A DNA stretch of 64,000 bases, taken from the NCBI GenBank assembly GCA_026398535.1, contig JAPLSQ010000009.1, forward strand, positions 1 to 64,000. The letters run 5' to 3'. Below the pieces are notes generated by a model. It had not been told where the DNA came from. It made no database searches and was given only the letters and a program-made list of their open reading frames with translations. The stretch's first letter is position 1. Each line of letters opens with the position of its first letter. This DNA is from Candidatus Sumerlaeota bacterium (lineage in GTDB: Bacteria > Sumerlaeota > Sumerlaeia > Sumerlaeales > Sumerlaeaceae). Below are positions 1 through 64,000 of the stretch, piece after piece. Position numbers and translations under genes: made by a program.

Positions 1-131
1 CCCAGCGCTTGGCGCATCATGTAGACGCTGCTCACATGCATGCCCGTTACGGTGCTGCCGCCCAGATCCATCGGAACACGATCCGGTTCCTCATGATTGA
101 GAGCTTTGTTGACTCTGTCCCTCGAATTCAT
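1..131 (-). CDS. URO-D family protein, N-terminal part (runs off the left edge)
   Basis: Only the first 43 codons are inside the window. The reading begins MNSRDRVNKALNHEEPDRVP and continues MDLGGSTVTGMHVSSV, the usual opening of uroporphyrinogen decarboxylase (URO-D) family proteins outside heme synthesis, which are related to MtaA/CmuA corrinoid methyltransferases. A GGAGG ribosome binding site lies five bases before the ATG at 131. The gene starts 22 bases after the stop of the first GH42-like gene and is probably the next gene of that operon. A role in demethylating or modifying sugars is only a guess; two further URO-D genes lie at 19550-21788. Confidence 0.72.
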   Translation of the reverse strand, partial: MNSRDRVNKALNHEEPDRVPMDLGGSTVTGMHVSSVYMMRQAL

Positions 132-153
132 CACGTCCTCCATTCTTCTGGCA

Positions 154-2499
154 TTAGAGTCGAACTTTCCATCGCAGTATCAATGTCTCGCCATCCTTGA
201 AATCGCGGGTAAGAGTGTCCGAGTTCACTGCCGCGGGCGTCTCGGTCATGATATCAACCATATCACAAGGCCAGGGGAATTTGATGGTGCGCGTTCCCGC
301 ACCGTTCGCATGGATGGCGACATGAGTTTTGTTTGCGTACAAGGTGTCGTCGCGATCGTTATATATGTGCACGCCAGCATTTCGCGCCAGTTCCCGGTAA
401 ATCCGCGCGGGCAGCAGCGGGGTGATGCTGTAGATCGAACTCCACTGTCCCATGTCCTTCATGGCGAAAACAGTCTGTCCGCCGCCGGGATTCGTTCCAA
501 GGACGCGCCCGCTCTTTTCATCCACGCAGAAAAGCCCGCAGATGGCCTTGTCCGGCCCCACAACAGACTTTCCCGAATGCTCCGCTGTCCGGCTGAGAAG
601 CGGATCATCGGGATTGAGCGCCACTTGCGGTGCGATGAATTTCTGCGGATCAAGCGCCTGGATATTGAAGCCGGTCAGGCTCTTCATGCCATCAGCCGGG
701 GTCCTGTTGCCGTTGAATCGGCCGGGGGCGTAACACCACAGCAGATGCTTGTTGCCATACTTGAGTTTTTTTTCGACCAATGCGCGCTGGCGGTCGGTCA
801 TGTTATAGTTGTTCAAAAAGACAACGAATTTGTAGGAAGTCGTGTCGAGGAGTTCGAGATCATCAATCAGGATATGGTCCGCCGGCGCTCCAATCTTGAT
901 GAGCTCCCATTGGGTGTTGAGCAGGGAGTATTCAAGCAAGTCGCTGCGGAAAGTGGCATATGAACACGAAGGCTCATCCGAAACGATCAGGATTTCGCTG
1001 TTCGATCCGCGGTCATATCTTTTCGATGTTTCAGCCGCGCGGTTAAGGCGCGCCACCTCGGTCATGAGGTCCGGGTGATCATAGTAGCCGCCGTGAAGAT
1101 CGAAGTAACTTTCAAAGAATCCATTGCAGATTGAGAACCCCATGGAGCGCTCGTACATCCAACTGGTTTGCAACGGGGTTGAGGTGTAACCCAGCACATC
1201 AATGCAACGGTCGATCTCGCTCTGCGGCATGCGGGTGCGCTTGAGCACCTCCGGTGCGAGGAACGACACGACATCATTGTCGTGGTACCACAGTTTCTTG
1301 TGCAAACGGACGGAATAGGCGGGCGCGCGCTGATAATCGCCGCCACGGCCCGGATAACGATTTCCGTAACTCGCTGTCACAAAAATGAAATCCAGGTATT
1401 TGCTCTGGTTGTATCGCGCCAGCGCGTTGTGGCCATACTCCGGATCGCCGCGGAATTCATACATGTAGCCATAGAACGCGCCCACCGCCTTGCGTCCGCC
1501 CGTCGCCTCTTTTGCGGCGCGGGCAAAATAGTCAATGGTCTCAGGAATGATGTCGTTGTAAAACTGGTAAAAATCAATGACGTTCATCTTTACCGCGGGA
1601 TCGCGCAGGGCTCCATTGCCCAAGTCATACCGCTCCTGGCGCGAGGGAACCGTCACTTCATCAAAACCAATTTGGGGATTGTTCCACGCCGCCCGCAATG
1701 CGTCCGCAGTATGGTATTTCGCTCTCAGCCATTGCTGGAACGCCTTGCGCATGTGTGGACTGTAACCCGCCAATTGGTCGGAACCGCTGCTCCAGTGATA
1801 CCATTCCTCCGTGTCAAGTCCCGCAAGGAAGTAGCCGAAGATATTGCCGGCATACTTGGAGGACTGGATGTGGGCGATAAGTTTTCGAAGCGCCATGCCG
1901 ATGTCAGTCCGCCATTTCTCGGACGCGAGACTGGGGAAAGGGCGGCCTTTGGGCAGTGTGGGATTGCGGTTCGGATCCTTGTAAATCACCGACCCGTCAT
2001 CAATGATTTCCATTTCGCCGGGATTGGCGTCGAGCCACCATTTGGGCGTTCCGATATAAACACGAAGGATGACCCGGGCGCCAGGACATGCTGTCAGGAC
2101 GCGGTTCATGCGCTCGTCAAGCTGCGAGTAATCCCATGTATCCTGCGCCTTCCAGACGGGCTCGGAGTGGCCATAGTCGCATGACGCGGCGTTTGTGTTA
2201 AAGCTGAACAGGCGCGTGCCGGCATCGCAGAATTGCCGGAAGTATTTCGTTTCAGGGACATAAGTCTCAAAACATGGGGCTGTGTATGGGGTGAATCCCT
2301 TCTGTCCGCCATCCTGTATGGCAAATGTGGGGGTCTGAAACACATCCGTCACGACGACGCGCAGGTCGTCAACCACCGTCGCCGTTTCCGTCGTGGCCGG
2401 CGGCGCGGCAAAGGAGAAGCCCGGAAACGTGATGGCGCAGAGCGCCGCAACCGTGAGACGACAGCGGAAGATATGATCATTCCTGCTTTGTGATTTCAT
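154..2499 (-). CDS. Secreted GH42-like glycosidase, tandem copy A
   Basis: 781 residues. An N-terminal signal peptide ends near FSFAAPP (about residue 33). A TIM-barrel domain follows (about 70-420), then a GATase-like/trimerisation region and a C-terminal beta domain, the layout of GH42 beta-galactosidases. The likely acid/base is E232 in DTEEWYHW. At the later strand where GH42 proteins carry a nucleophilic Glu, this protein reads KLWYHDND (402-409), with no Glu. It is a close paralogue of the next three genes upstream. Its ATG lies one base after the stop of copy B, so the two are probably translated together. Secretion and a sugar-cleaving role are well supported; substrate and activity are unknown. 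Confidence 0.85.
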   Translation of the reverse strand: MKSQSRNDHIFRCRLTVAALCAITFPGFSFAAPPATTETATVVDDLRVVVTDVFQTPTFAIQDGGQKGFTPYTAPCFETYVPETKYFRQFCDAGTRLFSFNTNAASCDYGHSEPVWKAQDTWDYSQLDERMNRVLTACPGARVILRVYIGTPKWWLDANPGEMEIIDDGSVIYKDPNRNPTLPKGRPFPSLASEKWRTDIGMALRKLIAHIQSSKYAGNIFGYFLAGLDTEEWYHWSSGSDQLAGYSPHMRKAFQQWLRAKYHTADALRAAWNNPQIGFDEVTVPSRQERYDLGNGALRDPAVKMNVIDFYQFYNDIIPETIDYFARAAKEATGGRKAVGAFYGYMYEFRGDPEYGHNALARYNQSKYLDFIFVTASYGNRYPGRGGDYQRAPAYSVRLHKKLWYHDNDVVSFLAPEVLKRTRMPQSEIDRCIDVLGYTSTPLQTSWMYERSMGFSICNGFFESYFDLHGGYYDHPDLMTEVARLNRAAETSKRYDRGSNSEILIVSDEPSCSYATFRSDLLEYSLLNTQWELIKIGAPADHILIDDLELLDTTSYKFVVFLNNYNMTDRQRALVEKKLKYGNKHLLWCYAPGRFNGNRTPADGMKSLTGFNIQALDPQKFIAPQVALNPDDPLLSRTAEHSGKSVVGPDKAICGLFCVDEKSGRVLGTNPGGGQTVFAMKDMGQWSSIYSITPLLPARIYRELARNAGVHIYNDRDDTLYANKTHVAIHANGAGTRTIKFPWPCDMVDIMTETPAAVNSDTLTRDFKDGETLILRWKVRL

Positions 2500-2500
2500 G

Positions 2501-4765
2501 TCAGCGATATTCCATCCGTAGTATTCGTGTTTCCTTGTCCCTGAGACTCAGTGGTATTTCCCGCGCATCCCGCGCCACAACCGTCTCGGTGATGGCGTCG
2601 TAAACCGTGGCGGCGCGCGGGAGTTTGATGGTCCGCGTTCCTGAGCCGTCGGCGTTGACGGTCAGGTAACTGCGGCTCACATAGAGCGTGTCGTTGCTGT
2701 CGTTGTAGATATGCGCACCTGCCGACCTTGCGAGCGCGCGATAGAATGATGGCGGCAAACTGGCGGTCATCGTGTACACGCTCGTATAGTCCTTTATCTT
2801 TTTCACCGCCATGACGGTTTTGTTGGCGCCTTTCAGAACACCCAGGGGCGCCGCGTCGGCATCCTGCACAAAGAGCGGCGCGCAGGATTTTTCATCCGGT
2901 CCCACGGTCACCTTGCCCGATGATGTGATCTCATCAATAAATTGTCCTGTTTGTTTTTTCAGTTCGATGCGGGGCGCCACCAATGGGGAATCCACCGAAC
3001 CAGCGAGATTTATGCCTGTCAACGCGCTCATTTCCTCCGGATTCTTTTTGTTGCCGTTGAACAATCCCGGCGCGTAGACCCACAAAACAGTCTTTCCACC
3101 CGTCTTGATCCGCTGCTCGATTTGAGCTTTCTGATAGTCATCGACACAATAGGTGTTCAGCATGATCACAAGTTTGTAGGGTGTGGTGTCGAGCAGGGGC
3201 AGATCATTCAGGTAAACAGCATCGTAAGGGGCGCCGCACTTGATGAGCCGGTAGGGCGCATCGTACATGTTCTGGCGCAGCATGCGGCTGTGGATGGTGG
3301 GATACATCGTTGCCAGTTCGTCAGCCACGACAAGTATCTCGGCGCACGATCCGCGGTCGTGATCCACCGAGCGCTTGTACATGCCGTAAATATCGCGCAC
3401 AGTATTGAGCAGGTCGGGATGGTCAAAGTAACCTCCATGCAGATCAAACAGACTCTGGTGCACGCCGTTGCCGAGGGTAAATCCGGCGCCCCGCTGGTAA
3501 ATCCATTTCGATTCCTCTGCGTTCTCTGTGCATGCCAGCACCACTTTGCTCCGCTCCCACTCGGCATCGCCCATCCGGCGCGACACTTCGGGGAACAGAA
3601 AGGACACGTTGTCGTTGTCCTCAGCCCAAAGTTTGTTGTGCAACTTGAGTGAAGTATGGGGCGAGCGCAGGATGGAGCCGCCCGAACCAAGCTGGCGGGA
3701 GCCGTAACTGGCAGTCACGACAACGAAATCAACATTGTCGCTCTTCAGCAGTTTCTCCACGGCAAGATGCCCCGACTCGGGATCAGCGGCAAACTCAAAC
3801 ATGTACGCGTAAAACGCGCCCACAACCTTTGTGCGATTGGTGGCATCCTTGACGACACGCGCCAGATAATCAATCACTTCAGGGATCAAATCATTGTAGC
3901 ACTGATAGAAGTCGATGACGGGCATTTCCGTGGCCGGATCGCGGAATGTTCTCTCGTCTTGGCCAGCGAAACGCGCGGCCTTGGAAGGTATCTCAACCTT
4001 CTCAAAGTCAATCCATGGATTGTTCCAGCTTTTGCGAAGGTTGTCCGTCGTCCAGTATTTCCGCTTCAGCCACTCCCGGAAATTCTGCCTCATGTGGGGA
4101 CTGTAATCACCGACCTGGTCGCGGTTGAAGGTGATGTGGTACCATTCCTCGGTGTTCATACCGAGAATCTGGTATCCAAAAATGTGGTTTGCGTACGACG
4201 CCGACTGGATATGGCTGATCATGTTGCGCAGCGCGGCAGCCATGTCCTCGCGCCATTTGAGCGACGCGACCGACGCGAATGTGCGCGATTTGAGCGCGGG
4301 CCACAATCGCTGGGGATTGTTCAGGTTCACCGAGCCGTCGCTGTATACCATGAGCTCCACGGGATTCTCAGCCCGCCACCAGTCAGGCTCCGCAACATGG
4401 ATGCGAGGCATGATCAGTGCATCAGGATCGGCAGACAGGATCATGCCGATGCACGCGTCAAACTCCGAGTAATCCCAGACGTCATGGCCAACCCATGTGG
4501 GCGTCGAATGCTCCCATGGCTCCATCGCGCAGTTCGTGGCGAATCCATAAAGCCGGCATCCGGCCTCCTTAAACTGCCTGAAATACTTTTCTCCTGGCAC
4601 ATAAGTCTCAAACGCGGGCAGCACAAAAGGTTTGCCGTCGACATAGAATTCCGGAAGCCCGTTGCGCGACTCCACACTGGTGACCGGTCCAAGCACTGGC
4701 TGAGCGGATAAAGTGATGGCTGAAAAGATGAATAACAAAGCCAACGAAATCAGCACCTTCATCAT
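2501..4765 (-). CDS. Secreted GH42-like glycosidase, tandem copy B
   Basis: 754 residues from the chosen start. The open frame extends about 100 codons further upstream, but that part overlaps copy C and is not protein-like. The tandem ATG pair at 4765/4762 has an AGGGA site about eight bases upstream and opens a clean signal peptide (MMKVLISLALLFIFSAITLS). The barrel carries NTEEWYH (E206/E207) and the later strand reads KLWAEDND, as in its paralogues. Alignment with copies A and C is obvious through motifs such as FETYVPGEKYFRQF and RDPATEMPVIDFYQCYND. Probably a periplasmic or extracellular sugar hydrolase. There are 79 bases between it and copy C. Confidence 0.84.
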   Translation of the reverse strand: MMKVLISLALLFIFSAITLSAQPVLGPVTSVESRNGLPEFYVDGKPFVLPAFETYVPGEKYFRQFKEAGCRLYGFATNCAMEPWEHSTPTWVGHDVWDYSEFDACIGMILSADPDALIMPRIHVAEPDWWRAENPVELMVYSDGSVNLNNPQRLWPALKSRTFASVASLKWREDMAAALRNMISHIQSASYANHIFGYQILGMNTEEWYHITFNRDQVGDYSPHMRQNFREWLKRKYWTTDNLRKSWNNPWIDFEKVEIPSKAARFAGQDERTFRDPATEMPVIDFYQCYNDLIPEVIDYLARVVKDATNRTKVVGAFYAYMFEFAADPESGHLAVEKLLKSDNVDFVVVTASYGSRQLGSGGSILRSPHTSLKLHNKLWAEDNDNVSFLFPEVSRRMGDAEWERSKVVLACTENAEESKWIYQRGAGFTLGNGVHQSLFDLHGGYFDHPDLLNTVRDIYGMYKRSVDHDRGSCAEILVVADELATMYPTIHSRMLRQNMYDAPYRLIKCGAPYDAVYLNDLPLLDTTPYKLVIMLNTYCVDDYQKAQIEQRIKTGGKTVLWVYAPGLFNGNKKNPEEMSALTGINLAGSVDSPLVAPRIELKKQTGQFIDEITSSGKVTVGPDEKSCAPLFVQDADAAPLGVLKGANKTVMAVKKIKDYTSVYTMTASLPPSFYRALARSAGAHIYNDSNDTLYVSRSYLTVNADGSGTRTIKLPRAATVYDAITETVVARDAREIPLSLRDKETRILRMEYR

Positions 4766-4844
4766 GTTGACGTTCCCTTGATTGCTATAACTGAGTTCTC
4801 TGGCCTCCGGCCGGCCTGTCCGACAAAAAAGCACTGTTCCATCA

Positions 4845-7190
4845 TCATTTGTCCCCATAACGATAAACCTGCGTTTCGCCGTGCATAAGTGAAATCTCGA
4901 AACTGTCGACATTCTGATGAAGGGGGATGTTGCGCAGGGCATCCCAGACGCTTGCGCGGCGGGGCAGCCGGACAGTACGGCTCCCCGGTCCGTCGCCATT
5001 GATCGTGATGAAACTCTTGTTGGCGTATAGCGTGTCATTCCGGTCGTTAAACAGATGAACACCCGCCGATTTCGCGATGGCGCGCACGACTTCGGGCGGC
5101 ATGATCTGAGTCATCGAATAGACCGAAGTCCAGCCGTTGAATTTCCGCATGGCCATGACCGGCGCCGATGTTTCCGCCAGCACGCCGAGTGTCATCGTCA
5201 TGGGGTCTTCGACTTTCACAAGATCACAAATTTTGCCTTCCAAGCCGAAAGCAGCCGCAGGCGGTTTCTGCCCTTGCGATTCTACAAAATCTCTGCCCGC
5301 CTGAGTCAGGACAGTTTTTGGGCACACATATCCGTCACGGCGCGGCCCGACGGTGTGGATGCCCGTAAGCTCCATCATCATTGACTGTGATTCTTTGTAC
5401 CCGTTGAACAAACCGGGAGCATAACACCAGACGAGCACACGGTTGTTGCCCTTCAGCCTGCCATTCACGAGCGTCCGCGCCGCATCATCCATGTTGAACG
5501 TGTTAAGGAAGACAACGACCTTGTATTGGTCGGGATTAACGAGCTTCAGGTCAGCCAGCAGGACACTGTCATAGGGCGCGCCGCACTTGATGAAACCGAT
5601 CTGGTGGTCGGCCAGCGCCTCGTTGATCCTATTGGCATGCGCCTCGCCCGCCAACTCCGCCTGAAAGGAGTTATAAGAGCACGACACGCCGTCTGCAACG
5701 ACAAGGATTTCTGCGATGGTAGAACGGTCGTATTCGGGCGACCGGGTCAGCGCCGCGGAATTCACGGCGAGTGAATTCAACAGCCGTGGATCATCGAAAT
5801 AGCCGCCGTGAAGGTCAAAATAACTCTCGTAAATTCCCTCGCACATCACAAAACCCGCCGAACGCTCAAACAGCCAGATGGATTCCTGTGCCGTCGTGGT
5901 CACGGCAAGAACTTTCATCATGTTTTCGATTTCCGCAGGCTTCGCATGATGCTTGGCCATCACCTTGGGGAAAAGGAATGACGACAGATCGTTGTCGTGG
6001 AACCATAGTTTTCCATGCAGCGTTCCTGACAGGAAGGGACGGCGATAGCACTCGGCCCCGCTGCCGAGCTGGCGCTGATTATAGCTGGGCGGCGCGCAGA
6101 TGAAATCTATGTTCCGGCTGTCGAGCAGCCCCGCCTGCGGATAATGCCCGAATTCCGTGTTGCCGTGGAACTCAAACAGGTAATCATAAAAAGCGCCGAT
6201 CACCTTATTGCGCCCGGTCGTCTCCTTGGCCGCGCCGGCAAAAAAGTCGATCGTGCCGGCAACGATGTCATTATAAAAGACATAATAATCAATGACATTC
6301 ATTTCACGAGCCGGATCGCGGAAGGTCGCCTTCCTGTTGCCAAACCGTTCGATTTTCGCGGGAATTTCAGCCGTGGCAAGTGTTGCCGTGGTGCTGTTCC
6401 ACGCCTTGCGCAGCGCTTCATCCGTCGCATATTTCCTGCGCAGCCATTCCCGGAACGCGGCCTTGATGTGCGGGCTGTAATCCGCGAGCTGCTCCTGGTT
6501 GACGCTCCAGTGATACCACTCCTCCGTCGCCAACCCAGCGATTTCAAATCCCATGATATGCCCGCCGTAGGACGCATCGAGCATGTGTCTGATTGTTTTC
6601 TTCAAGGCGCCTGCCATTGCCTCGCGATATTTCGCCGAAGCCAGCGACGGATAGGTCCGCTTGGGCGGCGTCACTGCCGTGTTGTATGGCTCCCTGTAGA
6701 TTTTGCCGCCATGATCGAGAACTTGCATCTCGTCCGGATTATTGTCACGCCACCAATCTGGAGCGTCGATGTAGATGCGCGGCAGAAGGAGCGCGTCGGG
6801 ATTGTCCGCAAGCGCGTTTTGCGCTCTTTCATCCACTTCGGTGAAATCCCATTTATCTTCTGCCAGCCAGACCGGCTTGCTGTGGCCATATACGCACCGT
6901 CCGCAGTTCATGGCGAAATTGAACACCTTGCAGCCCATCCTGCCCATCTGCCCATAATAGTATCGTGTGGGAACATAGGTGGCGAAAAGCGGCGCGGCGA
7001 ATGGGTTGCCGTCGACAAAAAATGTCGGGCGCCCGTTGAACATGCGCACTTCCGACTGCGGCCCGGGCACATTTGTTGTGTCGTCGTCGCCTGCCGCCCC
7101 CATGACAGCAGGACACAAAAACAACAATATTGCATACACCGCGGAGAAGCGCCGCAGCCAATGATCTGATATTTTCAGAAGGCTCTCCAA
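4845..7190 (-). CDS. Secreted GH42-like glycosidase, tandem copy C
   Basis: 781 residues with a hydrophobic export segment (AVYAILLFLCPAVMGAA). The GH42-like barrel contains ATEEWYHW and the later strand KLWFHDND, matching the other three copies. The start is uncertain: the longest frame begins with TTG at 7190, which overlaps the end of the fusion gene by 16 bases and has no clear ribosome binding site. A GTG 17 codons further in would still leave an export segment. No ATG lies near. The sequence ends ETQVYRYGDK without the C-terminal tag seen on the neighbouring fusion. Confidence 0.8.
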   Translation of the reverse strand: MESLLKISDHWLRRFSAVYAILLFLCPAVMGAAGDDDTTNVPGPQSEVRMFNGRPTFFVDGNPFAAPLFATYVPTRYYYGQMGRMGCKVFNFAMNCGRCVYGHSKPVWLAEDKWDFTEVDERAQNALADNPDALLLPRIYIDAPDWWRDNNPDEMQVLDHGGKIYREPYNTAVTPPKRTYPSLASAKYREAMAGALKKTIRHMLDASYGGHIMGFEIAGLATEEWYHWSVNQEQLADYSPHIKAAFREWLRRKYATDEALRKAWNSTTATLATAEIPAKIERFGNRKATFRDPAREMNVIDYYVFYNDIVAGTIDFFAGAAKETTGRNKVIGAFYDYLFEFHGNTEFGHYPQAGLLDSRNIDFICAPPSYNQRQLGSGAECYRRPFLSGTLHGKLWFHDNDLSSFLFPKVMAKHHAKPAEIENMMKVLAVTTTAQESIWLFERSAGFVMCEGIYESYFDLHGGYFDDPRLLNSLAVNSAALTRSPEYDRSTIAEILVVADGVSCSYNSFQAELAGEAHANRINEALADHQIGFIKCGAPYDSVLLADLKLVNPDQYKVVVFLNTFNMDDAARTLVNGRLKGNNRVLVWCYAPGLFNGYKESQSMMMELTGIHTVGPRRDGYVCPKTVLTQAGRDFVESQGQKPPAAAFGLEGKICDLVKVEDPMTMTLGVLAETSAPVMAMRKFNGWTSVYSMTQIMPPEVVRAIAKSAGVHLFNDRNDTLYANKSFITINGDGPGSRTVRLPRRASVWDALRNIPLHQNVDSFEISLMHGETQVYRYGDK

Positions 7191-10100
7191 TTGTTGACAG
7201 TTGACGGGTCGGGATTGTCGAGACGGAAGATGATCGTTTCGCCATTGCCCATAGAGCGCTCATACGCCGTCGTTGACCCGCTCAGCTTTTGGCTGGCGAT
7301 CATGTCATAGACGGAGGATGCCTTCGGGAGCTTCAGCGTCCGCGTTCCGTCGCCATCGGCGTGTACACAGGCAAACGATTTGTTCGCGTAAAATGTGTCG
7401 TCGCGCTCGTTATAAATGTGGACGCCCGCGTAACGCGCGAGCTCGCGGTAGATGGCCGCCGGCATGTCGGGCGTGACCGTCCAGATGGACTTCCATGTTC
7501 CCAAGTCCTTAATCGCCATGCTCGTGTAGTTCGTGCCCGGATACGAGCCAAGGATCGTTCCGCCCGCATCGGCCGCCCAAATCCACTTGGCGATGTTGCC
7601 CGACGGCCCGAACTGCGTTTTGCCGGTGTTATAGAGAATCTGACCGAGCGGATGATACTGTGGTTTGATCTGAACCTGTGTGCCCGCCATCGATTCAAGT
7701 GCGGAAAACTGAAGCGTCATGCCGCACGCGCTCTGCATGTTTGCCGTGCTTGTGCTCCGCTTGTTGAAATACCCGGGCGCATACGCCCATACAAGCATGC
7801 GCCCCCCGCCTTTGAATGCGTCAATCAACAACCTCTGCTGGTCGTCAAGATTGTAACAGTTCAGAAAAACCGCCATTTTATATTGCGCAGGATTCACCCG
7901 CCCCAGATCATTCACCAGCACATGATCCGCAGGCGCGCCCATCTTGATGAGGGCAATCTGCGGATTGTACAGCGCCGTGGTCACAAGCTGGCTGTTGAGG
8001 GGCGCATAATTGCACGATACCTCATCGGACACGACAAGAATTTCACTGTTGGACGACCGGTCATACAAGCGCGTGTTGTCGAACATGTTATTGAGGGTGG
8101 CCACCTCGGCCATCAGATCGGAATTGGCATAATAGCCCGTGTGCAGGTCGAAGAAATCCTCGAAAATGCCATTGCACAGCGTGAAGCCCGCGCCGCGCCG
8201 TAACATCATACGATTCTTGTCGATCGTGTCGGTATAGCCAAGGCGCTTGCACTCGTAGGCGATTTGTTCGGGCGTAAGACCCAGTTTCTGCAGGATGCCT
8301 GGCGTCAGAATCGTGGCGATGTCGTTGTCATGATACCACAGCTTGCCGTGCAGTTGTACCGACATCGCGGGCGCGCGCTGGTAGTCGCCGCCGGTGGCCA
8401 TGTCGCGGCTGCCATAGGAAGCCGTGACATACACAAAATCCAGATTGGGCGACGCCAGGTAGCGCTCCAGCGCATTGTGGCCAAACTCAGGATTGCCCAT
8501 GAACTCGTACATGTAGGCATAAAACGCGCCGACAGGCACACTGCCGCCGGTCTTGCGTTTGATGACGCCTGCGAAATAGTCCTGTGTCTCGGGGATGATT
8601 TCGTTGTAAAAAATATACCAGTCGATAACATTCATCGCCGTCGCCGGATCGCGGAAAGTCCGCGAACCCATGCCCGTCCGGCGCTCGTTGCGGGTAGGAG
8701 TCGCCGCTGTTTCGAAAGTCACCGATGAATTGCCCCAAGCCGCGCGCAAAGCGGCAACGTCATTGTTGTACTTCGTCCGGAGCCATGCGCGGAAGGCGTT
8801 CTGCGTTGGAGTGCTGTAACCGGCAAGCTCATCGCGCCCGCTGCTCCAGTGGTACCATTCATCCGTGGCAAGCCCCGCGAGCTTGTAGCCCCCGATATTT
8901 TTCGTGTAACCTTTCGAGTTCACATAGTCGAGAAAATGCTCGAGGCCGTAAGTCATGTCTTGACGCCATTTTGCCGAGGCAAGGCTGGGGAATGGACCGT
9001 TGCGGGGCAGTATCCCGCCACCCGAGTAGTTCGTCGAACCATTGTCGAGCACTTCCATCTCCGCCGGGTTTGCCGACAGCCACCAGTCGGGCGTTCCAAT
9101 GTAGATGCGCGGCATGATGAGCGCGTTGGGATCCTGGCTGAGCACAGCCGAGAAGAATTGATCAAGCTGGGAATAATCCCACTTGTCGGGATTTGTTCCC
9201 GTCCATGTGGGCAGTGAACGCGTGTAGTCACACCGCGCCTCGTTTGCCGGAAAATCATGAAATTTCGTTCCCGCGCGGGCAAAATCGCGCTGGTATTCCC
9301 AATGCGGCCAGTAGACGCTAAAGCCGGGTATCGTCATCCACAGCCCGTCGGCCTGCAAGGTGGGCACGCCCATGAGCCGCTCCACCTTGACGAGCGTGCC
9401 GGTGGTGACAGGTCTTTTCGTATCCTGATCATAGCCGATGTTCGGTTCATTGTCGCGCACACACGGCGACGCCTGCGCCACCCGGAAACTGCGCGCCGCA
9501 TCAACAAGCTGGGGATCAAGCGTGATGTTGCCATTGCCGGCTGGCTTTCCGGTCATTGCCGGCCAGTCGCAATTGTCGTTGTAGGATGGCACATTTCCGT
9601 AACGCGAAGGCATGTCGTTATAAGAAAACAGGCAATGGTCAAATGCCGCGCGCTCATTGCCCCAACCCGGGCTCCAATGCGATGGCGCCGCCGCCGGATT
9701 CACAATGAATGTGCATTTGGAGAAAACCGTGTCGCCGTGAAAATAATTGGCCGCGGGCTTGAGCATAAGCGCGTTGTCCGCCGTGGCGGGAGTCAGTCTG
9801 AAACCGCAGTGATCGAATGCCGGCCCGGCTGGCGCGTAAATATGGATATCGCCGCCGCCGCAGGCGCAGGCCCTCGATCGTGCAAGTTCAAATACGCAAT
9901 CTTTGAACACGGGCACATTACAGCCCGGTCCGATCATGACGAACGCGTCGCCCCAATTGGGCGCCGACAGATTGTTGCAGACGATATGCAGACCCTCGAA
10001 CCGGAATTCCTGAGTGCGGGTGGTCACATTTGTGATGAAAAAACCGCACGCTCCCCCGCCCCACACATGCGTTGTGCCCGTGTAATCAATCGTTGGAGCC

Positions 10101-10462
10101 GTGCCGCCCAGCGCATAAACCCGCAATCCGCCTGCGCCTGCCGCGGCAAAACCGTCGCAGTTGATCGACGCGTAGGTCTGTGTCGGATCAAGCGCCTTGT
10201 CCTGAACAAGGCTGTAGGTGGAAGAGTCCTCAAATAGGGCAACCGAACTGCCTGCGATCAAATTATGACTGTAACCTTGGTAACCGCCCCATGCCAGACA
10301 GTCATCAATGTAAATCGGTGAACTGGCATTGAATTCATAAGGACTGGTGGTCAGTTCTTGGTAACCCTGCGGGTAAGACTTCGAAATATGAACAACCGCC
10401 GCCTGCGCACTGAGCACGTGCACAGCGAACAACACAGCAATGATGTATTTGATAAATCGCAT
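7175..10462 (-). CDS. Secreted fusion: beta-helix domain + GH42-like glycosidase, C-terminal tag
   Basis: 1095 residues. The ATG at 10462 is preceded by AAGAAGG and opens a signal peptide (MRFIKYIIAVLFAVHVLSAQA). Residues of roughly 25-350 match the two stand-alone right-handed beta-helix proteins at 15130-17652 (shared GCNVPVFKDC, GNITLDPQLVD). The rest is a fourth GH42-like copy with ATDEWYHW and KLWYHDND. After the point where copies A-C stop (GETIIFRL), this protein continues with DNPDPSTVNNWRAF, which resembles the C-termini of the beta-helix and CBM-repeat proteins. This is a fusion of polysaccharide-binding or -cleaving helix and glycosidase modules. Family placement is firm; substrate is unknown. 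Confidence 0.87.
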   Translation of the reverse strand: MRFIKYIIAVLFAVHVLSAQAAVVHISKSYPQGYQELTTSPYEFNASSPIYIDDCLAWGGYQGYSHNLIAGSSVALFEDSSTYSLVQDKALDPTQTYASINCDGFAAAGAGGLRVYALGGTAPTIDYTGTTHVWGGGACGFFITNVTTRTQEFRFEGLHIVCNNLSAPNWGDAFVMIGPGCNVPVFKDCVFELARSRACACGGGDIHIYAPAGPAFDHCGFRLTPATADNALMLKPAANYFHGDTVFSKCTFIVNPAAAPSHWSPGWGNERAAFDHCLFSYNDMPSRYGNVPSYNDNCDWPAMTGKPAGNGNITLDPQLVDAARSFRVAQASPCVRDNEPNIGYDQDTKRPVTTGTLVKVERLMGVPTLQADGLWMTIPGFSVYWPHWEYQRDFARAGTKFHDFPANEARCDYTRSLPTWTGTNPDKWDYSQLDQFFSAVLSQDPNALIMPRIYIGTPDWWLSANPAEMEVLDNGSTNYSGGGILPRNGPFPSLASAKWRQDMTYGLEHFLDYVNSKGYTKNIGGYKLAGLATDEWYHWSSGRDELAGYSTPTQNAFRAWLRTKYNNDVAALRAAWGNSSVTFETAATPTRNERRTGMGSRTFRDPATAMNVIDWYIFYNEIIPETQDYFAGVIKRKTGGSVPVGAFYAYMYEFMGNPEFGHNALERYLASPNLDFVYVTASYGSRDMATGGDYQRAPAMSVQLHGKLWYHDNDIATILTPGILQKLGLTPEQIAYECKRLGYTDTIDKNRMMLRRGAGFTLCNGIFEDFFDLHTGYYANSDLMAEVATLNNMFDNTRLYDRSSNSEILVVSDEVSCNYAPLNSQLVTTALYNPQIALIKMGAPADHVLVNDLGRVNPAQYKMAVFLNCYNLDDQQRLLIDAFKGGGRMLVWAYAPGYFNKRSTSTANMQSACGMTLQFSALESMAGTQVQIKPQYHPLGQILYNTGKTQFGPSGNIAKWIWAADAGGTILGSYPGTNYTSMAIKDLGTWKSIWTVTPDMPAAIYRELARYAGVHIYNERDDTFYANKSFACVHADGDGTRTLKLPKASSVYDMIASQKLSGSTTAYERSMGNGETIIFRLDNPDPSTVNNWRAF

Positions 10463-10587
10463 CTGGACGCCTTCTTGATTCAATTATATGATAGTCTCGA
10501 GCCGGATGACCTTTGGGATTCACACAAAAGCCGATGTTCGCTGGCAAACCTCCGAATTCCAGGAATATTACCAGCCTGCTCTGTCTG

Positions 10588-12084
10588 TCAAATCGCGGCC
10601 CGCGCCAACTTCCGCTCCGCCAGCAACCGGCGAACCTCACACATCTTTCTCTCCGTCAGCGGATAAGTGAGCGTCAGGATGAATGCCAGCCCCAACAGGA
10701 CTGCGGGAACAAAGGCATACATATAGCGCAAATTGGTGACCACATCGGGCGTCGGCTCCACTTTGGGCATATAACCTGACCACGCGATGGCATAACCGCT
10801 CAGCACGGTCACAAGCGAAATGCCAACCTTGATCACGATCGTGTTGTACATCGCCCCAAACATGCCTTCGCGCCGAAGACCGCTCTTCATTTCATCCACA
10901 TCGCACACGTCGGCAATCATCGAAAAACCGAGGATCCAAACGGACGTCAAACCCGGATTCAGAATCAGCTTCACAAACAACAGAGGGTGAAGAATCAAGG
11001 GTGTCTCAAGGAAGGGAAGTTTCAGGCTGTAGTAGGGCAGGTTGGGATTGTAAAAGTAGAGTGTCAGCAGGAACGAGACCAGCGCCAGCAACTCGCCCAG
11101 CAGCAGGGTTGTCTTCTTGCCGATGCGCGTGGCGACGACCGTCAGAACAACCGTCATGATAAGACCGATAATCCCATATATGAAATTGCAATCGCCGAAA
11201 AGCTGCGCCCCCAGCTTGTCATCCCCCCTGGCGGTGTAATACGTCAAAACATAAATCTCGAGCGGATTAACCAGAAAACAGGCAACGATGACCAGCATGA
11301 CCGTGCCGATAATAATCACATAAGGGCCATTGGTCATCGTGTACTTGAGCGCCGGCCACAAGCCGATCTTGTCCTGTTTCCACGCGCTCACGCGTTCCTT
11401 GCAAAATATGGCGGTGGACAGAATGGCCAGCATCATGACGCCACCCGCGATGGCTGTCACCCAGCGGATGCCATCCACCGTGTTGCCGCCAAATAGCGGG
11501 GATTTTGACCACAGCAGGAAATAGGGAAGGAATAGGCCGCCGATCGAACCGAAGAAGGAACGGTAGGCCATGACGCGCGTTCGCTCGTTATAGTCGCCAC
11601 TCAGTTCAAAACCCAGCGCGGCATGAGGGATTAGATAAACCGTGTAGGCAAGGAAGAACAGACTGGAAATCAGGATGAAATAGACGAAAATCCACGTCGG
11701 GCTCCACGCCTTAGGCGGGCACCACGTCAGCCAATAAAGAATGGTGACTAAAATGCCGCCGATGAAAATATAAGGACGGCGGCGGCCCCAGCGGGTCCGT
11801 GTGTTGTCGGAGATGTTGCCCATGATGGGATCAAGGATGGCGTCGAGCAGGCGGGGAATCGCTATGGCCCAGCCAACCAAGGGGGCGGGAAGCCCCAGAC
11901 CCATGTTGTAAACCGGCAGGGCAAACATGCCGATCGTGGTGGTCATGACCGCGTCCGAGGCGCCGCCCGCGGCCCATGCCGCCTTTTCATAGGGTGGCAC
12001 CTTGCCGCGAACGTCGCTGTCAATCACTGGCGGTTGCGCCGCCGCGGATGCTCCGGAACCCGGCGTGTCTTCTGAAACCGGCAT
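10588..12084 (-). CDS. GPH-family (MelB-like) sugar:cation symporter
   Basis: 498 residues, about twelve hydrophobic segments. Features of the glycoside-pentoside-hexuronide family are visible: the DPIMGNISDNTRTRWGRRRP region after the second helix and NERTRVMAYRSFF in the cytoplasmic part of the first half. This inner-membrane protein would import mono- or oligosaccharides released by the secreted glycosidases. GGAG lies eight bases before the ATG. It sits 34 bases after the stop of the GHL6-like gene and 125 bases before the fusion gene, probably in the same operon. An N-terminal extension of about 28 residues precedes the first helix. Confidence 0.88.
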   Translation of the reverse strand: MPVSEDTPGSGASAAAQPPVIDSDVRGKVPPYEKAAWAAGGASDAVMTTTIGMFALPVYNMGLGLPAPLVGWAIAIPRLLDAILDPIMGNISDNTRTRWGRRRPYIFIGGILVTILYWLTWCPPKAWSPTWIFVYFILISSLFFLAYTVYLIPHAALGFELSGDYNERTRVMAYRSFFGSIGGLFLPYFLLWSKSPLFGGNTVDGIRWVTAIAGGVMMLAILSTAIFCKERVSAWKQDKIGLWPALKYTMTNGPYVIIIGTVMLVIVACFLVNPLEIYVLTYYTARGDDKLGAQLFGDCNFIYGIIGLIMTVVLTVVATRIGKKTTLLLGELLALVSFLLTLYFYNPNLPYYSLKLPFLETPLILHPLLFVKLILNPGLTSVWILGFSMIADVCDVDEMKSGLRREGMFGAMYNTIVIKVGISLVTVLSGYAIAWSGYMPKVEPTPDVVTNLRYMYAFVPAVLLGLAFILTLTYPLTERKMCEVRRLLAERKLARAAI

Positions 12085-12118
12085 TACTATGCTCCATTCA
12101 TTCGATTGAATCTTCTGT

Positions 12119-14269
12119 TTACGGCGTGATCACAATGGCTTCATGTATCTGTTCACAGACGAGACGGATGCGACTGCCTTCCACGCTGAGTTGCGTTGTC
12201 GGGTGATGCGCGGCGGCTGAGGCAAAGGGCATCTTCATGTCGAGAGATGCCCTGTAGAGCATCGGCTCCTCCATCCTGATCGACGGCCTGACCGGCTTGT
12301 CAAGGCTCGGTAACGAGGCCGCCTGCCTGATGGGATTGAAGCTTAAAAGATGAAAGATCACCCTGCCGTCGGTCTTGCGGTTAATCATCACTTCAACATT
12401 GAGCGGAGCCTGAACAACCGCCACGGGCGTCGGCGGACCCGACAGCACGATGTTCCTGATAATTTGCCGGTGCTCGGGCAACTCGTACTGATTCGCGTAC
12501 GACGCGTCGCAACCGTGTGGCAGATACACACACACACCCTTGCCATACCGGTTGACCACCAGCGCATCCATCTCCCTCGTGTAAGGCGGATGGATATTGT
12601 GCGAAAAGAAGTGACCGGGGAAATAACGTTTCATGAATGAATCATGAAGATCCCCAAAACCTTTCGCGGTTGTGAACCGCAGGCGATGCGCCACACCCAT
12701 GTTGAGGATGTAATGGCGCGGATCGATGTCCCTGCCGTAAGGTTCGGGCAGGTTCCGCAGGTAATGCGTGTCGCAATCCATCGTTGCGGCATAATCCGCC
12801 CCGAAAACTTCCGCCAACTGAAAGTTGCTCAGCTTGTCGCCGAACTCCGAGTAAAGGCTTGTGTCAAACGTTGCGATGAGAAATCCTCCCTCACGCACGT
12901 ATTCCCTGAAGAGCGCGGCCTCGTCGGCGCTCATCGCGGCAACATTCGGCAGGAAAACTACGGGATATGAGCGCAAAATGTCCGCGTTGAGCGTCTCATC
13001 GAAGATGAACCCCACACAGAAATGGCTTTCAACAAGCGCTTTGTAAGCGCCCATCACAGGAAGAAGAAACTTTTCCTGTTGCTGGCGGCCATAATAGTCG
13101 CGGTTCTTGCATGAGTAAAAGATACCGACGTGCTTGACCGGTTCACCGCCGAAAAGATCCCTTTTCTCGCTCAGCTCAGCGATCACGCCGGTTAACCTGT
13201 CATAAGCCACCTCATCCAGCCGCCCGTCATGAAATGGCTGGTCAATGATCAGGTTGCTCACCCCGCCCGACAGGGCGGTCAAAAGCTCCCAGCGCAACTG
13301 GCTGGCAGGTTTGACCGTGAAGTCTGTGACCCGGTTCATGCGCCACGACGCCAGTTCGGCCGGTTTTCCAGGCGTAAGGCCCGCCACAAAGCGTGTCTCC
13401 ATGCCGGGATACATGTCGCCAAGCATGGGCGTGTAAGTTTCGCCCGTGCTCAGCGTGCTGTAAAGCGAGTGCCTGACGGGCTTCTGCCCCGCTCTCCAGT
13501 CAAAATTGGGCGATGCATGATAATTCATGACGACAGGCAGGCCGGGGCGCAGTTCATGCACCGTGTCACGCAACAATTGGGCAAACCGCTCGACACTGCG
13601 GTAACGGAACTCGAGAAATTGCCGCCATGTTTCATCCCATGTCGCCGTCGTTGGCAATTCCTTACCGGTTTCCCGGCGGAACAGGTCGCGACAATTCGCG
13701 CAATAACACGACAGCCCGCCAAAATCCATGTTGAACATGTCGAGATGAAATCCGCTCACACCGTAATTATCCGCGATTTCACGGATCATCGCGCGGGCGT
13801 ATTCAGCGTAACCGCTGTTGTGGCAGACGTACTTCCACTTGCCCGTGTCGGTGGTGATGGTGTCGGTCATGGGTTTGCCATCGGGGTCCAGCATCCGCCA
13901 GTCTTCGTGATCCTCCGCGGCGTGGTTGTCCCATATCACGGAATAATACGCCATGACGGGCAGGCCTGCGCGCGCGGCTTCGTCCACAATCTCCTGGATC
14001 AGGTCGCGATCGCCGATGCACAGATGTTTGTGGCCTACGCGCGTGTTGTAGTAAGCGTTACCGTAACAATCCTTGGCGAAAAAATACAGCGCGTCGGCGC
14101 CGCAGTCCACGACCTTCGACACAATGTCCGCCGGGTTGATGTTTGAGAGAATGCTATCGTGCCATTCGGGCGTGTGGAGATCGAGGTGAATCTTGCACTG
14201 GGAATGCAGATACCAGTCGGGCTGGGGGGCTTTCGGGCAACGGGCGCCTCCCTTGTCATTTTGCGTCAT
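12119..14269 (-). CDS. GHL6-like putative cytoplasmic glycoside hydrolase (copy 1)
   Basis: 716 residues from the ATG at 14269. The longer frame overlaps the pseudopilin gene, so the shorter start is preferred. No signal peptide is visible, which suggests a cytoplasmic enzyme. The N-terminal half is a TIM barrel resembling hypothetical glycosyl hydrolase family GHL6, with FFAKDCYGNAYYNTRVGHKH, then GFHLDMFNMDFGG followed by a Cys cluster (CYCANC). The second half resembles the trimerisation/GATase-like domain of GH42 proteins (SYPVVFLPNVAAMSADEA). The Asp in HLDM is a plausible catalytic residue. It probably acts on imported oligosaccharides. A paralogue lies at 37398-39533. Confidence 0.8.
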   Translation of the reverse strand: MTQNDKGGARCPKAPQPDWYLHSQCKIHLDLHTPEWHDSILSNINPADIVSKVVDCGADALYFFAKDCYGNAYYNTRVGHKHLCIGDRDLIQEIVDEAARAGLPVMAYYSVIWDNHAAEDHEDWRMLDPDGKPMTDTITTDTGKWKYVCHNSGYAEYARAMIREIADNYGVSGFHLDMFNMDFGGLSCYCANCRDLFRRETGKELPTTATWDETWRQFLEFRYRSVERFAQLLRDTVHELRPGLPVVMNYHASPNFDWRAGQKPVRHSLYSTLSTGETYTPMLGDMYPGMETRFVAGLTPGKPAELASWRMNRVTDFTVKPASQLRWELLTALSGGVSNLIIDQPFHDGRLDEVAYDRLTGVIAELSEKRDLFGGEPVKHVGIFYSCKNRDYYGRQQQEKFLLPVMGAYKALVESHFCVGFIFDETLNADILRSYPVVFLPNVAAMSADEAALFREYVREGGFLIATFDTSLYSEFGDKLSNFQLAEVFGADYAATMDCDTHYLRNLPEPYGRDIDPRHYILNMGVAHRLRFTTAKGFGDLHDSFMKRYFPGHFFSHNIHPPYTREMDALVVNRYGKGVCVYLPHGCDASYANQYELPEHRQIIRNIVLSGPPTPVAVVQAPLNVEVMINRKTDGRVIFHLLSFNPIRQAASLPSLDKPVRPSIRMEEPMLYRASLDMKMPFASAAAHHPTTQLSVEGSRIRLVCEQIHEAIVITP

Positions 14270-14297
14270 GATGAGTAATCCCGGGATTCTTGGTGGG

Positions 14298-15017
14298 TTA
14301 GTTGAGTCTGTAAATCGGGCCAAGGCTGTTGGTGCCGTTTGTCGGGTCGTACTCGGGACCCGAAGCGCCATAGGGTGTGCCATCGATAAAATAACGCGTG
14401 GCGTTGGGATTGTACAACATGTATTGGAGCGTATCGTAGACCATCTTTGGTCCGGTGCTGGCCAGGATAAATTCCGTGAAACTCGCCGGGCTGCCGGGGC
14501 CGTTCAGCCGGATCATCGGGCTTTTACCCAGCAGGCTGAGTATCTGGGCGTTGGCCGGCCAGGCTGTCAGGTCGTTGACCGCTCCAGTCAGCCCGGCATA
14601 ATTGTAGCTCAGATTCAGGTACTGCGGATGTGCTCTCATAAGGAAGGGGTCGTCAGGAAACGAGGAGATATAGGAAATGGGCGTTGTCAGATAAATGCAG
14701 GCGTCTCCCCAGCCCACAGGGGATTTGATTCTGAGAATGTTGTTGTAAACCGAGCCGTCATATCCAGTGGTTTTGGCCCGGGGAAGCTTGTTGTTGTCCA
14801 CCTTGTAGGCGTGGAGCGCGGTTGAGATTGACCGCATGTCGGCTTTGACGCGCGATACCTTGGCGCGCGTCTGGGCTTCCAGAAAATTCGGCACGGCGAT
14901 GGCCGCAAGGATGGCTATGATGGCCACCACAATCAGAAGCTCGATGAGGGTGAATGCGGTAGCGAACGTTCTCACGAAACGTTGAGGGAAAAACAACTTG
15001 AAAATCTTAGTGACCAT
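14298..15017 (-). CDS. GspG-like type II pseudopilin (copy 1)
   Basis: 239 residues with an N-terminal prepilin segment: a basic leader, then FTLIELLIVVAIIAILAAIA and VPNFLEAQTRAKVSR. Cleavage would follow Ala rather than the usual Gly (ATA before FTLIEL). The C-terminus carries YDPTNGTNSLGPIYR, nearly the same as the second pseudopilin at 34840. AGAGG lies about ten bases before the ATG. It follows a secreted beta-helix gene after a 112-base gap with a hairpin. No other type II secretion gene is in the window, so it may be a minor or substrate-dedicated pseudopilin, or a fibre subunit. This last point is inference. Confidence 0.85.
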   Translation of the reverse strand: MVTKIFKLFFPQRFVRTFATAFTLIELLIVVAIIAILAAIAVPNFLEAQTRAKVSRVKADMRSISTALHAYKVDNNKLPRAKTTGYDGSVYNNILRIKSPVGWGDACIYLTTPISYISSFPDDPFLMRAHPQYLNLSYNYAGLTGAVNDLTAWPANAQILSLLGKSPMIRLNGPGSPASFTEFILASTGPKMVYDTLQYMLYNPNATRYFIDGTPYGASGPEYDPTNGTNSLGPIYRLN

Positions 15018-15071
15018 GAAACTAAAACCTCTTTTTGATAAGTTTATCCCACTACGTGATTTTTGACATGC

Positions 15072-15102
15072 GGGAAGGGGGACGGCTTTGCGCCCCCCTC
15101 CC
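15072..15102 (-). terminator. Intergenic GC-rich stem-loop after the beta-helix gene
   Basis: The arms GGGAAGGGGG and CCCCCCTCCC pair with one mismatch around an eleven-base loop. They lie between the stop of the beta-helix gene (15130) and the pseudopilin start (15017). No U-tract follows on the minus strand, so it is either a weak or partial terminator or an mRNA-stabilising structure that sets different levels of the two genes. Confidence 0.45.
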
Positions 15103-15129
15103 TGGTCATGTCATGTCATTGCATTGATA

Positions 15130-16239
15130 CTATTCAAGCATGGCCCAATCCGTCACCGCGGACGATGGCGGGGTGGTCCAGATGTCATAGCCGATGTTGT
15201 TGGCCGGAACGCCAAGGGCGTCAACACACGGCGAGGTTTTCTGCACCAGGAAACTGTTGGCCGGATCGACCAGCAGAGGATCCTGGGTGATGTTGCCGGC
15301 GCCCGACGGCTTGCCGCTCATGGCCGGCCAGTCGCAGTTGTTCGTGTAGAACTGCACGCCGCCATAGCGCGACGGGGTGTCCATGTAGTAGAACAGGCAC
15401 TTGTCAAATGCGACCTTCTCGTTTCCCCATCCCGCGCTCCAGTGCGACGGCGTGGCGGTGGGGTTGATGATGAAAGTGCAGTGCGAGAACACAGTGTTAC
15501 CGAGCCAGTAGTTGGCCGAGGGCTTCAGAATCACCGCGATGTCGCTGGCAGCGGGTGTCAGCCAGAAGGCGCAATGATCAAAGGTGTTGCCCGTCGGGGC
15601 ATGGATGTTGATGTCGCCGCCGCCGGCCCCGCAACCCATGCTTTTCTCAAGCTGAAAGATGCAATCCTTGAACTCGGGCACATTGCATCCCGGTCCCAGC
15701 ATCACAAAAGCGTCGCCCCAGTTGACGCCGCCTGTGTTGGTGCAGATAATGTTAAGTCCTTCCATTTTGAACGAGAGCGGTTTGTCTGCGACATTCGTGA
15801 AAAAGAATCCGCAGGCGCCGCCGCCCCACATGTGCGTCGTTCCCGTGTAATCGATGCCGGGCGTTTGACCCGCCAGCGCATAAACACGCAGACCGCCCGC
15901 GCCAGCCGCGCCAAATCCATCGCAGTTGATCGAGGCATAAGTCTGAGTCGGATCAAGCGCCTTGTCAGCCACCAAGTTGTAGGTCGTGCTGTCCTCGATG
16001 ATGACCTGGCTCATGCCGTCGACGAGGTTGGTGGTATAACCCGCATAACCGCCCCATGCGAGAGCGTCATCGATATAGATGGGTGAACTGGCCTGGAATT
16101 CAAATGATCCTGGCGTGATTTCCGAGTAGCCCATGGGAAAGCTTTTCGAGATGTGCACCACAACAGCGTTGGACGGGGCCGCGCCAAAACACAATGCCGC
16201 TGCCAGCGCGATTGGAATGGTTTTGATGAACCTTTTCAT
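15130..16239 (-). CDS. Secreted right-handed beta-helix protein with C-terminal tag (copy 1)
   Basis: 369 residues with a signal peptide (MKRFIKTIPIALAAALCFGA) and AGGAGA eight bases before the ATG. The body has the repeating short strands of a right-handed parallel beta-helix, with FKDCIFQLE, FDHCAFWLTP, FSHCTFIINP and FDKCLFYYMD at regular spacing, and ends in LVDPANSFLVQKTSPCVDA, common in pectate-lyase-like fold proteins. It may bind or cleave polysaccharide; no catalytic residues can be assigned. The last residues, SSAVTDWAMLE, match the tag on three other secreted proteins here. It is the first gene after the operator-promoter at 16405-16432. Confidence 0.84.
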   Translation of the reverse strand: MKRFIKTIPIALAAALCFGAAPSNAVVVHISKSFPMGYSEITPGSFEFQASSPIYIDDALAWGGYAGYTTNLVDGMSQVIIEDSTTYNLVADKALDPTQTYASINCDGFGAAGAGGLRVYALAGQTPGIDYTGTTHMWGGGACGFFFTNVADKPLSFKMEGLNIICTNTGGVNWGDAFVMLGPGCNVPEFKDCIFQLEKSMGCGAGGGDINIHAPTGNTFDHCAFWLTPAASDIAVILKPSANYWLGNTVFSHCTFIINPTATPSHWSAGWGNEKVAFDKCLFYYMDTPSRYGGVQFYTNNCDWPAMSGKPSGAGNITQDPLLVDPANSFLVQKTSPCVDALGVPANNIGYDIWTTPPSSAVTDWAMLE

Positions 16240-16404
16240 TATGTGATTCTCCTGTAGTGAGATGAAGTTTGGAATGCTCTTGAGTCCCTACGACGGCTTC
16301 CGGCAGTCTTTACCCATGCCGCCGCATAATGCCATTGTTGACGCTGATCTCACACTCCTTTCCATCCGCAATGTGGGGACTTGTAGAGCATCATCTAATG
16401 TCTA

Positions 16405-16432
16405 ATGATGGGTAAACGCTTACCCCGGTCAA
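16405..16432 (-). promoter_or_regulatory. LacI-type operator inside a promoter spacer (module 1)
   Basis: The 14-base operator GGTAAACGCTTACC occupies 16411-16424 and is palindromic except for its centre. On the minus strand a TTGACC -35 box (16427-16432) lies just upstream and a weak -10 (CATCAT, 16405-16410) just downstream, so the operator fills the spacer. It would control the beta-helix gene at 15130-16239 and probably the operon beyond. The other bases of the 309-base gap 16240-16548 show nothing further. Confidence 0.7.
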
Positions 16433-16548
16433 GTTAAAAAAAGACATGTTCAGACATTTTTTTGCGTAATACAAATTATCTGGGCGGGGGCTGCATTCAG
16501 CCGCCCCGCCTATGTTAACCCACCCGCGATGGGCGCGGTCCCGTGTCA

Positions 16549-17652
16549 TTAGAACAACATCCAATCGGCGACCGATGAAGACGGCGTCGTCCAGATGTCA
16601 TAGCCAATGTTGTTGGCCGGAACACCGCCCGCGTCCACACACAACGAGGAACTCTGAACCATGAAACTCGTGGCCGGATCAACCAACTTCGGGTCAACCG
16701 TGATATTGCCCGTGCCCGACGGCTTGCCGGTCATGTCAGGCCAGTCGCAATTGTTCGTGTAGAACTGCACGCCAAGATAACGCGAGGGCGTGTCCATGTA
16801 ATAGAACAGGCACTTGTCGAAAGCAACCTTCTCATTTCCCCATCCGACACTCCAGTGCGAAGGCACGGCGGTGGGGTTTACGATGAAAGTGCAGTGCGAG
16901 AACACGGTGTCGCCAAGCCAGTAATTCGCGCTCGGTTTCATAACCAAGGGGATGTCATTGTCATAGGGCGTCAACCGGAATGCGCAATGATCGAATGTGT
17001 TGCCGCTTGGGGCATGAATATTAATGTCGCCGCCGCCAACCGCAAGCGCCCGGTTTATGGTCAGATCGAAGATGCAATCCTTGAAAACGGGCACATTACA
17101 GCCCGGACCAAGCACGACAAAGCCGTCACCCCAGTTGGGCGCATCGCTGGCATTACACACGACGCGGATTCCCTCGATGGAGAACTTCAGAGGCTTGTCG
17201 TTGACGTTCGTGAAAAAGAACCCGGAAGCGCCGCCCGACCACATCTGTGTCGTGCTGGTAAAATCGATTGTCGGGGTTTGGCCGGGAAGCGCGTAGACGC
17301 GCAGACCGCCCGCGGTGAGCTGGGCAAAACCGTCGCAGAAAATTGACGAGTAAACTTTGGTCGGGTCAAGCGCCGCGTCTTCCACGAGCACGTAGGTCGA
17401 GTTGTCCTCGAAAATCGCCACGCTCTGATCGTCGATCAGGTTCGTGACATAGCCCGCATAGCCGCCCCAGGAAAGAGCATCAACAATGTAAATGGGCGAA
17501 CTGGCAATGAATTCAAACGGGCTTGTCGTCAGTTCACTGTAACCCTGGGGATAGCTTTTGGAAATATGGATGATCGAGGCGGCCGCAGGCATGGCGCCGA
17601 AGCAAATGAGAGCGGAAACCCCGATAGCAATGGACTTAACAAATCTTTTCAT
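16549..17652 (-). CDS. Secreted right-handed beta-helix protein with C-terminal tag (copy 2)
   Basis: 367 residues, a clear paralogue of the gene at 15130 and of the N-terminal domain of the fusion at 7175. The signal peptide is MKRFVKSIAIGVSALICFGA; AGGGAGA lies eight bases before the ATG. Helix rungs are visible as FKDCIFDLT, FDHCAFRLTP, FSHCTFIVNP and FDKCLFYYMD. The C-terminus is SSSVADWMLF, fitting the shared V-x-x-W tag. It has its own operator-controlled promoter at 17806-17833 and lies 309 bases from the next gene, so it may be a single-gene unit. Likely function is carbohydrate binding or cleavage outside the cell; no active site can be assigned. Confidence 0.84.
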   Translation of the reverse strand: MKRFVKSIAIGVSALICFGAMPAAASIIHISKSYPQGYSELTTSPFEFIASSPIYIVDALSWGGYAGYVTNLIDDQSVAIFEDNSTYVLVEDAALDPTKVYSSIFCDGFAQLTAGGLRVYALPGQTPTIDFTSTTQMWSGGASGFFFTNVNDKPLKFSIEGIRVVCNASDAPNWGDGFVVLGPGCNVPVFKDCIFDLTINRALAVGGGDINIHAPSGNTFDHCAFRLTPYDNDIPLVMKPSANYWLGDTVFSHCTFIVNPTAVPSHWSVGWGNEKVAFDKCLFYYMDTPSRYLGVQFYTNNCDWPDMTGKPSGTGNITVDPKLVDPATSFMVQSSSLCVDAGGVPANNIGYDIWTTPSSSVADWMLF

Positions 17653-17805
17653 CTGGCAAATCTCCCTGCAATTTTTTATGTGTGCCGGAAAGCTCCGCGA
17701 GTTTTATGCGCCCTTTGTGCGCATCTGTGGGCGCGTATTTAAGAAATCCGATTTCACCATCCTTTCCCGCGCAATTCGTGGATTTTCGAGCATCATGGAA
17801 AACAC

Positions 17806-17833
17806 AATTTAGGTAAGCGTTTACCGTTGTCAA
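17806..17833 (-). promoter_or_regulatory. LacI-type operator exactly between -35 and -10
   Basis: On the minus strand TTGACA (17828-17833) is followed by a 16-base spacer holding the operator, which reads GGTAAGCGTTTACC on the plus strand (17812-17825), and then TAAATT (17806-17811). A repressor bound here would cover the polymerase site. It serves the beta-helix gene at 16549-17652. It is the clearest promoter in the window. Confidence 0.78.
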
Positions 17834-17861
17834 GGTGAATTGTCATCTTCATGACGATTTT

Positions 17862-19208
17862 TTATGCGTGCGACGTGACGCGCTGGATATTGAGCAGGTG
17901 ATGCGCTGTGATGTTGTCTGTGGTGATGTTGTGGCCGCCCGATCCGCAACCCAGCGTGAACGACGTCGGCAGGGTGTTGTAAATGCCGCCCACGCCGCCC
18001 TGCGATGATGGCATGTTCACAAGTATCCGCCCCGCATTCAGGAGCATGGAGAACTCGCGAATTCGCTCCTCATTATTCGAAAAAATCGAGGCCGTATGCC
18101 CCACTCCGCCGTGGTAGTTGAGATCGATACAGCGTTTTATCGCGTTCTTAAAATCCGGCTCAACATAATAGGCGATCACAGGACAGAGGACTTCGGACGA
18201 AAGAGGCTGGTTCGAGCTGACCTCTGACAACGGCGCTATGAGCAGGCGCGTCCCCGCTGGGATGTTGATGCCGGCCTGCTGAGCAACATATTCGGCCGAC
18301 TTGCCCACGCATGCGGCGTTCATGACGCGCTTCTGAGCATCGAACACGAACGAGCCCACCTGTTCGGTTTCCCGCGCATTCAGGAAATACCCGCCTTTGC
18401 CGCGCAATTCAGCGGCGAAGGGTTCGGCAACAGCTTTCTCGACAACCAGAGCCTGCTCGCTCGCGCATACGGTGCCGTTGTCGAACAGTTTGCTCGCAAG
18501 AATCTGATCGACTGTGAAAGCCAGATCAGCCGTGCGTTCGATGAGCACAGGAACGTTGCCCGATCCGACGCCGATGGCCGGAGTGCCCGAACTGTACGCC
18601 GCGTGCACAAGAGCGCCGCCACCGGTCGCGAGCACGAGGGCAACCTTGCGGTTCGCCATGAGCGCGCTGGTTTCTTCCAGCGAATGGTCGCCCCTCCACT
18701 GCACACAGTCATCAGGCGCGCCAGCCTCGAGCGCCGCCTCATAACATACCCGCGCCGCCTCAATAGAGCAATTCACCGTGCGGGGATGCGGGCGGATGAT
18801 AATCGGATTGCGCGTCTTGAGCGCGATGAGAATCTTGAAGATCACGGTGGAAGTGGGATTCGTGCATGGGATGATCGCGACGATGGGCCCGAGGGGTTGT
18901 GCGATCTCCGTGATGCCAAGGCGGACATCGCGCGAAACCACCCCAACCGTGGGCAGGTCGCGTATCTGCTCGTACACCAACTGGCTTGCCACCACATTCT
19001 TGATGACCTTGTCCTCCCAGCGCCCGATGCCTGATTCCTCGACTGCCATTTTCGCCAGACGCACGCGCGCATCAAAGGCAGCCATGTAGACGGCCCGCGT
19101 GATGGCATCCGTCTGGCGCTGGTTCAGCTCATTGAACACGGCCGCCGCGGTTGCCGCACGCGTTACGATTTCGTCAATTACTGAAGCGCAATTCTTGGTG
19201 TCTTCCAT
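17862..19208 (-). CDS. CoA-acylating aldehyde dehydrogenase (EutE/PduP/AdhE-like)
   Basis: 448 residues from the ATG at 19208, which has GGAGAG seven bases upstream; that site overlaps an earlier in-frame ATG. The fold and motifs are those of CoA-dependent acetaldehyde/propionaldehyde dehydrogenases: PIVAIIPCTNPTSTVIFKIL, VLATGGGALVHAAYSSGTPA, and the catalytic Cys248 in NGTVCASEQ. It would turn a short aldehyde into its acyl-CoA with NAD. In fucose- or rhamnose-type pathways the aldehyde is lactaldehyde or a product of it. No microcompartment shell gene is in the window and no clear encapsulation peptide is seen. It is last in the catabolic operon, 341 bases after the URO-D gene. Confidence 0.86.
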   Translation of the reverse strand: MEDTKNCASVIDEIVTRAATAAAVFNELNQRQTDAITRAVYMAAFDARVRLAKMAVEESGIGRWEDKVIKNVVASQLVYEQIRDLPTVGVVSRDVRLGITEIAQPLGPIVAIIPCTNPTSTVIFKILIALKTRNPIIIRPHPRTVNCSIEAARVCYEAALEAGAPDDCVQWRGDHSLEETSALMANRKVALVLATGGGALVHAAYSSGTPAIGVGSGNVPVLIERTADLAFTVDQILASKLFDNGTVCASEQALVVEKAVAEPFAAELRGKGGYFLNARETEQVGSFVFDAQKRVMNAACVGKSAEYVAQQAGINIPAGTRLLIAPLSEVSSNQPLSSEVLCPVIAYYVEPDFKNAIKRCIDLNYHGGVGHTASIFSNNEERIREFSMLLNAGRILVNMPSSQGGVGGIYNTLPTSFTLGCGSGGHNITTDNITAHHLLNIQRVTSHA

Positions 19209-19549
19209 TGGTTCACTCTCCATATGTCATGATCGTATACTTTTATCATACGGCTCACGGGTGTTTAACATTTATCAGAGACACGACTATTCCAACTCAC
19301 GCCCCACCGCAACCGCCATCCCCTTGAGGATTCACCCCTTTGAATCTGCCACGCGTATTACGCGGACTGTTTGCCATTACTCCCCGTAAAATGGGGCTGA
19401 ATAACCTTGAAAAACGTCAAATTAAGCAAGTGGGATTGCCCACCCAACGACTCTTTTGCGTCTTTAAGTGTTATCCGGAGAAACAAGCAGCCCGCAAAAC
19501 TCGTGAAAATCCATACAGGTGTGGCCACGAGCGTTTCTACCGCATTGGA
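19209..19549 (-). other. Gap before the aldehyde dehydrogenase gene
   Basis: 341 bases without a convincing gene. On the minus strand TATGAT occurs about 40 bases before the aldehyde dehydrogenase start and could be a -10 box, but no good -35 is seen. No LacI-type operator was found here. Confidence 0.4.
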
Positions 19550-20713
19550 TTACATTATGTGATCGTGCTGCAACAAACTGCGGGCAATGGAAGTCCACAC
19601 CCGCACCCGTTCCACAAATTCCGCCGTATCCGGTGTCAGCGGCGTCAGACCCGAGGTTTGCACCCTCCAGGCACGTCCGGCGCAACCACGCGCGATTTCC
19701 AGCAACTGCGCTTTCATCCGGGCGGGTTGCGCGCACAGCACATCATTCGGATGCAGCGAGATGACAAGCAACTTGTCCACGGGAATATTGTCCAACGTTT
19801 CTGTAAGACTCGTCCATGGGCTGACCTCAAATTCCATCAATCCGCGGATCTCAAGGAGATGTTTCTGAACCGGCGCCTGGTTGCCGCATGAATGGATGTG
19901 GCTGACGCCACCATGAAAAGCCTCAAGCTCCAGATACCGTGGCAACACGAATTCCGCGAAAAATCGCGGTGTGATGAAAGGGACATTGATCCAGTCGTCG
20001 CCAATATCGGCCGGTTCCAGCGGGCGCCCGAAATGGCGCGTGAACGCGGCATGCCATGAGCATCGCTGCGCGGTGAGAAATTCCAGCAGACCATGGACAA
20101 ATTCCGGACGCTCCGCAGCATCCGACATCAGGTTTTCATAACCCCGCAACTGGACGGCAAGGTCAAGGCATCCGCGCCACCAGACCATGTTAAAGACGAC
20201 TTTCATCCGCCCGTCCACAATCTTTGCAATGTCCTCGTGCCATCGAAGGATGCGCGGCATCCATCCGCTCGATTCGAAGCAAACCGGTTTCAAAAAATCA
20301 AGGTCGGGATGGCGTGTCAGTGGATGATCTGCTTGAATGATCGGTACGCCGCGCCCGTTGAATTCCACGCCCAGACCAACAAATGTGTATTCTGGATAAT
20401 GCCCGAGCCACGCGGGCAACTCCAGCGTCAAAGGCATGGCGTCATCGGAGAAATTCTCCCACCGCCAGAGCATCTGCGTCAGCGTCTGCTCGACGTAAAA
20501 CTGGGGATCAGTCAGATACCGGTTCACATCATAGCCGAAGATTGCGGTCCAAGCGATAGGATTTTCCATCTGGAAAACAGCGCGCGGAGTTCGCGCCAAG
20601 CGTTCATGGTTTTGACGACTATAAGCCGCACCGGTCACCCTGTCAATCAGACGGTAAATGCGTGTCAGCGGTTCGGTCACGACGTCTTCATCACCGGCCG
20701 GTTGCCTCGTCAT
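19550..20713 (-). CDS. URO-D family protein (second of the pair)
   Basis: About 387 residues. It belongs to the uroporphyrinogen decarboxylase/corrinoid methyltransferase superfamily by its overall fold pattern, including the late motif VSHIHSCGNQAPVQKHLLEI, which matches the His/Cys-bearing H-x-C-G-N segment of MtaA-like proteins. The start is uncertain: the ATG at 20713 overlaps the upstream URO-D gene by 23 bases, while a GTG at 20680 lies just past that gene's stop. It is divergent from its neighbour, so this is not a recent duplication. Substrate unknown; participation in sugar catabolism is inferred from the operon only. Confidence 0.72.
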   Translation of the reverse strand: MTRQPAGDEDVVTEPLTRIYRLIDRVTGAAYSRQNHERLARTPRAVFQMENPIAWTAIFGYDVNRYLTDPQFYVEQTLTQMLWRWENFSDDAMPLTLELPAWLGHYPEYTFVGLGVEFNGRGVPIIQADHPLTRHPDLDFLKPVCFESSGWMPRILRWHEDIAKIVDGRMKVVFNMVWWRGCLDLAVQLRGYENLMSDAAERPEFVHGLLEFLTAQRCSWHAAFTRHFGRPLEPADIGDDWINVPFITPRFFAEFVLPRYLELEAFHGGVSHIHSCGNQAPVQKHLLEIRGLMEFEVSPWTSLTETLDNIPVDKLLVISLHPNDVLCAQPARMKAQLLEIARGCAGRAWRVQTSGLTPLTPDTAEFVERVRVWTSIARSLLQHDHIM

Positions 20714-21788
20714 ACATTGCGCGCAGGTTCTCAAGCGGCACATCGGGCAGAATCTCGTTGCTCGTTTTGAGCACAAGCGAAGCCTTACCGCGGCAAACCT
20801 CCACGGCGCGCCGCACTGCACGGCGCACGCCCTCGGGTGTTGCGCTGACGAGTGTTTTTGTCACCGAGATCGGGCCGAAAATGAGCAATTTGTCGCCGTC
20901 CAAGGTGCGCCGCTCGACAATTTCCTCCAGCCGAACGCCGCATTCCTCCTGAAATCCCTGAAGTCCGCCAACACCAAGACTGATGATATCGTCAAGGATC
21001 GGGCGCACATCACCATCACAATGCCACACGAGACGGGCGCCCGCATCCCGCAACGGTTTGACAGCCTCGCGAACGAGCGGGAAATAATGCTCGCGCAGGA
21101 ATCCGGGGTCAACCATTGGGCCATACTGGCCGCAGATGTCCATCCCGCAGAGCATGCCGATCGGCTGTATTCCCTCGCGCACCATGCGCGCCACTACGCG
21201 GGCATGGCATGCCGCCAGCGCCGCCGAATGCTCATAAAGTTGGACGATTTCCTTCCCGTATTCCACGATGGCCACAAGATAATTCTCGTAGCCGAACACA
21301 CGGTACCACTCGAAATTGGGAATGACCTCCCAGCGGGCCGGACACCACCACATCCGGGGACCGCACAATTCCTGCATGCGCCACAGATTGGCGCACTTCT
21401 TCTCATACTCGCCCTGCACATCAAATGCTGCCGCCGCTTCTTCCGGCGAAGGAAGACTCTCGATGTAAGACACGATGTCTTCCGGCGTGCGCCATTGCGC
21501 CCGCTCCTCCATATCCTTGCTTGTGCAGAGGGTGTAACCGCCGCGTTCAGAGGGCACATTGACATCCAGCAGTCCGTCCAGACCAAGCTCCTGGTATGCC
21601 CTGATGCTCACCGGCACAGGATTTGCCCAGTATTCAGCCTCATTCGCTCCGCTGAGCGCCATGATCTTGCCTGGATCGGCGATCCAGCCGCCAAGGCAGG
21701 GTATTCTGTCCGGTTCCTCGAGATTGAACACAGCATCGAGCCGGGCTTTTTCAGGAAATGTTTCTGCCTCGGTCAGCATGATATTCAC
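20691..21788 (-). CDS. URO-D family protein (first of the pair)
   Basis: 365 residues. The N-terminus KARLDAVFNLEEPDRIPCLG is typical of URO-D family members. Later motifs GARLVWHCDGDVRPILDDII and GFQEECGVRLEEI match the metal- or ligand-binding C-terminal part of the MtaA/HemE fold (H-C-D-G where many have H-x-C-G). The start is GTG at 21788, overlapping the upstream isomerase-like gene by four bases, so translation is probably coupled. It lacks the neighbourhood of heme genes, so a role in porphyrin synthesis is unlikely. Function unknown. Confidence 0.78.
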   Translation of the reverse strand: MNIMLTEAETFPEKARLDAVFNLEEPDRIPCLGGWIADPGKIMALSGANEAEYWANPVPVSIRAYQELGLDGLLDVNVPSERGGYTLCTSKDMEERAQWRTPEDIVSYIESLPSPEEAAAAFDVQGEYEKKCANLWRMQELCGPRMWWCPARWEVIPNFEWYRVFGYENYLVAIVEYGKEIVQLYEHSAALAACHARVVARMVREGIQPIGMLCGMDICGQYGPMVDPGFLREHYFPLVREAVKPLRDAGARLVWHCDGDVRPILDDIISLGVGGLQGFQEECGVRLEEIVERRTLDGDKLLIFGPISVTKTLVSATPEGVRRAVRRAVEVCRGKASLVLKTSNEILPDVPLENLRAMYDEATGR

Positions 21789-23242
21789 ACCCCGGGCATG
21801 ACAGTCTCAATGTCAAGGACCTGGCAAAGCCCCACCAGTTCGCGTTGCCAGTCGCCATACATCATATGGATGTGGTTCGAGCGCAACTGTTTCACGAACG
21901 CCAGCGCGGGCGCATCGACACGCACAAAGGTATGCGGCGAGAATTCCCAGTAGGTTGTCTTGAGCGCCTCGCGCGGGATATTAAGAGATTCGCCCCCCGC
22001 GACAAGCATGACATAACGCCCTTTGACGCGGCTGAGCCGCGCAAGCGTCACCCTGCCAGGACGGCTCACGCACTGCGGGCACATGCCGCCGTGTTTCCAT
22101 GGAATCTCCTGCAGGCCGTGTTTAACCCAGCAGACATCCTTGCGCGAGCGCGCCAGTTCCGTGGCTTGCGACCCGCAATTTGAAATCCGCAACATGCCCG
22201 TCTGCGGATCGAGCCAGCGCACATCCGCGAAGTTGATGGCTTGGTCGCTCACATTCTTCATCATTTGCATGGTCAGCGCGCCGTTCGAGTCCGACTCGCA
22301 CGCGCAAACCGTCCGCTCCTTGCTCCCTTGCGCATCGCTCGAATCGCCCAGCAATGCATGCGCAAGGCAGAAACTTGTCATGATGCGCGGCATGACCGGC
22401 AGGCATTTCACGCTCACAAAATCGAAACTGTTTTCGGCGATCACCTGCTTGAGAGCCAGATACAGCCGCACCGACATCTCGACAACGATCTCATCAACCT
22501 CAACAGCCCCAAACTCACTCGTCAGCCATTTTTTATACAGGTCAACTTCTTTCGCGCCGATGTGTTGTGCCCTGTCGGCGACATCGAGCTCATCGAAACC
22601 CGACACATCCACCCCGAACTTCATCAGCCACTGATTGGGATCGACAACCGATGTCAGCATCTCCAGCGAGCGTGTTCCGCCAAGACCATATCGCATTCCC
22701 CGCAGGCGCCGCGCCGCTGCTGAAGCAGTGCAAAGGGTTTTCAATTCATCCTGCGTCGCGGGATCGTCAAAATTCCCATACACAACCGCCGCATCAATGC
22801 CAACTTCATCGAGCCCGCCTTTTGTGATCGCCATGCCAACCAGCCCGACGCAGTCCGGCCGGGCATTCGTCCATAGAACAACCGGAAGACCATTGTTGAG
22901 GAGCGAGCCGATCGCCGCCGTCGTCGAATACGACCAGTCCACAACATACATCACCAGCGCCTCGGCGCCCGCGCTCTCAAGCATCCGGATGTGCCGGGCA
23001 GCCTCCTCCGGTGTGCGCGTAATTTCAGACACACGCATGACATGAAAACCCAGCGCTGCGAGCGTCTCAAAGGCGTCAACCTGGAACTGCCGCGCCTTCT
23101 GAGCCATGGAAGCAACAGTGTCGCAGTCGGCCGAGATCAGGCTGAGAAGACCGATGCGCGCAGCCGGCGCGCGTCCCGCCAGATGCTCCGGTTTGTGCTC
23201 GATGACACCTGGAATCGTGTCAGCATTGATGAAATTGATCAT
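21785..23242 (-). CDS. L-fucose/L-arabinose isomerase-like protein
   Basis: 485 residues. GGAGGC lies nine bases before the ATG. The N-terminal two-thirds has the domain order of the FucI/AraA superfamily (IGLLSLISADCDTVASMA; an EALVMYVVDW strand), and the C-terminal part has the family segment CESDSNGALTMQMM followed by FADVRWLD. Members interconvert aldoses and ketoses with a metal ion, though several relatives have other functions. Position between a kinase-aldolase fusion and an aldehyde dehydrogenase fits the first step of a deoxysugar or pentose route. Exact sugar unknown. It is translationally coupled to the URO-D gene downstream. Confidence 0.77.
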   Translation of the reverse strand: MINFINADTIPGVIEHKPEHLAGRAPAARIGLLSLISADCDTVASMAQKARQFQVDAFETLAALGFHVMRVSEITRTPEEAARHIRMLESAGAEALVMYVVDWSYSTTAAIGSLLNNGLPVVLWTNARPDCVGLVGMAITKGGLDEVGIDAAVVYGNFDDPATQDELKTLCTASAAARRLRGMRYGLGGTRSLEMLTSVVDPNQWLMKFGVDVSGFDELDVADRAQHIGAKEVDLYKKWLTSEFGAVEVDEIVVEMSVRLYLALKQVIAENSFDFVSVKCLPVMPRIMTSFCLAHALLGDSSDAQGSKERTVCACESDSNGALTMQMMKNVSDQAINFADVRWLDPQTGMLRISNCGSQATELARSRKDVCWVKHGLQEIPWKHGGMCPQCVSRPGRVTLARLSRVKGRYVMLVAGGESLNIPREALKTTYWEFSPHTFVRVDAPALAFVKQLRSNHIHMMYGDWQRELVGLCQVLDIETVMPGV

Positions 23243-23268
23243 GCGAATCTGCCTCCGAAAAGTCTGAA

Positions 23269-23772
23269 TTATAAATGAATCATTCCCACTGGTCTGACAT
23301 CGAGATCTTTCTCCGGTGTGGCATCCTCAAGAGCCAGCAGAAATCCGGCTGACTCGGTCAGTGGAAACGCCGGAGTGTGCCACACGCCCCGGTTCACAAT
23401 AAAGGCTGTGCTGCCATTAAGCCGGAACAACCGCAGCGAGCTCAAATCCGGAGCCGCATCAGGGTCGTCCGGCGAACCGCCTGTGGCAAACGCCATGACC
23501 GACGCCCCACCCATTGGGATAAACACCTCCTGGCTGCGGCAATGCCGTTCGAGTTCAGAAAGCACACGCGGGCGCTGCCGCACCTCCAGGAACCCCCACA
23601 CAGGAGCATGCTTGAAACCAATTTCCGCAAGGCAATGCCAGTAACACAGCCAGTCCTTCTCAATGTCAGCTGGGCGCAGAGGCCGCCTTAGCAACTGGCC
23701 AAATGGTGCAAACAGCTCATCGCTCAAATCGTGAAACTCAATCTTTGATGGGGGGCTTATTGTGCTTGTCAT
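23269..23772 (-). CDS. Ureidoglycolate lyase (AllA)-like cupin protein
   Basis: 167 residues. AAGGAG lies nine bases before the ATG at 23772; a TTG seven codons upstream is less likely. The sequence follows the AllA family (PF04115): FAPFGQLLRRP near the N-terminus, then RQRPRVLSELERHCRSQEVF, IPMGGASVMAFATGG, and GVWHTPAFPL. Classical AllA cleaves ureidoglycolate to glyoxylate and urea. No other allantoin or purine gene is near, so this copy may act on another hydroxy- or keto-acid derivative. It lies between the lipoyl-domain gene (13 bases) and the isomerase-like gene (26 bases). Confidence 0.75.
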   Translation of the reverse strand: MTSTISPPSKIEFHDLSDELFAPFGQLLRRPLRPADIEKDWLCYWHCLAEIGFKHAPVWGFLEVRQRPRVLSELERHCRSQEVFIPMGGASVMAFATGGSPDDPDAAPDLSSLRLFRLNGSTAFIVNRGVWHTPAFPLTESAGFLLALEDATPEKDLDVRPVGMIHL

Positions 23773-23785
23773 CCTTTTTCGCTCC

Positions 23786-24019
23786 TTAACCAATCACTGC
23801 CAGCGGTTCGCCGCACTTGCGCACTTCGCCTTCCTGCACGAGGATTTTCTCCAGCGTGCCATCCGCGTCCGACATGACCTCCATGATGGCCTTGTCCGAT
23901 TCAACATCGAGAAGCAGTTCGCCCGTTTTGACTGAATCGCCTTCCTTCTTATGCCACGCATGAACAGTGCCCTCTTCCATCGTCATGCCAAATTTCGGCA
24001 TGTTGAAAGTCTCAGACAT
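23786..24019 (-). CDS. Free-standing lipoyl-domain protein
   Basis: 77 residues, consisting of one biotinyl/lipoyl domain and nothing else. GGAG lies seven bases before the ATG. The lipoylation site is K43 in DVESDKAIMEV, the usual ESDKA motif of 2-oxoacid dehydrogenase E2 proteins. The peripheral-subunit-binding and acyltransferase domains of E2 are absent, and no E3 gene is near. Its partner is almost certainly the fused E1 encoded 68 bases upstream. It would take an acyl group from thiamine diphosphate onto lipoate; the acceptor after that is not apparent in the operon. Confidence 0.85.
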   Translation of the reverse strand: MSETFNMPKFGMTMEEGTVHAWHKKEGDSVKTGELLLDVESDKAIMEVMSDADGTLEKILVQEGEVRKCGEPLAVIG

Positions 24020-24087
24020 CCATAATCTCCTATCACATAATATGGGCGGCGGCGCGCCTGCCTTGACCACCGAGCCGCGCCCGAATA

Positions 24088-26106
24088 TCATTTCAACAAC
24101 GACCGCACGGCATCAATGATCCACGGCGGCGATGGCACGACAGCCCTTTCAAGATCCTTGTCATACGGTATGCCCGTGCGCATCCCGGTGACGCGCCTGA
24201 CCGGTTTTTTCAACGCATCCCGGCAGTTCTCGGAGACGACGGCCGACACCTCGCTGGCGAAACCGCCCTCGGCAGGCGCCTCGTTGACCACAACGCAACG
24301 CCCCGTCTTGCGCACCGACTCGAAAATCGTTTCCGTGTCGAGCGGATAAAGCGTCAGAGGATCAATGACCTCGCAGTCGACGCCCTCCTTGGCCAGCTCT
24401 TCAGCAGCTGTCATCGCGTGAACCGCCATCCATGAATTCGCGACAATCGACATGTCCCGGCCCTGCCGCTTGACCGCCGCCCGGCCCAAGGGCAAAACAT
24501 AATCAGTCTTCGGAACGGCCTGTTTCATGCGGTACACAGCCTTGTGTTCAATGAATATCACCGGATTGTCATCGCGTATGGCAGCCTTCAGCAATCCTTT
24601 CACATCATACGGCGTCGCGGCCATGACGACGATCAGGCCCGGAATATTCACGAACCAGTTCTCAAGACTTTGCGAATGCTGCGAGGAATTGCGGAAACCC
24701 ACGCCGCCCTGTGTGCGCACAACCATGGGGACTTTCACCCGACCGCGTCCCATCTGCGGATATTTCACCGCGTGATTCACGATCTGGTCCATCGCGATGG
24801 AGATGAAATCAATATACATGATTTCAATCACGGGTCTCATCCCGCTCACAGCGGCGCCCACGGCGCCGCCCGCGATGGCTGCCTCGGATATGGGCGTGTC
24901 AAAGACGCGGCGCGCACCGAATTTTTCAAGCAGGCCCCGCGAGCACCCGAACAGGTTGCCCCACACGCCGACATCCTCGCCCATAAGAATAACGCTCGGA
25001 TCGCGCTCCATCTCTTCTTCCATCGCCTCGCGGATCGCCTCGGAATATGTGATAAGCCGCGATTCCTCCGCTGGCGCCGCAAAGTAATGCGGCCGGCTTT
25101 CTGGAAGCTCGATTATCACGTGGCTTGTGGCTTCCGCGATGGTTGCCTTGCGCTGTTCCAGCGCCCACTCACGCGCCTTGTCGGACTCGGCGGTCAGCTT
25201 CTCCTCCAGCGCAACGATCTCGTTCTCCGAAACGCCGAATTCATCGATGAGCGCCCTGCGGCATTGCGGCAGCGGATCATGCTCCTGCCAAGCCTTGACC
25301 TCCTCGTTTGTGCGGTAGTTCAGCGGATCGCCGATATAATGTCCGCGGAATCGGTAGGTGACCGCCTCGATGAACTGGGGGCCTTTGCCGGCGCGAATCT
25401 TCTTCACCGCCTTGCGCGCCGCATCCGCAACCTCAAACACATTCATGCCATTCACCGTGACGCCCTTGAGACCGTAACTCTCGGCGCGTTTGCTGATGCG
25501 GAACACCGGCACAAACTTGTCCACCGGCATGGCCTCGCCATACTGATTGTTCTCACAGATGTACAGCACCGGCAGTTTCCAGATGGACGCCAGGTTCAAT
25601 CCCTCGTGAAACGAACCCGTGTTGGATGCCCCGTCGCCGAAGAAGCACGCCGTGACATGACCTGTCTTGCGAAGGTCGCTGGCCAGCGCGGCGCCCGCCG
25701 CAATCGTGATCCCGCTGCCAACGATCGAGCCGCAGTAAAAATTGTGGTCCTTGTCGATCCACTGCATCGGGCCGCCCAGACCGTCGCTCACGCCGCCGAT
25801 GCGGCCGAGCATCTCGGCATAGACGCGCTCAATCGTGCTGCCCTTGGCAATCGAGTGGCCCTGCGGCCGGTGGGTTGATATGACCGTGTCCGCGGGTTTG
25901 AGCGCCGAGCACACGCCAACCGCGACCGCTTCCTCGCCAACATACGGATGAAAGCCGTTCATGATGAGATCCTTCAGTTTGAGCTGAAGGCAACGGTCAT
26001 CAAAACACCGCAGGATGTGCATCATGCGGTAAAGCTCAAGAGCCTCCTCCTTCGTGAATGAGGCCCTGATGGAAGAAACCTTGTTGGCGGGTATCTTGTT
26101 AATCAT
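24088..26106 (-). CDS. Fused E1 alpha-beta thiamine-dependent 2-oxoacid/acetoin dehydrogenase
   Basis: 672 residues. The N-terminal half is E1 alpha with the thiamine diphosphate motif: GDG at 157-159 and ENNQYG at 185-190. The C-terminal half is E1 beta (SVILMGEDVGVWGN, SQHSQSLENWF, CEVIDPLTLYPLDTETI). Separate subunits are usual in the acetoin and pyruvate types, so this is a natural fusion. The chosen ATG overlaps the stop of the cyclase gene by four bases (ATGA); a TTG two codons earlier is better spaced from GGAGG. With the adjacent lipoyl protein it would oxidatively decarboxylate or cleave a keto compound. The substrate is unknown; the operon suggests a sugar-derived one. Confidence 0.87.
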   Translation of the reverse strand: MINKIPANKVSSIRASFTKEEALELYRMMHILRCFDDRCLQLKLKDLIMNGFHPYVGEEAVAVGVCSALKPADTVISTHRPQGHSIAKGSTIERVYAEMLGRIGGVSDGLGGPMQWIDKDHNFYCGSIVGSGITIAAGAALASDLRKTGHVTACFFGDGASNTGSFHEGLNLASIWKLPVLYICENNQYGEAMPVDKFVPVFRISKRAESYGLKGVTVNGMNVFEVADAARKAVKKIRAGKGPQFIEAVTYRFRGHYIGDPLNYRTNEEVKAWQEHDPLPQCRRALIDEFGVSENEIVALEEKLTAESDKAREWALEQRKATIAEATSHVIIELPESRPHYFAAPAEESRLITYSEAIREAMEEEMERDPSVILMGEDVGVWGNLFGCSRGLLEKFGARRVFDTPISEAAIAGGAVGAAVSGMRPVIEIMYIDFISIAMDQIVNHAVKYPQMGRGRVKVPMVVRTQGGVGFRNSSQHSQSLENWFVNIPGLIVVMAATPYDVKGLLKAAIRDDNPVIFIEHKAVYRMKQAVPKTDYVLPLGRAAVKRQGRDMSIVANSWMAVHAMTAAEELAKEGVDCEVIDPLTLYPLDTETIFESVRKTGRCVVVNEAPAEGGFASEVSAVVSENCRDALKKPVRRVTGMRTGIPYDKDLERAVVPSPPWIIDAVRSLLK

Positions 26107-26783
26107 TGCCAATCCAATCCTCCTTTTTTAATGGCGGCCACGCGGACCGGGCAGGCGTCAAGCCCCTCGATCGGCAGGGGAAGTATGATGACAAGGTGAC
26201 GCTCCTCACCGAGCAGTTCGAGATTCGTGAGCGACTCAATCATGGGGATGCCTGCTTTGCAGCATGCGATGTGGTTGGGCTGGTAATCCGTGCCAGGCAC
26301 CTCGAGCCCCGCTGCGTCCGTGCCAAGGCACGCGATGCCCTTGTCCACCAGCCACTGGTTGGCCTCAATGGACAAATGAGCCTGCTCGTTCCAGCGGTCG
26401 CTGTCATAAAGCTTGTCCATATCCTGGCGGATGAACACGACGTCGCCGGCCCGGATGCGCGCGTCGTGCTTCTTCACCTCACTCAGCGTGATCGTGTCGC
26501 CGTCCTTTTTGTTCGAGAAATCAAGGCAAACACAGGGCGCGATCAGCTTGCTGATGGGAAAATCCGCGGTGTCGGCGCCTTCCTTCCAGTGATGGAAAGG
26601 CACCTCAATATGCGTGCCAATGTGTGTGCACATCGTCATCTCGCCGAGAATGTACCAGATGTCGGGGCGGTGTTTGACCTCAGGCAGGATGTTCGTCACG
26701 TCATCCACGCGCGTCGTGAACTTGAAGTGTTCCTTGCCCGGGATGATGCGCCGGCTCAGGTCGATGAGATGCTCCGCTTTCAT
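26103..26783 (-). CDS. Cyclase-family metal hydrolase (kynurenine formamidase-like fold)
   Basis: 226 residues. The metal-binding motif of the PF04199 cyclase family is seen as HIGTHIE (H54, H58, E60) followed by PFHHW. Members include arylformamidase and isatin hydrolase; many sit in sugar or aromatic clusters with unproven substrates, and lactone or amide hydrolysis is plausible. AGGAGA, inside the end of the upstream gene, lies eight bases before the ATG. The upstream stop and this start are contiguous with no gap, so expression is closely linked to the GatZ-PfkB fusion. No signal peptide is seen, so it is cytoplasmic. Confidence 0.83.
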   Translation of the reverse strand: MKAEHLIDLSRRIIPGKEHFKFTTRVDDVTNILPEVKHRPDIWYILGEMTMCTHIGTHIEVPFHHWKEGADTADFPISKLIAPCVCLDFSNKKDGDTITLSEVKKHDARIRAGDVVFIRQDMDKLYDSDRWNEQAHLSIEANQWLVDKGIACLGTDAAGLEVPGTDYQPNHIACCKAGIPMIESLTNLELLGEERHLVIILPLPIEGLDACPVRVAAIKKGGLDWQ

Positions 26784-29087
26784 TCAATCCGTCTCCTGGT
26801 TGTTGGTTATGAAATCCGTCACATCGCCGCGGGCGAAAATTCCCTCCATCGGCCCCCTTCGCGACGCGCCAAGCGCCCCCATCGCATTGGCAAACAAAGC
26901 AGCCTCGCGCGGAGGCATGTTCTCCAGCCAGCCGCTCACAAATCCCGCGTCGAAACAATCGCCAGCGCCTGTCGGGTCCGCCACATCCACACGGAAACCG
27001 GGGATGTCGGCGTGCTCATTCGCATAGAACACGCGGCAACCCGCCCCGCCCCGCTTCAGCGCCACTACTTGCACGCCCATCCGCAACAGGCTCGCGCAGG
27101 CGGCATCCGCGTTGGACTCGCCGGTCAGCAGACTGGCCTCGTCGCCGCTCGGCAGCACAATGTCAGCCAGAGCCAGCACCGGCATCAGGATGGCGCGGCA
27201 ACGCTCCAATCCCAGGATTTCAGGCCGCAGATTCGGATCAAGACTCACCGTTCCGCCCGACGCCTTGACCGCCTGCGCCAATCCCATGCACACGCGCCGG
27301 ATCGGCTCATTGATTGACAGCGAACAACCCATCAGGTGGCAGTGGCGAAACGCCGATGCATAAACCGCAACATCGTCCATCGAAAAATCCAGCCGCCCGG
27401 AAGCCGTTTCAGCGATGTGATAGATGAACTTCCGCGAACCATCGCCGGCATAGGCCACAAACGCGCAACCGGTGGCTTCGCCGCTCACGCGCCTGATCAT
27501 GCGCGTGTCCACGCCGTCCGACACGAGCCGGTTGATTAGCAGATGGCCGAATCCGTCCTCCCCCACCGATCCCACAAAACCAACCTTCTTGCCGATGCGC
27601 GCGGCTGCTGACGCGAAAATGGCAGGGGCGCCGCTGGGAAAAGGACCCTCAAAATGCCCCGGCGTGTCCAAAGGCTGATCCGGGCCGGGCCGCATGATCT
27701 CGACGATCAATTCACCGGCGCTGACAATGTCGCCCTCGCCCCAAAACGGCAAAAGCGCGCGGCGATGAAATTCCTTTTCAAGATCCGTCAGACTGCCAAC
27801 GAGGTTGAAAGCATGGAAATAGCGGATCATGCCGGCGGCGATCTCATCAACCACATACCCGTCTGGATCAAAGCCTTCACCGCGCAGATTGTCGTACAGC
27901 GTTGTGCGAGCCGCCAATACCGCGGGATCAGTCCAAATGTAACGCGCGCCTGTCCGCGCCAGCCACAATCGCCTTTCGTCGGACAATTCGGCAAATTCCT
28001 TGCCCGTCTCCCCTGGCTGCAGCCATTTCCGCCAGCGGTTCGATCTCACGACCGCATCCTCAAGCGCCTTGCCAAAGCCGCTTGCGCGCCCGACTTTCCC
28101 CGCCTGAGTTTGCGCCCGTTCCTTTCCTTCAAGACGCGCCAGAGCGTCGCATTCAATCTCAGTGAACTCAGGGCCCACATTCGCCCCGCCCATGCGTGAC
28201 TGAGGATAAGCTTCGGGATTGCTGACATTGTCCGTGTAGTGTCCCTTGATGAGCGCACCGTATGGCGCTGCCTCGCCATGGAGAGTCTCCGCCATCTCAG
28301 ACGAGAATTCTGTGGTGTGAAGGTCGGTTCCGACTTTTCCAACAACAAAACTCGGGCGCGCTCCGTACAACTTGTTCCGGCGCAGGCCGGCGTTCAGAAG
28401 GTCGAGAAACTTGCGGAATGTCGCGAGATCAGCGACGCCGCCGTGAACTTCCTCCGTCCCCACTTCGTAGGCGATGGGCGGCAGTTCCCGCCGCACCCGC
28501 CACGCCTCGCAGTGGGCAATAAGTTCCACCGTGCGCTCGACAACCGTTTCAATGGAGATCATCCCACCCGGTTTCAATTCGCGGTCCACTGTGGGATCGA
28601 TATGCAGAAGGTCATAACCGGCGTCGATGGCCGCCGTGAGCGAATCTTTGACTGCTTGCATGGTTTCGGCAAAAGGCCATTTTCCAATTGTTTGCTTGTC
28701 CTTGAGCCACGGCCCCGCATGATCCATGCCAATGATAACCGGCCCGTCAAAACCGATGCGCGCGGCCTGCTTGCGCGCAAGCGCCGCAAACTGCGCCTGT
28801 GTCCAGCCCGTGTATCCGCCGTCAAGATCAACTTGGTTGAGTGTGGCCGCGAACATGATGGGCGCATCGGCCTTTTTCGCGGCCAACAGGGCTGCATTCA
28901 GCACCGCCTCGGAATTGGGGCAGACGGCAAGCAGTGTGCGCCATGGCTGCCCCTGGCCTTTGTCGTGAAGTTTTTCAAAAGCGCGCAGAGTGGCTTCGCA
29001 TATTGGAATGCCGTTTGCCGCCGCCTGTTGTATCAGGCTTTTCCAGTCCGCCTTGTCCTCGGCATTTATTACCTGTTTTTTGATCAT
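26784..29087 (-). CDS. Fusion of GatZ/KbaZ-type aldolase domain and PfkB sugar kinase
   Basis: 767 residues. About 1-430 matches tagatose-1,6-bisphosphate aldolase subunit GatZ/KbaZ (PF08013): ATLNQVDLDGGYTGWTQAQF, GMDHAGPWLKDKQT, HIDPTVD, YEVGTEEVHGG and VGPEFTEIE. About 450-767 is a PfkB kinase with GELIVEI at its start and DPTGAGDCFDAGF (704-716), where D710 is the expected catalytic base. A single chain would phosphorylate a ketose phosphate and cleave it to triose phosphates or an aldehyde. The ATG has no visible Shine-Dalgarno, and a LacI-type operator lies only six bases upstream. It is the first gene of the catabolic operon. Confidence 0.87.
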   Translation of the reverse strand: MIKKQVINAEDKADWKSLIQQAAANGIPICEATLRAFEKLHDKGQGQPWRTLLAVCPNSEAVLNAALLAAKKADAPIMFAATLNQVDLDGGYTGWTQAQFAALARKQAARIGFDGPVIIGMDHAGPWLKDKQTIGKWPFAETMQAVKDSLTAAIDAGYDLLHIDPTVDRELKPGGMISIETVVERTVELIAHCEAWRVRRELPPIAYEVGTEEVHGGVADLATFRKFLDLLNAGLRRNKLYGARPSFVVGKVGTDLHTTEFSSEMAETLHGEAAPYGALIKGHYTDNVSNPEAYPQSRMGGANVGPEFTEIECDALARLEGKERAQTQAGKVGRASGFGKALEDAVVRSNRWRKWLQPGETGKEFAELSDERRLWLARTGARYIWTDPAVLAARTTLYDNLRGEGFDPDGYVVDEIAAGMIRYFHAFNLVGSLTDLEKEFHRRALLPFWGEGDIVSAGELIVEIMRPGPDQPLDTPGHFEGPFPSGAPAIFASAAARIGKKVGFVGSVGEDGFGHLLINRLVSDGVDTRMIRRVSGEATGCAFVAYAGDGSRKFIYHIAETASGRLDFSMDDVAVYASAFRHCHLMGCSLSINEPIRRVCMGLAQAVKASGGTVSLDPNLRPEILGLERCRAILMPVLALADIVLPSGDEASLLTGESNADAACASLLRMGVQVVALKRGGAGCRVFYANEHADIPGFRVDVADPTGAGDCFDAGFVSGWLENMPPREAALFANAMGALGASRRGPMEGIFARGDVTDFITNNQETD

Positions 29088-29092
29088 AATAA

Positions 29093-29106
29093 AGTAAGCG
29101 TTTACC
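29093..29106 (-). promoter_or_regulatory. LacI-type operator at the start of the catabolic operon
   Basis: AGTAAGCGTTTACC contains the full 12-base palindrome core GTAAGCGTTTAC. It lies directly before the GatZ-PfkB start codon and just downstream of a LacI gene. A TTGACA (minus strand, 29130-29135) is about 23 bases upstream, too far to place the operator in its spacer, so repression here may work by blocking elongation or through another -35. Confidence 0.68.
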
Positions 29107-29172
29107 TTTTCGGTCTCGCAGGGAAACTTTGTCAATAATGATTTGTGTCTTCGACCAGAAAAAACCGGACGA

Positions 29173-30261
29173 TCACACCGCTTCAAGGTCCGGCGATGCG
29201 TTTATGTTCGCGTTCAATGACACCCCGCAGGAGTCCCTTACGATCAGGTCGGGCACGAAGGTGTCCTGATATGGAGCCGTCTCGGGACGGGCGTCCGCAT
29301 CATGGGACGCGTCGATGCGTTCGATCAACACCCGCGCCGCCTCGCGCGCAAGATCGTAAAACGGCTGCCGGATGGTTGTCAGCGCGGGGCTGATCAACTG
29401 CGCGCTGGGAAGATCGTCAAATCCCACGACAGCGATGTCGCCTGGAACGGTAAGCCCAGCCGATTTAATTGCGCGGATTGCACCGATCGCAAGCATGTCG
29501 TTTGAGGCAAATATCGCGGTCGGGCGCGGCTGGCGGTTGCGCAGTATGTCCCACATCATGCGAAAACCATTGTCCCAGTTCCATGCCCCCATCGTCACGC
29601 ACCTGTTGCTGCCGTAATTCAGCCCATGATCGCGCATTGCGCGCCGGAAACCCGTCATGCGGTCAAGGCTTGGGCCGAAATTAGTTGGTCCCCCAAGACA
29701 CATGATGTCCTTGTGTCCGGCATTGATGAGATGTTCGGTCGCCTTCAGTGCGCCCGTAATATTGTCCATGTCCACATAGTTCTGATCGCGATATTCCGAA
29801 GATCCGATGATCATCAGCGGAATGTGCCGGCGGACAAGCTCCGGAATGATCGGATTGTTGGCGCGCGGGGCCAGAACCACCGCCCCGGCGATCGGGAATA
29901 TGCCCGTGAAATATTCCTTCTTCGACGAGTTCACATTGCGGTTGATGTCCAGCACAATCCGGTAGCCGCGCACGGCCGATTCCTCCTCTATCCCGTAGAG
30001 AACCTGCTGCAGAAATGTGCCCACACCCGTCTCACCCGTTGAATCAAATGAAAGATCGAGAAACAATTCGAGCGTGAAATTGCGGCCCGTGGCAAGACTC
30101 TTGGCGTGAATGTTGGGCTGATAATTGAGCTCCGCCGCCGCCTTCAGCACGCGCTTGCGGGTTTTTTCCGAAACAGGATGCTGGATGTTGTTCAACACCC
30201 GCGACACAGTGGCAACGGAGACGCCCGCGTGCTTTGCCACATCGGAAACCTTGCGCGTCAT
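29173..30261 (-). CDS. LacI-family transcriptional repressor 1
   Basis: 362 residues. The N-terminal helix-turn-helix reads VSDVAKHAGVSVATVSRVLN, then the hinge helix, then a periplasmic-binding-protein-like sensor domain (IGSSEYRDQNYVDMDNITGA, AIFASNDMLAIGAIRAIKSA, VVGFDDLPSAQLISPALTTI). It is a close paralogue of the LacI at 39921-40985. It precedes the catabolic operon on the same strand with 85 bases between. An operator-like site lies upstream of its own gene (30338). It probably senses a sugar or sugar phosphate from the polysaccharide and controls operons with GTAAGCGTTTAC sites; which repressor binds which site is not decidable here. Confidence 0.92.
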   Translation of the reverse strand: MTRKVSDVAKHAGVSVATVSRVLNNIQHPVSEKTRKRVLKAAAELNYQPNIHAKSLATGRNFTLELFLDLSFDSTGETGVGTFLQQVLYGIEEESAVRGYRIVLDINRNVNSSKKEYFTGIFPIAGAVVLAPRANNPIIPELVRRHIPLMIIGSSEYRDQNYVDMDNITGALKATEHLINAGHKDIMCLGGPTNFGPSLDRMTGFRRAMRDHGLNYGSNRCVTMGAWNWDNGFRMMWDILRNRQPRPTAIFASNDMLAIGAIRAIKSAGLTVPGDIAVVGFDDLPSAQLISPALTTIRQPFYDLAREAARVLIERIDASHDADARPETAPYQDTFVPDLIVRDSCGVSLNANINASPDLEAV

Positions 30262-30337
30262 CGCATCAGCCGCCCATCCCCCCGCGCCAAACCGCGGTCG
30301 AGTCGCTTCGCAGTTTCACCCGTTCTCGCAAACAAAA

Positions 30338-30351
30338 GGTAACCGCTTTCA
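30338..30351 (-). promoter_or_regulatory. LacI-type operator-like site before LacI gene 1
   Basis: GGTAACCGCTTTCA differs from the GGTAAGCGTTTACC type but keeps the central CG and the half-site spacing. It lies 77 bases before the repressor start and could mediate autoregulation. The rest of the 150-base gap 30262-30411 shows nothing else. Confidence 0.5.
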
Positions 30352-30411
30352 TTTTTATCCTTGGACACTATCTCCTATATCCGTCACGATGGAATCAATA
30401 ATAAATTGCGC

Positions 30412-32379
30412 TCATTCATAATACGCCCACTCGCGGCCGGCTTCCGTCACAATCCCGCCGCTCAACTCTGTAATAAGCAAAAAGGACTCTGCCGGCAGTG
30501 AAACGCTGACCGAACCTGCCGCTGGAACCGTTATGCTGAAGATCGGCTTGAGCATCTCGCCCGTTGCCGATGTCACAGCCTGTTGCGTGTAGGCAAAAAC
30601 ACGCACAACACCCGGGCGGGCCAGGCCCAGCTTGATATCAGCATTGATGATGCGGTCGTAACGGTTGACCGTCAGAACACTCATCTTTCCATCCCCCGTA
30701 ATCATGGCTGCTGAGCGCACGAATTCCGCGGCCGGAGCAACATCCACAGGCACAACCCTGCTGCCAGGTTCTGTGTATCGCGTGATCAGCGACCACGAGT
30801 AGAAGCCGGGCCGCGGCGCCCACCCCTCGTCCTTCCAGCGCCACAAGCCCCATCTCTGCCGCTGATCAAAGCTATAATAAGTGTCGAACAAGCACCACAT
30901 GTTCGCCGAAGCGGCGCCGGCATTGAGCGCGCTGATCGCAAAGTCGGCGAGAAAAAGCCCGTATTCATATTTCCCGTTTTCAGGATTGTCAAAAGTCCCC
31001 CCTCCATAACCGAACTCAGTAATGTGCAACGGCTTCAGCGGCTGATCCGGCTCCGCCGCCCGCAATATGTCCAGGCGCCTTTGCACCCAAGGCGCAATCA
31101 GGCGCGTGTCATGATGGCGGTAGGTGTGCGAGGACATGCCGCCGAAATATGCATGCCCCGACGGAATCGTATTGCGATACCACAGCGAGTATGTGTTGAC
31201 AGGCGCGCTGCTGTCGTCCGGGCCCAGAACGACAACGCCGCTCAGGCCGCGCGCGCTCAGCATGGTGACAAGCAGCGCGTTCAGACGCAGGTATTCCGCC
31301 ACGTCGACAGGCCGGTTGTAATCATTATCGGGCTCGTTCATCAGACACACATATTTCACATTCGTCAGGCCGCGCTCACTACGCAGAAACTGTATGTAAT
31401 CCGCAAGGCTGCGCACCATCGCGTCGCGTTTGGAGGGGATGGGCAGACGGCTGTTGGGATCGGGCCCCATCCAGTCGCTGTAGGCAAAATAATCTCCCCA
31501 CGGCTGTATGATGACATCCGTGCCCGTCTGCTTGAGAAAGCCCAGCCAACTGAGCGTGTCCCGCGTTTCCTCACTGTCGGGTGTCTTTCTTCCTTCCAGA
31601 GGCTCCCACCACTTATAATCCAGGAAAACGCGGATGATCTGAGGCCGCATCGCCGCAACACGGTCAAGCACAAGCTTGCGGTCGGCGTCATTGACCCCCT
31701 TCAGCGTGTTGATGTTGCGGGTAAGAAAATAATCGCCGTGCGCGCCAAATCCAATGAAACGGTCAAGAATCGTCTGGCCGGGCCTTACGCTCAATTGCAC
31801 ATCGCTGCCCGTGAAGCTGTCCGGATCGGCCAGCTTGACCAGTTCAGCGTCATCCCACCAGACCTTGCCGGCCTGATGGGTGACAAGACTGAGCATGAGC
31901 TTCGTCGCGCCTTGGGGCACATAGCCCATGACAGTCAAATTGATCCAACCCGCGGTGCTGCCACCGCCGCTCTGCTCCCCTTCAACGTAGGGCATGCGCG
32001 TGCTGCCATTGAAGAATTCCAAGTTGATGCTCGCACCCCATGCCGAAGCCATGTTCTCCGTGCGAATCCAGGCGCTCGCAAAATACTTCTCCCCCGCCTT
32101 GATGTTGGTGATGCTATAATTGAATTGGGGAAAGGTGTCCGCCCCCTGCGGCGTCACCTCGATGTAAGCCGAGGCAATGCCCGTGTGGGCGTAATCAGTC
32201 ACGCGTTTCAGGATGGTGCCGGTGTAGCTGTACGTATTCCACCCGGTCGGCATGGATGAACCCTGCTCAAACGACGGATTGGGCAGGAGATTTGGCCCCG
32301 CCGGCCATGCGCCGCCTGCCCACGCAAGGAGCAGCATCAAGGCAAATATGACGCGAATGGCGCTGAATTTTACACGCAT
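30412..32379 (-). CDS. Secreted clan GH-A glycoside hydrolase with N-terminal CBM
   Basis: 655 residues from the ATG at 32379. That start opens a clean signal peptide (MRVKFSAIRVIFALMLLLAW); the longer frame does not. Residues about 28-185 form a CBM4/9-like jelly roll (NLLPNPSFEQGSSMPTGWNT ... KVWWDDAELV). The catalytic barrel follows: the acid/base is E349 in CLMNEPDND and the nucleophile E455 in HITEFGYGG, the GH-A pattern of GH5, GH30, GH39 and GH79. A small C-terminal beta domain ends GREWAYYE, which loosely resembles the V-x-x-W tag of neighbours. Both catalytic residues are intact, so it is probably active. The exact family cannot be set without a profile search. Confidence 0.83.
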   Translation of the reverse strand: MRVKFSAIRVIFALMLLLAWAGGAWPAGPNLLPNPSFEQGSSMPTGWNTYSYTGTILKRVTDYAHTGIASAYIEVTPQGADTFPQFNYSITNIKAGEKYFASAWIRTENMASAWGASINLEFFNGSTRMPYVEGEQSGGGSTAGWINLTVMGYVPQGATKLMLSLVTHQAGKVWWDDAELVKLADPDSFTGSDVQLSVRPGQTILDRFIGFGAHGDYFLTRNINTLKGVNDADRKLVLDRVAAMRPQIIRVFLDYKWWEPLEGRKTPDSEETRDTLSWLGFLKQTGTDVIIQPWGDYFAYSDWMGPDPNSRLPIPSKRDAMVRSLADYIQFLRSERGLTNVKYVCLMNEPDNDYNRPVDVAEYLRLNALLVTMLSARGLSGVVVLGPDDSSAPVNTYSLWYRNTIPSGHAYFGGMSSHTYRHHDTRLIAPWVQRRLDILRAAEPDQPLKPLHITEFGYGGGTFDNPENGKYEYGLFLADFAISALNAGAASANMWCLFDTYYSFDQRQRWGLWRWKDEGWAPRPGFYSWSLITRYTEPGSRVVPVDVAPAAEFVRSAAMITGDGKMSVLTVNRYDRIINADIKLGLARPGVVRVFAYTQQAVTSATGEMLKPIFSITVPAAGSVSVSLPAESFLLITELSGGIVTEAGREWAYYE

Positions 32380-32462
32380 AAAGCGCTCATCAAGTCTTTG
32401 TTTTTGAGTAATGCAACTGTCAGTGCTTGCCATCGGCATTCGCGCAACTCCGTCGCCATGCG

Positions 32463-34760
32463 TCATTTCACACTACTAATTTTCGGACAGTATATGACAG
32501 CTCCCTCAAGCGGATTGAGTTTGCCGCCAATCGCGCGCGCTGAAATACGCCGCCATGCCGGCTTCTCCGGCCAAAGCAGTTCCGCGGCATTGGCATCGCG
32601 CCCAAAATCGAGCGTGAAAGCGGCTGCTTTCCCGCCCTCATTGATAAGAACGAAAATCTCGTCCCCGCCATCTGAAAGTCTTCTGCAAATGATCGTGTTT
32701 GGCGGAGCCTTCAATTTCCAAGATGTCGGCGGCATATAAGGCTTGAGCAGATTCGCAACAGCCTCATAACGGGCAAACGGTGTATCGGCGGCGCGGCATG
32801 TCATCCCCAGCAGTGTGCCTGTCCAGATGGCATGTCCTTTGCCAAAATGGTTTACTGTCATGACGGGCCGGCCCGAGGCGTCGCGGCCCAAAATATCGGC
32901 TCCTGCGGGTTCCACAGGCTGGATGATTTTCATCGCGGCCAGAGCCGTTGGTGTGCCTCTCTTGTCAGAAACAACCAGATGAGGAATTTTCTCCTCCGCG
33001 GTCAGGAAACGGTCAAAGTACTGCTCCCTGTCCATCTTGATAACCTCAGTCCAGCCGGAATACGCGACTTCAAATCCAAGCGCCTTGATGCCCAACACCT
33101 TGTCCAGGCCAAGACCGGGTTGATTGCCATACGGCTGATGTCCGGGCGATGTGAAAGCTGTCATCGCGTCGGCAACGATCGTCCCGCCCTGTTCCACATA
33201 ATTTCTCAGCGCGTCCGCGATATCGGCGGTCATGCACATTGAAAATGGAACATAAATGCATGCATAACGTTTCGCCGTGCCGTCCTTGAGGCCAACCTCG
33301 TCGATGAAATCACATCCGATCTGCGTCTTGCGCAGCGCTTTGTAAAATCCGTATTGGTTCTTGGCGTACCATTCCGACATCGGATGGTAGCTCGAACGGC
33401 GATAGAGATAAATCGCCGCATCCATCGAATCGAAAATCGCCGCCGGCGTGTCGGCGGGGCTCATCCGATAAAAGAGATCGTTGTTCTTTGCCACCATCCG
33501 GCCAAGACGCGCCAGCAAACGACTCTTTTCACTGGTTGAGCCGTCGAGCTCGCGGACGCTCCATGCGCCCGCATTCGGCCCATCCTTCAACGGATTCCAC
33601 AACCAGTAGAAGTACCCCTTCGATCCCTCGGCCAAATGGCACAGCGCCGTGGCAAGGAACTCACCGGCAACCGGAGCATAGAGCCGCGTGCTCTCGCCAA
33701 GGTCGGGGCCGCCCAGCACCTCGCCCGAGTAGCTTGCCGGCCTGCCGCGCGCCGAATTGTAAACCTTGCGTATGCTCGCCGATTGAGCCGACAGCACATC
33801 GCGCGGCATGTCCGCCATCTCGAGGTGCCAGTGCGCGTGCATTTGCTGGCTCGGATAATCAACCGTGTCGGCCAGCCACCACATGTTGCGCCCGTTCTCG
33901 ATGACCTGGTTATGCAGAACATCGGGCGGCGTGCAGCTTGTGGGATGAACAGGATCGGCTTCCTTGACTGCCTGCGATACAAAAAGAGTCTGCTCGGCCA
34001 GCGCCCATGCCGTAAAGGTGATCCAGTCATTCATGCCCTGGAAATTGTTCCAGCCGCCCTTTTCGCGCGCGTTGATCGGGTAAGCCCTGTCAATGGACTC
34101 CATGATGGATTTGAGCGAACCTTCAGCCCCGGGATTCATCCTTAAAAACTCGTCGGCGGTGGAATAACGCGATCTCAGCCACTTGCGATAAAGCGCCAAT
34201 GTGAACGTGCTGGGGTCTGTCTTCCAGCTTCGGGATGGTTCAATGTCAACAGTCCACATCGCCAGCGCCGGCTTGTCCTTGTACCGCTTGACGATTGCCT
34301 GTATTTTGTTCTTATAATCGGCCCGCGTCAGCGGATCGTCGGCCCGCCCGTCGATCCAGCCCGGAATTTGCGGCAACACTGTATTGAGCTTGATCTTGAA
34401 GCGTTCAGCGGCGTCAAAACACGCGTCAAACTTAGTGAAATCGAACGGCAGCAGATCGAGCCGGATTGTCCAGAAAGCCAGCCGTGCGCCGTTGATGTGG
34501 TCCTCCTCAGCCATCTTTTGAAAATCGGCCTCAATGGACTGCGTCGTCGAATCGGCATTCACCCAGTATTGGACACCGTTTATGAAACCAACCTTGTAAT
34601 CGCGATAGTTGTCCGGCTTTTGCGGATACCATGCGGGGCGGAACGGGGTTACGGCGGAAGCGGATAATGATGCCGCATCAGCCCCATGAACCGCGGGCGT
34701 TGCGCCCATGAATAGTGCAATGATCAATGTAACTGAATGACTGAAATTACGCAATCGCAT
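32463..34760 (-). CDS. Secreted GH42-family glycosidase (copy 1)
   Basis: 765 residues with signal peptide (TLIIALFMGATPAVHGADAA). The barrel is GH42-like with the likely acid/base E174 in MWTVDIEPSRSW and a probable nucleophile Glu in SYSGEVLGGPDLGES. It is followed by a GATase-like trimerisation domain (YACIYVPFSMCMTADIADAL) and a C-terminal beta domain. Unlike the four tandem copies at 154-10462, a Glu is present at the expected second position. A close paralogue lies in the island at 46902-49154. It sits between the pseudopilin (79 bases) and the GH-A gene in module 2. Acts outside the cytoplasm on galactosides or similar; specificity unknown. Confidence 0.86.
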   Translation of the reverse strand: MRLRNFSHSVTLIIALFMGATPAVHGADAASLSASAVTPFRPAWYPQKPDNYRDYKVGFINGVQYWVNADSTTQSIEADFQKMAEEDHINGARLAFWTIRLDLLPFDFTKFDACFDAAERFKIKLNTVLPQIPGWIDGRADDPLTRADYKNKIQAIVKRYKDKPALAMWTVDIEPSRSWKTDPSTFTLALYRKWLRSRYSTADEFLRMNPGAEGSLKSIMESIDRAYPINAREKGGWNNFQGMNDWITFTAWALAEQTLFVSQAVKEADPVHPTSCTPPDVLHNQVIENGRNMWWLADTVDYPSQQMHAHWHLEMADMPRDVLSAQSASIRKVYNSARGRPASYSGEVLGGPDLGESTRLYAPVAGEFLATALCHLAEGSKGYFYWLWNPLKDGPNAGAWSVRELDGSTSEKSRLLARLGRMVAKNNDLFYRMSPADTPAAIFDSMDAAIYLYRRSSYHPMSEWYAKNQYGFYKALRKTQIGCDFIDEVGLKDGTAKRYACIYVPFSMCMTADIADALRNYVEQGGTIVADAMTAFTSPGHQPYGNQPGLGLDKVLGIKALGFEVAYSGWTEVIKMDREQYFDRFLTAEEKIPHLVVSDKRGTPTALAAMKIIQPVEPAGADILGRDASGRPVMTVNHFGKGHAIWTGTLLGMTCRAADTPFARYEAVANLLKPYMPPTSWKLKAPPNTIICRRLSDGGDEIFVLINEGGKAAAFTLDFGRDANAAELLWPEKPAWRRISARAIGGKLNPLEGAVIYCPKISSVK

Positions 34761-34839
34761 GTTGCTCGCTCTCTGGATAAGATTTTAATCATCGGCCCGC
34801 CGTGAAAGGCCCGGCTTACACGGTCAATCCGCGCGCGGC

Positions 34840-35514
34840 TCACTCGGTGCGGAAGATGTCGCCCGCGCTCATCGTGCCATTTGTCGGATCATAGGTGTTG
34901 AAAAGATTCTCGGTCTGCTCAACCAGCGCTTTGAGGCCCTGACAGCCGTTGTAGGAAATCGTGGGAAAGTTGCTCTGCCCGTCGGGACCGTTGCCTGTCA
35001 GAAGAAACCTGGTGCGAGTGACAACCTTGGTCCCGAAGTTCAAGTGCAACTCTGGCGTGGAGCCATAGCCCGGCCCCGTCGGGTAGCCATAACTTGATGC
35101 CCAGGGATTTTTTGACATCCCCTCAAAATTGGTATAAGCATAACTGTAAACAGAGTATGTTCCCTGCCCCAACCTGCCCTGCGAGAAAGGTTCGATCGGC
35201 AACGAGGAGAGGTAAGCAATCGGCGTCGTAAGGTATTTGCACACCTGCGGCGCAGTGCTCTTTGCCCAAAGATAATTGTTGAATCCCCACGGCATGTCGG
35301 GATTCCACTGGGTGGCTGGAGAAAGCTGGTTGTTGTCGATGCTGTAGGACTCAAGTCCTACAGACACCGTCCTCATATCCGCGTGACAGCGCGAAACTTT
35401 CGAGCGTGTCTGCGCCTCAAGAAAATTTGGCACGGCGATGGCCGCAAGAATGGCGATGATTGCGACAACGATCAGCAGTTCGATCAAAGTGAAGCCTTTG
35501 TTCATCAGGTTCAT
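34840..35514 (-). CDS. GspG-like type II pseudopilin (copy 2)
   Basis: 224 residues. The canonical prepilin site NKG before FTLIELLIVVAIIAILAAIA is followed by VPNFLEAQTRSKVSRCHAD. The C-terminal segment YDPTNGTMSAGDIFR is nearly the same as in the other pseudopilin (14298). The middle part differs, as in GspG relatives with variable exposed regions. The gene follows the tagged CBM-repeat protein after a 150-base gap with a perfect hairpin, repeating the order of module 1. It may assist export or surface display of that protein; this is inferred from the repeated pairing. Confidence 0.86.
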   Translation of the reverse strand: MNLMNKGFTLIELLIVVAIIAILAAIAVPNFLEAQTRSKVSRCHADMRTVSVGLESYSIDNNQLSPATQWNPDMPWGFNNYLWAKSTAPQVCKYLTTPIAYLSSLPIEPFSQGRLGQGTYSVYSYAYTNFEGMSKNPWASSYGYPTGPGYGSTPELHLNFGTKVVTRTRFLLTGNGPDGQSNFPTISYNGCQGLKALVEQTENLFNTYDPTNGTMSAGDIFRTE

Positions 35515-35574
35515 TGTAGTGATTCAACCTCGTTTATTTTGAATTCGATGATAATTTGAGACTTCCGAAAAGGG

Positions 35575-35626
35575 TGGCGGCACAGGCATTCGCCCGTTAC
35601 CCACAGGCTCCCGGCCTGTGCCGCCA
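35575..35626 (-). terminator. Perfect 13-bp hairpin with an alternative inner stem
   Basis: TGGCGGCACAGGC (35575-35587) and GCCTGTGCCGCCA (35614-35626) pair perfectly. A second copy of CACAGGC at 35602-35608 can pair with the same right arm, giving a competing short hairpin. It lies 38 bases after the CBM-repeat gene and upstream of the pseudopilin. There is no U-tract, so it is a processing, stabilising or attenuation structure rather than a simple terminator. Confidence 0.5.
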
Positions 35627-35664
35627 GCTTATGCAGGGAGATGATTCTCATGCATCGCCTTGAT

Positions 35665-37116
35665 TTAATACAGTGACCAGCTTTCAACCGCGGATGTCGG
35701 CAGGACAGTCACATCGTCAAAGAATGTGCTGACATCACCACTGGTCGCGGTGGCTTCGAGCCACACCTTGAGCAGGCCATCCGAGCCCACGGACACGCCG
35801 CTGATGCCGTAATTATGATAGGCATTGTCGGGCGGCGTGAAAGTGCCGGACACCTCCGAAGCATTGCCCTGGGCGCGTATTTTAAAGTCACAGTTTCCTG
35901 TATAAATATGCCCCATCCATGCGGCAACGTCATAACTGCCAGGGGTCAGACCGACGATTTCCTGGTTAACGGTCTCCTTGGAGCCAAGGGTGTTGTTGTA
36001 GAATCGGCAGGAATTGCTGCCGCTGTGAGGGCTCCCTGTACCGGATTCCTCAAAAGCAATGCCCTTCTGAACACTCGTGCTCCAGAAGTCCCAGCCATCC
36101 TCCTGGTTGCCAGCCTCGAAGCCTGGATTCTGCAACCCGGTGAAGCTGTCAACATTGGTGATGGACACGTCATCAACATAGATGCTGGTGCCTTGGTCGC
36201 CGCTCGTAAAGCATTCGATGAAAATGTCGAAGAAACCCGAGGCGGTCACCTCGACATTTTGCAGCATCAGAGAACGCCACGCGTTGTTGGAGTCGTTGAG
36301 CGTTTCGATGGATTTCTCGCCAGCGCCGCCATTCGTGCGCAGCCTGAAGGTAATCGGATCACCGCCCCAGGGACGATGATAATACATTTTGACGTTATAT
36401 CGACCGGGAGGCACCCCGTTCAGACCCTGTGAGATCACACCCGAGAACGGCGCACCCTGCGCTGTATAGAAACGCGCCGAGTTGGTGCCTGTATGGGCCA
36501 TACCGCTGGCGTTTTCAGGAAATCCGATTCCGCCTGTCACACAGACATTCCAATAATCCCAGCCATTGGTGGCGTTGCCCGCCTCAAAGCTGTAGTTCTG
36601 CAAACCTGTCGGGGCAGGAATCAGGGAAAAGTCATCCACATAGACGCTCGTCCCCGTGGCGCCGCTGGCCTTGGCCATGCGGATGCCCACCATGAGATTG
36701 CCCGCTGCCGTCACAACGATGTTCGAGCACAGAAGCGAGCGATAGCTGTCATAGGTGCTCAAGGCGCTGGCGGTTTCCTCGCCCAGACCGCCATCGGCAT
36801 ACAGCGTAAACGTCGTGGCGTCGCCGCCATACGGCATATTGAAAAACACCTTGAGGTGGTAGACGCCCGCAGCCACGCCAGTAATGGCTTGGCTCACCTG
36901 AACTTCAAACGGATCGGTCGAGAAAAATCTCAGCGCCTGCAGTCCGGTGTGCGGTTTGTCCGAACCGTCAACCAGCGCGGGAGAGCCTGATATGTTTGTC
37001 ACCACCCACGGCGGATAGCCCCCCGTAGCACTGCCTGTCTCAAAACCGGGGTTTTGAATCTGCGCGTATGATATGCCCGCATACAACACGAGCATTGCGA
37101 GTAATGCATTCTTCAT
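35665..37116 (-). CDS. Secreted three-repeat CBM-like protein with C-terminal tag
   Basis: 483 residues from the ATG at 37116, which has GGAGAC six bases upstream and opens a signal peptide (MKNALLAMLVLYAGISYA). The rest is three tandem jelly-roll repeats of about 150 residues, each starting L/I-QN-x-x-FE-x-G and ending S-x-Y/F-x-DD-V/F, as in CBM4/9-like modules. No catalytic domain is present. It ends LPTSAVESWSLY, the shared tag. Likely a surface or secreted carbohydrate-binding protein. An operator-promoter lies at 37300-37328, and the pseudopilin follows downstream. Confidence 0.8.
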   Translation of the reverse strand: MKNALLAMLVLYAGISYAQIQNPGFETGSATGGYPPWVVTNISGSPALVDGSDKPHTGLQALRFFSTDPFEVQVSQAITGVAAGVYHLKVFFNMPYGGDATTFTLYADGGLGEETASALSTYDSYRSLLCSNIVVTAAGNLMVGIRMAKASGATGTSVYVDDFSLIPAPTGLQNYSFEAGNATNGWDYWNVCVTGGIGFPENASGMAHTGTNSARFYTAQGAPFSGVISQGLNGVPPGRYNVKMYYHRPWGGDPITFRLRTNGGAGEKSIETLNDSNNAWRSLMLQNVEVTASGFFDIFIECFTSGDQGTSIYVDDVSITNVDSFTGLQNPGFEAGNQEDGWDFWSTSVQKGIAFEESGTGSPHSGSNSCRFYNNTLGSKETVNQEIVGLTPGSYDVAAWMGHIYTGNCDFKIRAQGNASEVSGTFTPPDNAYHNYGISGVSVGSDGLLKVWLEATATSGDVSTFFDDVTVLPTSAVESWSLY

Positions 37117-37299
37117 GATAAAGTCTCCTTGCGGAATATTTGTCTGGTTCCTGTGAACCAGCCTTGCACACACAACGTTTTGTGAAGATTTAATGAAACA
37201 CCATGCGCCGGCGCTCTGTTGTCAGCATATCGCGCCGCGCACAGCTCAATGTAATGTCGTCGGTTTCCTCCTTTCGTTTGAGTTCGACAATCCCCGTTC

Positions 37300-37328
37300 A
37301 TGCAAGCGCTTGCCCTCGCGGGGATCAA
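37300..37328 (-). promoter_or_regulatory. LacI-type operator over a probable -10 (CBM-repeat gene)
   Basis: GCAAGCGCTTGC (37302-37313) is a perfect 12-base palindrome. On the minus strand TTGATC (37323-37328) could be the -35 and TTGCAT (37300-37305), 17 bases on, the -10, so the operator overlaps the -10. It lies about 190 bases before the CBM-repeat gene. The remainder of the 281-base gap 37117-37397 holds an AAAGGAGG stretch with no good frame after it. Confidence 0.6.
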
Positions 37329-37397
37329 TTCTTTCTTCATTCCTTCTTGTCTCCTTTTTCACCAGACATGCCAGTCAGCACATCCCGGCAATGAAAC

Positions 37398-39533
37398 TCA
37401 CCGTATGATGACGACTTCGTGGATATCCTCGCAAAGAATTGTGATCATGTTGCCATCAACATGCAATTGACTGTCAGGGTTCAGCTTCTCCACCGACCGG
37501 AACGGGACGTTGACCTTGATCTTCGCTCTGAAAATAGCCGGTTGCTCCATGCGCACCGATGGCTTGATCGGCTGGTTCAGACCGGGCAGCGTCACCGACT
37601 GGCGCATGGAATTGAACAACAATAGATGAACCAGAATGCGCGCGCCATCGCGCAGAATAACCGCCTCCATGTTCAACGGGGCATCGGCAATCACAACCCC
37701 GGGCTCGTATCCGAAATAACGAACAACATTATTCAACAGTTTCCTGTGCTCGGGAATCTCGTAAATGTCCGCATACGACCCATCCGTCGTGTGCGGAAGA
37801 TAAACAACTTTGCCCTTCCCATAATCGTTCACGCAAACGGCATCCGCAAGCCGCCTGTGCGGCGGATGGATGTTGTGCGAGTAAAATCTGCCGGGATAAT
37901 GCTTGCGGTGAAAGGAATCGAGCACATCGCCGCACACCCGCGCCGTGGTCGCCTTCACCCGGTGCGCCTGGCCCATCTGCAGGATGTAATGTCGGGGGTC
38001 AATCCCGTCGCCAAAGGGGGCGGGGATGTTGCGCAAGTAATGGGTGTCGCAATCCAGCGTATCGGCATAGTCAGCGCCGAATAGTCGATTGAGCTGATAG
38101 TTTGGCAGCTTGGCGCCGTCCGTCGAATACAGACTGGTGTCATATGTCGCGGCAAGATATCCGCCGTCTGAAACATATTTTTCCAGCATGGCGCATTCCG
38201 CCTCGCTCATCACGGCCACATTCGGCAGATAGACCACCGGGTATTGCGCCAGTATTTCAGCGCTCACAGTCTCATCAAACACAAAATCAATACAGTAATG
38301 GCTCTCGCTGAGCGCCTTGTAACCGCCCATGACCGGCAGCAGAAATCGCTCCTGCGCGTCGCGCCCATACAAATCGCGGGTCTTCTGCGAATAATAGATG
38401 GCCACATGCCTCGCAGGCTCGCCTTTGAAAGTGTCCCGCTTTGCGTTGATCTCTCTGAAACACTCGCCCACGCGGTCGTAAGCAACAGCATCGAGCTCGC
38501 CGGTTTGGTAGGGCTGGTCAATCAGCATGATTGTGGCGCCGTTGGCCGTCGATGTCAGCGCCTCCCACCGCAACTGATTCAATGGCTTGACCGTGAAATC
38601 CGTGATCCGGTTCATCCGCCATGCCACCATCTCAACCGCCTTGCCCGGCACAAGGTTGCGCACATAACGCGCCTCCATGCCCGGATACATGTTGCCAAAA
38701 AGCGGCGTGTAAGTCTCGCCCGTTGACATCGTGCTGTAAAGGGCGTGCCGAACGGGCATCTGGCCCACGCGCCAGTCGAAGCCCGGCGAGCCGTGGTAGT
38801 TAAACACAACATGACAGCCCGGCTTGAACTTGTGGATGTGATTGCGCAATCCCCACGCCATGCGCTCCACCGAACGGTAACGGAAATCCAGAAACTGCCG
38901 CCATGCCTCATCCCAAAGCGGTTCACGGGGCAATTCCTTGCCCGTTTCCTTAAAAAACAATTCGCGACAGTGGTCGCAATAACATGACAGCCCGCCAAAA
39001 TCGAGGTTGATCATGTCGAGATGGAATCCTTCGATATCGTATCCTGTGGCGATTTCCTCCAGCATTGTCTGCGCATACATGTTGTAACCGGGACTGTTGT
39101 GGCACACATAGTGCCATTTGCCGCAATCGGCGGCCGAGGCCACATCAATCACCGGTTGCCCCTTTTCGTTGCGCATTGTCCAGTCGGAATGCGCCTCGCA
39201 TGCATGATTGTCCCAGATGACACTGTAGTAAGCCATGATCCGCACCCCCACCTTCCGCCCCTCCTCGATCGCTTCGGCCAAGAGGTCGCGCGTTCCCAAG
39301 TTGCGGTGCTTATGCCCCGCCCTCGTGTTATAGTATGCGTTGCCGTAATGGTCCTTGGCGAAAAAATAAAGATATTGGGTCCCCGTGCCGGCCACCATCC
39401 GCATCATGGCCCCAATGTCAGCATCTTTAAGTATCTCCTCGTCCCACTCGGGGCAATGCAAGTCCATGTGGATCTTGTAAAGGGCATTGTGCAATCCCCC
39501 CGTGTTGCCTGCGGCCTGACCTGCCTGACTCAT
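37398..39533 (-). CDS. GHL6-like putative cytoplasmic glycoside hydrolase (copy 2)
   Basis: 711 residues from the ATG at 39533, preceded by AAGGAAGA about 13 bases upstream. It is a close paralogue of 12119-14269, with FFAKDHYGNAYYNTRAGHKH, GFHLDMINLDFGG and the Cys cluster CYCDHC, then a GH42-type GATase-like domain (QYPVVYLPNVAVMSEAECAM). No signal peptide is seen, so it probably acts on imported sugars. It is first in module 2 and is preceded by the operator-promoter at 39659-39681. The two copies keep all apparent key residues, so both are likely functional. The substrate is not known. Confidence 0.8.
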   Translation of the reverse strand: MSQAGQAAGNTGGLHNALYKIHMDLHCPEWDEEILKDADIGAMMRMVAGTGTQYLYFFAKDHYGNAYYNTRAGHKHRNLGTRDLLAEAIEEGRKVGVRIMAYYSVIWDNHACEAHSDWTMRNEKGQPVIDVASAADCGKWHYVCHNSPGYNMYAQTMLEEIATGYDIEGFHLDMINLDFGGLSCYCDHCRELFFKETGKELPREPLWDEAWRQFLDFRYRSVERMAWGLRNHIHKFKPGCHVVFNYHGSPGFDWRVGQMPVRHALYSTMSTGETYTPLFGNMYPGMEARYVRNLVPGKAVEMVAWRMNRITDFTVKPLNQLRWEALTSTANGATIMLIDQPYQTGELDAVAYDRVGECFREINAKRDTFKGEPARHVAIYYSQKTRDLYGRDAQERFLLPVMGGYKALSESHYCIDFVFDETVSAEILAQYPVVYLPNVAVMSEAECAMLEKYVSDGGYLAATYDTSLYSTDGAKLPNYQLNRLFGADYADTLDCDTHYLRNIPAPFGDGIDPRHYILQMGQAHRVKATTARVCGDVLDSFHRKHYPGRFYSHNIHPPHRRLADAVCVNDYGKGKVVYLPHTTDGSYADIYEIPEHRKLLNNVVRYFGYEPGVVIADAPLNMEAVILRDGARILVHLLLFNSMRQSVTLPGLNQPIKPSVRMEQPAIFRAKIKVNVPFRSVEKLNPDSQLHVDGNMITILCEDIHEVVIIR

Positions 39534-39658
39534 CGTGACAATTTCTTCCTTTATCGATTGTTTTCGCGGATCAGGTGATTCATCGCAGTGCTCACCTTGA
39601 TTCAGGTGAATCGGCCGTCGCCGACAACTTTTTCCTGACACGCGTGAGGGACATGTAA

Positions 39659-39681
39659 GGAAAGCGTTTTCCCCTCGTCAA
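39659..39681 (-). promoter_or_regulatory. LacI-type operator beside a -35 box (module 2)
   Basis: GGAAAGCGTTTTCC (39659-39672) follows TTGACG (minus strand, 39676-39681). As at 16411 and 17812, the operator fills the spacer behind a TTGAC-type -35, so the arrangement is repeated three times. It would control the GHL6-like gene and the rest of module 2. Confidence 0.68.
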
Positions 39682-39851
39682 GAATTATTTTCAAAAAATA
39701 TGACATGCCCCCCAGCCACTCCTGACCGCAACAATCGCGACCATACCCGTTCACTTTCCTCGTACGCCTTGTATATAGCGGAATGCCTTCCAAAATATAT
39801 GCGGCATTTTAACCCGTCTCCATGAAAATCAATATTCTATATTTTGCGCTC

Positions 39852-39881
39852 TTGACATGCTGGAATGCAAGCGATTGCATT
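39852..39881 (+). promoter_or_regulatory. Probable autoregulated promoter of LacI gene 2
   Basis: A consensus TTGACA (39852-39857) is followed 17 bases later by TTGCAT (39875-39880). The operator AATGCAAGCGATTGCATT (39864-39881), with perfect arms around GCGA, covers that spacer and -10. A repressor bound here would block its own gene. The half-site differs from GTAAGCG, hinting at a second specificity. Confidence 0.65.
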
Positions 39882-39920
39882 GGCCTTTGTAACTTCTTCA
39901 AAGGATCAATCTTTTTCATC

Positions 39921-40985
39921 ATGGCAATCACTATCGAAGATGTCGCCAAGGCGACAAAGGTCTCGCTGTCCACCGTTTCAAGGGTGCTCAACAATACTGA
40001 CCACCCGATCTCTGAACAGACACGCCAGCGCGTGCTCAAGATCGCGCGCAAACTGGGCTACAGACCCAACCTTCACGCAAAAAACCTCGCGACACAGTCT
40101 AACAACACCATCGAGGTTTTCCTCGACCTGACTTATGACAGCGCCGGTGAAACAGGCTTCGGAAGCTCGCTCAACCATTTCCTCATCGCCGCCGACCAGG
40201 TTGCCGTCAAAGAGGGATTCCATGTCATCCTCGACATCACCCACTCCCGGCAGCGCAATGGATACAATATGGATATGGGATGCATCCCCATTGCAGGAGC
40301 CATGATCATGTCGCCACGCCAGGAGGACACTCACGTGGAGATGCTCGCAAACTCAAAAATCCCGTTCCTCGTCGTCGGCTCCTCGGAATACAACAACTAC
40401 AGTTACGTCGACACTGACAACATCACCGGCGCAAGTCTCGCCCTTGAACACCTCATCAGACTCGGTCATACCCGCATTGCCTGCCTGGGCGGACCAGCCA
40501 ACTTCAAGCCCAGCATCGATCGCATCACCGGTTACCGCAGGGCGTTGCGCAACCATAACCTCATCGAGCGCGAGGAATGGCTGGAAACAGGTGACTGGAC
40601 ATTGTCCAACGGCTACACGAAAATGCTCATCATCCTTGAAAACACACGATCCGACCCGCCAACGGCCGTGTATGCCTCGAATGACATGCTCGCCCTCGGC
40701 GCCATGCGCGCCATCAAATCAAAAAATATCCGCATCCCCGAAGACATCGCCATCGTGGGATTTGATGACATACCGGGCACCGAAAGCACCAATCCCCCGC
40801 TCACAACCATACGCCAGCCGTTCCGTGAAACAGGACAGCTGGCCACGGAAATTCTCATCCGCATGATAAAAACAGGTTATCCGCCCAAGGCGCCATATCA
40901 TGTCCTCGTCCCGCCGAAACTCGTCATACGCCGCTCCTGCGGCTCCGTTGTCGGAAACACTGAATCCTTCGAACAGGCGCTGTAA
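39921..40985 (+). CDS. LacI-family transcriptional repressor 2
   Basis: 354 residues from the ATG at 39921. The longer frame upstream overlaps the promoter and is not protein-like. The DNA-binding part is ITIEDVAKATKVSLSTVSRV, followed by the sensor domain (VVGSSEYNNYSYVDTDNITG, AVYASNDMLALGAMRAIKSK, IVGFDDIPGTESTNPPLTTI). It is clearly paralogous to the LacI at 29173 and divergent from module 2, which it probably controls. It is followed directly by transposase remnants. A 56-base piece of its coding sequence (40450-40505) is repeated at 49782-49837. Confidence 0.92.
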   Translation: MAITIEDVAKATKVSLSTVSRVLNNTDHPISEQTRQRVLKIARKLGYRPNLHAKNLATQSNNTIEVFLDLTYDSAGETGFGSSLNHFLIAADQVAVKEGFHVILDITHSRQRNGYNMDMGCIPIAGAMIMSPRQEDTHVEMLANSKIPFLVVGSSEYNNYSYVDTDNITGASLALEHLIRLGHTRIACLGGPANFKPSIDRITGYRRALRNHNLIEREEWLETGDWTLSNGYTKMLIILENTRSDPPTAVYASNDMLALGAMRAIKSKNIRIPEDIAIVGFDDIPGTESTNPPLTTIRQPFRETGQLATEILIRMIKTGYPPKAPYHVLVPPKLVIRRSCGSVVGNTESFEQAL

Positions 40986-41041
40986 TACTGCATTCAAACG
41001 TGGTGTCGCCGACGACAAATGTCTTCAATCTCTAAAATCTA

Positions 41042-41272
41042 TCATGGAGAATCCGCCCGCGAACTCGGCAGCATCCTGAGCGCCTGAGCGTGTGCTTCAA
41101 CCCATTGCTTGCCCAGCTCAAGGCGCTTGGAACGCGTGCCCTCCTCACATGCCGGGCAGGCGCCGTCCACCTCACCTTCACCTGCAACGGCCACCTGATG
41201 GGTGAAGAAGTCACGGTCTCGAAAGGGAAATTCCTCCTCCAGATCGAAGCGTCGTGCTTGATTAGCGGCCAT
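41042..41272 (-). CDS. Small hypothetical protein with a CPAC motif, at the island edge
   Basis: 76 residues. AGGA lies a few bases before the ATG. The sequence is charged, with GACPACEEG in the middle, and ends AQALRMLPSSRADSP. I do not recognise it. Its last codons contain the 28-base sequence repeated at the other end of the island, and an IS66-like fragment follows at 41351, so it may be part of a mobile element. It could also be noncoding. Confidence 0.35.
   Translation of the reverse strand: MAANQARRFDLEEEFPFRDRDFFTHQVAVAGEGEVDGACPACEEGTRSKRLELGKQWVEAHAQALRMLPSSRADSP
41056..41083. repeat. Left copy of 28-bp direct repeat flanking the island
   Basis: Begins CCCGCGAACTCGGCAGCATC and ends CTGAGCGC. 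It is exactly repeated at 49837-49864, in the same orientation, about 8.8 kb away. Between the copies lie transposase remnants and a set of genes partly on the opposite strand to their surroundings. Confidence 0.85.
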
Positions 41273-41350
41273 CGTTTTCCTGGGAACTTTTGATCGCTTT
41301 TGGCTGTCTAACTTTTTGACACACCGATTTTCGGTTCAGGCAGGCTTCTC

Positions 41351-41490
41351 GTGGACGTTCCTTCGGATATCGGGCTTTTGAGCCCGTCGGCATTGGTGGA
41401 GTTGGTCTTGGCGCTGGTGGCTGAGAATGAGGCTTTGCGGTGCGAGTTAAGGTTATATCCAGATATCCGGATCGACCCGTCCGCGTTATG
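41351..41490 (+). pseudogene. IS66-like transposase (TnpC) N-terminal fragment
   Basis: The frame from a GTG at 41351 gives VPSDIGLLSPSALVELVLAL followed by VAENEALRCEL, which resembles the N-terminal coiled part of IS66-family TnpC proteins. It ends at a stop at 41490 and the rest of the transposase is missing. It is a remnant, evidence of past insertion at this border. The other bases of 40986-41504 (519 bases) show only the small frame at 41042 and the 28-base repeat. Confidence 0.45.
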
Positions 41491-41504
41491 AAGGAAAATC
41501 GCGT

Positions 41505-42506
41505 ATGAAAGCATTGGTGTTGGAAGAACCTGGGAATCTGCGCTTTCATTCGGCGTGGGCCGATCCGGTTGGGCCTTCGGACTGGGCCTTGGTACGGATT
41601 CGCGCTTCGGGCATTTGCGGTTCGGATTTGCCTCGGATCATGCAGACCGGTGCTTACCACCATCCGATGATCCCTGGCCATGAGTGTGCGGGAACAATCG
41701 TGAGGGGAGGAAGAAGCGGGTTGCCGTGCGGGACCCCGGTTGCCATCCTGCCCATTATCCCCTGCAAGCAATGCGAGGGGTGCAAGGTGAGCCCATTCCA
41801 CTGCAAAGCATACGATTTCATCGGATCTCGCCGAGACGGAGGTTTTGCGGAATTCTGCTTGGTTCCCTCGGAGAATCTCCTCACCTTGCCGGAAGGTTTG
41901 CCGTTGGACGAAGGGGCATTCGTGGAACCGCTGAGCGTCGCCCTGCACGTCCTGCGCCAATCCGGCATGACGCCCGGAGCCCGAGCCTTGGTGCTTGGCG
42001 CCGGGACGATCGGTCTGCTGATCGCGCAGTGGGCATCGATACTTGGCGCGGCGGAAGTCGTGGCGGCTGATATTCGCGAGGAATCGTTAGATGTGGCCCG
42101 GGCTTGCGGTCTAACCAAGGCGGTTGATTCCCGCTCCCAGGAATTCGAAAGTATGGGCGAATTCGACGTGGTATTTGAAGCCGCGGGCGCCAATGCGGCA
42201 CTGTTGGCCGGAATGGGTAAACTGGCCCCGCGTGGGGTTTTGGCAGTCGTGGGTCGCGACGTGCGCGATACGGTTATACCCGTAAGCGTCTTTGAAACCT
42301 TCATGCGTCGAGAAGCTCAGCTCTGCGGTTGCTGGGGTTACGATCTGCGCCAGGATCGGGAGTTCCTGCAGAAAACCCTGGCCGGTGGGCGCTTGAAAAT
42401 ATGGCCGATGATTACCGCCACCATTCCATTGGACGATGGTCCGGCAGTAATCAGTGGAATGTGGAACAAAGATCGTTTTTTCTGCAAAATCCTGTTCAAT
42501 CCTTAG
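41505..42506 (+). CDS. Zinc-dependent dehydrogenase, galactitol-1-phosphate dehydrogenase (GatD)-like
   Basis: 333 residues. A medium-chain dehydrogenase with catalytic-zinc residues in GICGSD and GHECAG, the structural-zinc cysteines in CKQCEGCKVSPFHC, and a Rossmann motif VLGAGTIGLLIAQW. The stretch YDFIGSRRDGGFAEF is very similar to GatD proteins, which oxidise galactitol-1-phosphate to tagatose-6-phosphate. It leads a four-gene plus-strand operon. Leucine codons here are often TTG, unlike the flanking genes, consistent with recent arrival. A product of this enzyme could feed the GatZ-PfkB fusion, but they are in different regions. Confidence 0.85.
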   Translation: MKALVLEEPGNLRFHSAWADPVGPSDWALVRIRASGICGSDLPRIMQTGAYHHPMIPGHECAGTIVRGGRSGLPCGTPVAILPIIPCKQCEGCKVSPFHCKAYDFIGSRRDGGFAEFCLVPSENLLTLPEGLPLDEGAFVEPLSVALHVLRQSGMTPGARALVLGAGTIGLLIAQWASILGAAEVVAADIREESLDVARACGLTKAVDSRSQEFESMGEFDVVFEAAGANAALLAGMGKLAPRGVLAVVGRDVRDTVIPVSVFETFMRREAQLCGCWGYDLRQDREFLQKTLAGGRLKIWPMITATIPLDDGPAVISGMWNKDRFFCKILFNP

Positions 42507-42524
42507 ATGAGGCGAAAATACTCA

Positions 42525-43565
42525 ATGTTATCCGCACAAGTTATTCGTCTGAATGAACTCCAGTTGGTGGAAAAGCCCGTCCCGGAAGCCGGCGACGATT
42601 CGCTCTTGATAAAGGTCCATTCCTGCGCCATCTGCGGATCCGACCTCCGAATCTACAAACGGGGCGATGCCCGTGCGAATTATCCGATCGTGCTGGGCCA
42701 TGAGATTGCCGGCACGGTGGCGAAAGTCGGGCGAAACGTCAAGGGTTACGCTGAAGGCGACCGCGTCTGCGCGGCGCCAGGCCACGGCTGCGGAAGCTGC
42801 CGGTATTGCTTGTCGGGCGCAAGCAACGTTTGCATCAATCCCCGCCCCTCCATCGGTTACGCATCGGACGGCGGATTCGCGGAATACATGGTCCCCCCGG
42901 AAAATGTTGTGCAATTGGGTTTCGTCAACAGGATCCCCGACAGCCTGACTTTCGATCAGGCTTCGCTTTCCGAACTTCTGGCCTGCTGCATCAATGCCCA
43001 GGAAAACACGCCTGTGCGCGAAGAGGATGTCGTGCTGATCATGGGCGCCGGACCGGCGGGCTGCCTGCAAACCGATCTGTCGAAAATCAAAGGCGCGCGC
43101 AAGACGCTGCTGACTCAGCGTAGCGTTGACCGGCTTGAACTGGCCCGCCGCTTCAACCCCGATCGTTGCATCGCCTCGTCGCAGGAGGATTTGAAGGCCG
43201 CGGTCATGGAAGAGACTGATGGCGTGGGCGCCGATGTCATCTTTGTCTGCGCACCCTCGGTCGAAGCCCAGCAACAGGCATTCCAGCTCGTCGCACCCCG
43301 CGGTAGAATCAATTTCTTCGGTGGATTGCCCAAGGATCGTTGCCACATCACGGTCAACGCCAACGAGTTGCACTACAAAGAGTTCTTCATCGGCGGCGCC
43401 TCCTCGTCGCTGGCCCGCCAGAACGCAGAAGCGCTGAATCTGCTTGCCGAGGGAAAGATCGATGCCAACAAGTACATCACGCACAAGTTTCCGCTTTCTG
43501 AAATCGCGCAAGCTTTCGACATGGTCGAAAGCCGAAAGGCCATAAAGGTGGTCGTCAATCCATGA
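42525..43565 (+). CDS. Zinc-dependent sugar-alcohol dehydrogenase (sorbitol dehydrogenase-like)
   Basis: 346 residues from the ATG at 42525, which has GAGG 12 bases upstream; another ATG at 42507 directly follows the previous stop. Medium-chain dehydrogenase motifs are clear: CAICGSD, GHEIAG, the structural cysteines CGSCRYCLSGASNVC, and a nucleotide-binding MGAGPAGCLQTDL. It resembles sorbitol/threonine-type dehydrogenases acting on polyols or their phosphates. The stop overlaps the next start by four bases (ATGA). The pair of dehydrogenases suggests oxidation of two polyols or two positions. Confidence 0.85.
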   Translation: MLSAQVIRLNELQLVEKPVPEAGDDSLLIKVHSCAICGSDLRIYKRGDARANYPIVLGHEIAGTVAKVGRNVKGYAEGDRVCAAPGHGCGSCRYCLSGASNVCINPRPSIGYASDGGFAEYMVPPENVVQLGFVNRIPDSLTFDQASLSELLACCINAQENTPVREEDVVLIMGAGPAGCLQTDLSKIKGARKTLLTQRSVDRLELARRFNPDRCIASSQEDLKAAVMEETDGVGADVIFVCAPSVEAQQQAFQLVAPRGRINFFGGLPKDRCHITVNANELHYKEFFIGGASSSLARQNAEALNLLAEGKIDANKYITHKFPLSEIAQAFDMVESRKAIKVVVNP

Positions 43566-44485
43566 ATGTCAAATTGGGTTTCGATTTGAATTGCTTCTCC
43601 AACCGGCTGATGGAACCCGAGAGTTGGACAGATTTTGTCGCTTCCTGTGGAGTGAAGACCGTCCAATACAACTTCGATCTTCTGGATCATCTTCTGCCAC
43701 GCGGAATCTGGGAACGTATCGCACGACGCACACTCGATTGCTGCGCTGAAAAGGGGATTCGCATCAAGTGCGCCTTTGGCGGGCACAATCATCATCAGAA
43801 TTATCTGGGACATCCCGACGATGAAGTGGCCCGGGCCTACGAGGATTCCTATTGCCGGATGGCCGATGTCACAGCCGCCTTGGGTGGTGAGGGTTTCGGC
43901 ACCTGTTTCGCCATCACCTCCACGGCCGTGCATAACAATCCCACCAGGCGCGCTGAGGTCTTGAACCGGGCGATCGATTCATACCGGCGTATCGCCGAGT
44001 ATTCGCGCAGGCAAGGGGTAAAATATCTGCTGTTCGAAACAACCTCCGTGCCGCGTGAAACCTGCGCCACTTTCGCGGAAACCGATTGGGTCCTGGAACA
44101 ACTCGGTGACGCGGCGATTCCGATGAAGGTCTGCCTGGATGTCGGCCATCGCAACCAGGAAAACTCGACTGCGCCCGAGGCCGATTATCGCCAATGGATC
44201 CTGCGCTATGGACGGGTCTCGCCACTAATTCATATTCAGCAATGCAATGCCGCCACCAGCGCGCACTGGCCGTTTCTCGATGAGTTCAACGGCAAAGGGG
44301 ACGTCCTCCCCGCTGAAGTGTTGCGCACCGTCGCCGACTCCGGAACGGAGGATGAGGTGCTGTTGGCCTTGGAAGTTCGCCATCGGGCGTATTTTCCAGA
44401 TGAATACGATTGGGAAAAGAATCTCCGTCAATCGGTCGATTACTGGCGGCGTTGGATCACGCTTGAAGATGAGTCCAGGAGTTAA
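43562..44485 (+). CDS. TIM-barrel sugar-phosphate isomerase/epimerase (AP endonuclease 2 family)
   Basis: 307 residues. The xylose isomerase-like TIM barrel fold is recognised by the metal-ligand positions: LLFETTSVPRE, VCLDVGHRNQE, IHIQQC and the late VLLALEVRH. Family members epimerise or isomerise ketoses, and some act on erythrulose phosphates; the precise substrate cannot be told. The start overlaps the previous gene by four bases and the next gene begins two bases after its stop, so the three form a tight operon. Confidence 0.8.
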   Translation: MNVKLGFDLNCFSNRLMEPESWTDFVASCGVKTVQYNFDLLDHLLPRGIWERIARRTLDCCAEKGIRIKCAFGGHNHHQNYLGHPDDEVARAYEDSYCRMADVTAALGGEGFGTCFAITSTAVHNNPTRRAEVLNRAIDSYRRIAEYSRRQGVKYLLFETTSVPRETCATFAETDWVLEQLGDAAIPMKVCLDVGHRNQENSTAPEADYRQWILRYGRVSPLIHIQQCNAATSAHWPFLDEFNGKGDVLPAEVLRTVADSGTEDEVLLALEVRHRAYFPDEYDWEKNLRQSVDYWRRWITLEDESRS

Positions 44486-44487
44486 CT

Positions 44488-45048
44488 TTGTCTGAATATC
44501 GGGAGCTTGCCGCCACGATCACCGCCGAAGTGCATGCGGTTCTGGACAAGGTGGATTCAGTGGAAGTCGACCGGCTGGTCGATGAACTGTCTGGCGCGCG
44601 TCGGGTGTTCATTTTCGCGGTGGGCAGGGTGATGCTTGCCTTGGAGTGCCTGGGCAAACGCCTCGGTCACCTTCAGATCGACTGTCAGATCGTCGGCGCG
44701 GTCACTGAAAAGCCGATCGGCCCGGAAGATCTGCTGCTCATCGCCAGTGGGTCGGGAGAGAGCAAACTGCCGGCTGAAATCACTCGCATCGCCAAAGCGA
44801 AGAGTGCGCGCATCGGGCTGATTACCGCCGCCGATGACTCGACGATTAAACGCCTTAGTGATTTCAGCCTGAGAATGCCGTGTTCAACCAAAACGGACCC
44901 TTCGTGCGGGATTCGCTCGATTCAGTCGATGAGCACGTTGTTTGATCAATGTCTGCATCTGTTGGGCGATGTCATCGCCATCAAGCTACAGGAACGCAGG
45001 GGACTGAGCAACGAAGAGTTGTGGAAGTATCACGCAAATCTGGAATAG
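44488..45048 (+). CDS. SIS-domain 6-phospho-3-hexuloisomerase-like protein
   Basis: 186 residues, the normal size for PHI/HxlB proteins. The start is TTG at 44488 with AGGAG seven bases upstream. SIS features are visible: ARRVFIFAVGRVMLALECLG, LLLIASGSGESKLPAEITRI, ARIGLITAADDSTI. Typical members interconvert hexulose-6-phosphate and fructose-6-phosphate. No hexulose phosphate synthase partner is present, so here it may serve a polyol-derived ketose phosphate. A terminator follows directly. Confidence 0.85.
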   Translation: MSEYRELAATITAEVHAVLDKVDSVEVDRLVDELSGARRVFIFAVGRVMLALECLGKRLGHLQIDCQIVGAVTEKPIGPEDLLLIASGSGESKLPAEITRIAKAKSARIGLITAADDSTIKRLSDFSLRMPCSTKTDPSCGIRSIQSMSTLFDQCLHLLGDVIAIKLQERRGLSNEELWKYHANLE

Positions 45049-45049
45049 C

Positions 45050-45076
45050 ACCAGACGGCTGGCGTGTCTGGTTTTG
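45050..45076 (+). terminator. Rho-independent terminator after the polyol operon
   Basis: ACCAGAC and GTCTGGT form a 7-bp stem with a nine-base loop, followed by TTTT. It starts two bases after the stop of the SIS-domain gene. Confidence 0.65.
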
Positions 45077-45319
45077 AGTCAAGCATTCCCGGTTGTCTCC
45101 GCAATGATGTCGTATCTGCTGTAACAGCGAATAGTAGAAAGTCTTATTTATGAAGCAGGAGCGACAGACGTCTATCGCCCCGGAGTGTGTCCGGTCAAGA
45201 AGAACGGGACGGTCACGCCCCGCGTCCTCGGTTGACTTGGGTGCTTTGGGCTTCACGGTTGTGGCCAGTTCTTTCCAACGACCCCCCGAATACCATCAAT
45301 CGGACCAGAGGACATTGCC

Positions 45320-45523
45320 GTGATCATTCATTCTTCCATCGCCATGGTCGCGCTCGCGGCCATCCTGATTCCATCCCTACCGGGTTGTGCCGTGGCAGAG
45401 ACCTCGCTGACCGCCGCCATGGCCCAGCGCGTCGAGGCAGACCGCAAGGCGCAGAAGGTCTCCAAAGTGGCAGCCGATGGTTGGGACGGCGCCGTTTCAG
45501 TCCCTCGCTCCGCCCCCCTGTAG
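45320..45523 (+). CDS. Small exported protein, possibly a truncated gene
   Basis: 67 residues from GTG at 45320, with AGAGGA seven bases upstream. The first 27 residues form a signal peptide (SSIAMVALAAILIPSLPGCA), perhaps a lipoprotein. What remains is a short stretch, LTAAMAQRVEADRKAQ onward, that stops abruptly. It may be the 5' part of a lost gene. The gap 45049-45603 around it (555 bases) holds the terminator at 45050 and nothing else recognisable. Confidence 0.4.
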   Translation: MIIHSSIAMVALAAILIPSLPGCAVAETSLTAAMAQRVEADRKAQKVSKVAADGWDGAVSVPRSAPL

Positions 45524-45603
45524 GATCACACACGACGCAAGGGAAATGTGACGATGAAATCCGCGCGCGGCTTCTGATGCTCGCCGCGACCCTCCTCTTA
45601 GAG

Positions 45604-46839
45604 CTACCGAATATCCTTCAGTCCTGCGGCCAGAATCGCACGGATTTCGAACCGATGCCCCTTGCTGGCCGGGGCTTTCTCTTTCAAGAGCGTAATCTGA
45701 ATCTGGTGACGTCCGGGCGTCAAGTCATGCCCAATGGATCGAAAGGCGGTATAGCCGCCCCATGACATGGGGAACCAGGCATCCAATTTTTCCGGCGCGC
45801 CCCCATCCACCCGCACTTCGGCCATGCACAAGTCTGCCTTCTGGGAGTAATAGAGCATCGTGAGCGCGGCGCCTTCGACCTCCAACTCCATCGTCGAGCC
45901 GGGTTTGTCGGCCACCCAGCATTTGCCAAACGTTTTGGGCGGGGGCGTGGGATCACTCACCTGCCATCCCTGATTCCGAGCCGGTTTCAAGTTGGCGCCA
46001 TCCCACCAGGCCGTGCGCGCATAGATGTCGCTGATCAGCGGCTTGGGCAAGGGCTTGATCGCCGGGAGATTTTTAGCTTCAAAGAGGTGCGCCAGCGTCT
46101 GTTTCAGATATCCCGTGACGAACTCCGCCAGGTACTGATGCCCCAAGTCGTTGGGATGCACATGGTCCCCCGCGATATCGGACCACTTTATGCGTCCAGC
46201 CTGTATTTCCGGCCAGAGGGCGTCGCGATAACTGATGATCGGCAGCCCGTAGTAACGCCCAATGAGGTCATGGAAAGGCTGCGTATTCATTCCATCCTGA
46301 TGCATGGTGCAAAGCATCAGTGCAGCGGGTTGGTTGGGGAGAGCCAAAATCTGGCGCACCAGTCCTTCCATTGTTTCCATGGCGCCGGATGTGCAATTGT
46401 CGTTGACCGCAAACTCGATGACCACGAAATCGGGTTTATGGCAGAGCAGATCGCGCTGGACGCGATGGGCGCCGATGTTGGAGCCGGTGGCGCCCAGCCC
46501 GGCATTGACGAAAGTGAGTTTGCTCTTTGGGAAGGTGGCAGTCCACCAGGCGGCAACGCGGTTAGCCCATCGTTTGTCCACACTGCTGGCCACCCCTCCC
46601 TCAGTGATCGAGCCCCCGACCACGCCCAGGGTTAGGGGCTCGCCCCGCAGCGCCTTTTCCATGACGCGATCCAGACGGGCTGTGTCACCCGGGTAAGCGA
46701 CCGAACGCACGATGAGCTCGCTTGTCGCCACTGGGGAGGTTCCACTTGTGAGCTCCGTGCAATTTCCTGCCATGGCGGTGGCAAGGATCAGAAGTGCCCA
46801 GACATAGGAAAGAAAAAAAACAGCACGATGACGCGTCAT
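45604..46839 (-). CDS. Secreted SGNH/GDSL hydrolase
   Basis: 411 residues with a signal peptide (VFFLSYVWALLILATAMAGN). The SGNH blocks are complete: GGSITEGG (nucleophile Ser), NAGLGATGSN (Gly), VIEFAVNDN (Asn), and GDHVHPND (Asp and His). A C-terminal beta domain (about 290-411) follows. Such enzymes remove acetyl or other acyl groups from polysaccharides. In the island it lies next to the GH42 gene on the same strand (62 bases apart), so both probably act on one acylated glycan. Confidence 0.85.
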   Translation of the reverse strand: MTRHRAVFFLSYVWALLILATAMAGNCTELTSGTSPVATSELIVRSVAYPGDTARLDRVMEKALRGEPLTLGVVGGSITEGGVASSVDKRWANRVAAWWTATFPKSKLTFVNAGLGATGSNIGAHRVQRDLLCHKPDFVVIEFAVNDNCTSGAMETMEGLVRQILALPNQPAALMLCTMHQDGMNTQPFHDLIGRYYGLPIISYRDALWPEIQAGRIKWSDIAGDHVHPNDLGHQYLAEFVTGYLKQTLAHLFEAKNLPAIKPLPKPLISDIYARTAWWDGANLKPARNQGWQVSDPTPPPKTFGKCWVADKPGSTMELEVEGAALTMLYYSQKADLCMAEVRVDGGAPEKLDAWFPMSWGGYTAFRSIGHDLTPGRHQIQITLLKEKAPASKGHRFEIRAILAAGLKDIR

Positions 46840-46901
46840 GATTCGAACCCTTTCTGGAGGATCTATCCTTCATTCATAACCGTGTGAATTTCCTCCTCCG
46901 A

Positions 46902-49154
46902 TCAAGACGGGGGGAAGTAGATCACGGCAGCCCCGAGGGGGGCGAGAGTCCCTTTGACTTTACCTTTTCCGGCGGACTTCCACGTCGGCTGGTCCGGAGA
47001 GAGCAACTCACGCGGTTGAGAGGCCCGGTCGAAGGTCAGTTTGAAGGAGGCTTTCTCGCTGCGGTGCTCGTTGACGAGGACGAACAGATCTCCTTCGGAA
47101 CTGGAAAGACGGCGGATGATGATCTGGCCTTTGGATGTGTCCAACTTCCAGGGCGCTTTTGGCATGTAAGGCCGGATTAGATCCGCCACGGCCTGATAGC
47201 GTTCGGGGGGCGTATTGGCTGGACGGCAGGTCAGGCCGAGTAGCGTTCCGGTCCAGATGGCTTGGCCCTTGCCGAATTGATTGACCGTGACCACGGGCCG
47301 GCCCTTCTTGTCACGATAAAGGACGCGGGCGGTCGTGGGCCGGACGGGTTGAAGGTACTTGGCCGCGACCAAGGCCGTAGGGGTCTGGTCTTCGGCGCCG
47401 AAATAGGGGAGGTACTGTTCGGGCAGCCGGCTGGTCGTGTAGCGGTCAAAGAATTCAGACTTATCCGTTCGATCGACATCCATCCATCCCGTCCCGACAA
47501 CTTCGGCGGCGGACGCCTTGATACCGAACACTTCCTGGAGGCCGGCGCCCGGCTGTTCCTTAAAAGGAGCGTGTTCCGGCGGCGTGAAGGCCGTCATGCT
47601 GTCGGCGATGATGGTTCCGCCCTGGGCGACAAACTCTTTAATAGCCTTGGCCACCGAGTCGCGGATGCACATCGAAAAGGGGAGGTAAACCACGGAATAC
47701 TTTTTGAGCGTGCCATCCACAAGGCCGATCTCGTCGATATAATCGCAGCCCATGCCTTCCTCGCGCAGGGCCTTGAAAAAGCCGTATTGATTTTTAGCGT
47801 ACCATTCCGACATCAGGAAATATTGCGAGCGGCGGTGCAGATAAATCGCTGCGTCGATCGAGTCAAGCATGGCCACATGGGTGTCGGCCGGCCACATGCC
47901 GTAAAGGAGGTCATTGTTTTTCCTGATCATGGCGCCAACCTTGGCCATGGCCTCAGAGCGGTCGCTGGGGCTGCCGTCCAGTTCGCGCAGGCTCCAGGCT
48001 CCCGCGTTTGGCCCCTCCCTCAACGGATTCCAAAGCCAGAAGAGATAACCCTTGGATCCCTCGCCCAAGTGGGCCAGACAGGTTCCGACCATTTCCTCCG
48101 CCGTGGGCGTATATATGCGGAAACTTTCGCCAAGTTCCTGGCCCGCGAGAAATTCTCCAGTGTAGGTGACACCGCGTTCGCGCGCGGAATTGTAGCACTT
48201 GCGCACGTTGGCCGCCTGAGCCGGCAGCACGTCGGCCGGCATGTCTGCCATTTCCAAGTGCCACATGGTCTCCATCTGCATGCTGGGCACGTCCACCGTG
48301 TCCGCCAGCCACCACATGCTTCGGCCGTTCTCCACCACTTGGTTGTGCAGGATGTCGGGCGGCGTGGAACTGACCGGGTGGACGGGGTCGGATTCGCGGA
48401 CCATGTTGGTAATCCACAGGTTCTGTTCGGCTACGGCATAGCAGGTAAAGGTCAGCCAGTCGTTATAGGCCTGATAGTTGTTCCAGGCTCCCTTGCCCGG
48501 GTCGTTGGTGGCATAAGCGGTGGCAAAGGAGGGCATGCCGGTCAGGCGACGGAATTCATCTTCCGAGGTGTAGCGCGTCTTGAGCCAATTCCGGTAAAGG
48601 GCCAGCGTACTCGTGGTCGGCTCAACCTTCCAGCCGCGCGAGGGCTCGATGTCCATCGTCCACATCAACAGGGCTGGCTCGTTCCTGAAGTGGGCCACTA
48701 TTTTCTGAATGTGCTCTTTATAGGTCTGGCGCACGGCGGGGTCGTCGGATTTGCCATTGACCCAGCCGGGGATCTGGGGAAAGGCCGGCGTAATCTTTAT
48801 CTTGTATTGTTCCGCCGCCTTGAAACAAACATCGTATTTGGTGAAATCCAGTGGGGTTCCGGGAGGCATGGTCCAAAGGGCCAGGCGGACAAAATTGATA
48901 TTGTCCTCTTCGGCCATTTTACGGAAATCTTCCCGGATGGATTCCGGCGTTGAATCCGGATTGATCCAGTATTGCGTTCCGTGCAGGTAACCGGGTTTAA
49001 GGTTAAGAAATGATTTGAGCCGCTCCGGCTGCCCGGGAATCATCCGATCTTTGAGGGGCCTTTGATCTTCCTGGGCCGCCAAGGCTTTGTCTGTCGGGAC
49101 CGCTGCGCAACAAAACCCGCAGAGGACAAGTGCAATGATAAATCGCAATGACAT
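46902..49154 (-). CDS. Secreted GH42-family glycosidase (copy 2, island)
   Basis: 750 residues from the ATG at 49154, which has AAGGAG ten bases upstream; a longer frame is less likely. The signal peptide is MSLRFIIALVLCGFCCAAV. It is a close paralogue of 32463-34760, with MWTMDIEPSRGW (acid/base Glu), TYTGEFLAGQELGES (likely nucleophile Glu) and a GATase-like domain (YSVVYLPFSMCIRDSVAKAI). It ends at the island side of the transposase remnant. Because a similar gene is in module 2, it may have come from a relative with the same glycan diet. Confidence 0.86.
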   Translation of the reverse strand: MSLRFIIALVLCGFCCAAVPTDKALAAQEDQRPLKDRMIPGQPERLKSFLNLKPGYLHGTQYWINPDSTPESIREDFRKMAEEDNINFVRLALWTMPPGTPLDFTKYDVCFKAAEQYKIKITPAFPQIPGWVNGKSDDPAVRQTYKEHIQKIVAHFRNEPALLMWTMDIEPSRGWKVEPTTSTLALYRNWLKTRYTSEDEFRRLTGMPSFATAYATNDPGKGAWNNYQAYNDWLTFTCYAVAEQNLWITNMVRESDPVHPVSSTPPDILHNQVVENGRSMWWLADTVDVPSMQMETMWHLEMADMPADVLPAQAANVRKCYNSARERGVTYTGEFLAGQELGESFRIYTPTAEEMVGTCLAHLGEGSKGYLFWLWNPLREGPNAGAWSLRELDGSPSDRSEAMAKVGAMIRKNNDLLYGMWPADTHVAMLDSIDAAIYLHRRSQYFLMSEWYAKNQYGFFKALREEGMGCDYIDEIGLVDGTLKKYSVVYLPFSMCIRDSVAKAIKEFVAQGGTIIADSMTAFTPPEHAPFKEQPGAGLQEVFGIKASAAEVVGTGWMDVDRTDKSEFFDRYTTSRLPEQYLPYFGAEDQTPTALVAAKYLQPVRPTTARVLYRDKKGRPVVTVNQFGKGQAIWTGTLLGLTCRPANTPPERYQAVADLIRPYMPKAPWKLDTSKGQIIIRRLSSSEGDLFVLVNEHRSEKASFKLTFDRASQPRELLSPDQPTWKSAGKGKVKGTLAPLGAAVIYFPPS

Positions 49155-49359
49155 AATGAAATGACTCCTTCTATGGAATGGCACTAACCCTGAAACAAGC
49201 GCATAAAAAGCTGCTCATACTAAATAATACTCGAGAGCCGCTGCGCGAGCGGGTGAGCTTTGAAATTGAACGTCACAAAGTTAACCCGACTTTCACAACT
49301 GGGGGTAATGGGCAATGGTAACCCCAGTGTTTACAGTATGAATTTTCAAAAAGTCTGCA

Positions 49360-49781
49360 CTACATGACCACTTTATCCGTGGAGTAGATTTTCGGTGGAG
49401 GTTGAGGGGGAAGCTGCAGTTTGAGCTGTGCCAGCACAACAGCGACGTCGTGGTCAGGCTGTGTGTAGCGGCTCAGGACGATGTGGCGTCCGTCGGTTGT
49501 GGGCAGATGCACGTCAATCATCTGGATCGAGCAGAGCTTGTTGATGATCGCGCCGGGCGTGAGTTCTGCGGCGATGTTGTGTGCCTGGTTGCGCAGCGTG
49601 ACGTGAAGGCAGTATGCGAGGAAGCTGATGAAGATGTGCGCTTCGATGCGATTGTCGCGCTGATGCCAGACGGTCGGAATTCCGCGATGCATCAACCACG
49701 TACGGCCAGCCTTTCCATACTTTTTCGATGCTCTTGAGAAAGTCCTTGAGCGTCGCATGGTCGCTTGTGTTGCCTTGAAGA
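49360..49781 (-). pseudogene. IS1634-like transposase remnant (frameshift and internal deletion)
   Basis: The C-terminal part reads NRIEAHIFISFLAYCLHVTL, then IQMIDVHLPTTDGRHIVLSR YTQ, typical of the end of IS1634-type transposases. Further upstream on the minus strand VLQGNTSDHATLKDFLKSIE is in another frame, and KYGKAGRTWLMHRGIPT is joined directly to the C-terminal part, so a frameshift and a large deletion have inactivated it. It marks the right border of the island. The gap 49155-49359 to the GH42 gene shows nothing certain. Confidence 0.72.
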
Positions 49782-49837
49782 ACCTCATCAGACTCGGTCA
49801 TACCCGCATTGCCTGCTTGGGCGGACCAGCCAACTTC
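49782..49837. repeat. 56-bp copy of LacI gene 2 sequence (rearrangement scar)
   Basis: This stretch matches 40450-40505, inside LacI gene 2, with one mismatch in 56 bases. It is joined directly to the right 28-base repeat, which in the left copy lies about 550 bases further on. It is not part of a functional gene here. Confidence 0.85.
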
Positions 49838-49864
49838 CCGCGAACTCGGCAGCATCCTGAGCGC
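49837..49864. repeat. Right copy of 28-bp direct repeat flanking the island
   Basis: Identical to 41056-41083 in sequence and orientation, and joined on its left to the LacI-derived 56-base piece. The following bases differ from those after the left copy. Confidence 0.85.
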
Positions 49865-49906
49865 AAACAGACAACGCGCTGAAAAACACCCGACATTGAT
49901 TGTTAC

Positions 49907-51979
49907 TCAATGTTCTGTCTTGGGGAACTCGGAGGCATATGCTTGGATTCGCGGGTTGGCCTCTCCTGGCATTTTTTCAGCAAGCGTGAGATATTGCTTA
50001 GCCTTCGCTTCATTTTTCATCAGGGAATGATAAGCAGCCAGCACTCGGGCGAGAAGAGGATCGGGCTTTTTCTTTTGAAGAATTTCAACGAGTTCAGCCT
50101 CATTCATATAGGACTGCCGCAGTTTTACTTTTGCCGGTGATTCCTTGAGACTCGGCGGCAACGTGAGCAGTGACAGGTATTGTGCCGCACATTTCTCGCT
50201 CGTGTATGGCTCGCTGTTGGCTATGGCTGACGTGAAATACAGATGCGCGCGCGCGATGTCGTTGGCTTTCAGGGCCGAGGCGCCGCCGAAATATGAAATT
50301 GGCAACGCCTGTTGTGAGCGCGCTCCCGCCATCTGCCACCGCTCCACTGCTGTATTCTCTACAGTGTCGGCGCGCGACTCCATTTCGGACAACATATGGC
50401 TGTAACGCCGGGCTGCAGCCTCATTGTTAATGCTCAAGGGTGGACGCTTGAAGAGAGCGGACATCATGTTCACAACACGGTAGCGCTCAAGATTGTTATA
50501 CCCCAACTCTTCCGCCATTTGCTGCCAATCAGGGAGTGCGGATGTAAGGGACGGGTCGACAGGCAACAAACTGTTGCGCACAATGACGTCGAAAACAGTT
50601 TGAGCGATGAGCGCCTGACCATGGAGATTCGGATGCAGGTGATCGTCGAAAAGATCCCAGCCCGGCGCATTGCCTGAAACTGAAGCAAAAGCACTTTCAC
50701 AATCGGCAAGAAGAGCGTTTTCTATCTGCGCGGCTTGCCGGACAGCCATGTTCAGCGGACGGCTCGCCCGCCATGGCATCGTATCAAGGTCGCGCCCCAG
50801 GCGGTATTGCTCGACAGCGCCGGAGGTCTCCCCCGCCGTATCCAGCGCGCGCGCATATGCGTAATGAGCGGCCGCGTGGCGCGGGGCATCACGCACAAGT
50901 TGCTCGAGAATTGCGCACGCGTCGCGGCTGGAACTCGTGATCATATCTTTGGCCGCAGCAAATTCTGTTTCCCATTTCCTCTGCCGTTCCACAGAAAGGT
51001 CTTTCCCCCATGACGCGACGGGCGCAAAATCACGCTCGTTACTGGCAACTGTGCAAAGAACAACGGGCACGGTGTTCCGGTGCGCTTCGCGCGCAATGGC
51101 GCGCAAGTTTGTGCTCAAACTGCGGCCGGCCGCGGCGCAAAGAGGCCCTTGCGGCTCGATGCTCCGCGAGGCCGCCATAATCTCAATGAGTTGCTCCGGC
51201 ATGCCGGACGAGTGCATGCTCACAAGGCGCTGCATCACGAAGATCATCCCTTGGACAATGGCGGATTGCCGGGCCAGGTACGCGAATTTCATGGCCTGTT
51301 CGCCCAGCCCCGCCGACTGGGTGGATGCCATCCCGAAAGCGCCAAAATATTCGTTGTGGCCTGCATACGCCACCACAAGATCAGGTTGGCATTTGTTTAT
51401 GGCTTCAATGGCGAGAATCCTGATCGGAAAACTTGCCACCGCGGTCACGCCGAGGTTGATCACTTCGACCTTCCGGCTTGGCATGACATGTCGAAGCATG
51501 GATTGAAGAAAAGCGCATGAGGTCAGATTTCGCGGATAAGGAAATCCCTCGATTGTCGACTCCCCGAAAAAAAGCACCCTGACAGTGCCGGGAGGTTTGG
51601 GCAGGATGAATTTTTCCTCGTGAACACTGCCGGATTGGAGGTTTTCCGCATGTGACGGGCGGGCAAAAAAGATTGATACGGCTGACGGATTGACTCCCGC
51701 AATCATGGCCTGCCTGATTTCAGCGGGGGCATTCGCGCGAACAAGCAACGGAGAAATGAACGGGCGGACACCCCCAAATCCCGCCAACCGCAAGCCCAGC
51801 TCCGTCAATCCAATTAGCACAAATGAAAAAAGAACAAGCATCACCTTGTGCCTCCATGCCGCTTGCATGCGCGCACAAGGCGGCAGATTGGGCTGGCGGC
51901 ACTGCTTCACAGAGCGCGGCTGATCACCGGATTTGTTCCCAACCACAAAGTGATTTGTCTTCTTTTTAGTTCGCGGCAT
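49907..51979 (-). CDS. Membrane-anchored SGNH hydrolase with TPR-like regions
   Basis: 690 residues from the longest start. One membrane helix is at about 46-66 (MLVLFSFVLIGLTELGLRLA). SGNH blocks are seen: FFGESTIEGFP (Ser), INLGVTAVASFP (Gly), AYAGHNEYFG (Asn), and DDHLHPNLHG (Asp/His). Between the third and last blocks and after the last are alpha-helical stretches with TPR-like character (AHYAYARALDTAGETSGAVE; AHLYFTSAIANSEPY). An internal ATG at 51841 has a GGAGG nine bases upstream and may be the real start. The active site faces the periplasm. Function could be acyl transfer or removal on a surface glycan. Confidence 0.75.
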   Translation of the reverse strand: MPRTKKKTNHFVVGNKSGDQPRSVKQCRQPNLPPCARMQAAWRHKVMLVLFSFVLIGLTELGLRLAGFGGVRPFISPLLVRANAPAEIRQAMIAGVNPSAVSIFFARPSHAENLQSGSVHEEKFILPKPPGTVRVLFFGESTIEGFPYPRNLTSCAFLQSMLRHVMPSRKVEVINLGVTAVASFPIRILAIEAINKCQPDLVVAYAGHNEYFGAFGMASTQSAGLGEQAMKFAYLARQSAIVQGMIFVMQRLVSMHSSGMPEQLIEIMAASRSIEPQGPLCAAAGRSLSTNLRAIAREAHRNTVPVVLCTVASNERDFAPVASWGKDLSVERQRKWETEFAAAKDMITSSSRDACAILEQLVRDAPRHAAAHYAYARALDTAGETSGAVEQYRLGRDLDTMPWRASRPLNMAVRQAAQIENALLADCESAFASVSGNAPGWDLFDDHLHPNLHGQALIAQTVFDVIVRNSLLPVDPSLTSALPDWQQMAEELGYNNLERYRVVNMMSALFKRPPLSINNEAAARRYSHMLSEMESRADTVENTAVERWQMAGARSQQALPISYFGGASALKANDIARAHLYFTSAIANSEPYTSEKCAAQYLSLLTLPPSLKESPAKVKLRQSYMNEAELVEILQKKKPDPLLARVLAAYHSLMKNEAKAKQYLTLAEKMPGEANPRIQAYASEFPKTEH

Positions 51980-52062
51980 CAGTGATACAGTCGCATCAAA
52001 TAGTAGTATCTATATGGTCAATGTTTTGTGCTTGCTATTTATTGTTCATGGAGCAACGAATC

Positions 52063-52848
52063 ATGGACATGACAGACAATTCCGCCGATGATCCTGCCCC
52101 GCTTGTATTTCAGAAAAGTGAGAGGATATATCTCGACCATCAGTCGCCCATCCCGTTATACCACCAGCTTGAGAAAGTGATCCTGGACCGTATTTCCCAG
52201 GATGACATGTTGCATCGCATGATGCCGCCGGAATCCGATCTCGTCGAAATTTTCGGGGTCAGCAAAATAACCGTGAAAAAGTCCCTCGAGGCGCTTGTCA
52301 AACAGGGGTTGATGGAAAGAAAGCGCGGGTTTGGAACGCGTGTGCTGCGCCAGAAAATCACCGAGGATCTGGCCAAACTGAAAAGTTACACGGAAGAGAT
52401 GGCCGAAAAACACCTGACGACAAGCACGCAAGTCCTCAAGGTCGTCGTCACTTATCCGGGCGCTGAAACACGCATCAAGTTGAAAATGAAAGAGAACGAG
52501 AAAGTGCTCAGCGTGAGCCGGTTGCGCGGCACCAGTGAAGCCTTCCCGATTGTCTATCTGCACTCGGATATTCCCGTCAGCTTCGGCATCAGCCCCAAAG
52601 AGGATTTCAACGGCTCGCTCTACAAACTGATCGAGGAAAAATACCGCATACCCATTATCTACGCCCACCAAGTCATCGAAGCCGCAAAAGCACACGCGGA
52701 GGAAGCGCGGGTGTTACTCATGGAAAAAGGCGGTTGTGTGCTGGTGATGGAGCGCCTGACATACACCATGCGGGAACGCCCGGTTGAACTGGTGCGGGCG
52801 GTCTATAACCCCGACCTTTACAAATATTCCATTCGTCTCAAAAGGTAA
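52063..52848 (+). CDS. GntR-family regulator with UTRA sensor domain
   Basis: 261 residues from the ATG at 52063, which has GGAG nine bases upstream. The winged helix is in residues about 25-95 (IPLYHQLEKVILDRISQDDM, then ESDLVEIFGVSKITVKKSLE, LMERKRGFGTRVL). A UTRA ligand-binding domain follows (VLSVSRLRGTSEAFPIVYLH). UTRA regulators of the HutC type respond to sugar phosphates or amino-acid derivatives. It is divergent from the SGNH gene and convergent with the ABC permease gene. Its target is not clear. Confidence 0.88.
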   Translation: MDMTDNSADDPAPLVFQKSERIYLDHQSPIPLYHQLEKVILDRISQDDMLHRMMPPESDLVEIFGVSKITVKKSLEALVKQGLMERKRGFGTRVLRQKITEDLAKLKSYTEEMAEKHLTTSTQVLKVVVTYPGAETRIKLKMKENEKVLSVSRLRGTSEAFPIVYLHSDIPVSFGISPKEDFNGSLYKLIEEKYRIPIIYAHQVIEAAKAHAEEARVLLMEKGGCVLVMERLTYTMRERPVELVRAVYNPDLYKYSIRLKR

Positions 52849-52943
52849 GCCGGCCCTTCAGCCACCACGGGCATTGTTCTGCTTGATTACTCATTCGGTT
52901 GGAAGATCACCCGATGCGAGACGCCCCGTGTCCGCCTGTTGTG

Positions 52944-53984
52944 TTAGTCGTAATGCACGCGTTTGCCAAACACGTGGTTCTGGATCAGAGTGAGCGCGAG
53001 GATGATGGCAAAAAGAATGTAGGCGACAGCGGACGCGCAACCAAGCTCGCGAAATCCGAGAAAGCCGGTTCTGAAAAGATAAAAAACCAGTGTTTCGGTG
53101 GTGCGGCCGGGGCCGCCGTTCGGCGTCATGATGTACATCGGCACGAAAACTTTGAATGCCGTGATCAGGGATATTATCAGGATGAAAAAGGTGGTTGGGG
53201 AAAGCAGCGGCCATGTGATGTTGCGGAAACGCTGCCATGGCGACGCGCCGTCGATTTCCGCCGCCTCATAGAAGGCGCAGTCGATGTTCTGCAGACCCGC
53301 GAGAAAAATGACCATGAAGTAACCGATGTCGCGCCATACCGATGTCATGATGACGGCAAACATGGACAACGACGGCCCCGCCAGCAGCGGATGCATGGGG
53401 TGCGGCAAAGGCAGGCCAAGGGCATCCCTGAAAATCATCTCAAAGATGCCGCGTGATTCATTGAGCCAGCCAAGCATGGGGAGACCGGCCGAGTGCAGAA
53501 GATAGTTGGCCAGCCCGAAGTTTTCATTGAACACATAGCGGAAAACGATGGAAACGGCCACCCAGGTTGTCACAAAAGGCAGGAAGTACACCGTGCGGAA
53601 GGCGTTGCGCCCCCGCAATTTCGTGCTCATTGTCATCGCCACCACAAGCGCGCAGACCAGGGTCAGCGGCACGCTGTAGACAACGTAGTTCACCGTGTTG
53701 TAAAGAACCTGGTGAAAATCGGGATCCTTCAACGCCCGCCCATAGTTTGCCAGTCCCACCCATCCCACTGTGCTCAAGCGCGACGCGCCCGTCCAGTTCG
53801 TGAACGAAACAAGTATCGAAAACAGAACGGGGAAGAACCAGAAGACCGTGAGCACCGCGCCCGCCGGCAGTAGATACAAATAGGCTTCAACGTTCTCGCG
53901 CAATCGCGGATGCCGGACATAACGCACCATGGAGAGCATGACGCCCCACACGGCAACCGCTGCGATTATCGCCATCGTGTTCAC
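52944..53984 (-). CDS. ABC sugar transporter permease (MalF/UgpA-like), orphan
   Basis: 346 residues with about six to seven membrane helices. The EAA loop for contact with the ATPase is EAAEIDGASPWQRFRNITWP. The N-terminal helix and LLPAGAVLTVFWFFPVLFSI region are typical of MalF/UgpA-type permeases of carbohydrate uptake family 1. No second permease, binding protein or ATPase gene is in the window, so the rest of the transporter must be elsewhere or lost. It is 52 bases from the TPR gene on the same strand. Confidence 0.87.
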   Translation of the reverse strand: MNTMAIIAAVAVWGVMLSMVRYVRHPRLRENVEAYLYLLPAGAVLTVFWFFPVLFSILVSFTNWTGASRLSTVGWVGLANYGRALKDPDFHQVLYNTVNYVVYSVPLTLVCALVVAMTMSTKLRGRNAFRTVYFLPFVTTWVAVSIVFRYVFNENFGLANYLLHSAGLPMLGWLNESRGIFEMIFRDALGLPLPHPMHPLLAGPSLSMFAVIMTSVWRDIGYFMVIFLAGLQNIDCAFYEAAEIDGASPWQRFRNITWPLLSPTTFFILIISLITAFKVFVPMYIMTPNGGPGRTTETLVFYLFRTGFLGFRELGCASAVAYILFAIILALTLIQNHVFGKRVHYD

Positions 53985-54036
53985 GATGACCGTGGATAGG
54001 CTGATCCAGGTTTGCGATCAAGAGAAAAAAAACGCG

Positions 54037-56106
54037 TCACAGACGCAGCAACCGGGCCGCAAGGAGCACCAGCAGGGCGATGCCGGCGGCGCCCGCGGCC
54101 GCCCATGCAAACCCTTTGAGCATCATAAAATAACAACGGAAACCAACGAGACGATTGAAAGCGGGGTTTAAGGCATAGCGGCGGAACTCAGGTCTGCTCA
54201 GGGATGCCCCGGCGATGCCCGGATCAAGCTCCACAGCCCGCGCGAAAAAATCGAGCATCTGTCGTTTGTTTCCCATCATGGCCGCCGCGCGAGCGGCTCC
54301 GTCGTAAAACAGCGCCTTGTCCGGACAAGCCCGCGCCCCGCTGGCAAAGGCTTCCAGCGCCCTGGAAAAATTGCCCGCCTCAAGGCAAACCATGCCCAGC
54401 GTCTTGAAATATTCGCCGCGCGCCTGTTCAAACTGGGATGTGTTCTTTTCGAGCAGGCGTATGCCTTCTTCCGCGCGCCCTACGCGCAACAGCGACATGG
54501 CCTCGACAGCGATAAAGCTGCTGGCGGGCGGCATTGATTCGCCGTCTTTGTCGCTCAAATTGCGCGCCTTCTCGAAATGCTCCAGTGTTTCGTGATGCCG
54601 ATTGAGCGAAAAACACGCCTTGCCCAGCATCCAGTGGCATTCGGGCGACGCCTTGCCGCTCTCAACGAGCGGTCGCACCGTCTCGATGACTTCGTCATTG
54701 CGCTCACACTGTTGCAGGGCAGCGGCACAGCATAATATAAGATTCGGATTGTCAGGGAATATTTTCAGCGCCCGCCGCAACGCTTCGACAGCCTCATTGG
54801 CGGCATGATGGCGCAACAGGAACGCCCCATAAGAAATGAAGGCATGCGGACCGGCTTCCTCTCCGCTGAATATCCTGCGGTAGCAATTCATGGCCGCCGT
54901 CATATCACCCAGCCGTTCGTTGAACTCGGCTGCGAGGAGCAGGGCCTGCTCATGATCGGGTTTCATGACGAGAAAACGCCCGATCGTGGCAGCGGCTTCG
55001 GCCAGCTTGCCGCGGATCAATTCATTGCCGGCTTTCATCCGGGCGATGTCAAAATCATCTGGTTTCGCCTCCGCCAGTTCCGAAAGACACAGTCCCTCGG
55101 CCGCATAATCGCCGAGTTTGTGATGCAAATGCGCCTTGAAGATCAGGAAACGCGGATCGCCCGGACGGAGCTGGAGCGCGCGCATCGTGCTGGAGAGCGC
55201 CGCGCGGTTCTTGCGCATTTCCGCCAGCGCGCGCCCGATCAGAAAATGTGTCTCCGGAACAAGCTCATCAAGCCCGCGCGCGCGCCGCAAATCGGCAAGA
55301 GACTCTTCCGGCCGTCGCAGTTCGAGCAGGGCAAAACCCCGCAACGCGTAAATATCCGCGCGCTCAATGCCGCGCGAAATCGCCTCACCCGCATGATGCG
55401 CACACGCGTCGTATTCGTTGCGGTCGGTCAGAACGCGAAGGAGAATGACCCATATATCGGCATCGCCCGGATCAAGCGCCAGCAATTCACGCAGGCTCCG
55501 GATGGCATCCTCCAGCATTCCCTGGCGCAGGAGAAGATCCGCGCGGCGCCGCATGACATCCAAGTTGTTGGGCTGGGTTTTTAAAATTTTGTCATATTGT
55601 TCGAGCGCCTGCGGATCCTCTCCGAGCGCGGCCAGCAGCGCGCCATATTGGCGCAGCGCCACCAAGTCATGCGGATGATCGCTTAGAACACCCTCGATCA
55701 GCCGCCGCGCCGCACCGAATCTATGCTTCTCGGCGAGGGCGCATGCCTTGTATATTTTGTTGTGATAATCGCCGGGCTCAAGGTCCAGCGCGATATCGAA
55801 ATGCTCGATGGCCTCATCGTAGCGGCTGCTTACAAGCAACGCATGGCCATAATGGGTGTGATAATAAGGTTGTGCCGGGGCAAGACCTATGGCCAGCTCA
55901 AACGAGGTAATAGCATCTTCAAACCTGCGAAGCTGGGACAGCGCGATGCCGCGATGAAAAAACGCGTCGGCATTAAACGGCTGTTGTTCAACAACCGAAT
56001 CAAACGCCTGCAGGGCCTCTTCGCAATGATCCGATTCCAGAAGATCCATCGCCATCTGGTAAAGGGACTCATCCGGAGTTCCCGCAAATTCGCCGTCATC
56101 TTTCAT
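54037..56106 (-). CDS. TPR-repeat protein with C-terminal membrane anchor
   Basis: About 689 residues. Tetratricopeptide repeats fill most of the length (FFHRGIALSQLRRFEDAITS, YYHTHYGHALLVSSRYDEAI, ILKTQPNNLDVMRRRADLLL and others). The last segment has a hydrophobic stretch (FAWAAAGAAGIALLVLLAAR), so it is tail-anchored in the inner membrane. The start is uncertain: an ATG at 56106 without a clear ribosome site, or a TTG at 56160 that crowds the divergent gene. A scaffolding role is likely; the partner is unknown. Confidence 0.78.
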   Translation of the reverse strand: MKDDGEFAGTPDESLYQMAMDLLESDHCEEALQAFDSVVEQQPFNADAFFHRGIALSQLRRFEDAITSFELAIGLAPAQPYYHTHYGHALLVSSRYDEAIEHFDIALDLEPGDYHNKIYKACALAEKHRFGAARRLIEGVLSDHPHDLVALRQYGALLAALGEDPQALEQYDKILKTQPNNLDVMRRRADLLLRQGMLEDAIRSLRELLALDPGDADIWVILLRVLTDRNEYDACAHHAGEAISRGIERADIYALRGFALLELRRPEESLADLRRARGLDELVPETHFLIGRALAEMRKNRAALSSTMRALQLRPGDPRFLIFKAHLHHKLGDYAAEGLCLSELAEAKPDDFDIARMKAGNELIRGKLAEAAATIGRFLVMKPDHEQALLLAAEFNERLGDMTAAMNCYRRIFSGEEAGPHAFISYGAFLLRHHAANEAVEALRRALKIFPDNPNLILCCAAALQQCERNDEVIETVRPLVESGKASPECHWMLGKACFSLNRHHETLEHFEKARNLSDKDGESMPPASSFIAVEAMSLLRVGRAEEGIRLLEKNTSQFEQARGEYFKTLGMVCLEAGNFSRALEAFASGARACPDKALFYDGAARAAAMMGNKRQMLDFFARAVELDPGIAGASLSRPEFRRYALNPAFNRLVGFRCYFMMLKGFAWAAAGAAGIALLVLLAARLLRL

Positions 56107-56360
56107 GTGATCGATATACCATTTGATGTCATGGAAAATCAAATGCCAATGATTGACCAAATGCCGCCATGATCAACCCGCGCAACTGTATCCAATTGCT
56201 GACACAGTCTTCCAAGAAAGCTGGCTGGAATCCGCCGCGGCGCCCCCCCCATGACACTCCCAAAAACCAGAACCGGATCAAGACGCGCCCTCTTGCCGGC
56301 CGGGTCCAAGCTTCAGCTTGTGAGTGTGATTTTCATCTGGTTATGGTTGATGCTCCAAAG

Positions 56361-58001
56361 ATGAAATCGCGAACGCTGTGTTCATGCGGCCGAGTTGCGG
56401 CATCCCTGATTGCCGTTGCATGCCTGTGTGCCATGGCATGGAGGAGTCTCAACCATATTTCCCCTCAATTGCCCGGCACGGATTCGAGCATCTATGCCTG
56501 CGGGGGCATGTTCCTGCTTAATGGCAAGGCGCTTTACAAGGATTTCTGGGAACAGAAACCGCCGATGATATATTTTCTCAACGCGGCCGCCATGAAGGCT
56601 GGAGGCGTATCCATCACTGCCGTTCGCGCGATGGAGCGTCTCTTTGCGGTTGCCGGCGCGGCGCTGGTGTTTCTCACGATTCTGCGGTCATTTCCGCGCG
56701 CGGTCAGCCGTTTGCGATGCCCCGCTCCATTTGCCCCCGTGGGTCTTGCTGCCGCGGGCTGTCTTCTGTGGCTCATGGCATTCTATCATCCGTCCGTTTT
56801 TGAAGGCGGAAATCTGACAGAGGAATATGGAACCGTTTTCCTTCTCGCGGGCATTGTCATGACGCTTTACGCCACTCAGAGCCGCGATTTCCGCCGTATG
56901 CTGCTCGTGAGCATGATGGCGGGTGTTTTTTTCGCGCTATCCGCGCTCACCAAGGAACCCTTTCTGCTGTCAGTCATCCCGTGGATCATCTGCATGGCAT
57001 GGCCGGCAGGACATTCCTGGCGCAACAGCATTACGCGTGTTGTCGCATGCGCAGGAGGCGTCATGATTCCGCTGGTGTTGTGCGTAACATATCTTTACTC
57101 GCATGGCGCAATGCCCGCGTGGCGCGATGTCATGGTTCACAACCGCATTTATGCCGCCGAGAACAGCCCGCCCGCATGGATTCACCGCCTGTATGACAAT
57201 CTTGTTCCCGCCAGACTCGCATTCGGCGGAATGATCACCGTGGCGCTTGGATGCGCGGCTGGCGTCGCAAGCATATTCTCACCGCAATTTCAGAAACGAT
57301 CCGCATATCTGCCCTTGACGCTCATTGCCATGCTGATGACAAGTTATGCGGCCACAACCCTGTCAACGAGCAAATACGGCCACTATTACCTTCAGCTCGT
57401 GCCTTCCTGTGTTCTTCTGGCCGCGGCCGGCATCGCGTATTCATTTTATCTCGTCCACCGGACAAGGCATGGCTTTTTAGGCGTTTTCCTTATATGGATC
57501 GTTATCCTGATCGCCTGTGACCATCACACTATGACCGCATATTTCGGCCGAATCAGATTGCCATTTTCAGCGCCCGCTCCCGATCCAATTTCTGATTTCA
57601 TTGTCAGGAACACGTCAGAGGATGATTACATCTGGACAACTTCAGGCCATCACGCCCGCTATTACTTTCTCACGCGGCGTCTGCCGCCCACAAAGTACTT
57701 CAGCAATCTGCTGGTGCACTATTCAGGCACAGCGGAAGGCCGCGCGCGCTATAAGAACAGAGCTGAACGCATCCTGTCCAGCCTGAAATCCCATCCTCCG
57801 AAATACATCATCCAGAGATCGGCCGATCCGCGCCGCGATCTGCCGCCAGACGATGACGGGCTGATGGACTGGATCAGCCAACATTATGTTCCGGCGGGCG
57901 TCAGCGACGGCCCCGCGGTTCTTTATCGAGCCGCTCCCTCGCCCGAGCAGCGGCGCCCCCCGCAAGCTGACCGCATGCCGCCCCAATATCCAACCCTTTA
58001 G
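56361..58001 (+). CDS. Polytopic membrane glycosyltransferase-like protein (GT-C/PMT fold)
   Basis: About 546 residues from the ATG at 56361; another ATG is at 56343, and the longer frame upstream is not protein-like. Many hydrophobic helices and a first-loop acidic pair in PQLPGTDSSIYACGG resemble the GT39/ArnT-like GT-C class, which transfers sugars from polyprenyl phosphate outside the membrane. The soluble C-terminal part is rich in aromatic residues (DYIWTTSGHHARYYF). The 3' end overlaps the convergent rlmN gene by 101 bases. Confidence 0.7.
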   Translation: MKSRTLCSCGRVAASLIAVACLCAMAWRSLNHISPQLPGTDSSIYACGGMFLLNGKALYKDFWEQKPPMIYFLNAAAMKAGGVSITAVRAMERLFAVAGAALVFLTILRSFPRAVSRLRCPAPFAPVGLAAAGCLLWLMAFYHPSVFEGGNLTEEYGTVFLLAGIVMTLYATQSRDFRRMLLVSMMAGVFFALSALTKEPFLLSVIPWIICMAWPAGHSWRNSITRVVACAGGVMIPLVLCVTYLYSHGAMPAWRDVMVHNRIYAAENSPPAWIHRLYDNLVPARLAFGGMITVALGCAAGVASIFSPQFQKRSAYLPLTLIAMLMTSYAATTLSTSKYGHYYLQLVPSCVLLAAAGIAYSFYLVHRTRHGFLGVFLIWIVILIACDHHTMTAYFGRIRLPFSAPAPDPISDFIVRNTSEDDYIWTTSGHHARYYFLTRRLPPTKYFSNLLVHYSGTAEGRARYKNRAERILSSLKSHPPKYIIQRSADPRRDLPPDDDGLMDWISQHYVPAGVSDGPAVLYRAAPSPEQRRPPQADRMPPQYPTL

Positions 58002-59007
58002 AGTAGCGTATGCTTGCGATAAAATGCCGGTCGTGCAGGAATTGCTGGAACTGATTGACAGTGTCATCGCTGGGGCGGCGGAAAGGCAGACGCCCATCGG
58101 GATTCCATGGGATCAGGTTGATCTTGCATGGCAGGCCAAGGAGCAGCGCGGCCAGCTTGCGGGCGTGCTCAAGCGAATCATTGAAACCTCCGAGCATGAC
58201 ATACTCAAATGTGATGCGGCGGCGGCGGCGCAACGGGTACTCACGGCAGGCGCTGATCAGCGACCCGATCGGATGCGCCTTGTTGATGGGCATGATCCGG
58301 TTGCGCAGATCGTTGTCAGGCGCGTTGAGCGATATGGCTATGTTCACATTAAGATTTTCGCGAGCCAGGCGCTCGATGCCCGGCAGAATGCCCGCCGTGG
58401 AAACTGTGATGCGCCGCGCGGCAATGGCCATGCCGTCCGGATCGCTCAGAATCCGCAGCGCGGGGATAACGTTGTCAAGATTCAGCATCGGCTCGCCCAT
58501 GCCCATGAAAACAATGTTGCGCGGGCAGAAGCCGTCATTGAAAACGCGTTTGGCCAGCAGTATCTGCGAGATGATTTCGGCGGTTGTCATCTGGCGGTGG
58601 AATCCGTCATAACCGGTCGTGCAGAACGCGCAACCGGCCGCGCACCCCGCCTGGGACGACACACATTGCGTCAGCCAGTTGCGCTCGCGCATCAACACAC
58701 CCTCAACAATGATGCCGTCGCTCAGGCGGAATAATATTTTACGAGTGCCATCGGTTGATTCCCGCACTCCGGCAATTTCCAGATGGCCCATAGCATAATT
58801 GCCCGCAAGCCACGTTCTGAAATCCCGCGCGATATTGTGCATCTCGCTGAAATCGAAGGCCGCGCGGTTATAAAGCCAGTGGTAAAGCTGCCGCGCGCGA
58901 AACGCGGGATAACCTGCCGACGCCACAATCTCTGTGAGCCGCGGCAGGTCCATGCCAAGCAAAACGCCCCTTGATTCCAATGCCGGGGCTGGCGCGCTAT
59001 CAGACAT
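57901..59007 (-). CDS. rlmN: 23S rRNA (adenine-2503-C2)-methyltransferase RlmN
   Basis: 368 residues. Radical SAM cluster motif CAAGCAFC, with the preceding QCVSSQAG and following TTGYDGFHRQM. Other RlmN segments are present: NIVFMGMGEPMLN, ITVSTAGILPGI, ISLNAPDN, and the late IPWNPDG. It methylates A2503 of 23S rRNA and A37 of some tRNAs through a methyl-cysteine intermediate. The C-terminal tail is basic (ARARERLDKEPRGRR) and is the part that overlaps the convergent membrane-protein gene. Confidence 0.95.
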   Translation of the reverse strand: MSDSAPAPALESRGVLLGMDLPRLTEIVASAGYPAFRARQLYHWLYNRAAFDFSEMHNIARDFRTWLAGNYAMGHLEIAGVRESTDGTRKILFRLSDGIIVEGVLMRERNWLTQCVSSQAGCAAGCAFCTTGYDGFHRQMTTAEIISQILLAKRVFNDGFCPRNIVFMGMGEPMLNLDNVIPALRILSDPDGMAIAARRITVSTAGILPGIERLARENLNVNIAISLNAPDNDLRNRIMPINKAHPIGSLISACREYPLRRRRRITFEYVMLGGFNDSLEHARKLAALLLGLPCKINLIPWNPDGRLPFRRPSDDTVNQFQQFLHDRHFIASIRYSKGLDIGAACGQLAGGAAARARERLDKEPRGRR

Positions 59008-59028
59008 GACTGCACAGGCGCCCCGCGC

Positions 59029-60111
59029 TCATGCGCTCCGCCGATAATTCAGCTTGCTGACTTGCGCCGCCAGTTGTTCCGCCGCCCCAATCAATTTGCG
59101 CGCCTGAACAGAGCCGGGATTCGAGACGACCACGGGCGTGCCGTCATCGCCTGCCGCGCGCACTTCGGGCGCCAGCGGAATGCTGCCAAGGAAAGCAATG
59201 CCATACTCGGCGGCAAGCTGTTCGCCCCCGCCGCAGGAAAATATCTCCGTCCGCTCATGGCAGTGGGGGCATACGAAGTAACTCATGTTCTCAACCACAC
59301 CGAGCAGGGGGATGTTTTGCGAGAGGAACATCATGATTGTTTTACGCACATCCTGCAGAGCGGCCTGTTGTGGCGTGGTCACATGGACGATGCCCGTAAC
59401 GCGCACAAGCTGAATGAGCGAAATCTGAATGTCGCCCGTGCCGGGCGGCAGATCAACAATAAGGTAGTCCAAGTCGCCCCAGTCGACCTGTCTGAGGAAC
59501 TGCCTCAGGGCGCTGTTAAGCATGGGGCCGCGCCAGATCACGGGCGTATCGTCGCCGGTCAGGAATCCCATCGACATGACCTTGATGCCATGCTTCACGG
59601 GAGGGATGATCATGTCGATGTCGGCTCCATCATCGCCTTTCCGGCTGACGATTTGCGGTTGTTCGCCGCACATGCCAAGCATCAGCGGTATGTTGGGTCC
59701 GTACATATCGGCATCTAGAAGACCCACGCGCGCGCCGCTTTGCGCGAGCGCGATGGCGGCATTGACGGCCACCGTGGATTTGCCGACACCGCCTTTGCCC
59801 GACGCGATGCCTATGATATTGCGCACCGTGCGCGCATACTCGGGGGGGCGCTGCATGGGGCTGACATCCGACCCCATGTTCACAGTGACACGTTTCACCC
59901 CCGGCGCGCGCATCACCGCGGCCTTGACGTCCTGCTCAATCCGCGCCTTCAACGGACAGGCCGGCGTGGTCAGCACAACTGTCACATTCACACGACCATT
60001 GTCATCAATCTCAACATCCTTGATCATGTTCAGGGACACCAGATCGCGGCCAAGATCGGGGTCCTCGACAGTCTTCAGCGCAGTATAGATGGCGTCTCTA
60101 TCAACAGGCAT
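59029..60111 (-). CDS. mrp: Mrp/NBP35 family iron-sulfur carrier ATPase
   Basis: 360 residues from the ATG at 60111, with GAGGGA about eight bases upstream. An N-terminal MIP18/DUF59 domain (ALKTVEDPDLGRDLVSLNMI, LTTPACP) is followed by the ParA-like ATPase with GKGGVGKSTVAVN and LDADMYGPNIP. The C-terminal CPHC motif (YFVCPHCHE) supplies the cluster ligands. It carries 4Fe-4S clusters to target proteins. The region 60112-60218 upstream holds a short repeat. Confidence 0.94.
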   Translation of the reverse strand: MPVDRDAIYTALKTVEDPDLGRDLVSLNMIKDVEIDDNGRVNVTVVLTTPACPLKARIEQDVKAAVMRAPGVKRVTVNMGSDVSPMQRPPEYARTVRNIIGIASGKGGVGKSTVAVNAAIALAQSGARVGLLDADMYGPNIPLMLGMCGEQPQIVSRKGDDGADIDMIIPPVKHGIKVMSMGFLTGDDTPVIWRGPMLNSALRQFLRQVDWGDLDYLIVDLPPGTGDIQISLIQLVRVTGIVHVTTPQQAALQDVRKTIMMFLSQNIPLLGVVENMSYFVCPHCHERTEIFSCGGGEQLAAEYGIAFLGSIPLAPEVRAAGDDGTPVVVSNPGSVQARKLIGAAEQLAAQVSKLNYRRSA

Positions 60112-60167
60112 CTCAATTTCCCTCGGTCGGTATGATGGATTGTTTGCGCATACAAGTAAACCGTTCA

Positions 60168-60194
60168 GCTTCGCGTATTTCGTGTTTTTCGTGG
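60168..60194. repeat. Three imperfect 9-bp repeats (TTCGTG type)
   Basis: GCTTCGCGT, ATTTCGTGT and TTTTCGTGG follow one another in the gap between mrp and the glycosyltransferase gene. The complementary strand reads CCACGAAAAACACGAAATAC, a pattern often found between genes in some environmental bacteria. Function unknown. Confidence 0.5.
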
Positions 60195-60218
60195 TTAACA
60201 ATCTGACAGGCGTAAATA

Positions 60219-61628
60219 TTAAGTCTTATGCCGGCCCGCTCCGAACAATCTTTGCATGAATGATTGTCGTGCGGTTCCATGGCGCGCATGACCGGCGCGC
60301 GCCAGCTGTTCGATGTGGATTCGCGCCAGGGCGCAGTCGACGCGCTCGTGGGCTGACAGCGGGACATTTTTATGGGATTCGCGGCGGTCGCCCGCAAAAA
60401 CCGGTTGATCAGCCCACGTCAGCAAAGGCTCAAAAACCTTTCGCTCACCATATTCGTTGTCGAAGAATTCCTTCGCCCGCCGCGCCGCGGCTTTTGCGGA
60501 CGCAAGATCGGCGGCCACCTCAATAATGGCGGCAGCCAGCGAGTCAGAATTGCCAGGTTCATACTCCGTTACAAGCCCCTCACGGGCAAGACGCGCATTG
60601 GTCTCGCTGATGGATGTTGTGATCACCGGCAGTTCGTGAAGAATCCAGTCATTGATGCGTGTGCGCGCGCCGAGTTCCCCTTCATAGCATGGGCGGTCGG
60701 CGACGATGGCGGCATCGGCTTCGCGGAAATAAGACGGGATTTCATCAAGCGGGCGCCAGCCCGTTAAAATAAACCTGCTCTGAAGATCGCTGCCCTCGAC
60801 CAGTTCCCGGAATTGCGTGAATGACGACGTGTTGTGGCCGCTGATTTCGCCTCCTGTTGAAATGAAGAATATGCGCGAATTTTTGCGCATGGCAGCCTCA
60901 AGGCCGTGGAAAAGCGTGCGGGGATCGCACCACGTGTTGTATCCGCCGCTCCAGAGAATCATGATGCTGTCCGCGGGGATGAGACGCCCTTTGAACATGC
61001 GCGGCGAGGGCTGGCCCACATCAAGCATCGCGCGCGAACAGTTGGGCATGGCATGAACCAGTTCCTCGCCGGCGGTAAACTGATTCAGCCGCCCCGCGAA
61101 ACCAAGCTGGCCGATGAGCGCCCATTTCTGAGGGCGTGAGGCCGTGCTGAAACGGTCGCCGGCCAGCAGACCGGGCAGCATCAATTTCCATTGTCCGAAC
61201 AGTGTGGCGTCATTGCCGAACAATTCCCCCTGAAGCTGTTTTTCCGCGAACGGATCGCCGTTGTAGTCCAGCCATAGTGGCACGTGAAACGGGACGGCGG
61301 CCGCGACGGCATTCATGATGTCTGTCGTTGAAACCAAACATGAAAATCGGCTGCCAACGTGGAGCGTTGCAAGCGCGGATGCCGTGTCGCGCTCATGATA
61401 CCGCAGCCGGCAGATCACGATATTGTGGCCGGCTTCCTCGCGGCGGGGCTTGAAAGGACCATGCTCACCCCCCGCGAAGTCGCCAAACTCGATGACCCCT
61501 ATCGTAACGTGATGCCCTGCCCGCACGAGCATGCGCGCCATGTGCCATGTGCGCAGTCCCGGCGCATAAAGGCGCTTGCCGCCATCCGGAGGAAGCGGTC
61601 CGACGCCCAGGACAAGGATGTTGCCCAT
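60219..61628 (-). CDS. GT4-family glycosyltransferase
   Basis: 469 residues. A GT-B fold is indicated by LVLGVGPLPPDGGKRLYAPG and GLRTWHMARMLVRAGHHVTI in the N-terminal domain and by the C-terminal motif region IMILWSGGYNTWCDPRTLFH and DAAIVADRPCYEGELGARTR. The acceptor-side sequence RTRINDWILHELPVITTSIS is typical of GT4 proteins. A lipopolysaccharide or surface-glycan role is likely. The last 60 residues are extra and basic. Confidence 0.82.
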   Translation of the reverse strand: MGNILVLGVGPLPPDGGKRLYAPGLRTWHMARMLVRAGHHVTIGVIEFGDFAGGEHGPFKPRREEAGHNIVICRLRYHERDTASALATLHVGSRFSCLVSTTDIMNAVAAAVPFHVPLWLDYNGDPFAEKQLQGELFGNDATLFGQWKLMLPGLLAGDRFSTASRPQKWALIGQLGFAGRLNQFTAGEELVHAMPNCSRAMLDVGQPSPRMFKGRLIPADSIMILWSGGYNTWCDPRTLFHGLEAAMRKNSRIFFISTGGEISGHNTSSFTQFRELVEGSDLQSRFILTGWRPLDEIPSYFREADAAIVADRPCYEGELGARTRINDWILHELPVITTSISETNARLAREGLVTEYEPGNSDSLAAAIIEVAADLASAKAAARRAKEFFDNEYGERKVFEPLLTWADQPVFAGDRRESHKNVPLSAHERVDCALARIHIEQLARAGHARHGTARQSFMQRLFGAGRHKT

Positions 61629-61634
61629 CGAAAC

Positions 61635-62183
61635 TTACCTTCCATGCGCGCGTTGGGGCGAAAGGGGGCCCGGCGCGGCGGGATTTGGCGTGTCCGGCCA
61701 TTCGATGACATCGCCTGAAGGAGACTGCAGTTTCCGCTCTTCCCATAATTTCACGAAATCGATCGCGCAATCCTGACTGCGGTATGCCGCCAAATCATAG
61801 CTCTTGCCCATGTGGATGCAGTTTGAAGGGCATGGCTCCACACACAATCCGCAGAAAAGACAGCGGTTATAATCAATTTCATAACGCGTGATGACCGCGT
61901 TTTTGCCCTTGCCGGCGCTCTCGATTTTGATGCAATCGACCGGACAAGCCGCCGAACAAAGGTCGCACGCGATGCACTTCTCTTTTTCATAGATGTGGAT
62001 GCCGCGGTAACCATCCGGGATCTCAGGTTTCTCATCGGGATACTGAAGCGTGACAGGTTTGGTGAACATATACCAGCCGGTCACGCCAAGTCCGATCAGC
62101 GTTGTGATCACGGCGTTCCATACCATGCCGAAGTACTCGGCAACGGGCGATGTGGCGTTGTTTGACGATGGCATGGAGGTCAT
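61635..62183 (-). CDS. nuoI: NADH dehydrogenase subunit I-like 2x[4Fe-4S] ferredoxin
   Basis: About 182 residues from the ATG at 62183; the exact start is unsure since no ribosome site is clear. Two cluster motifs are present: CIACDLCSAACPVDC and CLFCGLCVEPCPSNC. The N-terminal part (VTGWYMFTKPVTLQYPDEKP) is typical of NuoI, which passes electrons in the peripheral arm of complex I. No other nuo gene is in the window, so the gene is isolated, and a related ferredoxin role is possible. Confidence 0.8.
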   Translation of the reverse strand: MTSMPSSNNATSPVAEYFGMVWNAVITTLIGLGVTGWYMFTKPVTLQYPDEKPEIPDGYRGIHIYEKEKCIACDLCSAACPVDCIKIESAGKGKNAVITRYEIDYNRCLFCGLCVEPCPSNCIHMGKSYDLAAYRSQDCAIDFVKLWEERKLQSPSGDVIEWPDTPNPAAPGPLSPQRAHGR

Positions 62184-62264
62184 ATTACAGGTCTTGAGGA
62201 AAAAGATACCCGCTGGCAGGGAGGGTGCAAGCGGATTGTTTGCCGCGCCCCGGCGCCGCATGAA

Positions 62265-63599
62265 TCAAGCTTCATCAATCGATCCGAAGAGCGTGTGCGG
62301 GACGGAACCCGTGATCTTTACTTGAACAAGTTTTCCGATGAGGCCGGCGTCGCCGTCAAAGATGACGCATTTACCGCCCCGCGCGCGCCCAATAAGTTGG
62401 CGCGCCGATCGCCGCGAAACACTTTCCACGAGCGCCTCAAGTTTCTGACCCGCAAGGGCTCTGTTTATCCCGCCGCTGATTTCCTCCTGGCGGGCGAGGC
62501 ATCGCTGGAGCCGCCGCTTTTTCTCAGCCAGCGGCACTGAATCGGGCCATTGAGCGGCGGGCGTGCCGGCGCGTGGCGAGTACATGAAAATGAAGGCGCT
62601 ATCCCACCGAGACCGTTCCAGGAGTTCACAAGTCTGCTCGTAATCGGCCTCTGTCTCGCCCGGGAATCCGACAATCAGATCTGTCGTGACGGCGGCGCCG
62701 GGCATGCGCTGGCGGATCTTTTCCACAAGACCAAGATAATGCCCGGCGCTGTAGCGCCTGTTCATGCGCTCAAGCACACTGTCGGAACCCGACTGGGCGG
62801 GCAGATGGAAGTTCTCGCACACCTTGTCAAGCGAGGCGACAGCCTCGATGAGCTTGTCCGAGCAGTCTTTGGGATGTGAAGTGATGAATCGTATGCGCTC
62901 AATGCCGCTGATGCCGTTCAGCGCCTCAAGCAGATCGGCAAAATCGCGCCCCTCATGGCAATAAGAGTTCACATTCTGGCCGATGAGCAGAACTTCCTTG
63001 TAACCATCATCGCCCAGGCGGCGGACCTCATCCGCGATCTCGCTCATGGGACGGCTGACTTCGCGCCCGCGCGTCTGCGGCACGACGCAGTAAGAGCAAA
63101 GATTGCCGCATCCGTACATGATGGTCGTCAAAGCCTTGATCTTGTGCTTGCGGCGCACGGGAAACGCGTCGAGAAAAACAGGCTTGTCGACATCCTTGAT
63201 GGAAACGAGAGATTCACCCGTGCGGTTGAACTCATCTATGAGACTCGAGAGCTTGTAGAGGTCGCGGGTGCCAATCACCATGTCAAGATGAGGCATGCGT
63301 GCAATCAATTGCCCCGCATCCTTCTGGGCCATGCAGCCCGCGACGGCGATAATCATGCCCGGCCGCCGCTTTTTGAGCCCCGCCATCTGGCCGATCCGCC
63401 CCAGCGCGCGTTCCTCGGCGCCGCCTCGCACAACACACGTGTTCACGATAACGACATCGGCAAGACTCTCGTCTTTGACGGGATGCATGCCGCGGGCGTC
63501 AAGGATTCCAGCCATGATCTCCGAATCATGGTCATTCATCTGACAGCCATAGGTGATGATGCAATAGCTGTTGAGCGGCGCGGCGTGTGTTGCGTCCAT
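62265..63599 (-). CDS. miaB: tRNA-2-methylthio-N6-dimethylallyladenosine synthase MiaB
   Basis: 444 residues from the ATG at 63599; a longer frame exists but the family normally starts just before SYCIITYGCQMN. The N-terminal methylthiotransferase domain has C-x-MN and NTCVVRGGAE, the radical SAM site is CGNLCSYC, and a C-terminal TRAM domain ends the protein. It adds the methylthio group to i6A37 of tRNAs. No strong ribosome binding site precedes this ATG; an alternative ATG is at 63674. Confidence 0.94.
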   Translation of the reverse strand: MDATHAAPLNSYCIITYGCQMNDHDSEIMAGILDARGMHPVKDESLADVVIVNTCVVRGGAEERALGRIGQMAGLKKRRPGMIIAVAGCMAQKDAGQLIARMPHLDMVIGTRDLYKLSSLIDEFNRTGESLVSIKDVDKPVFLDAFPVRRKHKIKALTTIMYGCGNLCSYCVVPQTRGREVSRPMSEIADEVRRLGDDGYKEVLLIGQNVNSYCHEGRDFADLLEALNGISGIERIRFITSHPKDCSDKLIEAVASLDKVCENFHLPAQSGSDSVLERMNRRYSAGHYLGLVEKIRQRMPGAAVTTDLIVGFPGETEADYEQTCELLERSRWDSAFIFMYSPRAGTPAAQWPDSVPLAEKKRRLQRCLARQEEISGGINRALAGQKLEALVESVSRRSARQLIGRARGGKCVIFDGDAGLIGKLVQVKITGSVPHTLFGSIDEA

Positions 63600-63792
63600 G
63601 ACCAGCGGAATGTATGGTTTCAATTCGCGGCTATTCAACCGGGCGCGGGGCTTCGGCCGAGATCGCAACTTCATGATCTGATGATTAAAATTGCTTTCAT
63701 CGGCCGCAAAAGGCAGGGATATCCTGAATATCAATATCAGGAATCGTGCTTCATACAATGCATGGCGCCACACGCGCCAAAGGCGGAATGAC

Positions 63793-64000
63793 ATGATGAA
63801 AAAAACTCTGGCGCTCCTGTTGCCTTGGGCTGCGGGAATGCTGATGTTGTTGAGCGCATGCGGAGGGGACGGCAAACTGCCGTTGTCTGTCGCGCGGATC
63901 GGACTGCCACAGTTCGGCAAGGACGAACCCGTCATTCAACAGGCCAACAAAATTGGCAACGGCATCGAACAAACAGCCACATTCGCCATGGGCGACGTCC
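63793..64000 (+). CDS. Lipoprotein of unknown function, 5' part (runs off the right edge)
   Basis: A frame of 69 codons open to the window end. AGGCGG lies a few bases before the ATG at 63793. The product begins MMKKTLALLLPWAAGMLMLL and continues SACGGDGK, a lipoprotein signal peptide with lipobox LSAC. The mature part seen so far (PLSVARIGLPQFGKDEPVIQ) shows no known domain. Confidence 0.75.
   Translation, partial: MMKKTLALLLPWAAGMLMLLSACGGDGKLPLSVARIGLPQFGKDEPVIQQANKIGNGIEQTATFAMGDV

Follow-up and report, generated by a model that had tools for sequence, protein, structure and literature searches.

Tandem GH42-like proteins with an aspartate in register with the GH42 nucleophile glutamate belong to a clade found in several bacterial phyla

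Four tandem genes of the window (the whole stretch of 64,000 nucleotides that was analysed) encode distant relatives of the GH42 beta-galactosidases in which the residue aligned with the nucleophile glutamate of these enzymes is an aspartate, Asp407 in the numbering of the first protein, P0001. The same aspartate is found in relatives from several bacterial phyla, so a random defect is unlikely. From their sequences, the four proteins are best explained as secreted glycoside hydrolases, distant kin of beta-galactosidases. We give about an even chance (roughly 0.5) to the reading that they represent an uncharacterised subfamily of active GH42-like (clan GH-A-like) enzymes in which Asp407 would serve as nucleophile and Glu232 as acid/base.

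The four genes and their products

154..2499, minus strand: P0001, DND-type GH42-like protein of 781 aa with a Sec-like signal; DND at 1273-1281, E232 at 1804-1806; AF2 pLDDT 93.7
2501..4765, minus strand: P0002, DND-type protein of about 754 aa from the ATG at 4765; DND at 3611-3619, Glu at 4145-4147
4845..7190, minus strand: P0003, DND-type protein of 781 aa with a non-ATG start (TTG); DND at 5988-5996, Glu at 6519-6521
7175..10462 (ORF open to 10483), minus strand: P0004, DND-type protein with an extra N-terminal domain; DND at 8321-8329, Glu at 8858-8860

The sequence-only reading had reported a K-L-W-x-x-D-N-D motif in all four tandem proteins, and each of the four ORFs does contain it, in the forms KLWYHDND, KLWAEDND, KLWFHDND and KLWYHDND from P0001 to P0004, the catalytic part of the last spanning about 7175-9406. 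The motif T-(E/D)-E-W is likewise present in all four, and the Glu codons listed above are those of EWYH. The copies are only 39-48% identical to one another, with pairwise dN/dS of about 0.14-0.37 and saturated dS, which indicates that they are under purifying selection. Thus the DND motif is not a residue of recent duplication, and these values, together with an Asp407 that is kept in 14/14 sequences of its clade, bear out the earlier suggestion that conservation across divergent copies reflects selection. A recent local duplication of the four genes was rejected, since in the tree the copies branch off at different places within the clade, P0001 close to L009 and L063 and P0003 close to the verrucomicrobial group (some internal supports are low). 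Signal-peptide-like stretches occur at the N-termini, where those of the window copies look Sec-type. Twin-arginine-like (RR) signal peptides were seen in the DND relatives L009, L017, L101, L011 and L012.

Distribution of the residues at 407 and 409

Relatives were collected by a scan of genome contigs and by whole-genome searches, and 78 sequences were aligned in P0001 numbering. They belong to a large family present in metagenome-assembled genomes (MAGs) whose labels include Planctomycetota, Verrucomicrobia, Victivallales/Lentisphaeria, Bacillota and Clostridia. Residue 407 is Asp in 14 of the 78, namely the four window copies and one sequence from each of ten other genomes, and all 14 fall into a single clade with a support of 1.0, whose members span phyla at 38-55% identity to P0001. 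Outside this clade the residue is Glu in 60/64 sequences, Gln in three (L083, L111, L121) and Leu in one (L027). Such a distribution is far beyond chance, and the change from Glu to Asp looks like a single clade-defining step. L155, a strong relative recovered later, has E407 and is thus of the non-DND type; it also has P375, G469 and W472, as is usual outside the clade.

Asp409, the second Asp of the motif, is invariant (78/78), also in the four sequences whose residue 407 is not an acid, so that only the first Asp is specific to the clade. The proposal that D-N-D as a whole stands in for the nucleophile Glu therefore holds for Asp407, which is in the GH42 nucleophile register, while D409 has no part in the change. 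The loss of one catalytic acid in some relatives suggests that the family may hold non-hydrolytic or transferase-like members. Some relatives carried a flag for an internal stop (one TGA); for L115, whose ORF is open and whose matched stretch apparently reaches the terminal stop, the flag was treated as trivial.

The DND type is rare. In the sampled class of G063, a motif check found it in at least three of 286 genomes (G063, G198 and G221), and a family member at E<=1e-60 was found in at least 23 of the 286, these counts being lower bounds because scoring was confined to the top few candidates of each genome and part of the hits were read.

Predicted fold and register of Asp407

An AF2 model of P0001 built on a 65-sequence alignment (pLDDT 93.7, pTM 0.92) contains strands at 76-79, 97-103, 142-150, 220-227, 338-342, 371-375, 403-408 and 462-467 that fit the eight strands of a barrel, the strand numbers being our reading of the AF2 secondary structure. 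In this model D407 lies at the C-terminal end of barrel strand 7 (403-408). The best Foldseek matches in the PDB are GH42 beta-galactosidases over the full length of P0001 (3TTS, E 1.6e-27, TM 0.61/0.69, 15% identity), and the profile alignment to GH42 also extends to the C-terminus; the predicted architecture is that of GH42, a TIM barrel followed by a Rossmann-like trimerisation-type domain and a beta-sandwich.

When the 65-sequence profile (A4) was aligned with eight GH42 sequences from related genomes (probability 99.65, E 4e-25), D407 came to stand opposite the GH42 nucleophile E333 (L140 numbering) in P-F-M-L-M-E; residue 409 is also Asp in A4. A profile of the four window proteins (A2) gave a far weaker comparison with GH42 (E 1e-6), without the register of D407 with the nucleophile; it is the 65-sequence profile that supports this register. 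No Glu from another part of the chain was found to take the place of the nucleophile, the result that the sequence-only reading had named as refuting. This column of the alignment holds Asp, and the Glu that directly precedes DND in P0002 (AEDND) is absent from the other three copies. Two other GH42-like proteins of the window, at 32463-34760 and 46902-49184 (54% identical mutually), keep the nucleophile Glu and have I-E rather than N-E at the acid/base; with Glu at this position they are a useful internal control.

Each of the 13 DND sequences that extend over the site has Glu232 of T-(E/D)-E-W, as do 57/64 sequences outside the clade, the others having Gln (four: L041, L096, L113 and L122), Met (two) or Asn (one). 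The N-E motif of GH42 is missing almost everywhere in the family, with T-(E/D)-E-W in its place. HMMER puts Glu232 one residue off the GH42 acid/base, while hhalign puts the GH42 N-E about four residues before Glu232 with a 12-residue insertion, and trying several settings of hhalign gave no firm register. The earlier statement that the first catalytic Glu is kept holds for its conservation and only tentatively for its equivalence to the GH42 acid/base; Glu232 is the best acid/base candidate, and sequence alignments set it off by one to four residues from the acid/base Glu of GH42.

The change from Glu to Asp is accompanied by about 20 other clade-specific residues, some of them near the C-terminal rim of the barrel. 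N103, L228, Y234, H235, V374, T375, R391, F413, H469 and Y472 are fixed or nearly so in the DND clade and rare outside it, where Pro occupies 375 in 56 sequences, Gly is common at 469 and Trp at 472. The active site of such barrels lies at the C-terminal ends of the strands, and several of these positions flank those ends. These coupled changes argue for a reshaped active site and not a neutral swap, even though some of them would be expected from a long stem branch by itself.

Comparison with known families

PF02449 (Glyco_hydro_42) is the only Pfam family above threshold in all four proteins, at 23-37 bits. The match covers approximately profile positions 14-240 of 376, that is, the N-terminal two-thirds, and stops short of the nucleophile region, so that Pfam is silent on the nucleophile. 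NCBIfam gave no match for the four proteins, and single-sequence searches of the PDB gave weak matches only. The DND proteins and GH42 (for example 3TTS, 1KWG, 4UZS) are alike in the full-length three-domain fold, in the register of the nucleophile strand and in the PF02449 match above cut-off; however, the DND proteins are only 12-15% identical to the GH42 structures, have Asp instead of Glu and lack N-E. Judged as GH42 members, they agree in architecture but depart in sequence similarity, catalytic residues included, and in the nucleophile Glu, and the suggestion of the sequence-only reading that they may form a new family is supported in that they fall outside characterised GH42. As for clan GH-A, the barrel and an acid on strand 7 are present in the AF2 model and the profile alignment, and a strand-4 acid is plausible with its register one to four residues off.

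Another comparison is with uncharacterised GH42-like paralogues of PVC-type and other bacteria (G067, G068, G070, G027, G053) with an E-x-D motif, which belong to the same family by full-length alignment and share D409 and mostly E232, but have Glu407, mostly P375, and commonly G469 and W472. The DND proteins are thus probably a clade within an uncharacterised GH42-like family, probably of clan GH-A, and, to judge from the predicted fold by which they resemble GH42, they probably work alike. Among their weak profile matches is 6PTM (7e-5), which we take to be a GH167 structure. The GH167 exo-carrageenases are a GH42-like family of clan GH-A, with GH42 domains at less than 20% identity and a family number of their own (PMC6923384), and their catalytic residues are Glu/Glu, E295 and E472 in BovGH167 (PMC6923384). 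Since the DND proteins have no close sequence match to GH167 and an Asp where GH167 has its nucleophile Glu, we do not place them in that family; its numbering does indicate that CAZy gives an own number to GH42-like proteins at such divergence. Nor do they belong with GH14 (beta-amylase), for which PF01373 has an E of 0.094, below cut-off, and the PDB profile matches are weaker than those of GH42.

Gene neighbourhood and putative substrate

9397..10402, minus strand: N-terminal domain of P0004, spanning about 330 aa and sharing 65-67% identity with both stand-alone proteins upstream
10588..12084, minus strand: MFS_2/GPH-type sugar:cation symporter, directly upstream of the DND genes and in the same orientation
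12119..14383, minus strand: GHL6 (PF14871) protein, the greater part of which is similar to GH151 alpha-L-fucosidase 6TVK (E 9e-13)
15130..16239, minus strand: stand-alone homologue of the P0004 N-terminal domain
16549..17652, minus strand: second stand-alone homologue of the P0004 N-terminal domain
37398..39641, minus strand: second GHL6/GH151-like protein, 58% identical to the one at 12119-14383

Along the minus strand the order is two proteins of about 367 aa, a pilin-like protein, GHL6, the MFS_2/GPH symporter and then the DND genes, and the gaps between them are mostly short or replaced by overlaps. The 65-67% identity of the N-terminal domain of P0004 to the stand-alone proteins ties the enzymes to this locus. 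That domain had no Pfam or PDB match and an AF2 pLDDT of only 36; the domain and its stand-alone homologues show repeated C-x-F motifs and a beta-helix-like look.

In five of nine other loci, as well as in the window, a GHL6 gene is adjacent to a DND gene or one gene away from it. The GHL6 genes of those loci are 57-76% identical mutually and 30-34% identical to that of the window. The GHL6 neighbour, and not the DND proteins, is homologous to the GH151 alpha-L-fucosidase 6TVK. GH151 has a layout of barrel, Rossmann domain and beta-sandwich, with Asp154 on strand 4 as nucleophile (PMC10154630), and this strand-4 Asp is unrelated to Asp407 on strand 7 of the DND proteins. A third, Pfam-negative family of about 600 aa adjoins the DND gene in L137 (12140-13966), is one gene off in L133 (12859-14901) and is fused to the C-terminus of the DND protein in L136 (C-terminal part of 10861-14919).

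The window also codes for LacI regulators, a fucose/sulfoquinovose-isomerase-like protein and an acylating aldehyde dehydrogenase. Given what the locus encodes, the substrate could reasonably be guessed to be a glycan with fucose-type or other deoxy- or modified sugars. In the ORF at 26784-29186, a GatZ/KbaZ-like aldolase subunit is fused to a tagatose-kinase-like PfkB domain.

Possible mechanism and alternatives

The mechanism we prefer supposes that one clade of a GH42-like family swapped its strand-7 nucleophile Glu for Asp. Asp407 would attack the anomeric carbon (or, less likely, activate a water), presumably with retention of configuration, Glu232 would act as general acid/base and the invariant Asp409 would support the -1 subsite, while V374-T375, H469, Y472, Y234-H235 and N103 could adapt the site to the shorter side chain and to another substrate. 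Together with their GHL6 partner, the DND enzymes would process a glycan containing fucose-type or other deoxy- or modified sugars, as suggested by the GPH symporter, the GH151-like gene, the LacI regulators and the sugar isomerase and kinase. The different mechanism and the unusual bond considered in the sequence-only reading are possibilities only; Asp can itself act as a nucleophile, and Asp nucleophiles are normal in other glycoside hydrolase clans. Retaining glycosidases whose nucleophile Glu is mutated to Asp classically become orders of magnitude less active, so an Asp nucleophile would need compensating geometry, and the position of Glu232 outside the hhalign register of the GH42 acid/base, along with the absence of N-E, counts against our preferred mechanism. 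A claim that we hold tentatively, leaning slightly against it, is that of a clan GH-A-fold subfamily with Asp as its strand-7 nucleophile, or turned inverting by that change, which occurs in several phyla and is paired with GH151-like enzymes on some glycan.

A change of the whole clade to inverting chemistry, with Asp407 leaving room for a water and acting as general base and Glu232 as general acid, seems unlikely to us. The side chain of Asp is one carbon shorter than that of Glu, which would widen the gap between the carboxylates, the roughly 20 coupled changes include the new His235 and His469, and the PDB profile matches do include the GH14 beta-amylases, inverting enzymes with a similar barrel, below the GH42 matches; yet the loss of one carbon would account for about 1 A, and the carboxylate gap of inverting enzymes usually exceeds that of retaining ones by more. 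Moreover, GH42 and GH164, both retaining families, make up most of the nearest structural relatives that were found. We also regard as unlikely a family-wide role of Asp409 as the essential catalytic carboxylate, residue 407 (E, D or Q) tuning substrate binding. Because D409 is more conserved than residue 407, occurring in 78/78 sequences including the four with Gln or Leu at 407 and in A4, the latter may not be the key acid, and residues i and i+2 of a strand point the same way. However, it is 407 and not 409 that the profile alignment sets on the GH42 nucleophile, and 407 is acidic in 74/78.

That the DND proteins might be non-hydrolytic, serving in glycan binding or sensing, as transglycosylases or as degraded paralogues, is quite unlikely in our view. 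Relatives without an acid at 407 or with Gln, Met or Asn at 232 show that such loss is tolerated in the wider family, and four tandem copies leave room for subfunctionalisation, but a pseudoenzyme would not need both D407 and E232, which the clade keeps across phyla (14/14 and 13/13). Finally, the novelty could lie in the residue only, an ordinary divergence in which Asp serves as nucleophile in a standard retaining mechanism that acts on a common substrate of the beta-galactoside type, as the GH42-like fold and strand positions and a conservative substitution that arose once would allow; we consider this very unlikely, given that the nucleophiles of GH-A enzymes are normally Glu and that the changes around the active site which go with this one point beyond a neutral swap.

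In teaching, the enzymes of clan GH-A are presented as retaining hydrolases with a Glu/Glu pair, and in the open-access literature, which leaves most subscription journals outside, we found no report of a strand-7 Asp nucleophile among them. The deep monophyletic Asp clade provides a natural test of whether the nucleophile of a retaining glycosidase can be exchanged and of how such an exchange is compensated, with the E-N-D sister sequences as comparison. The uncharacterised GH42-like family, highly duplicated in some MAGs of Victivallales, Verrucomicrobia and Lentisphaeria, may attack glycans beyond the current CAZy families. In three such genomes, G067, G068 and G070, the expanded E-x-D family accounts for 18, 16 and 12 matched stretches, respectively, some of which are pieces of one gene.
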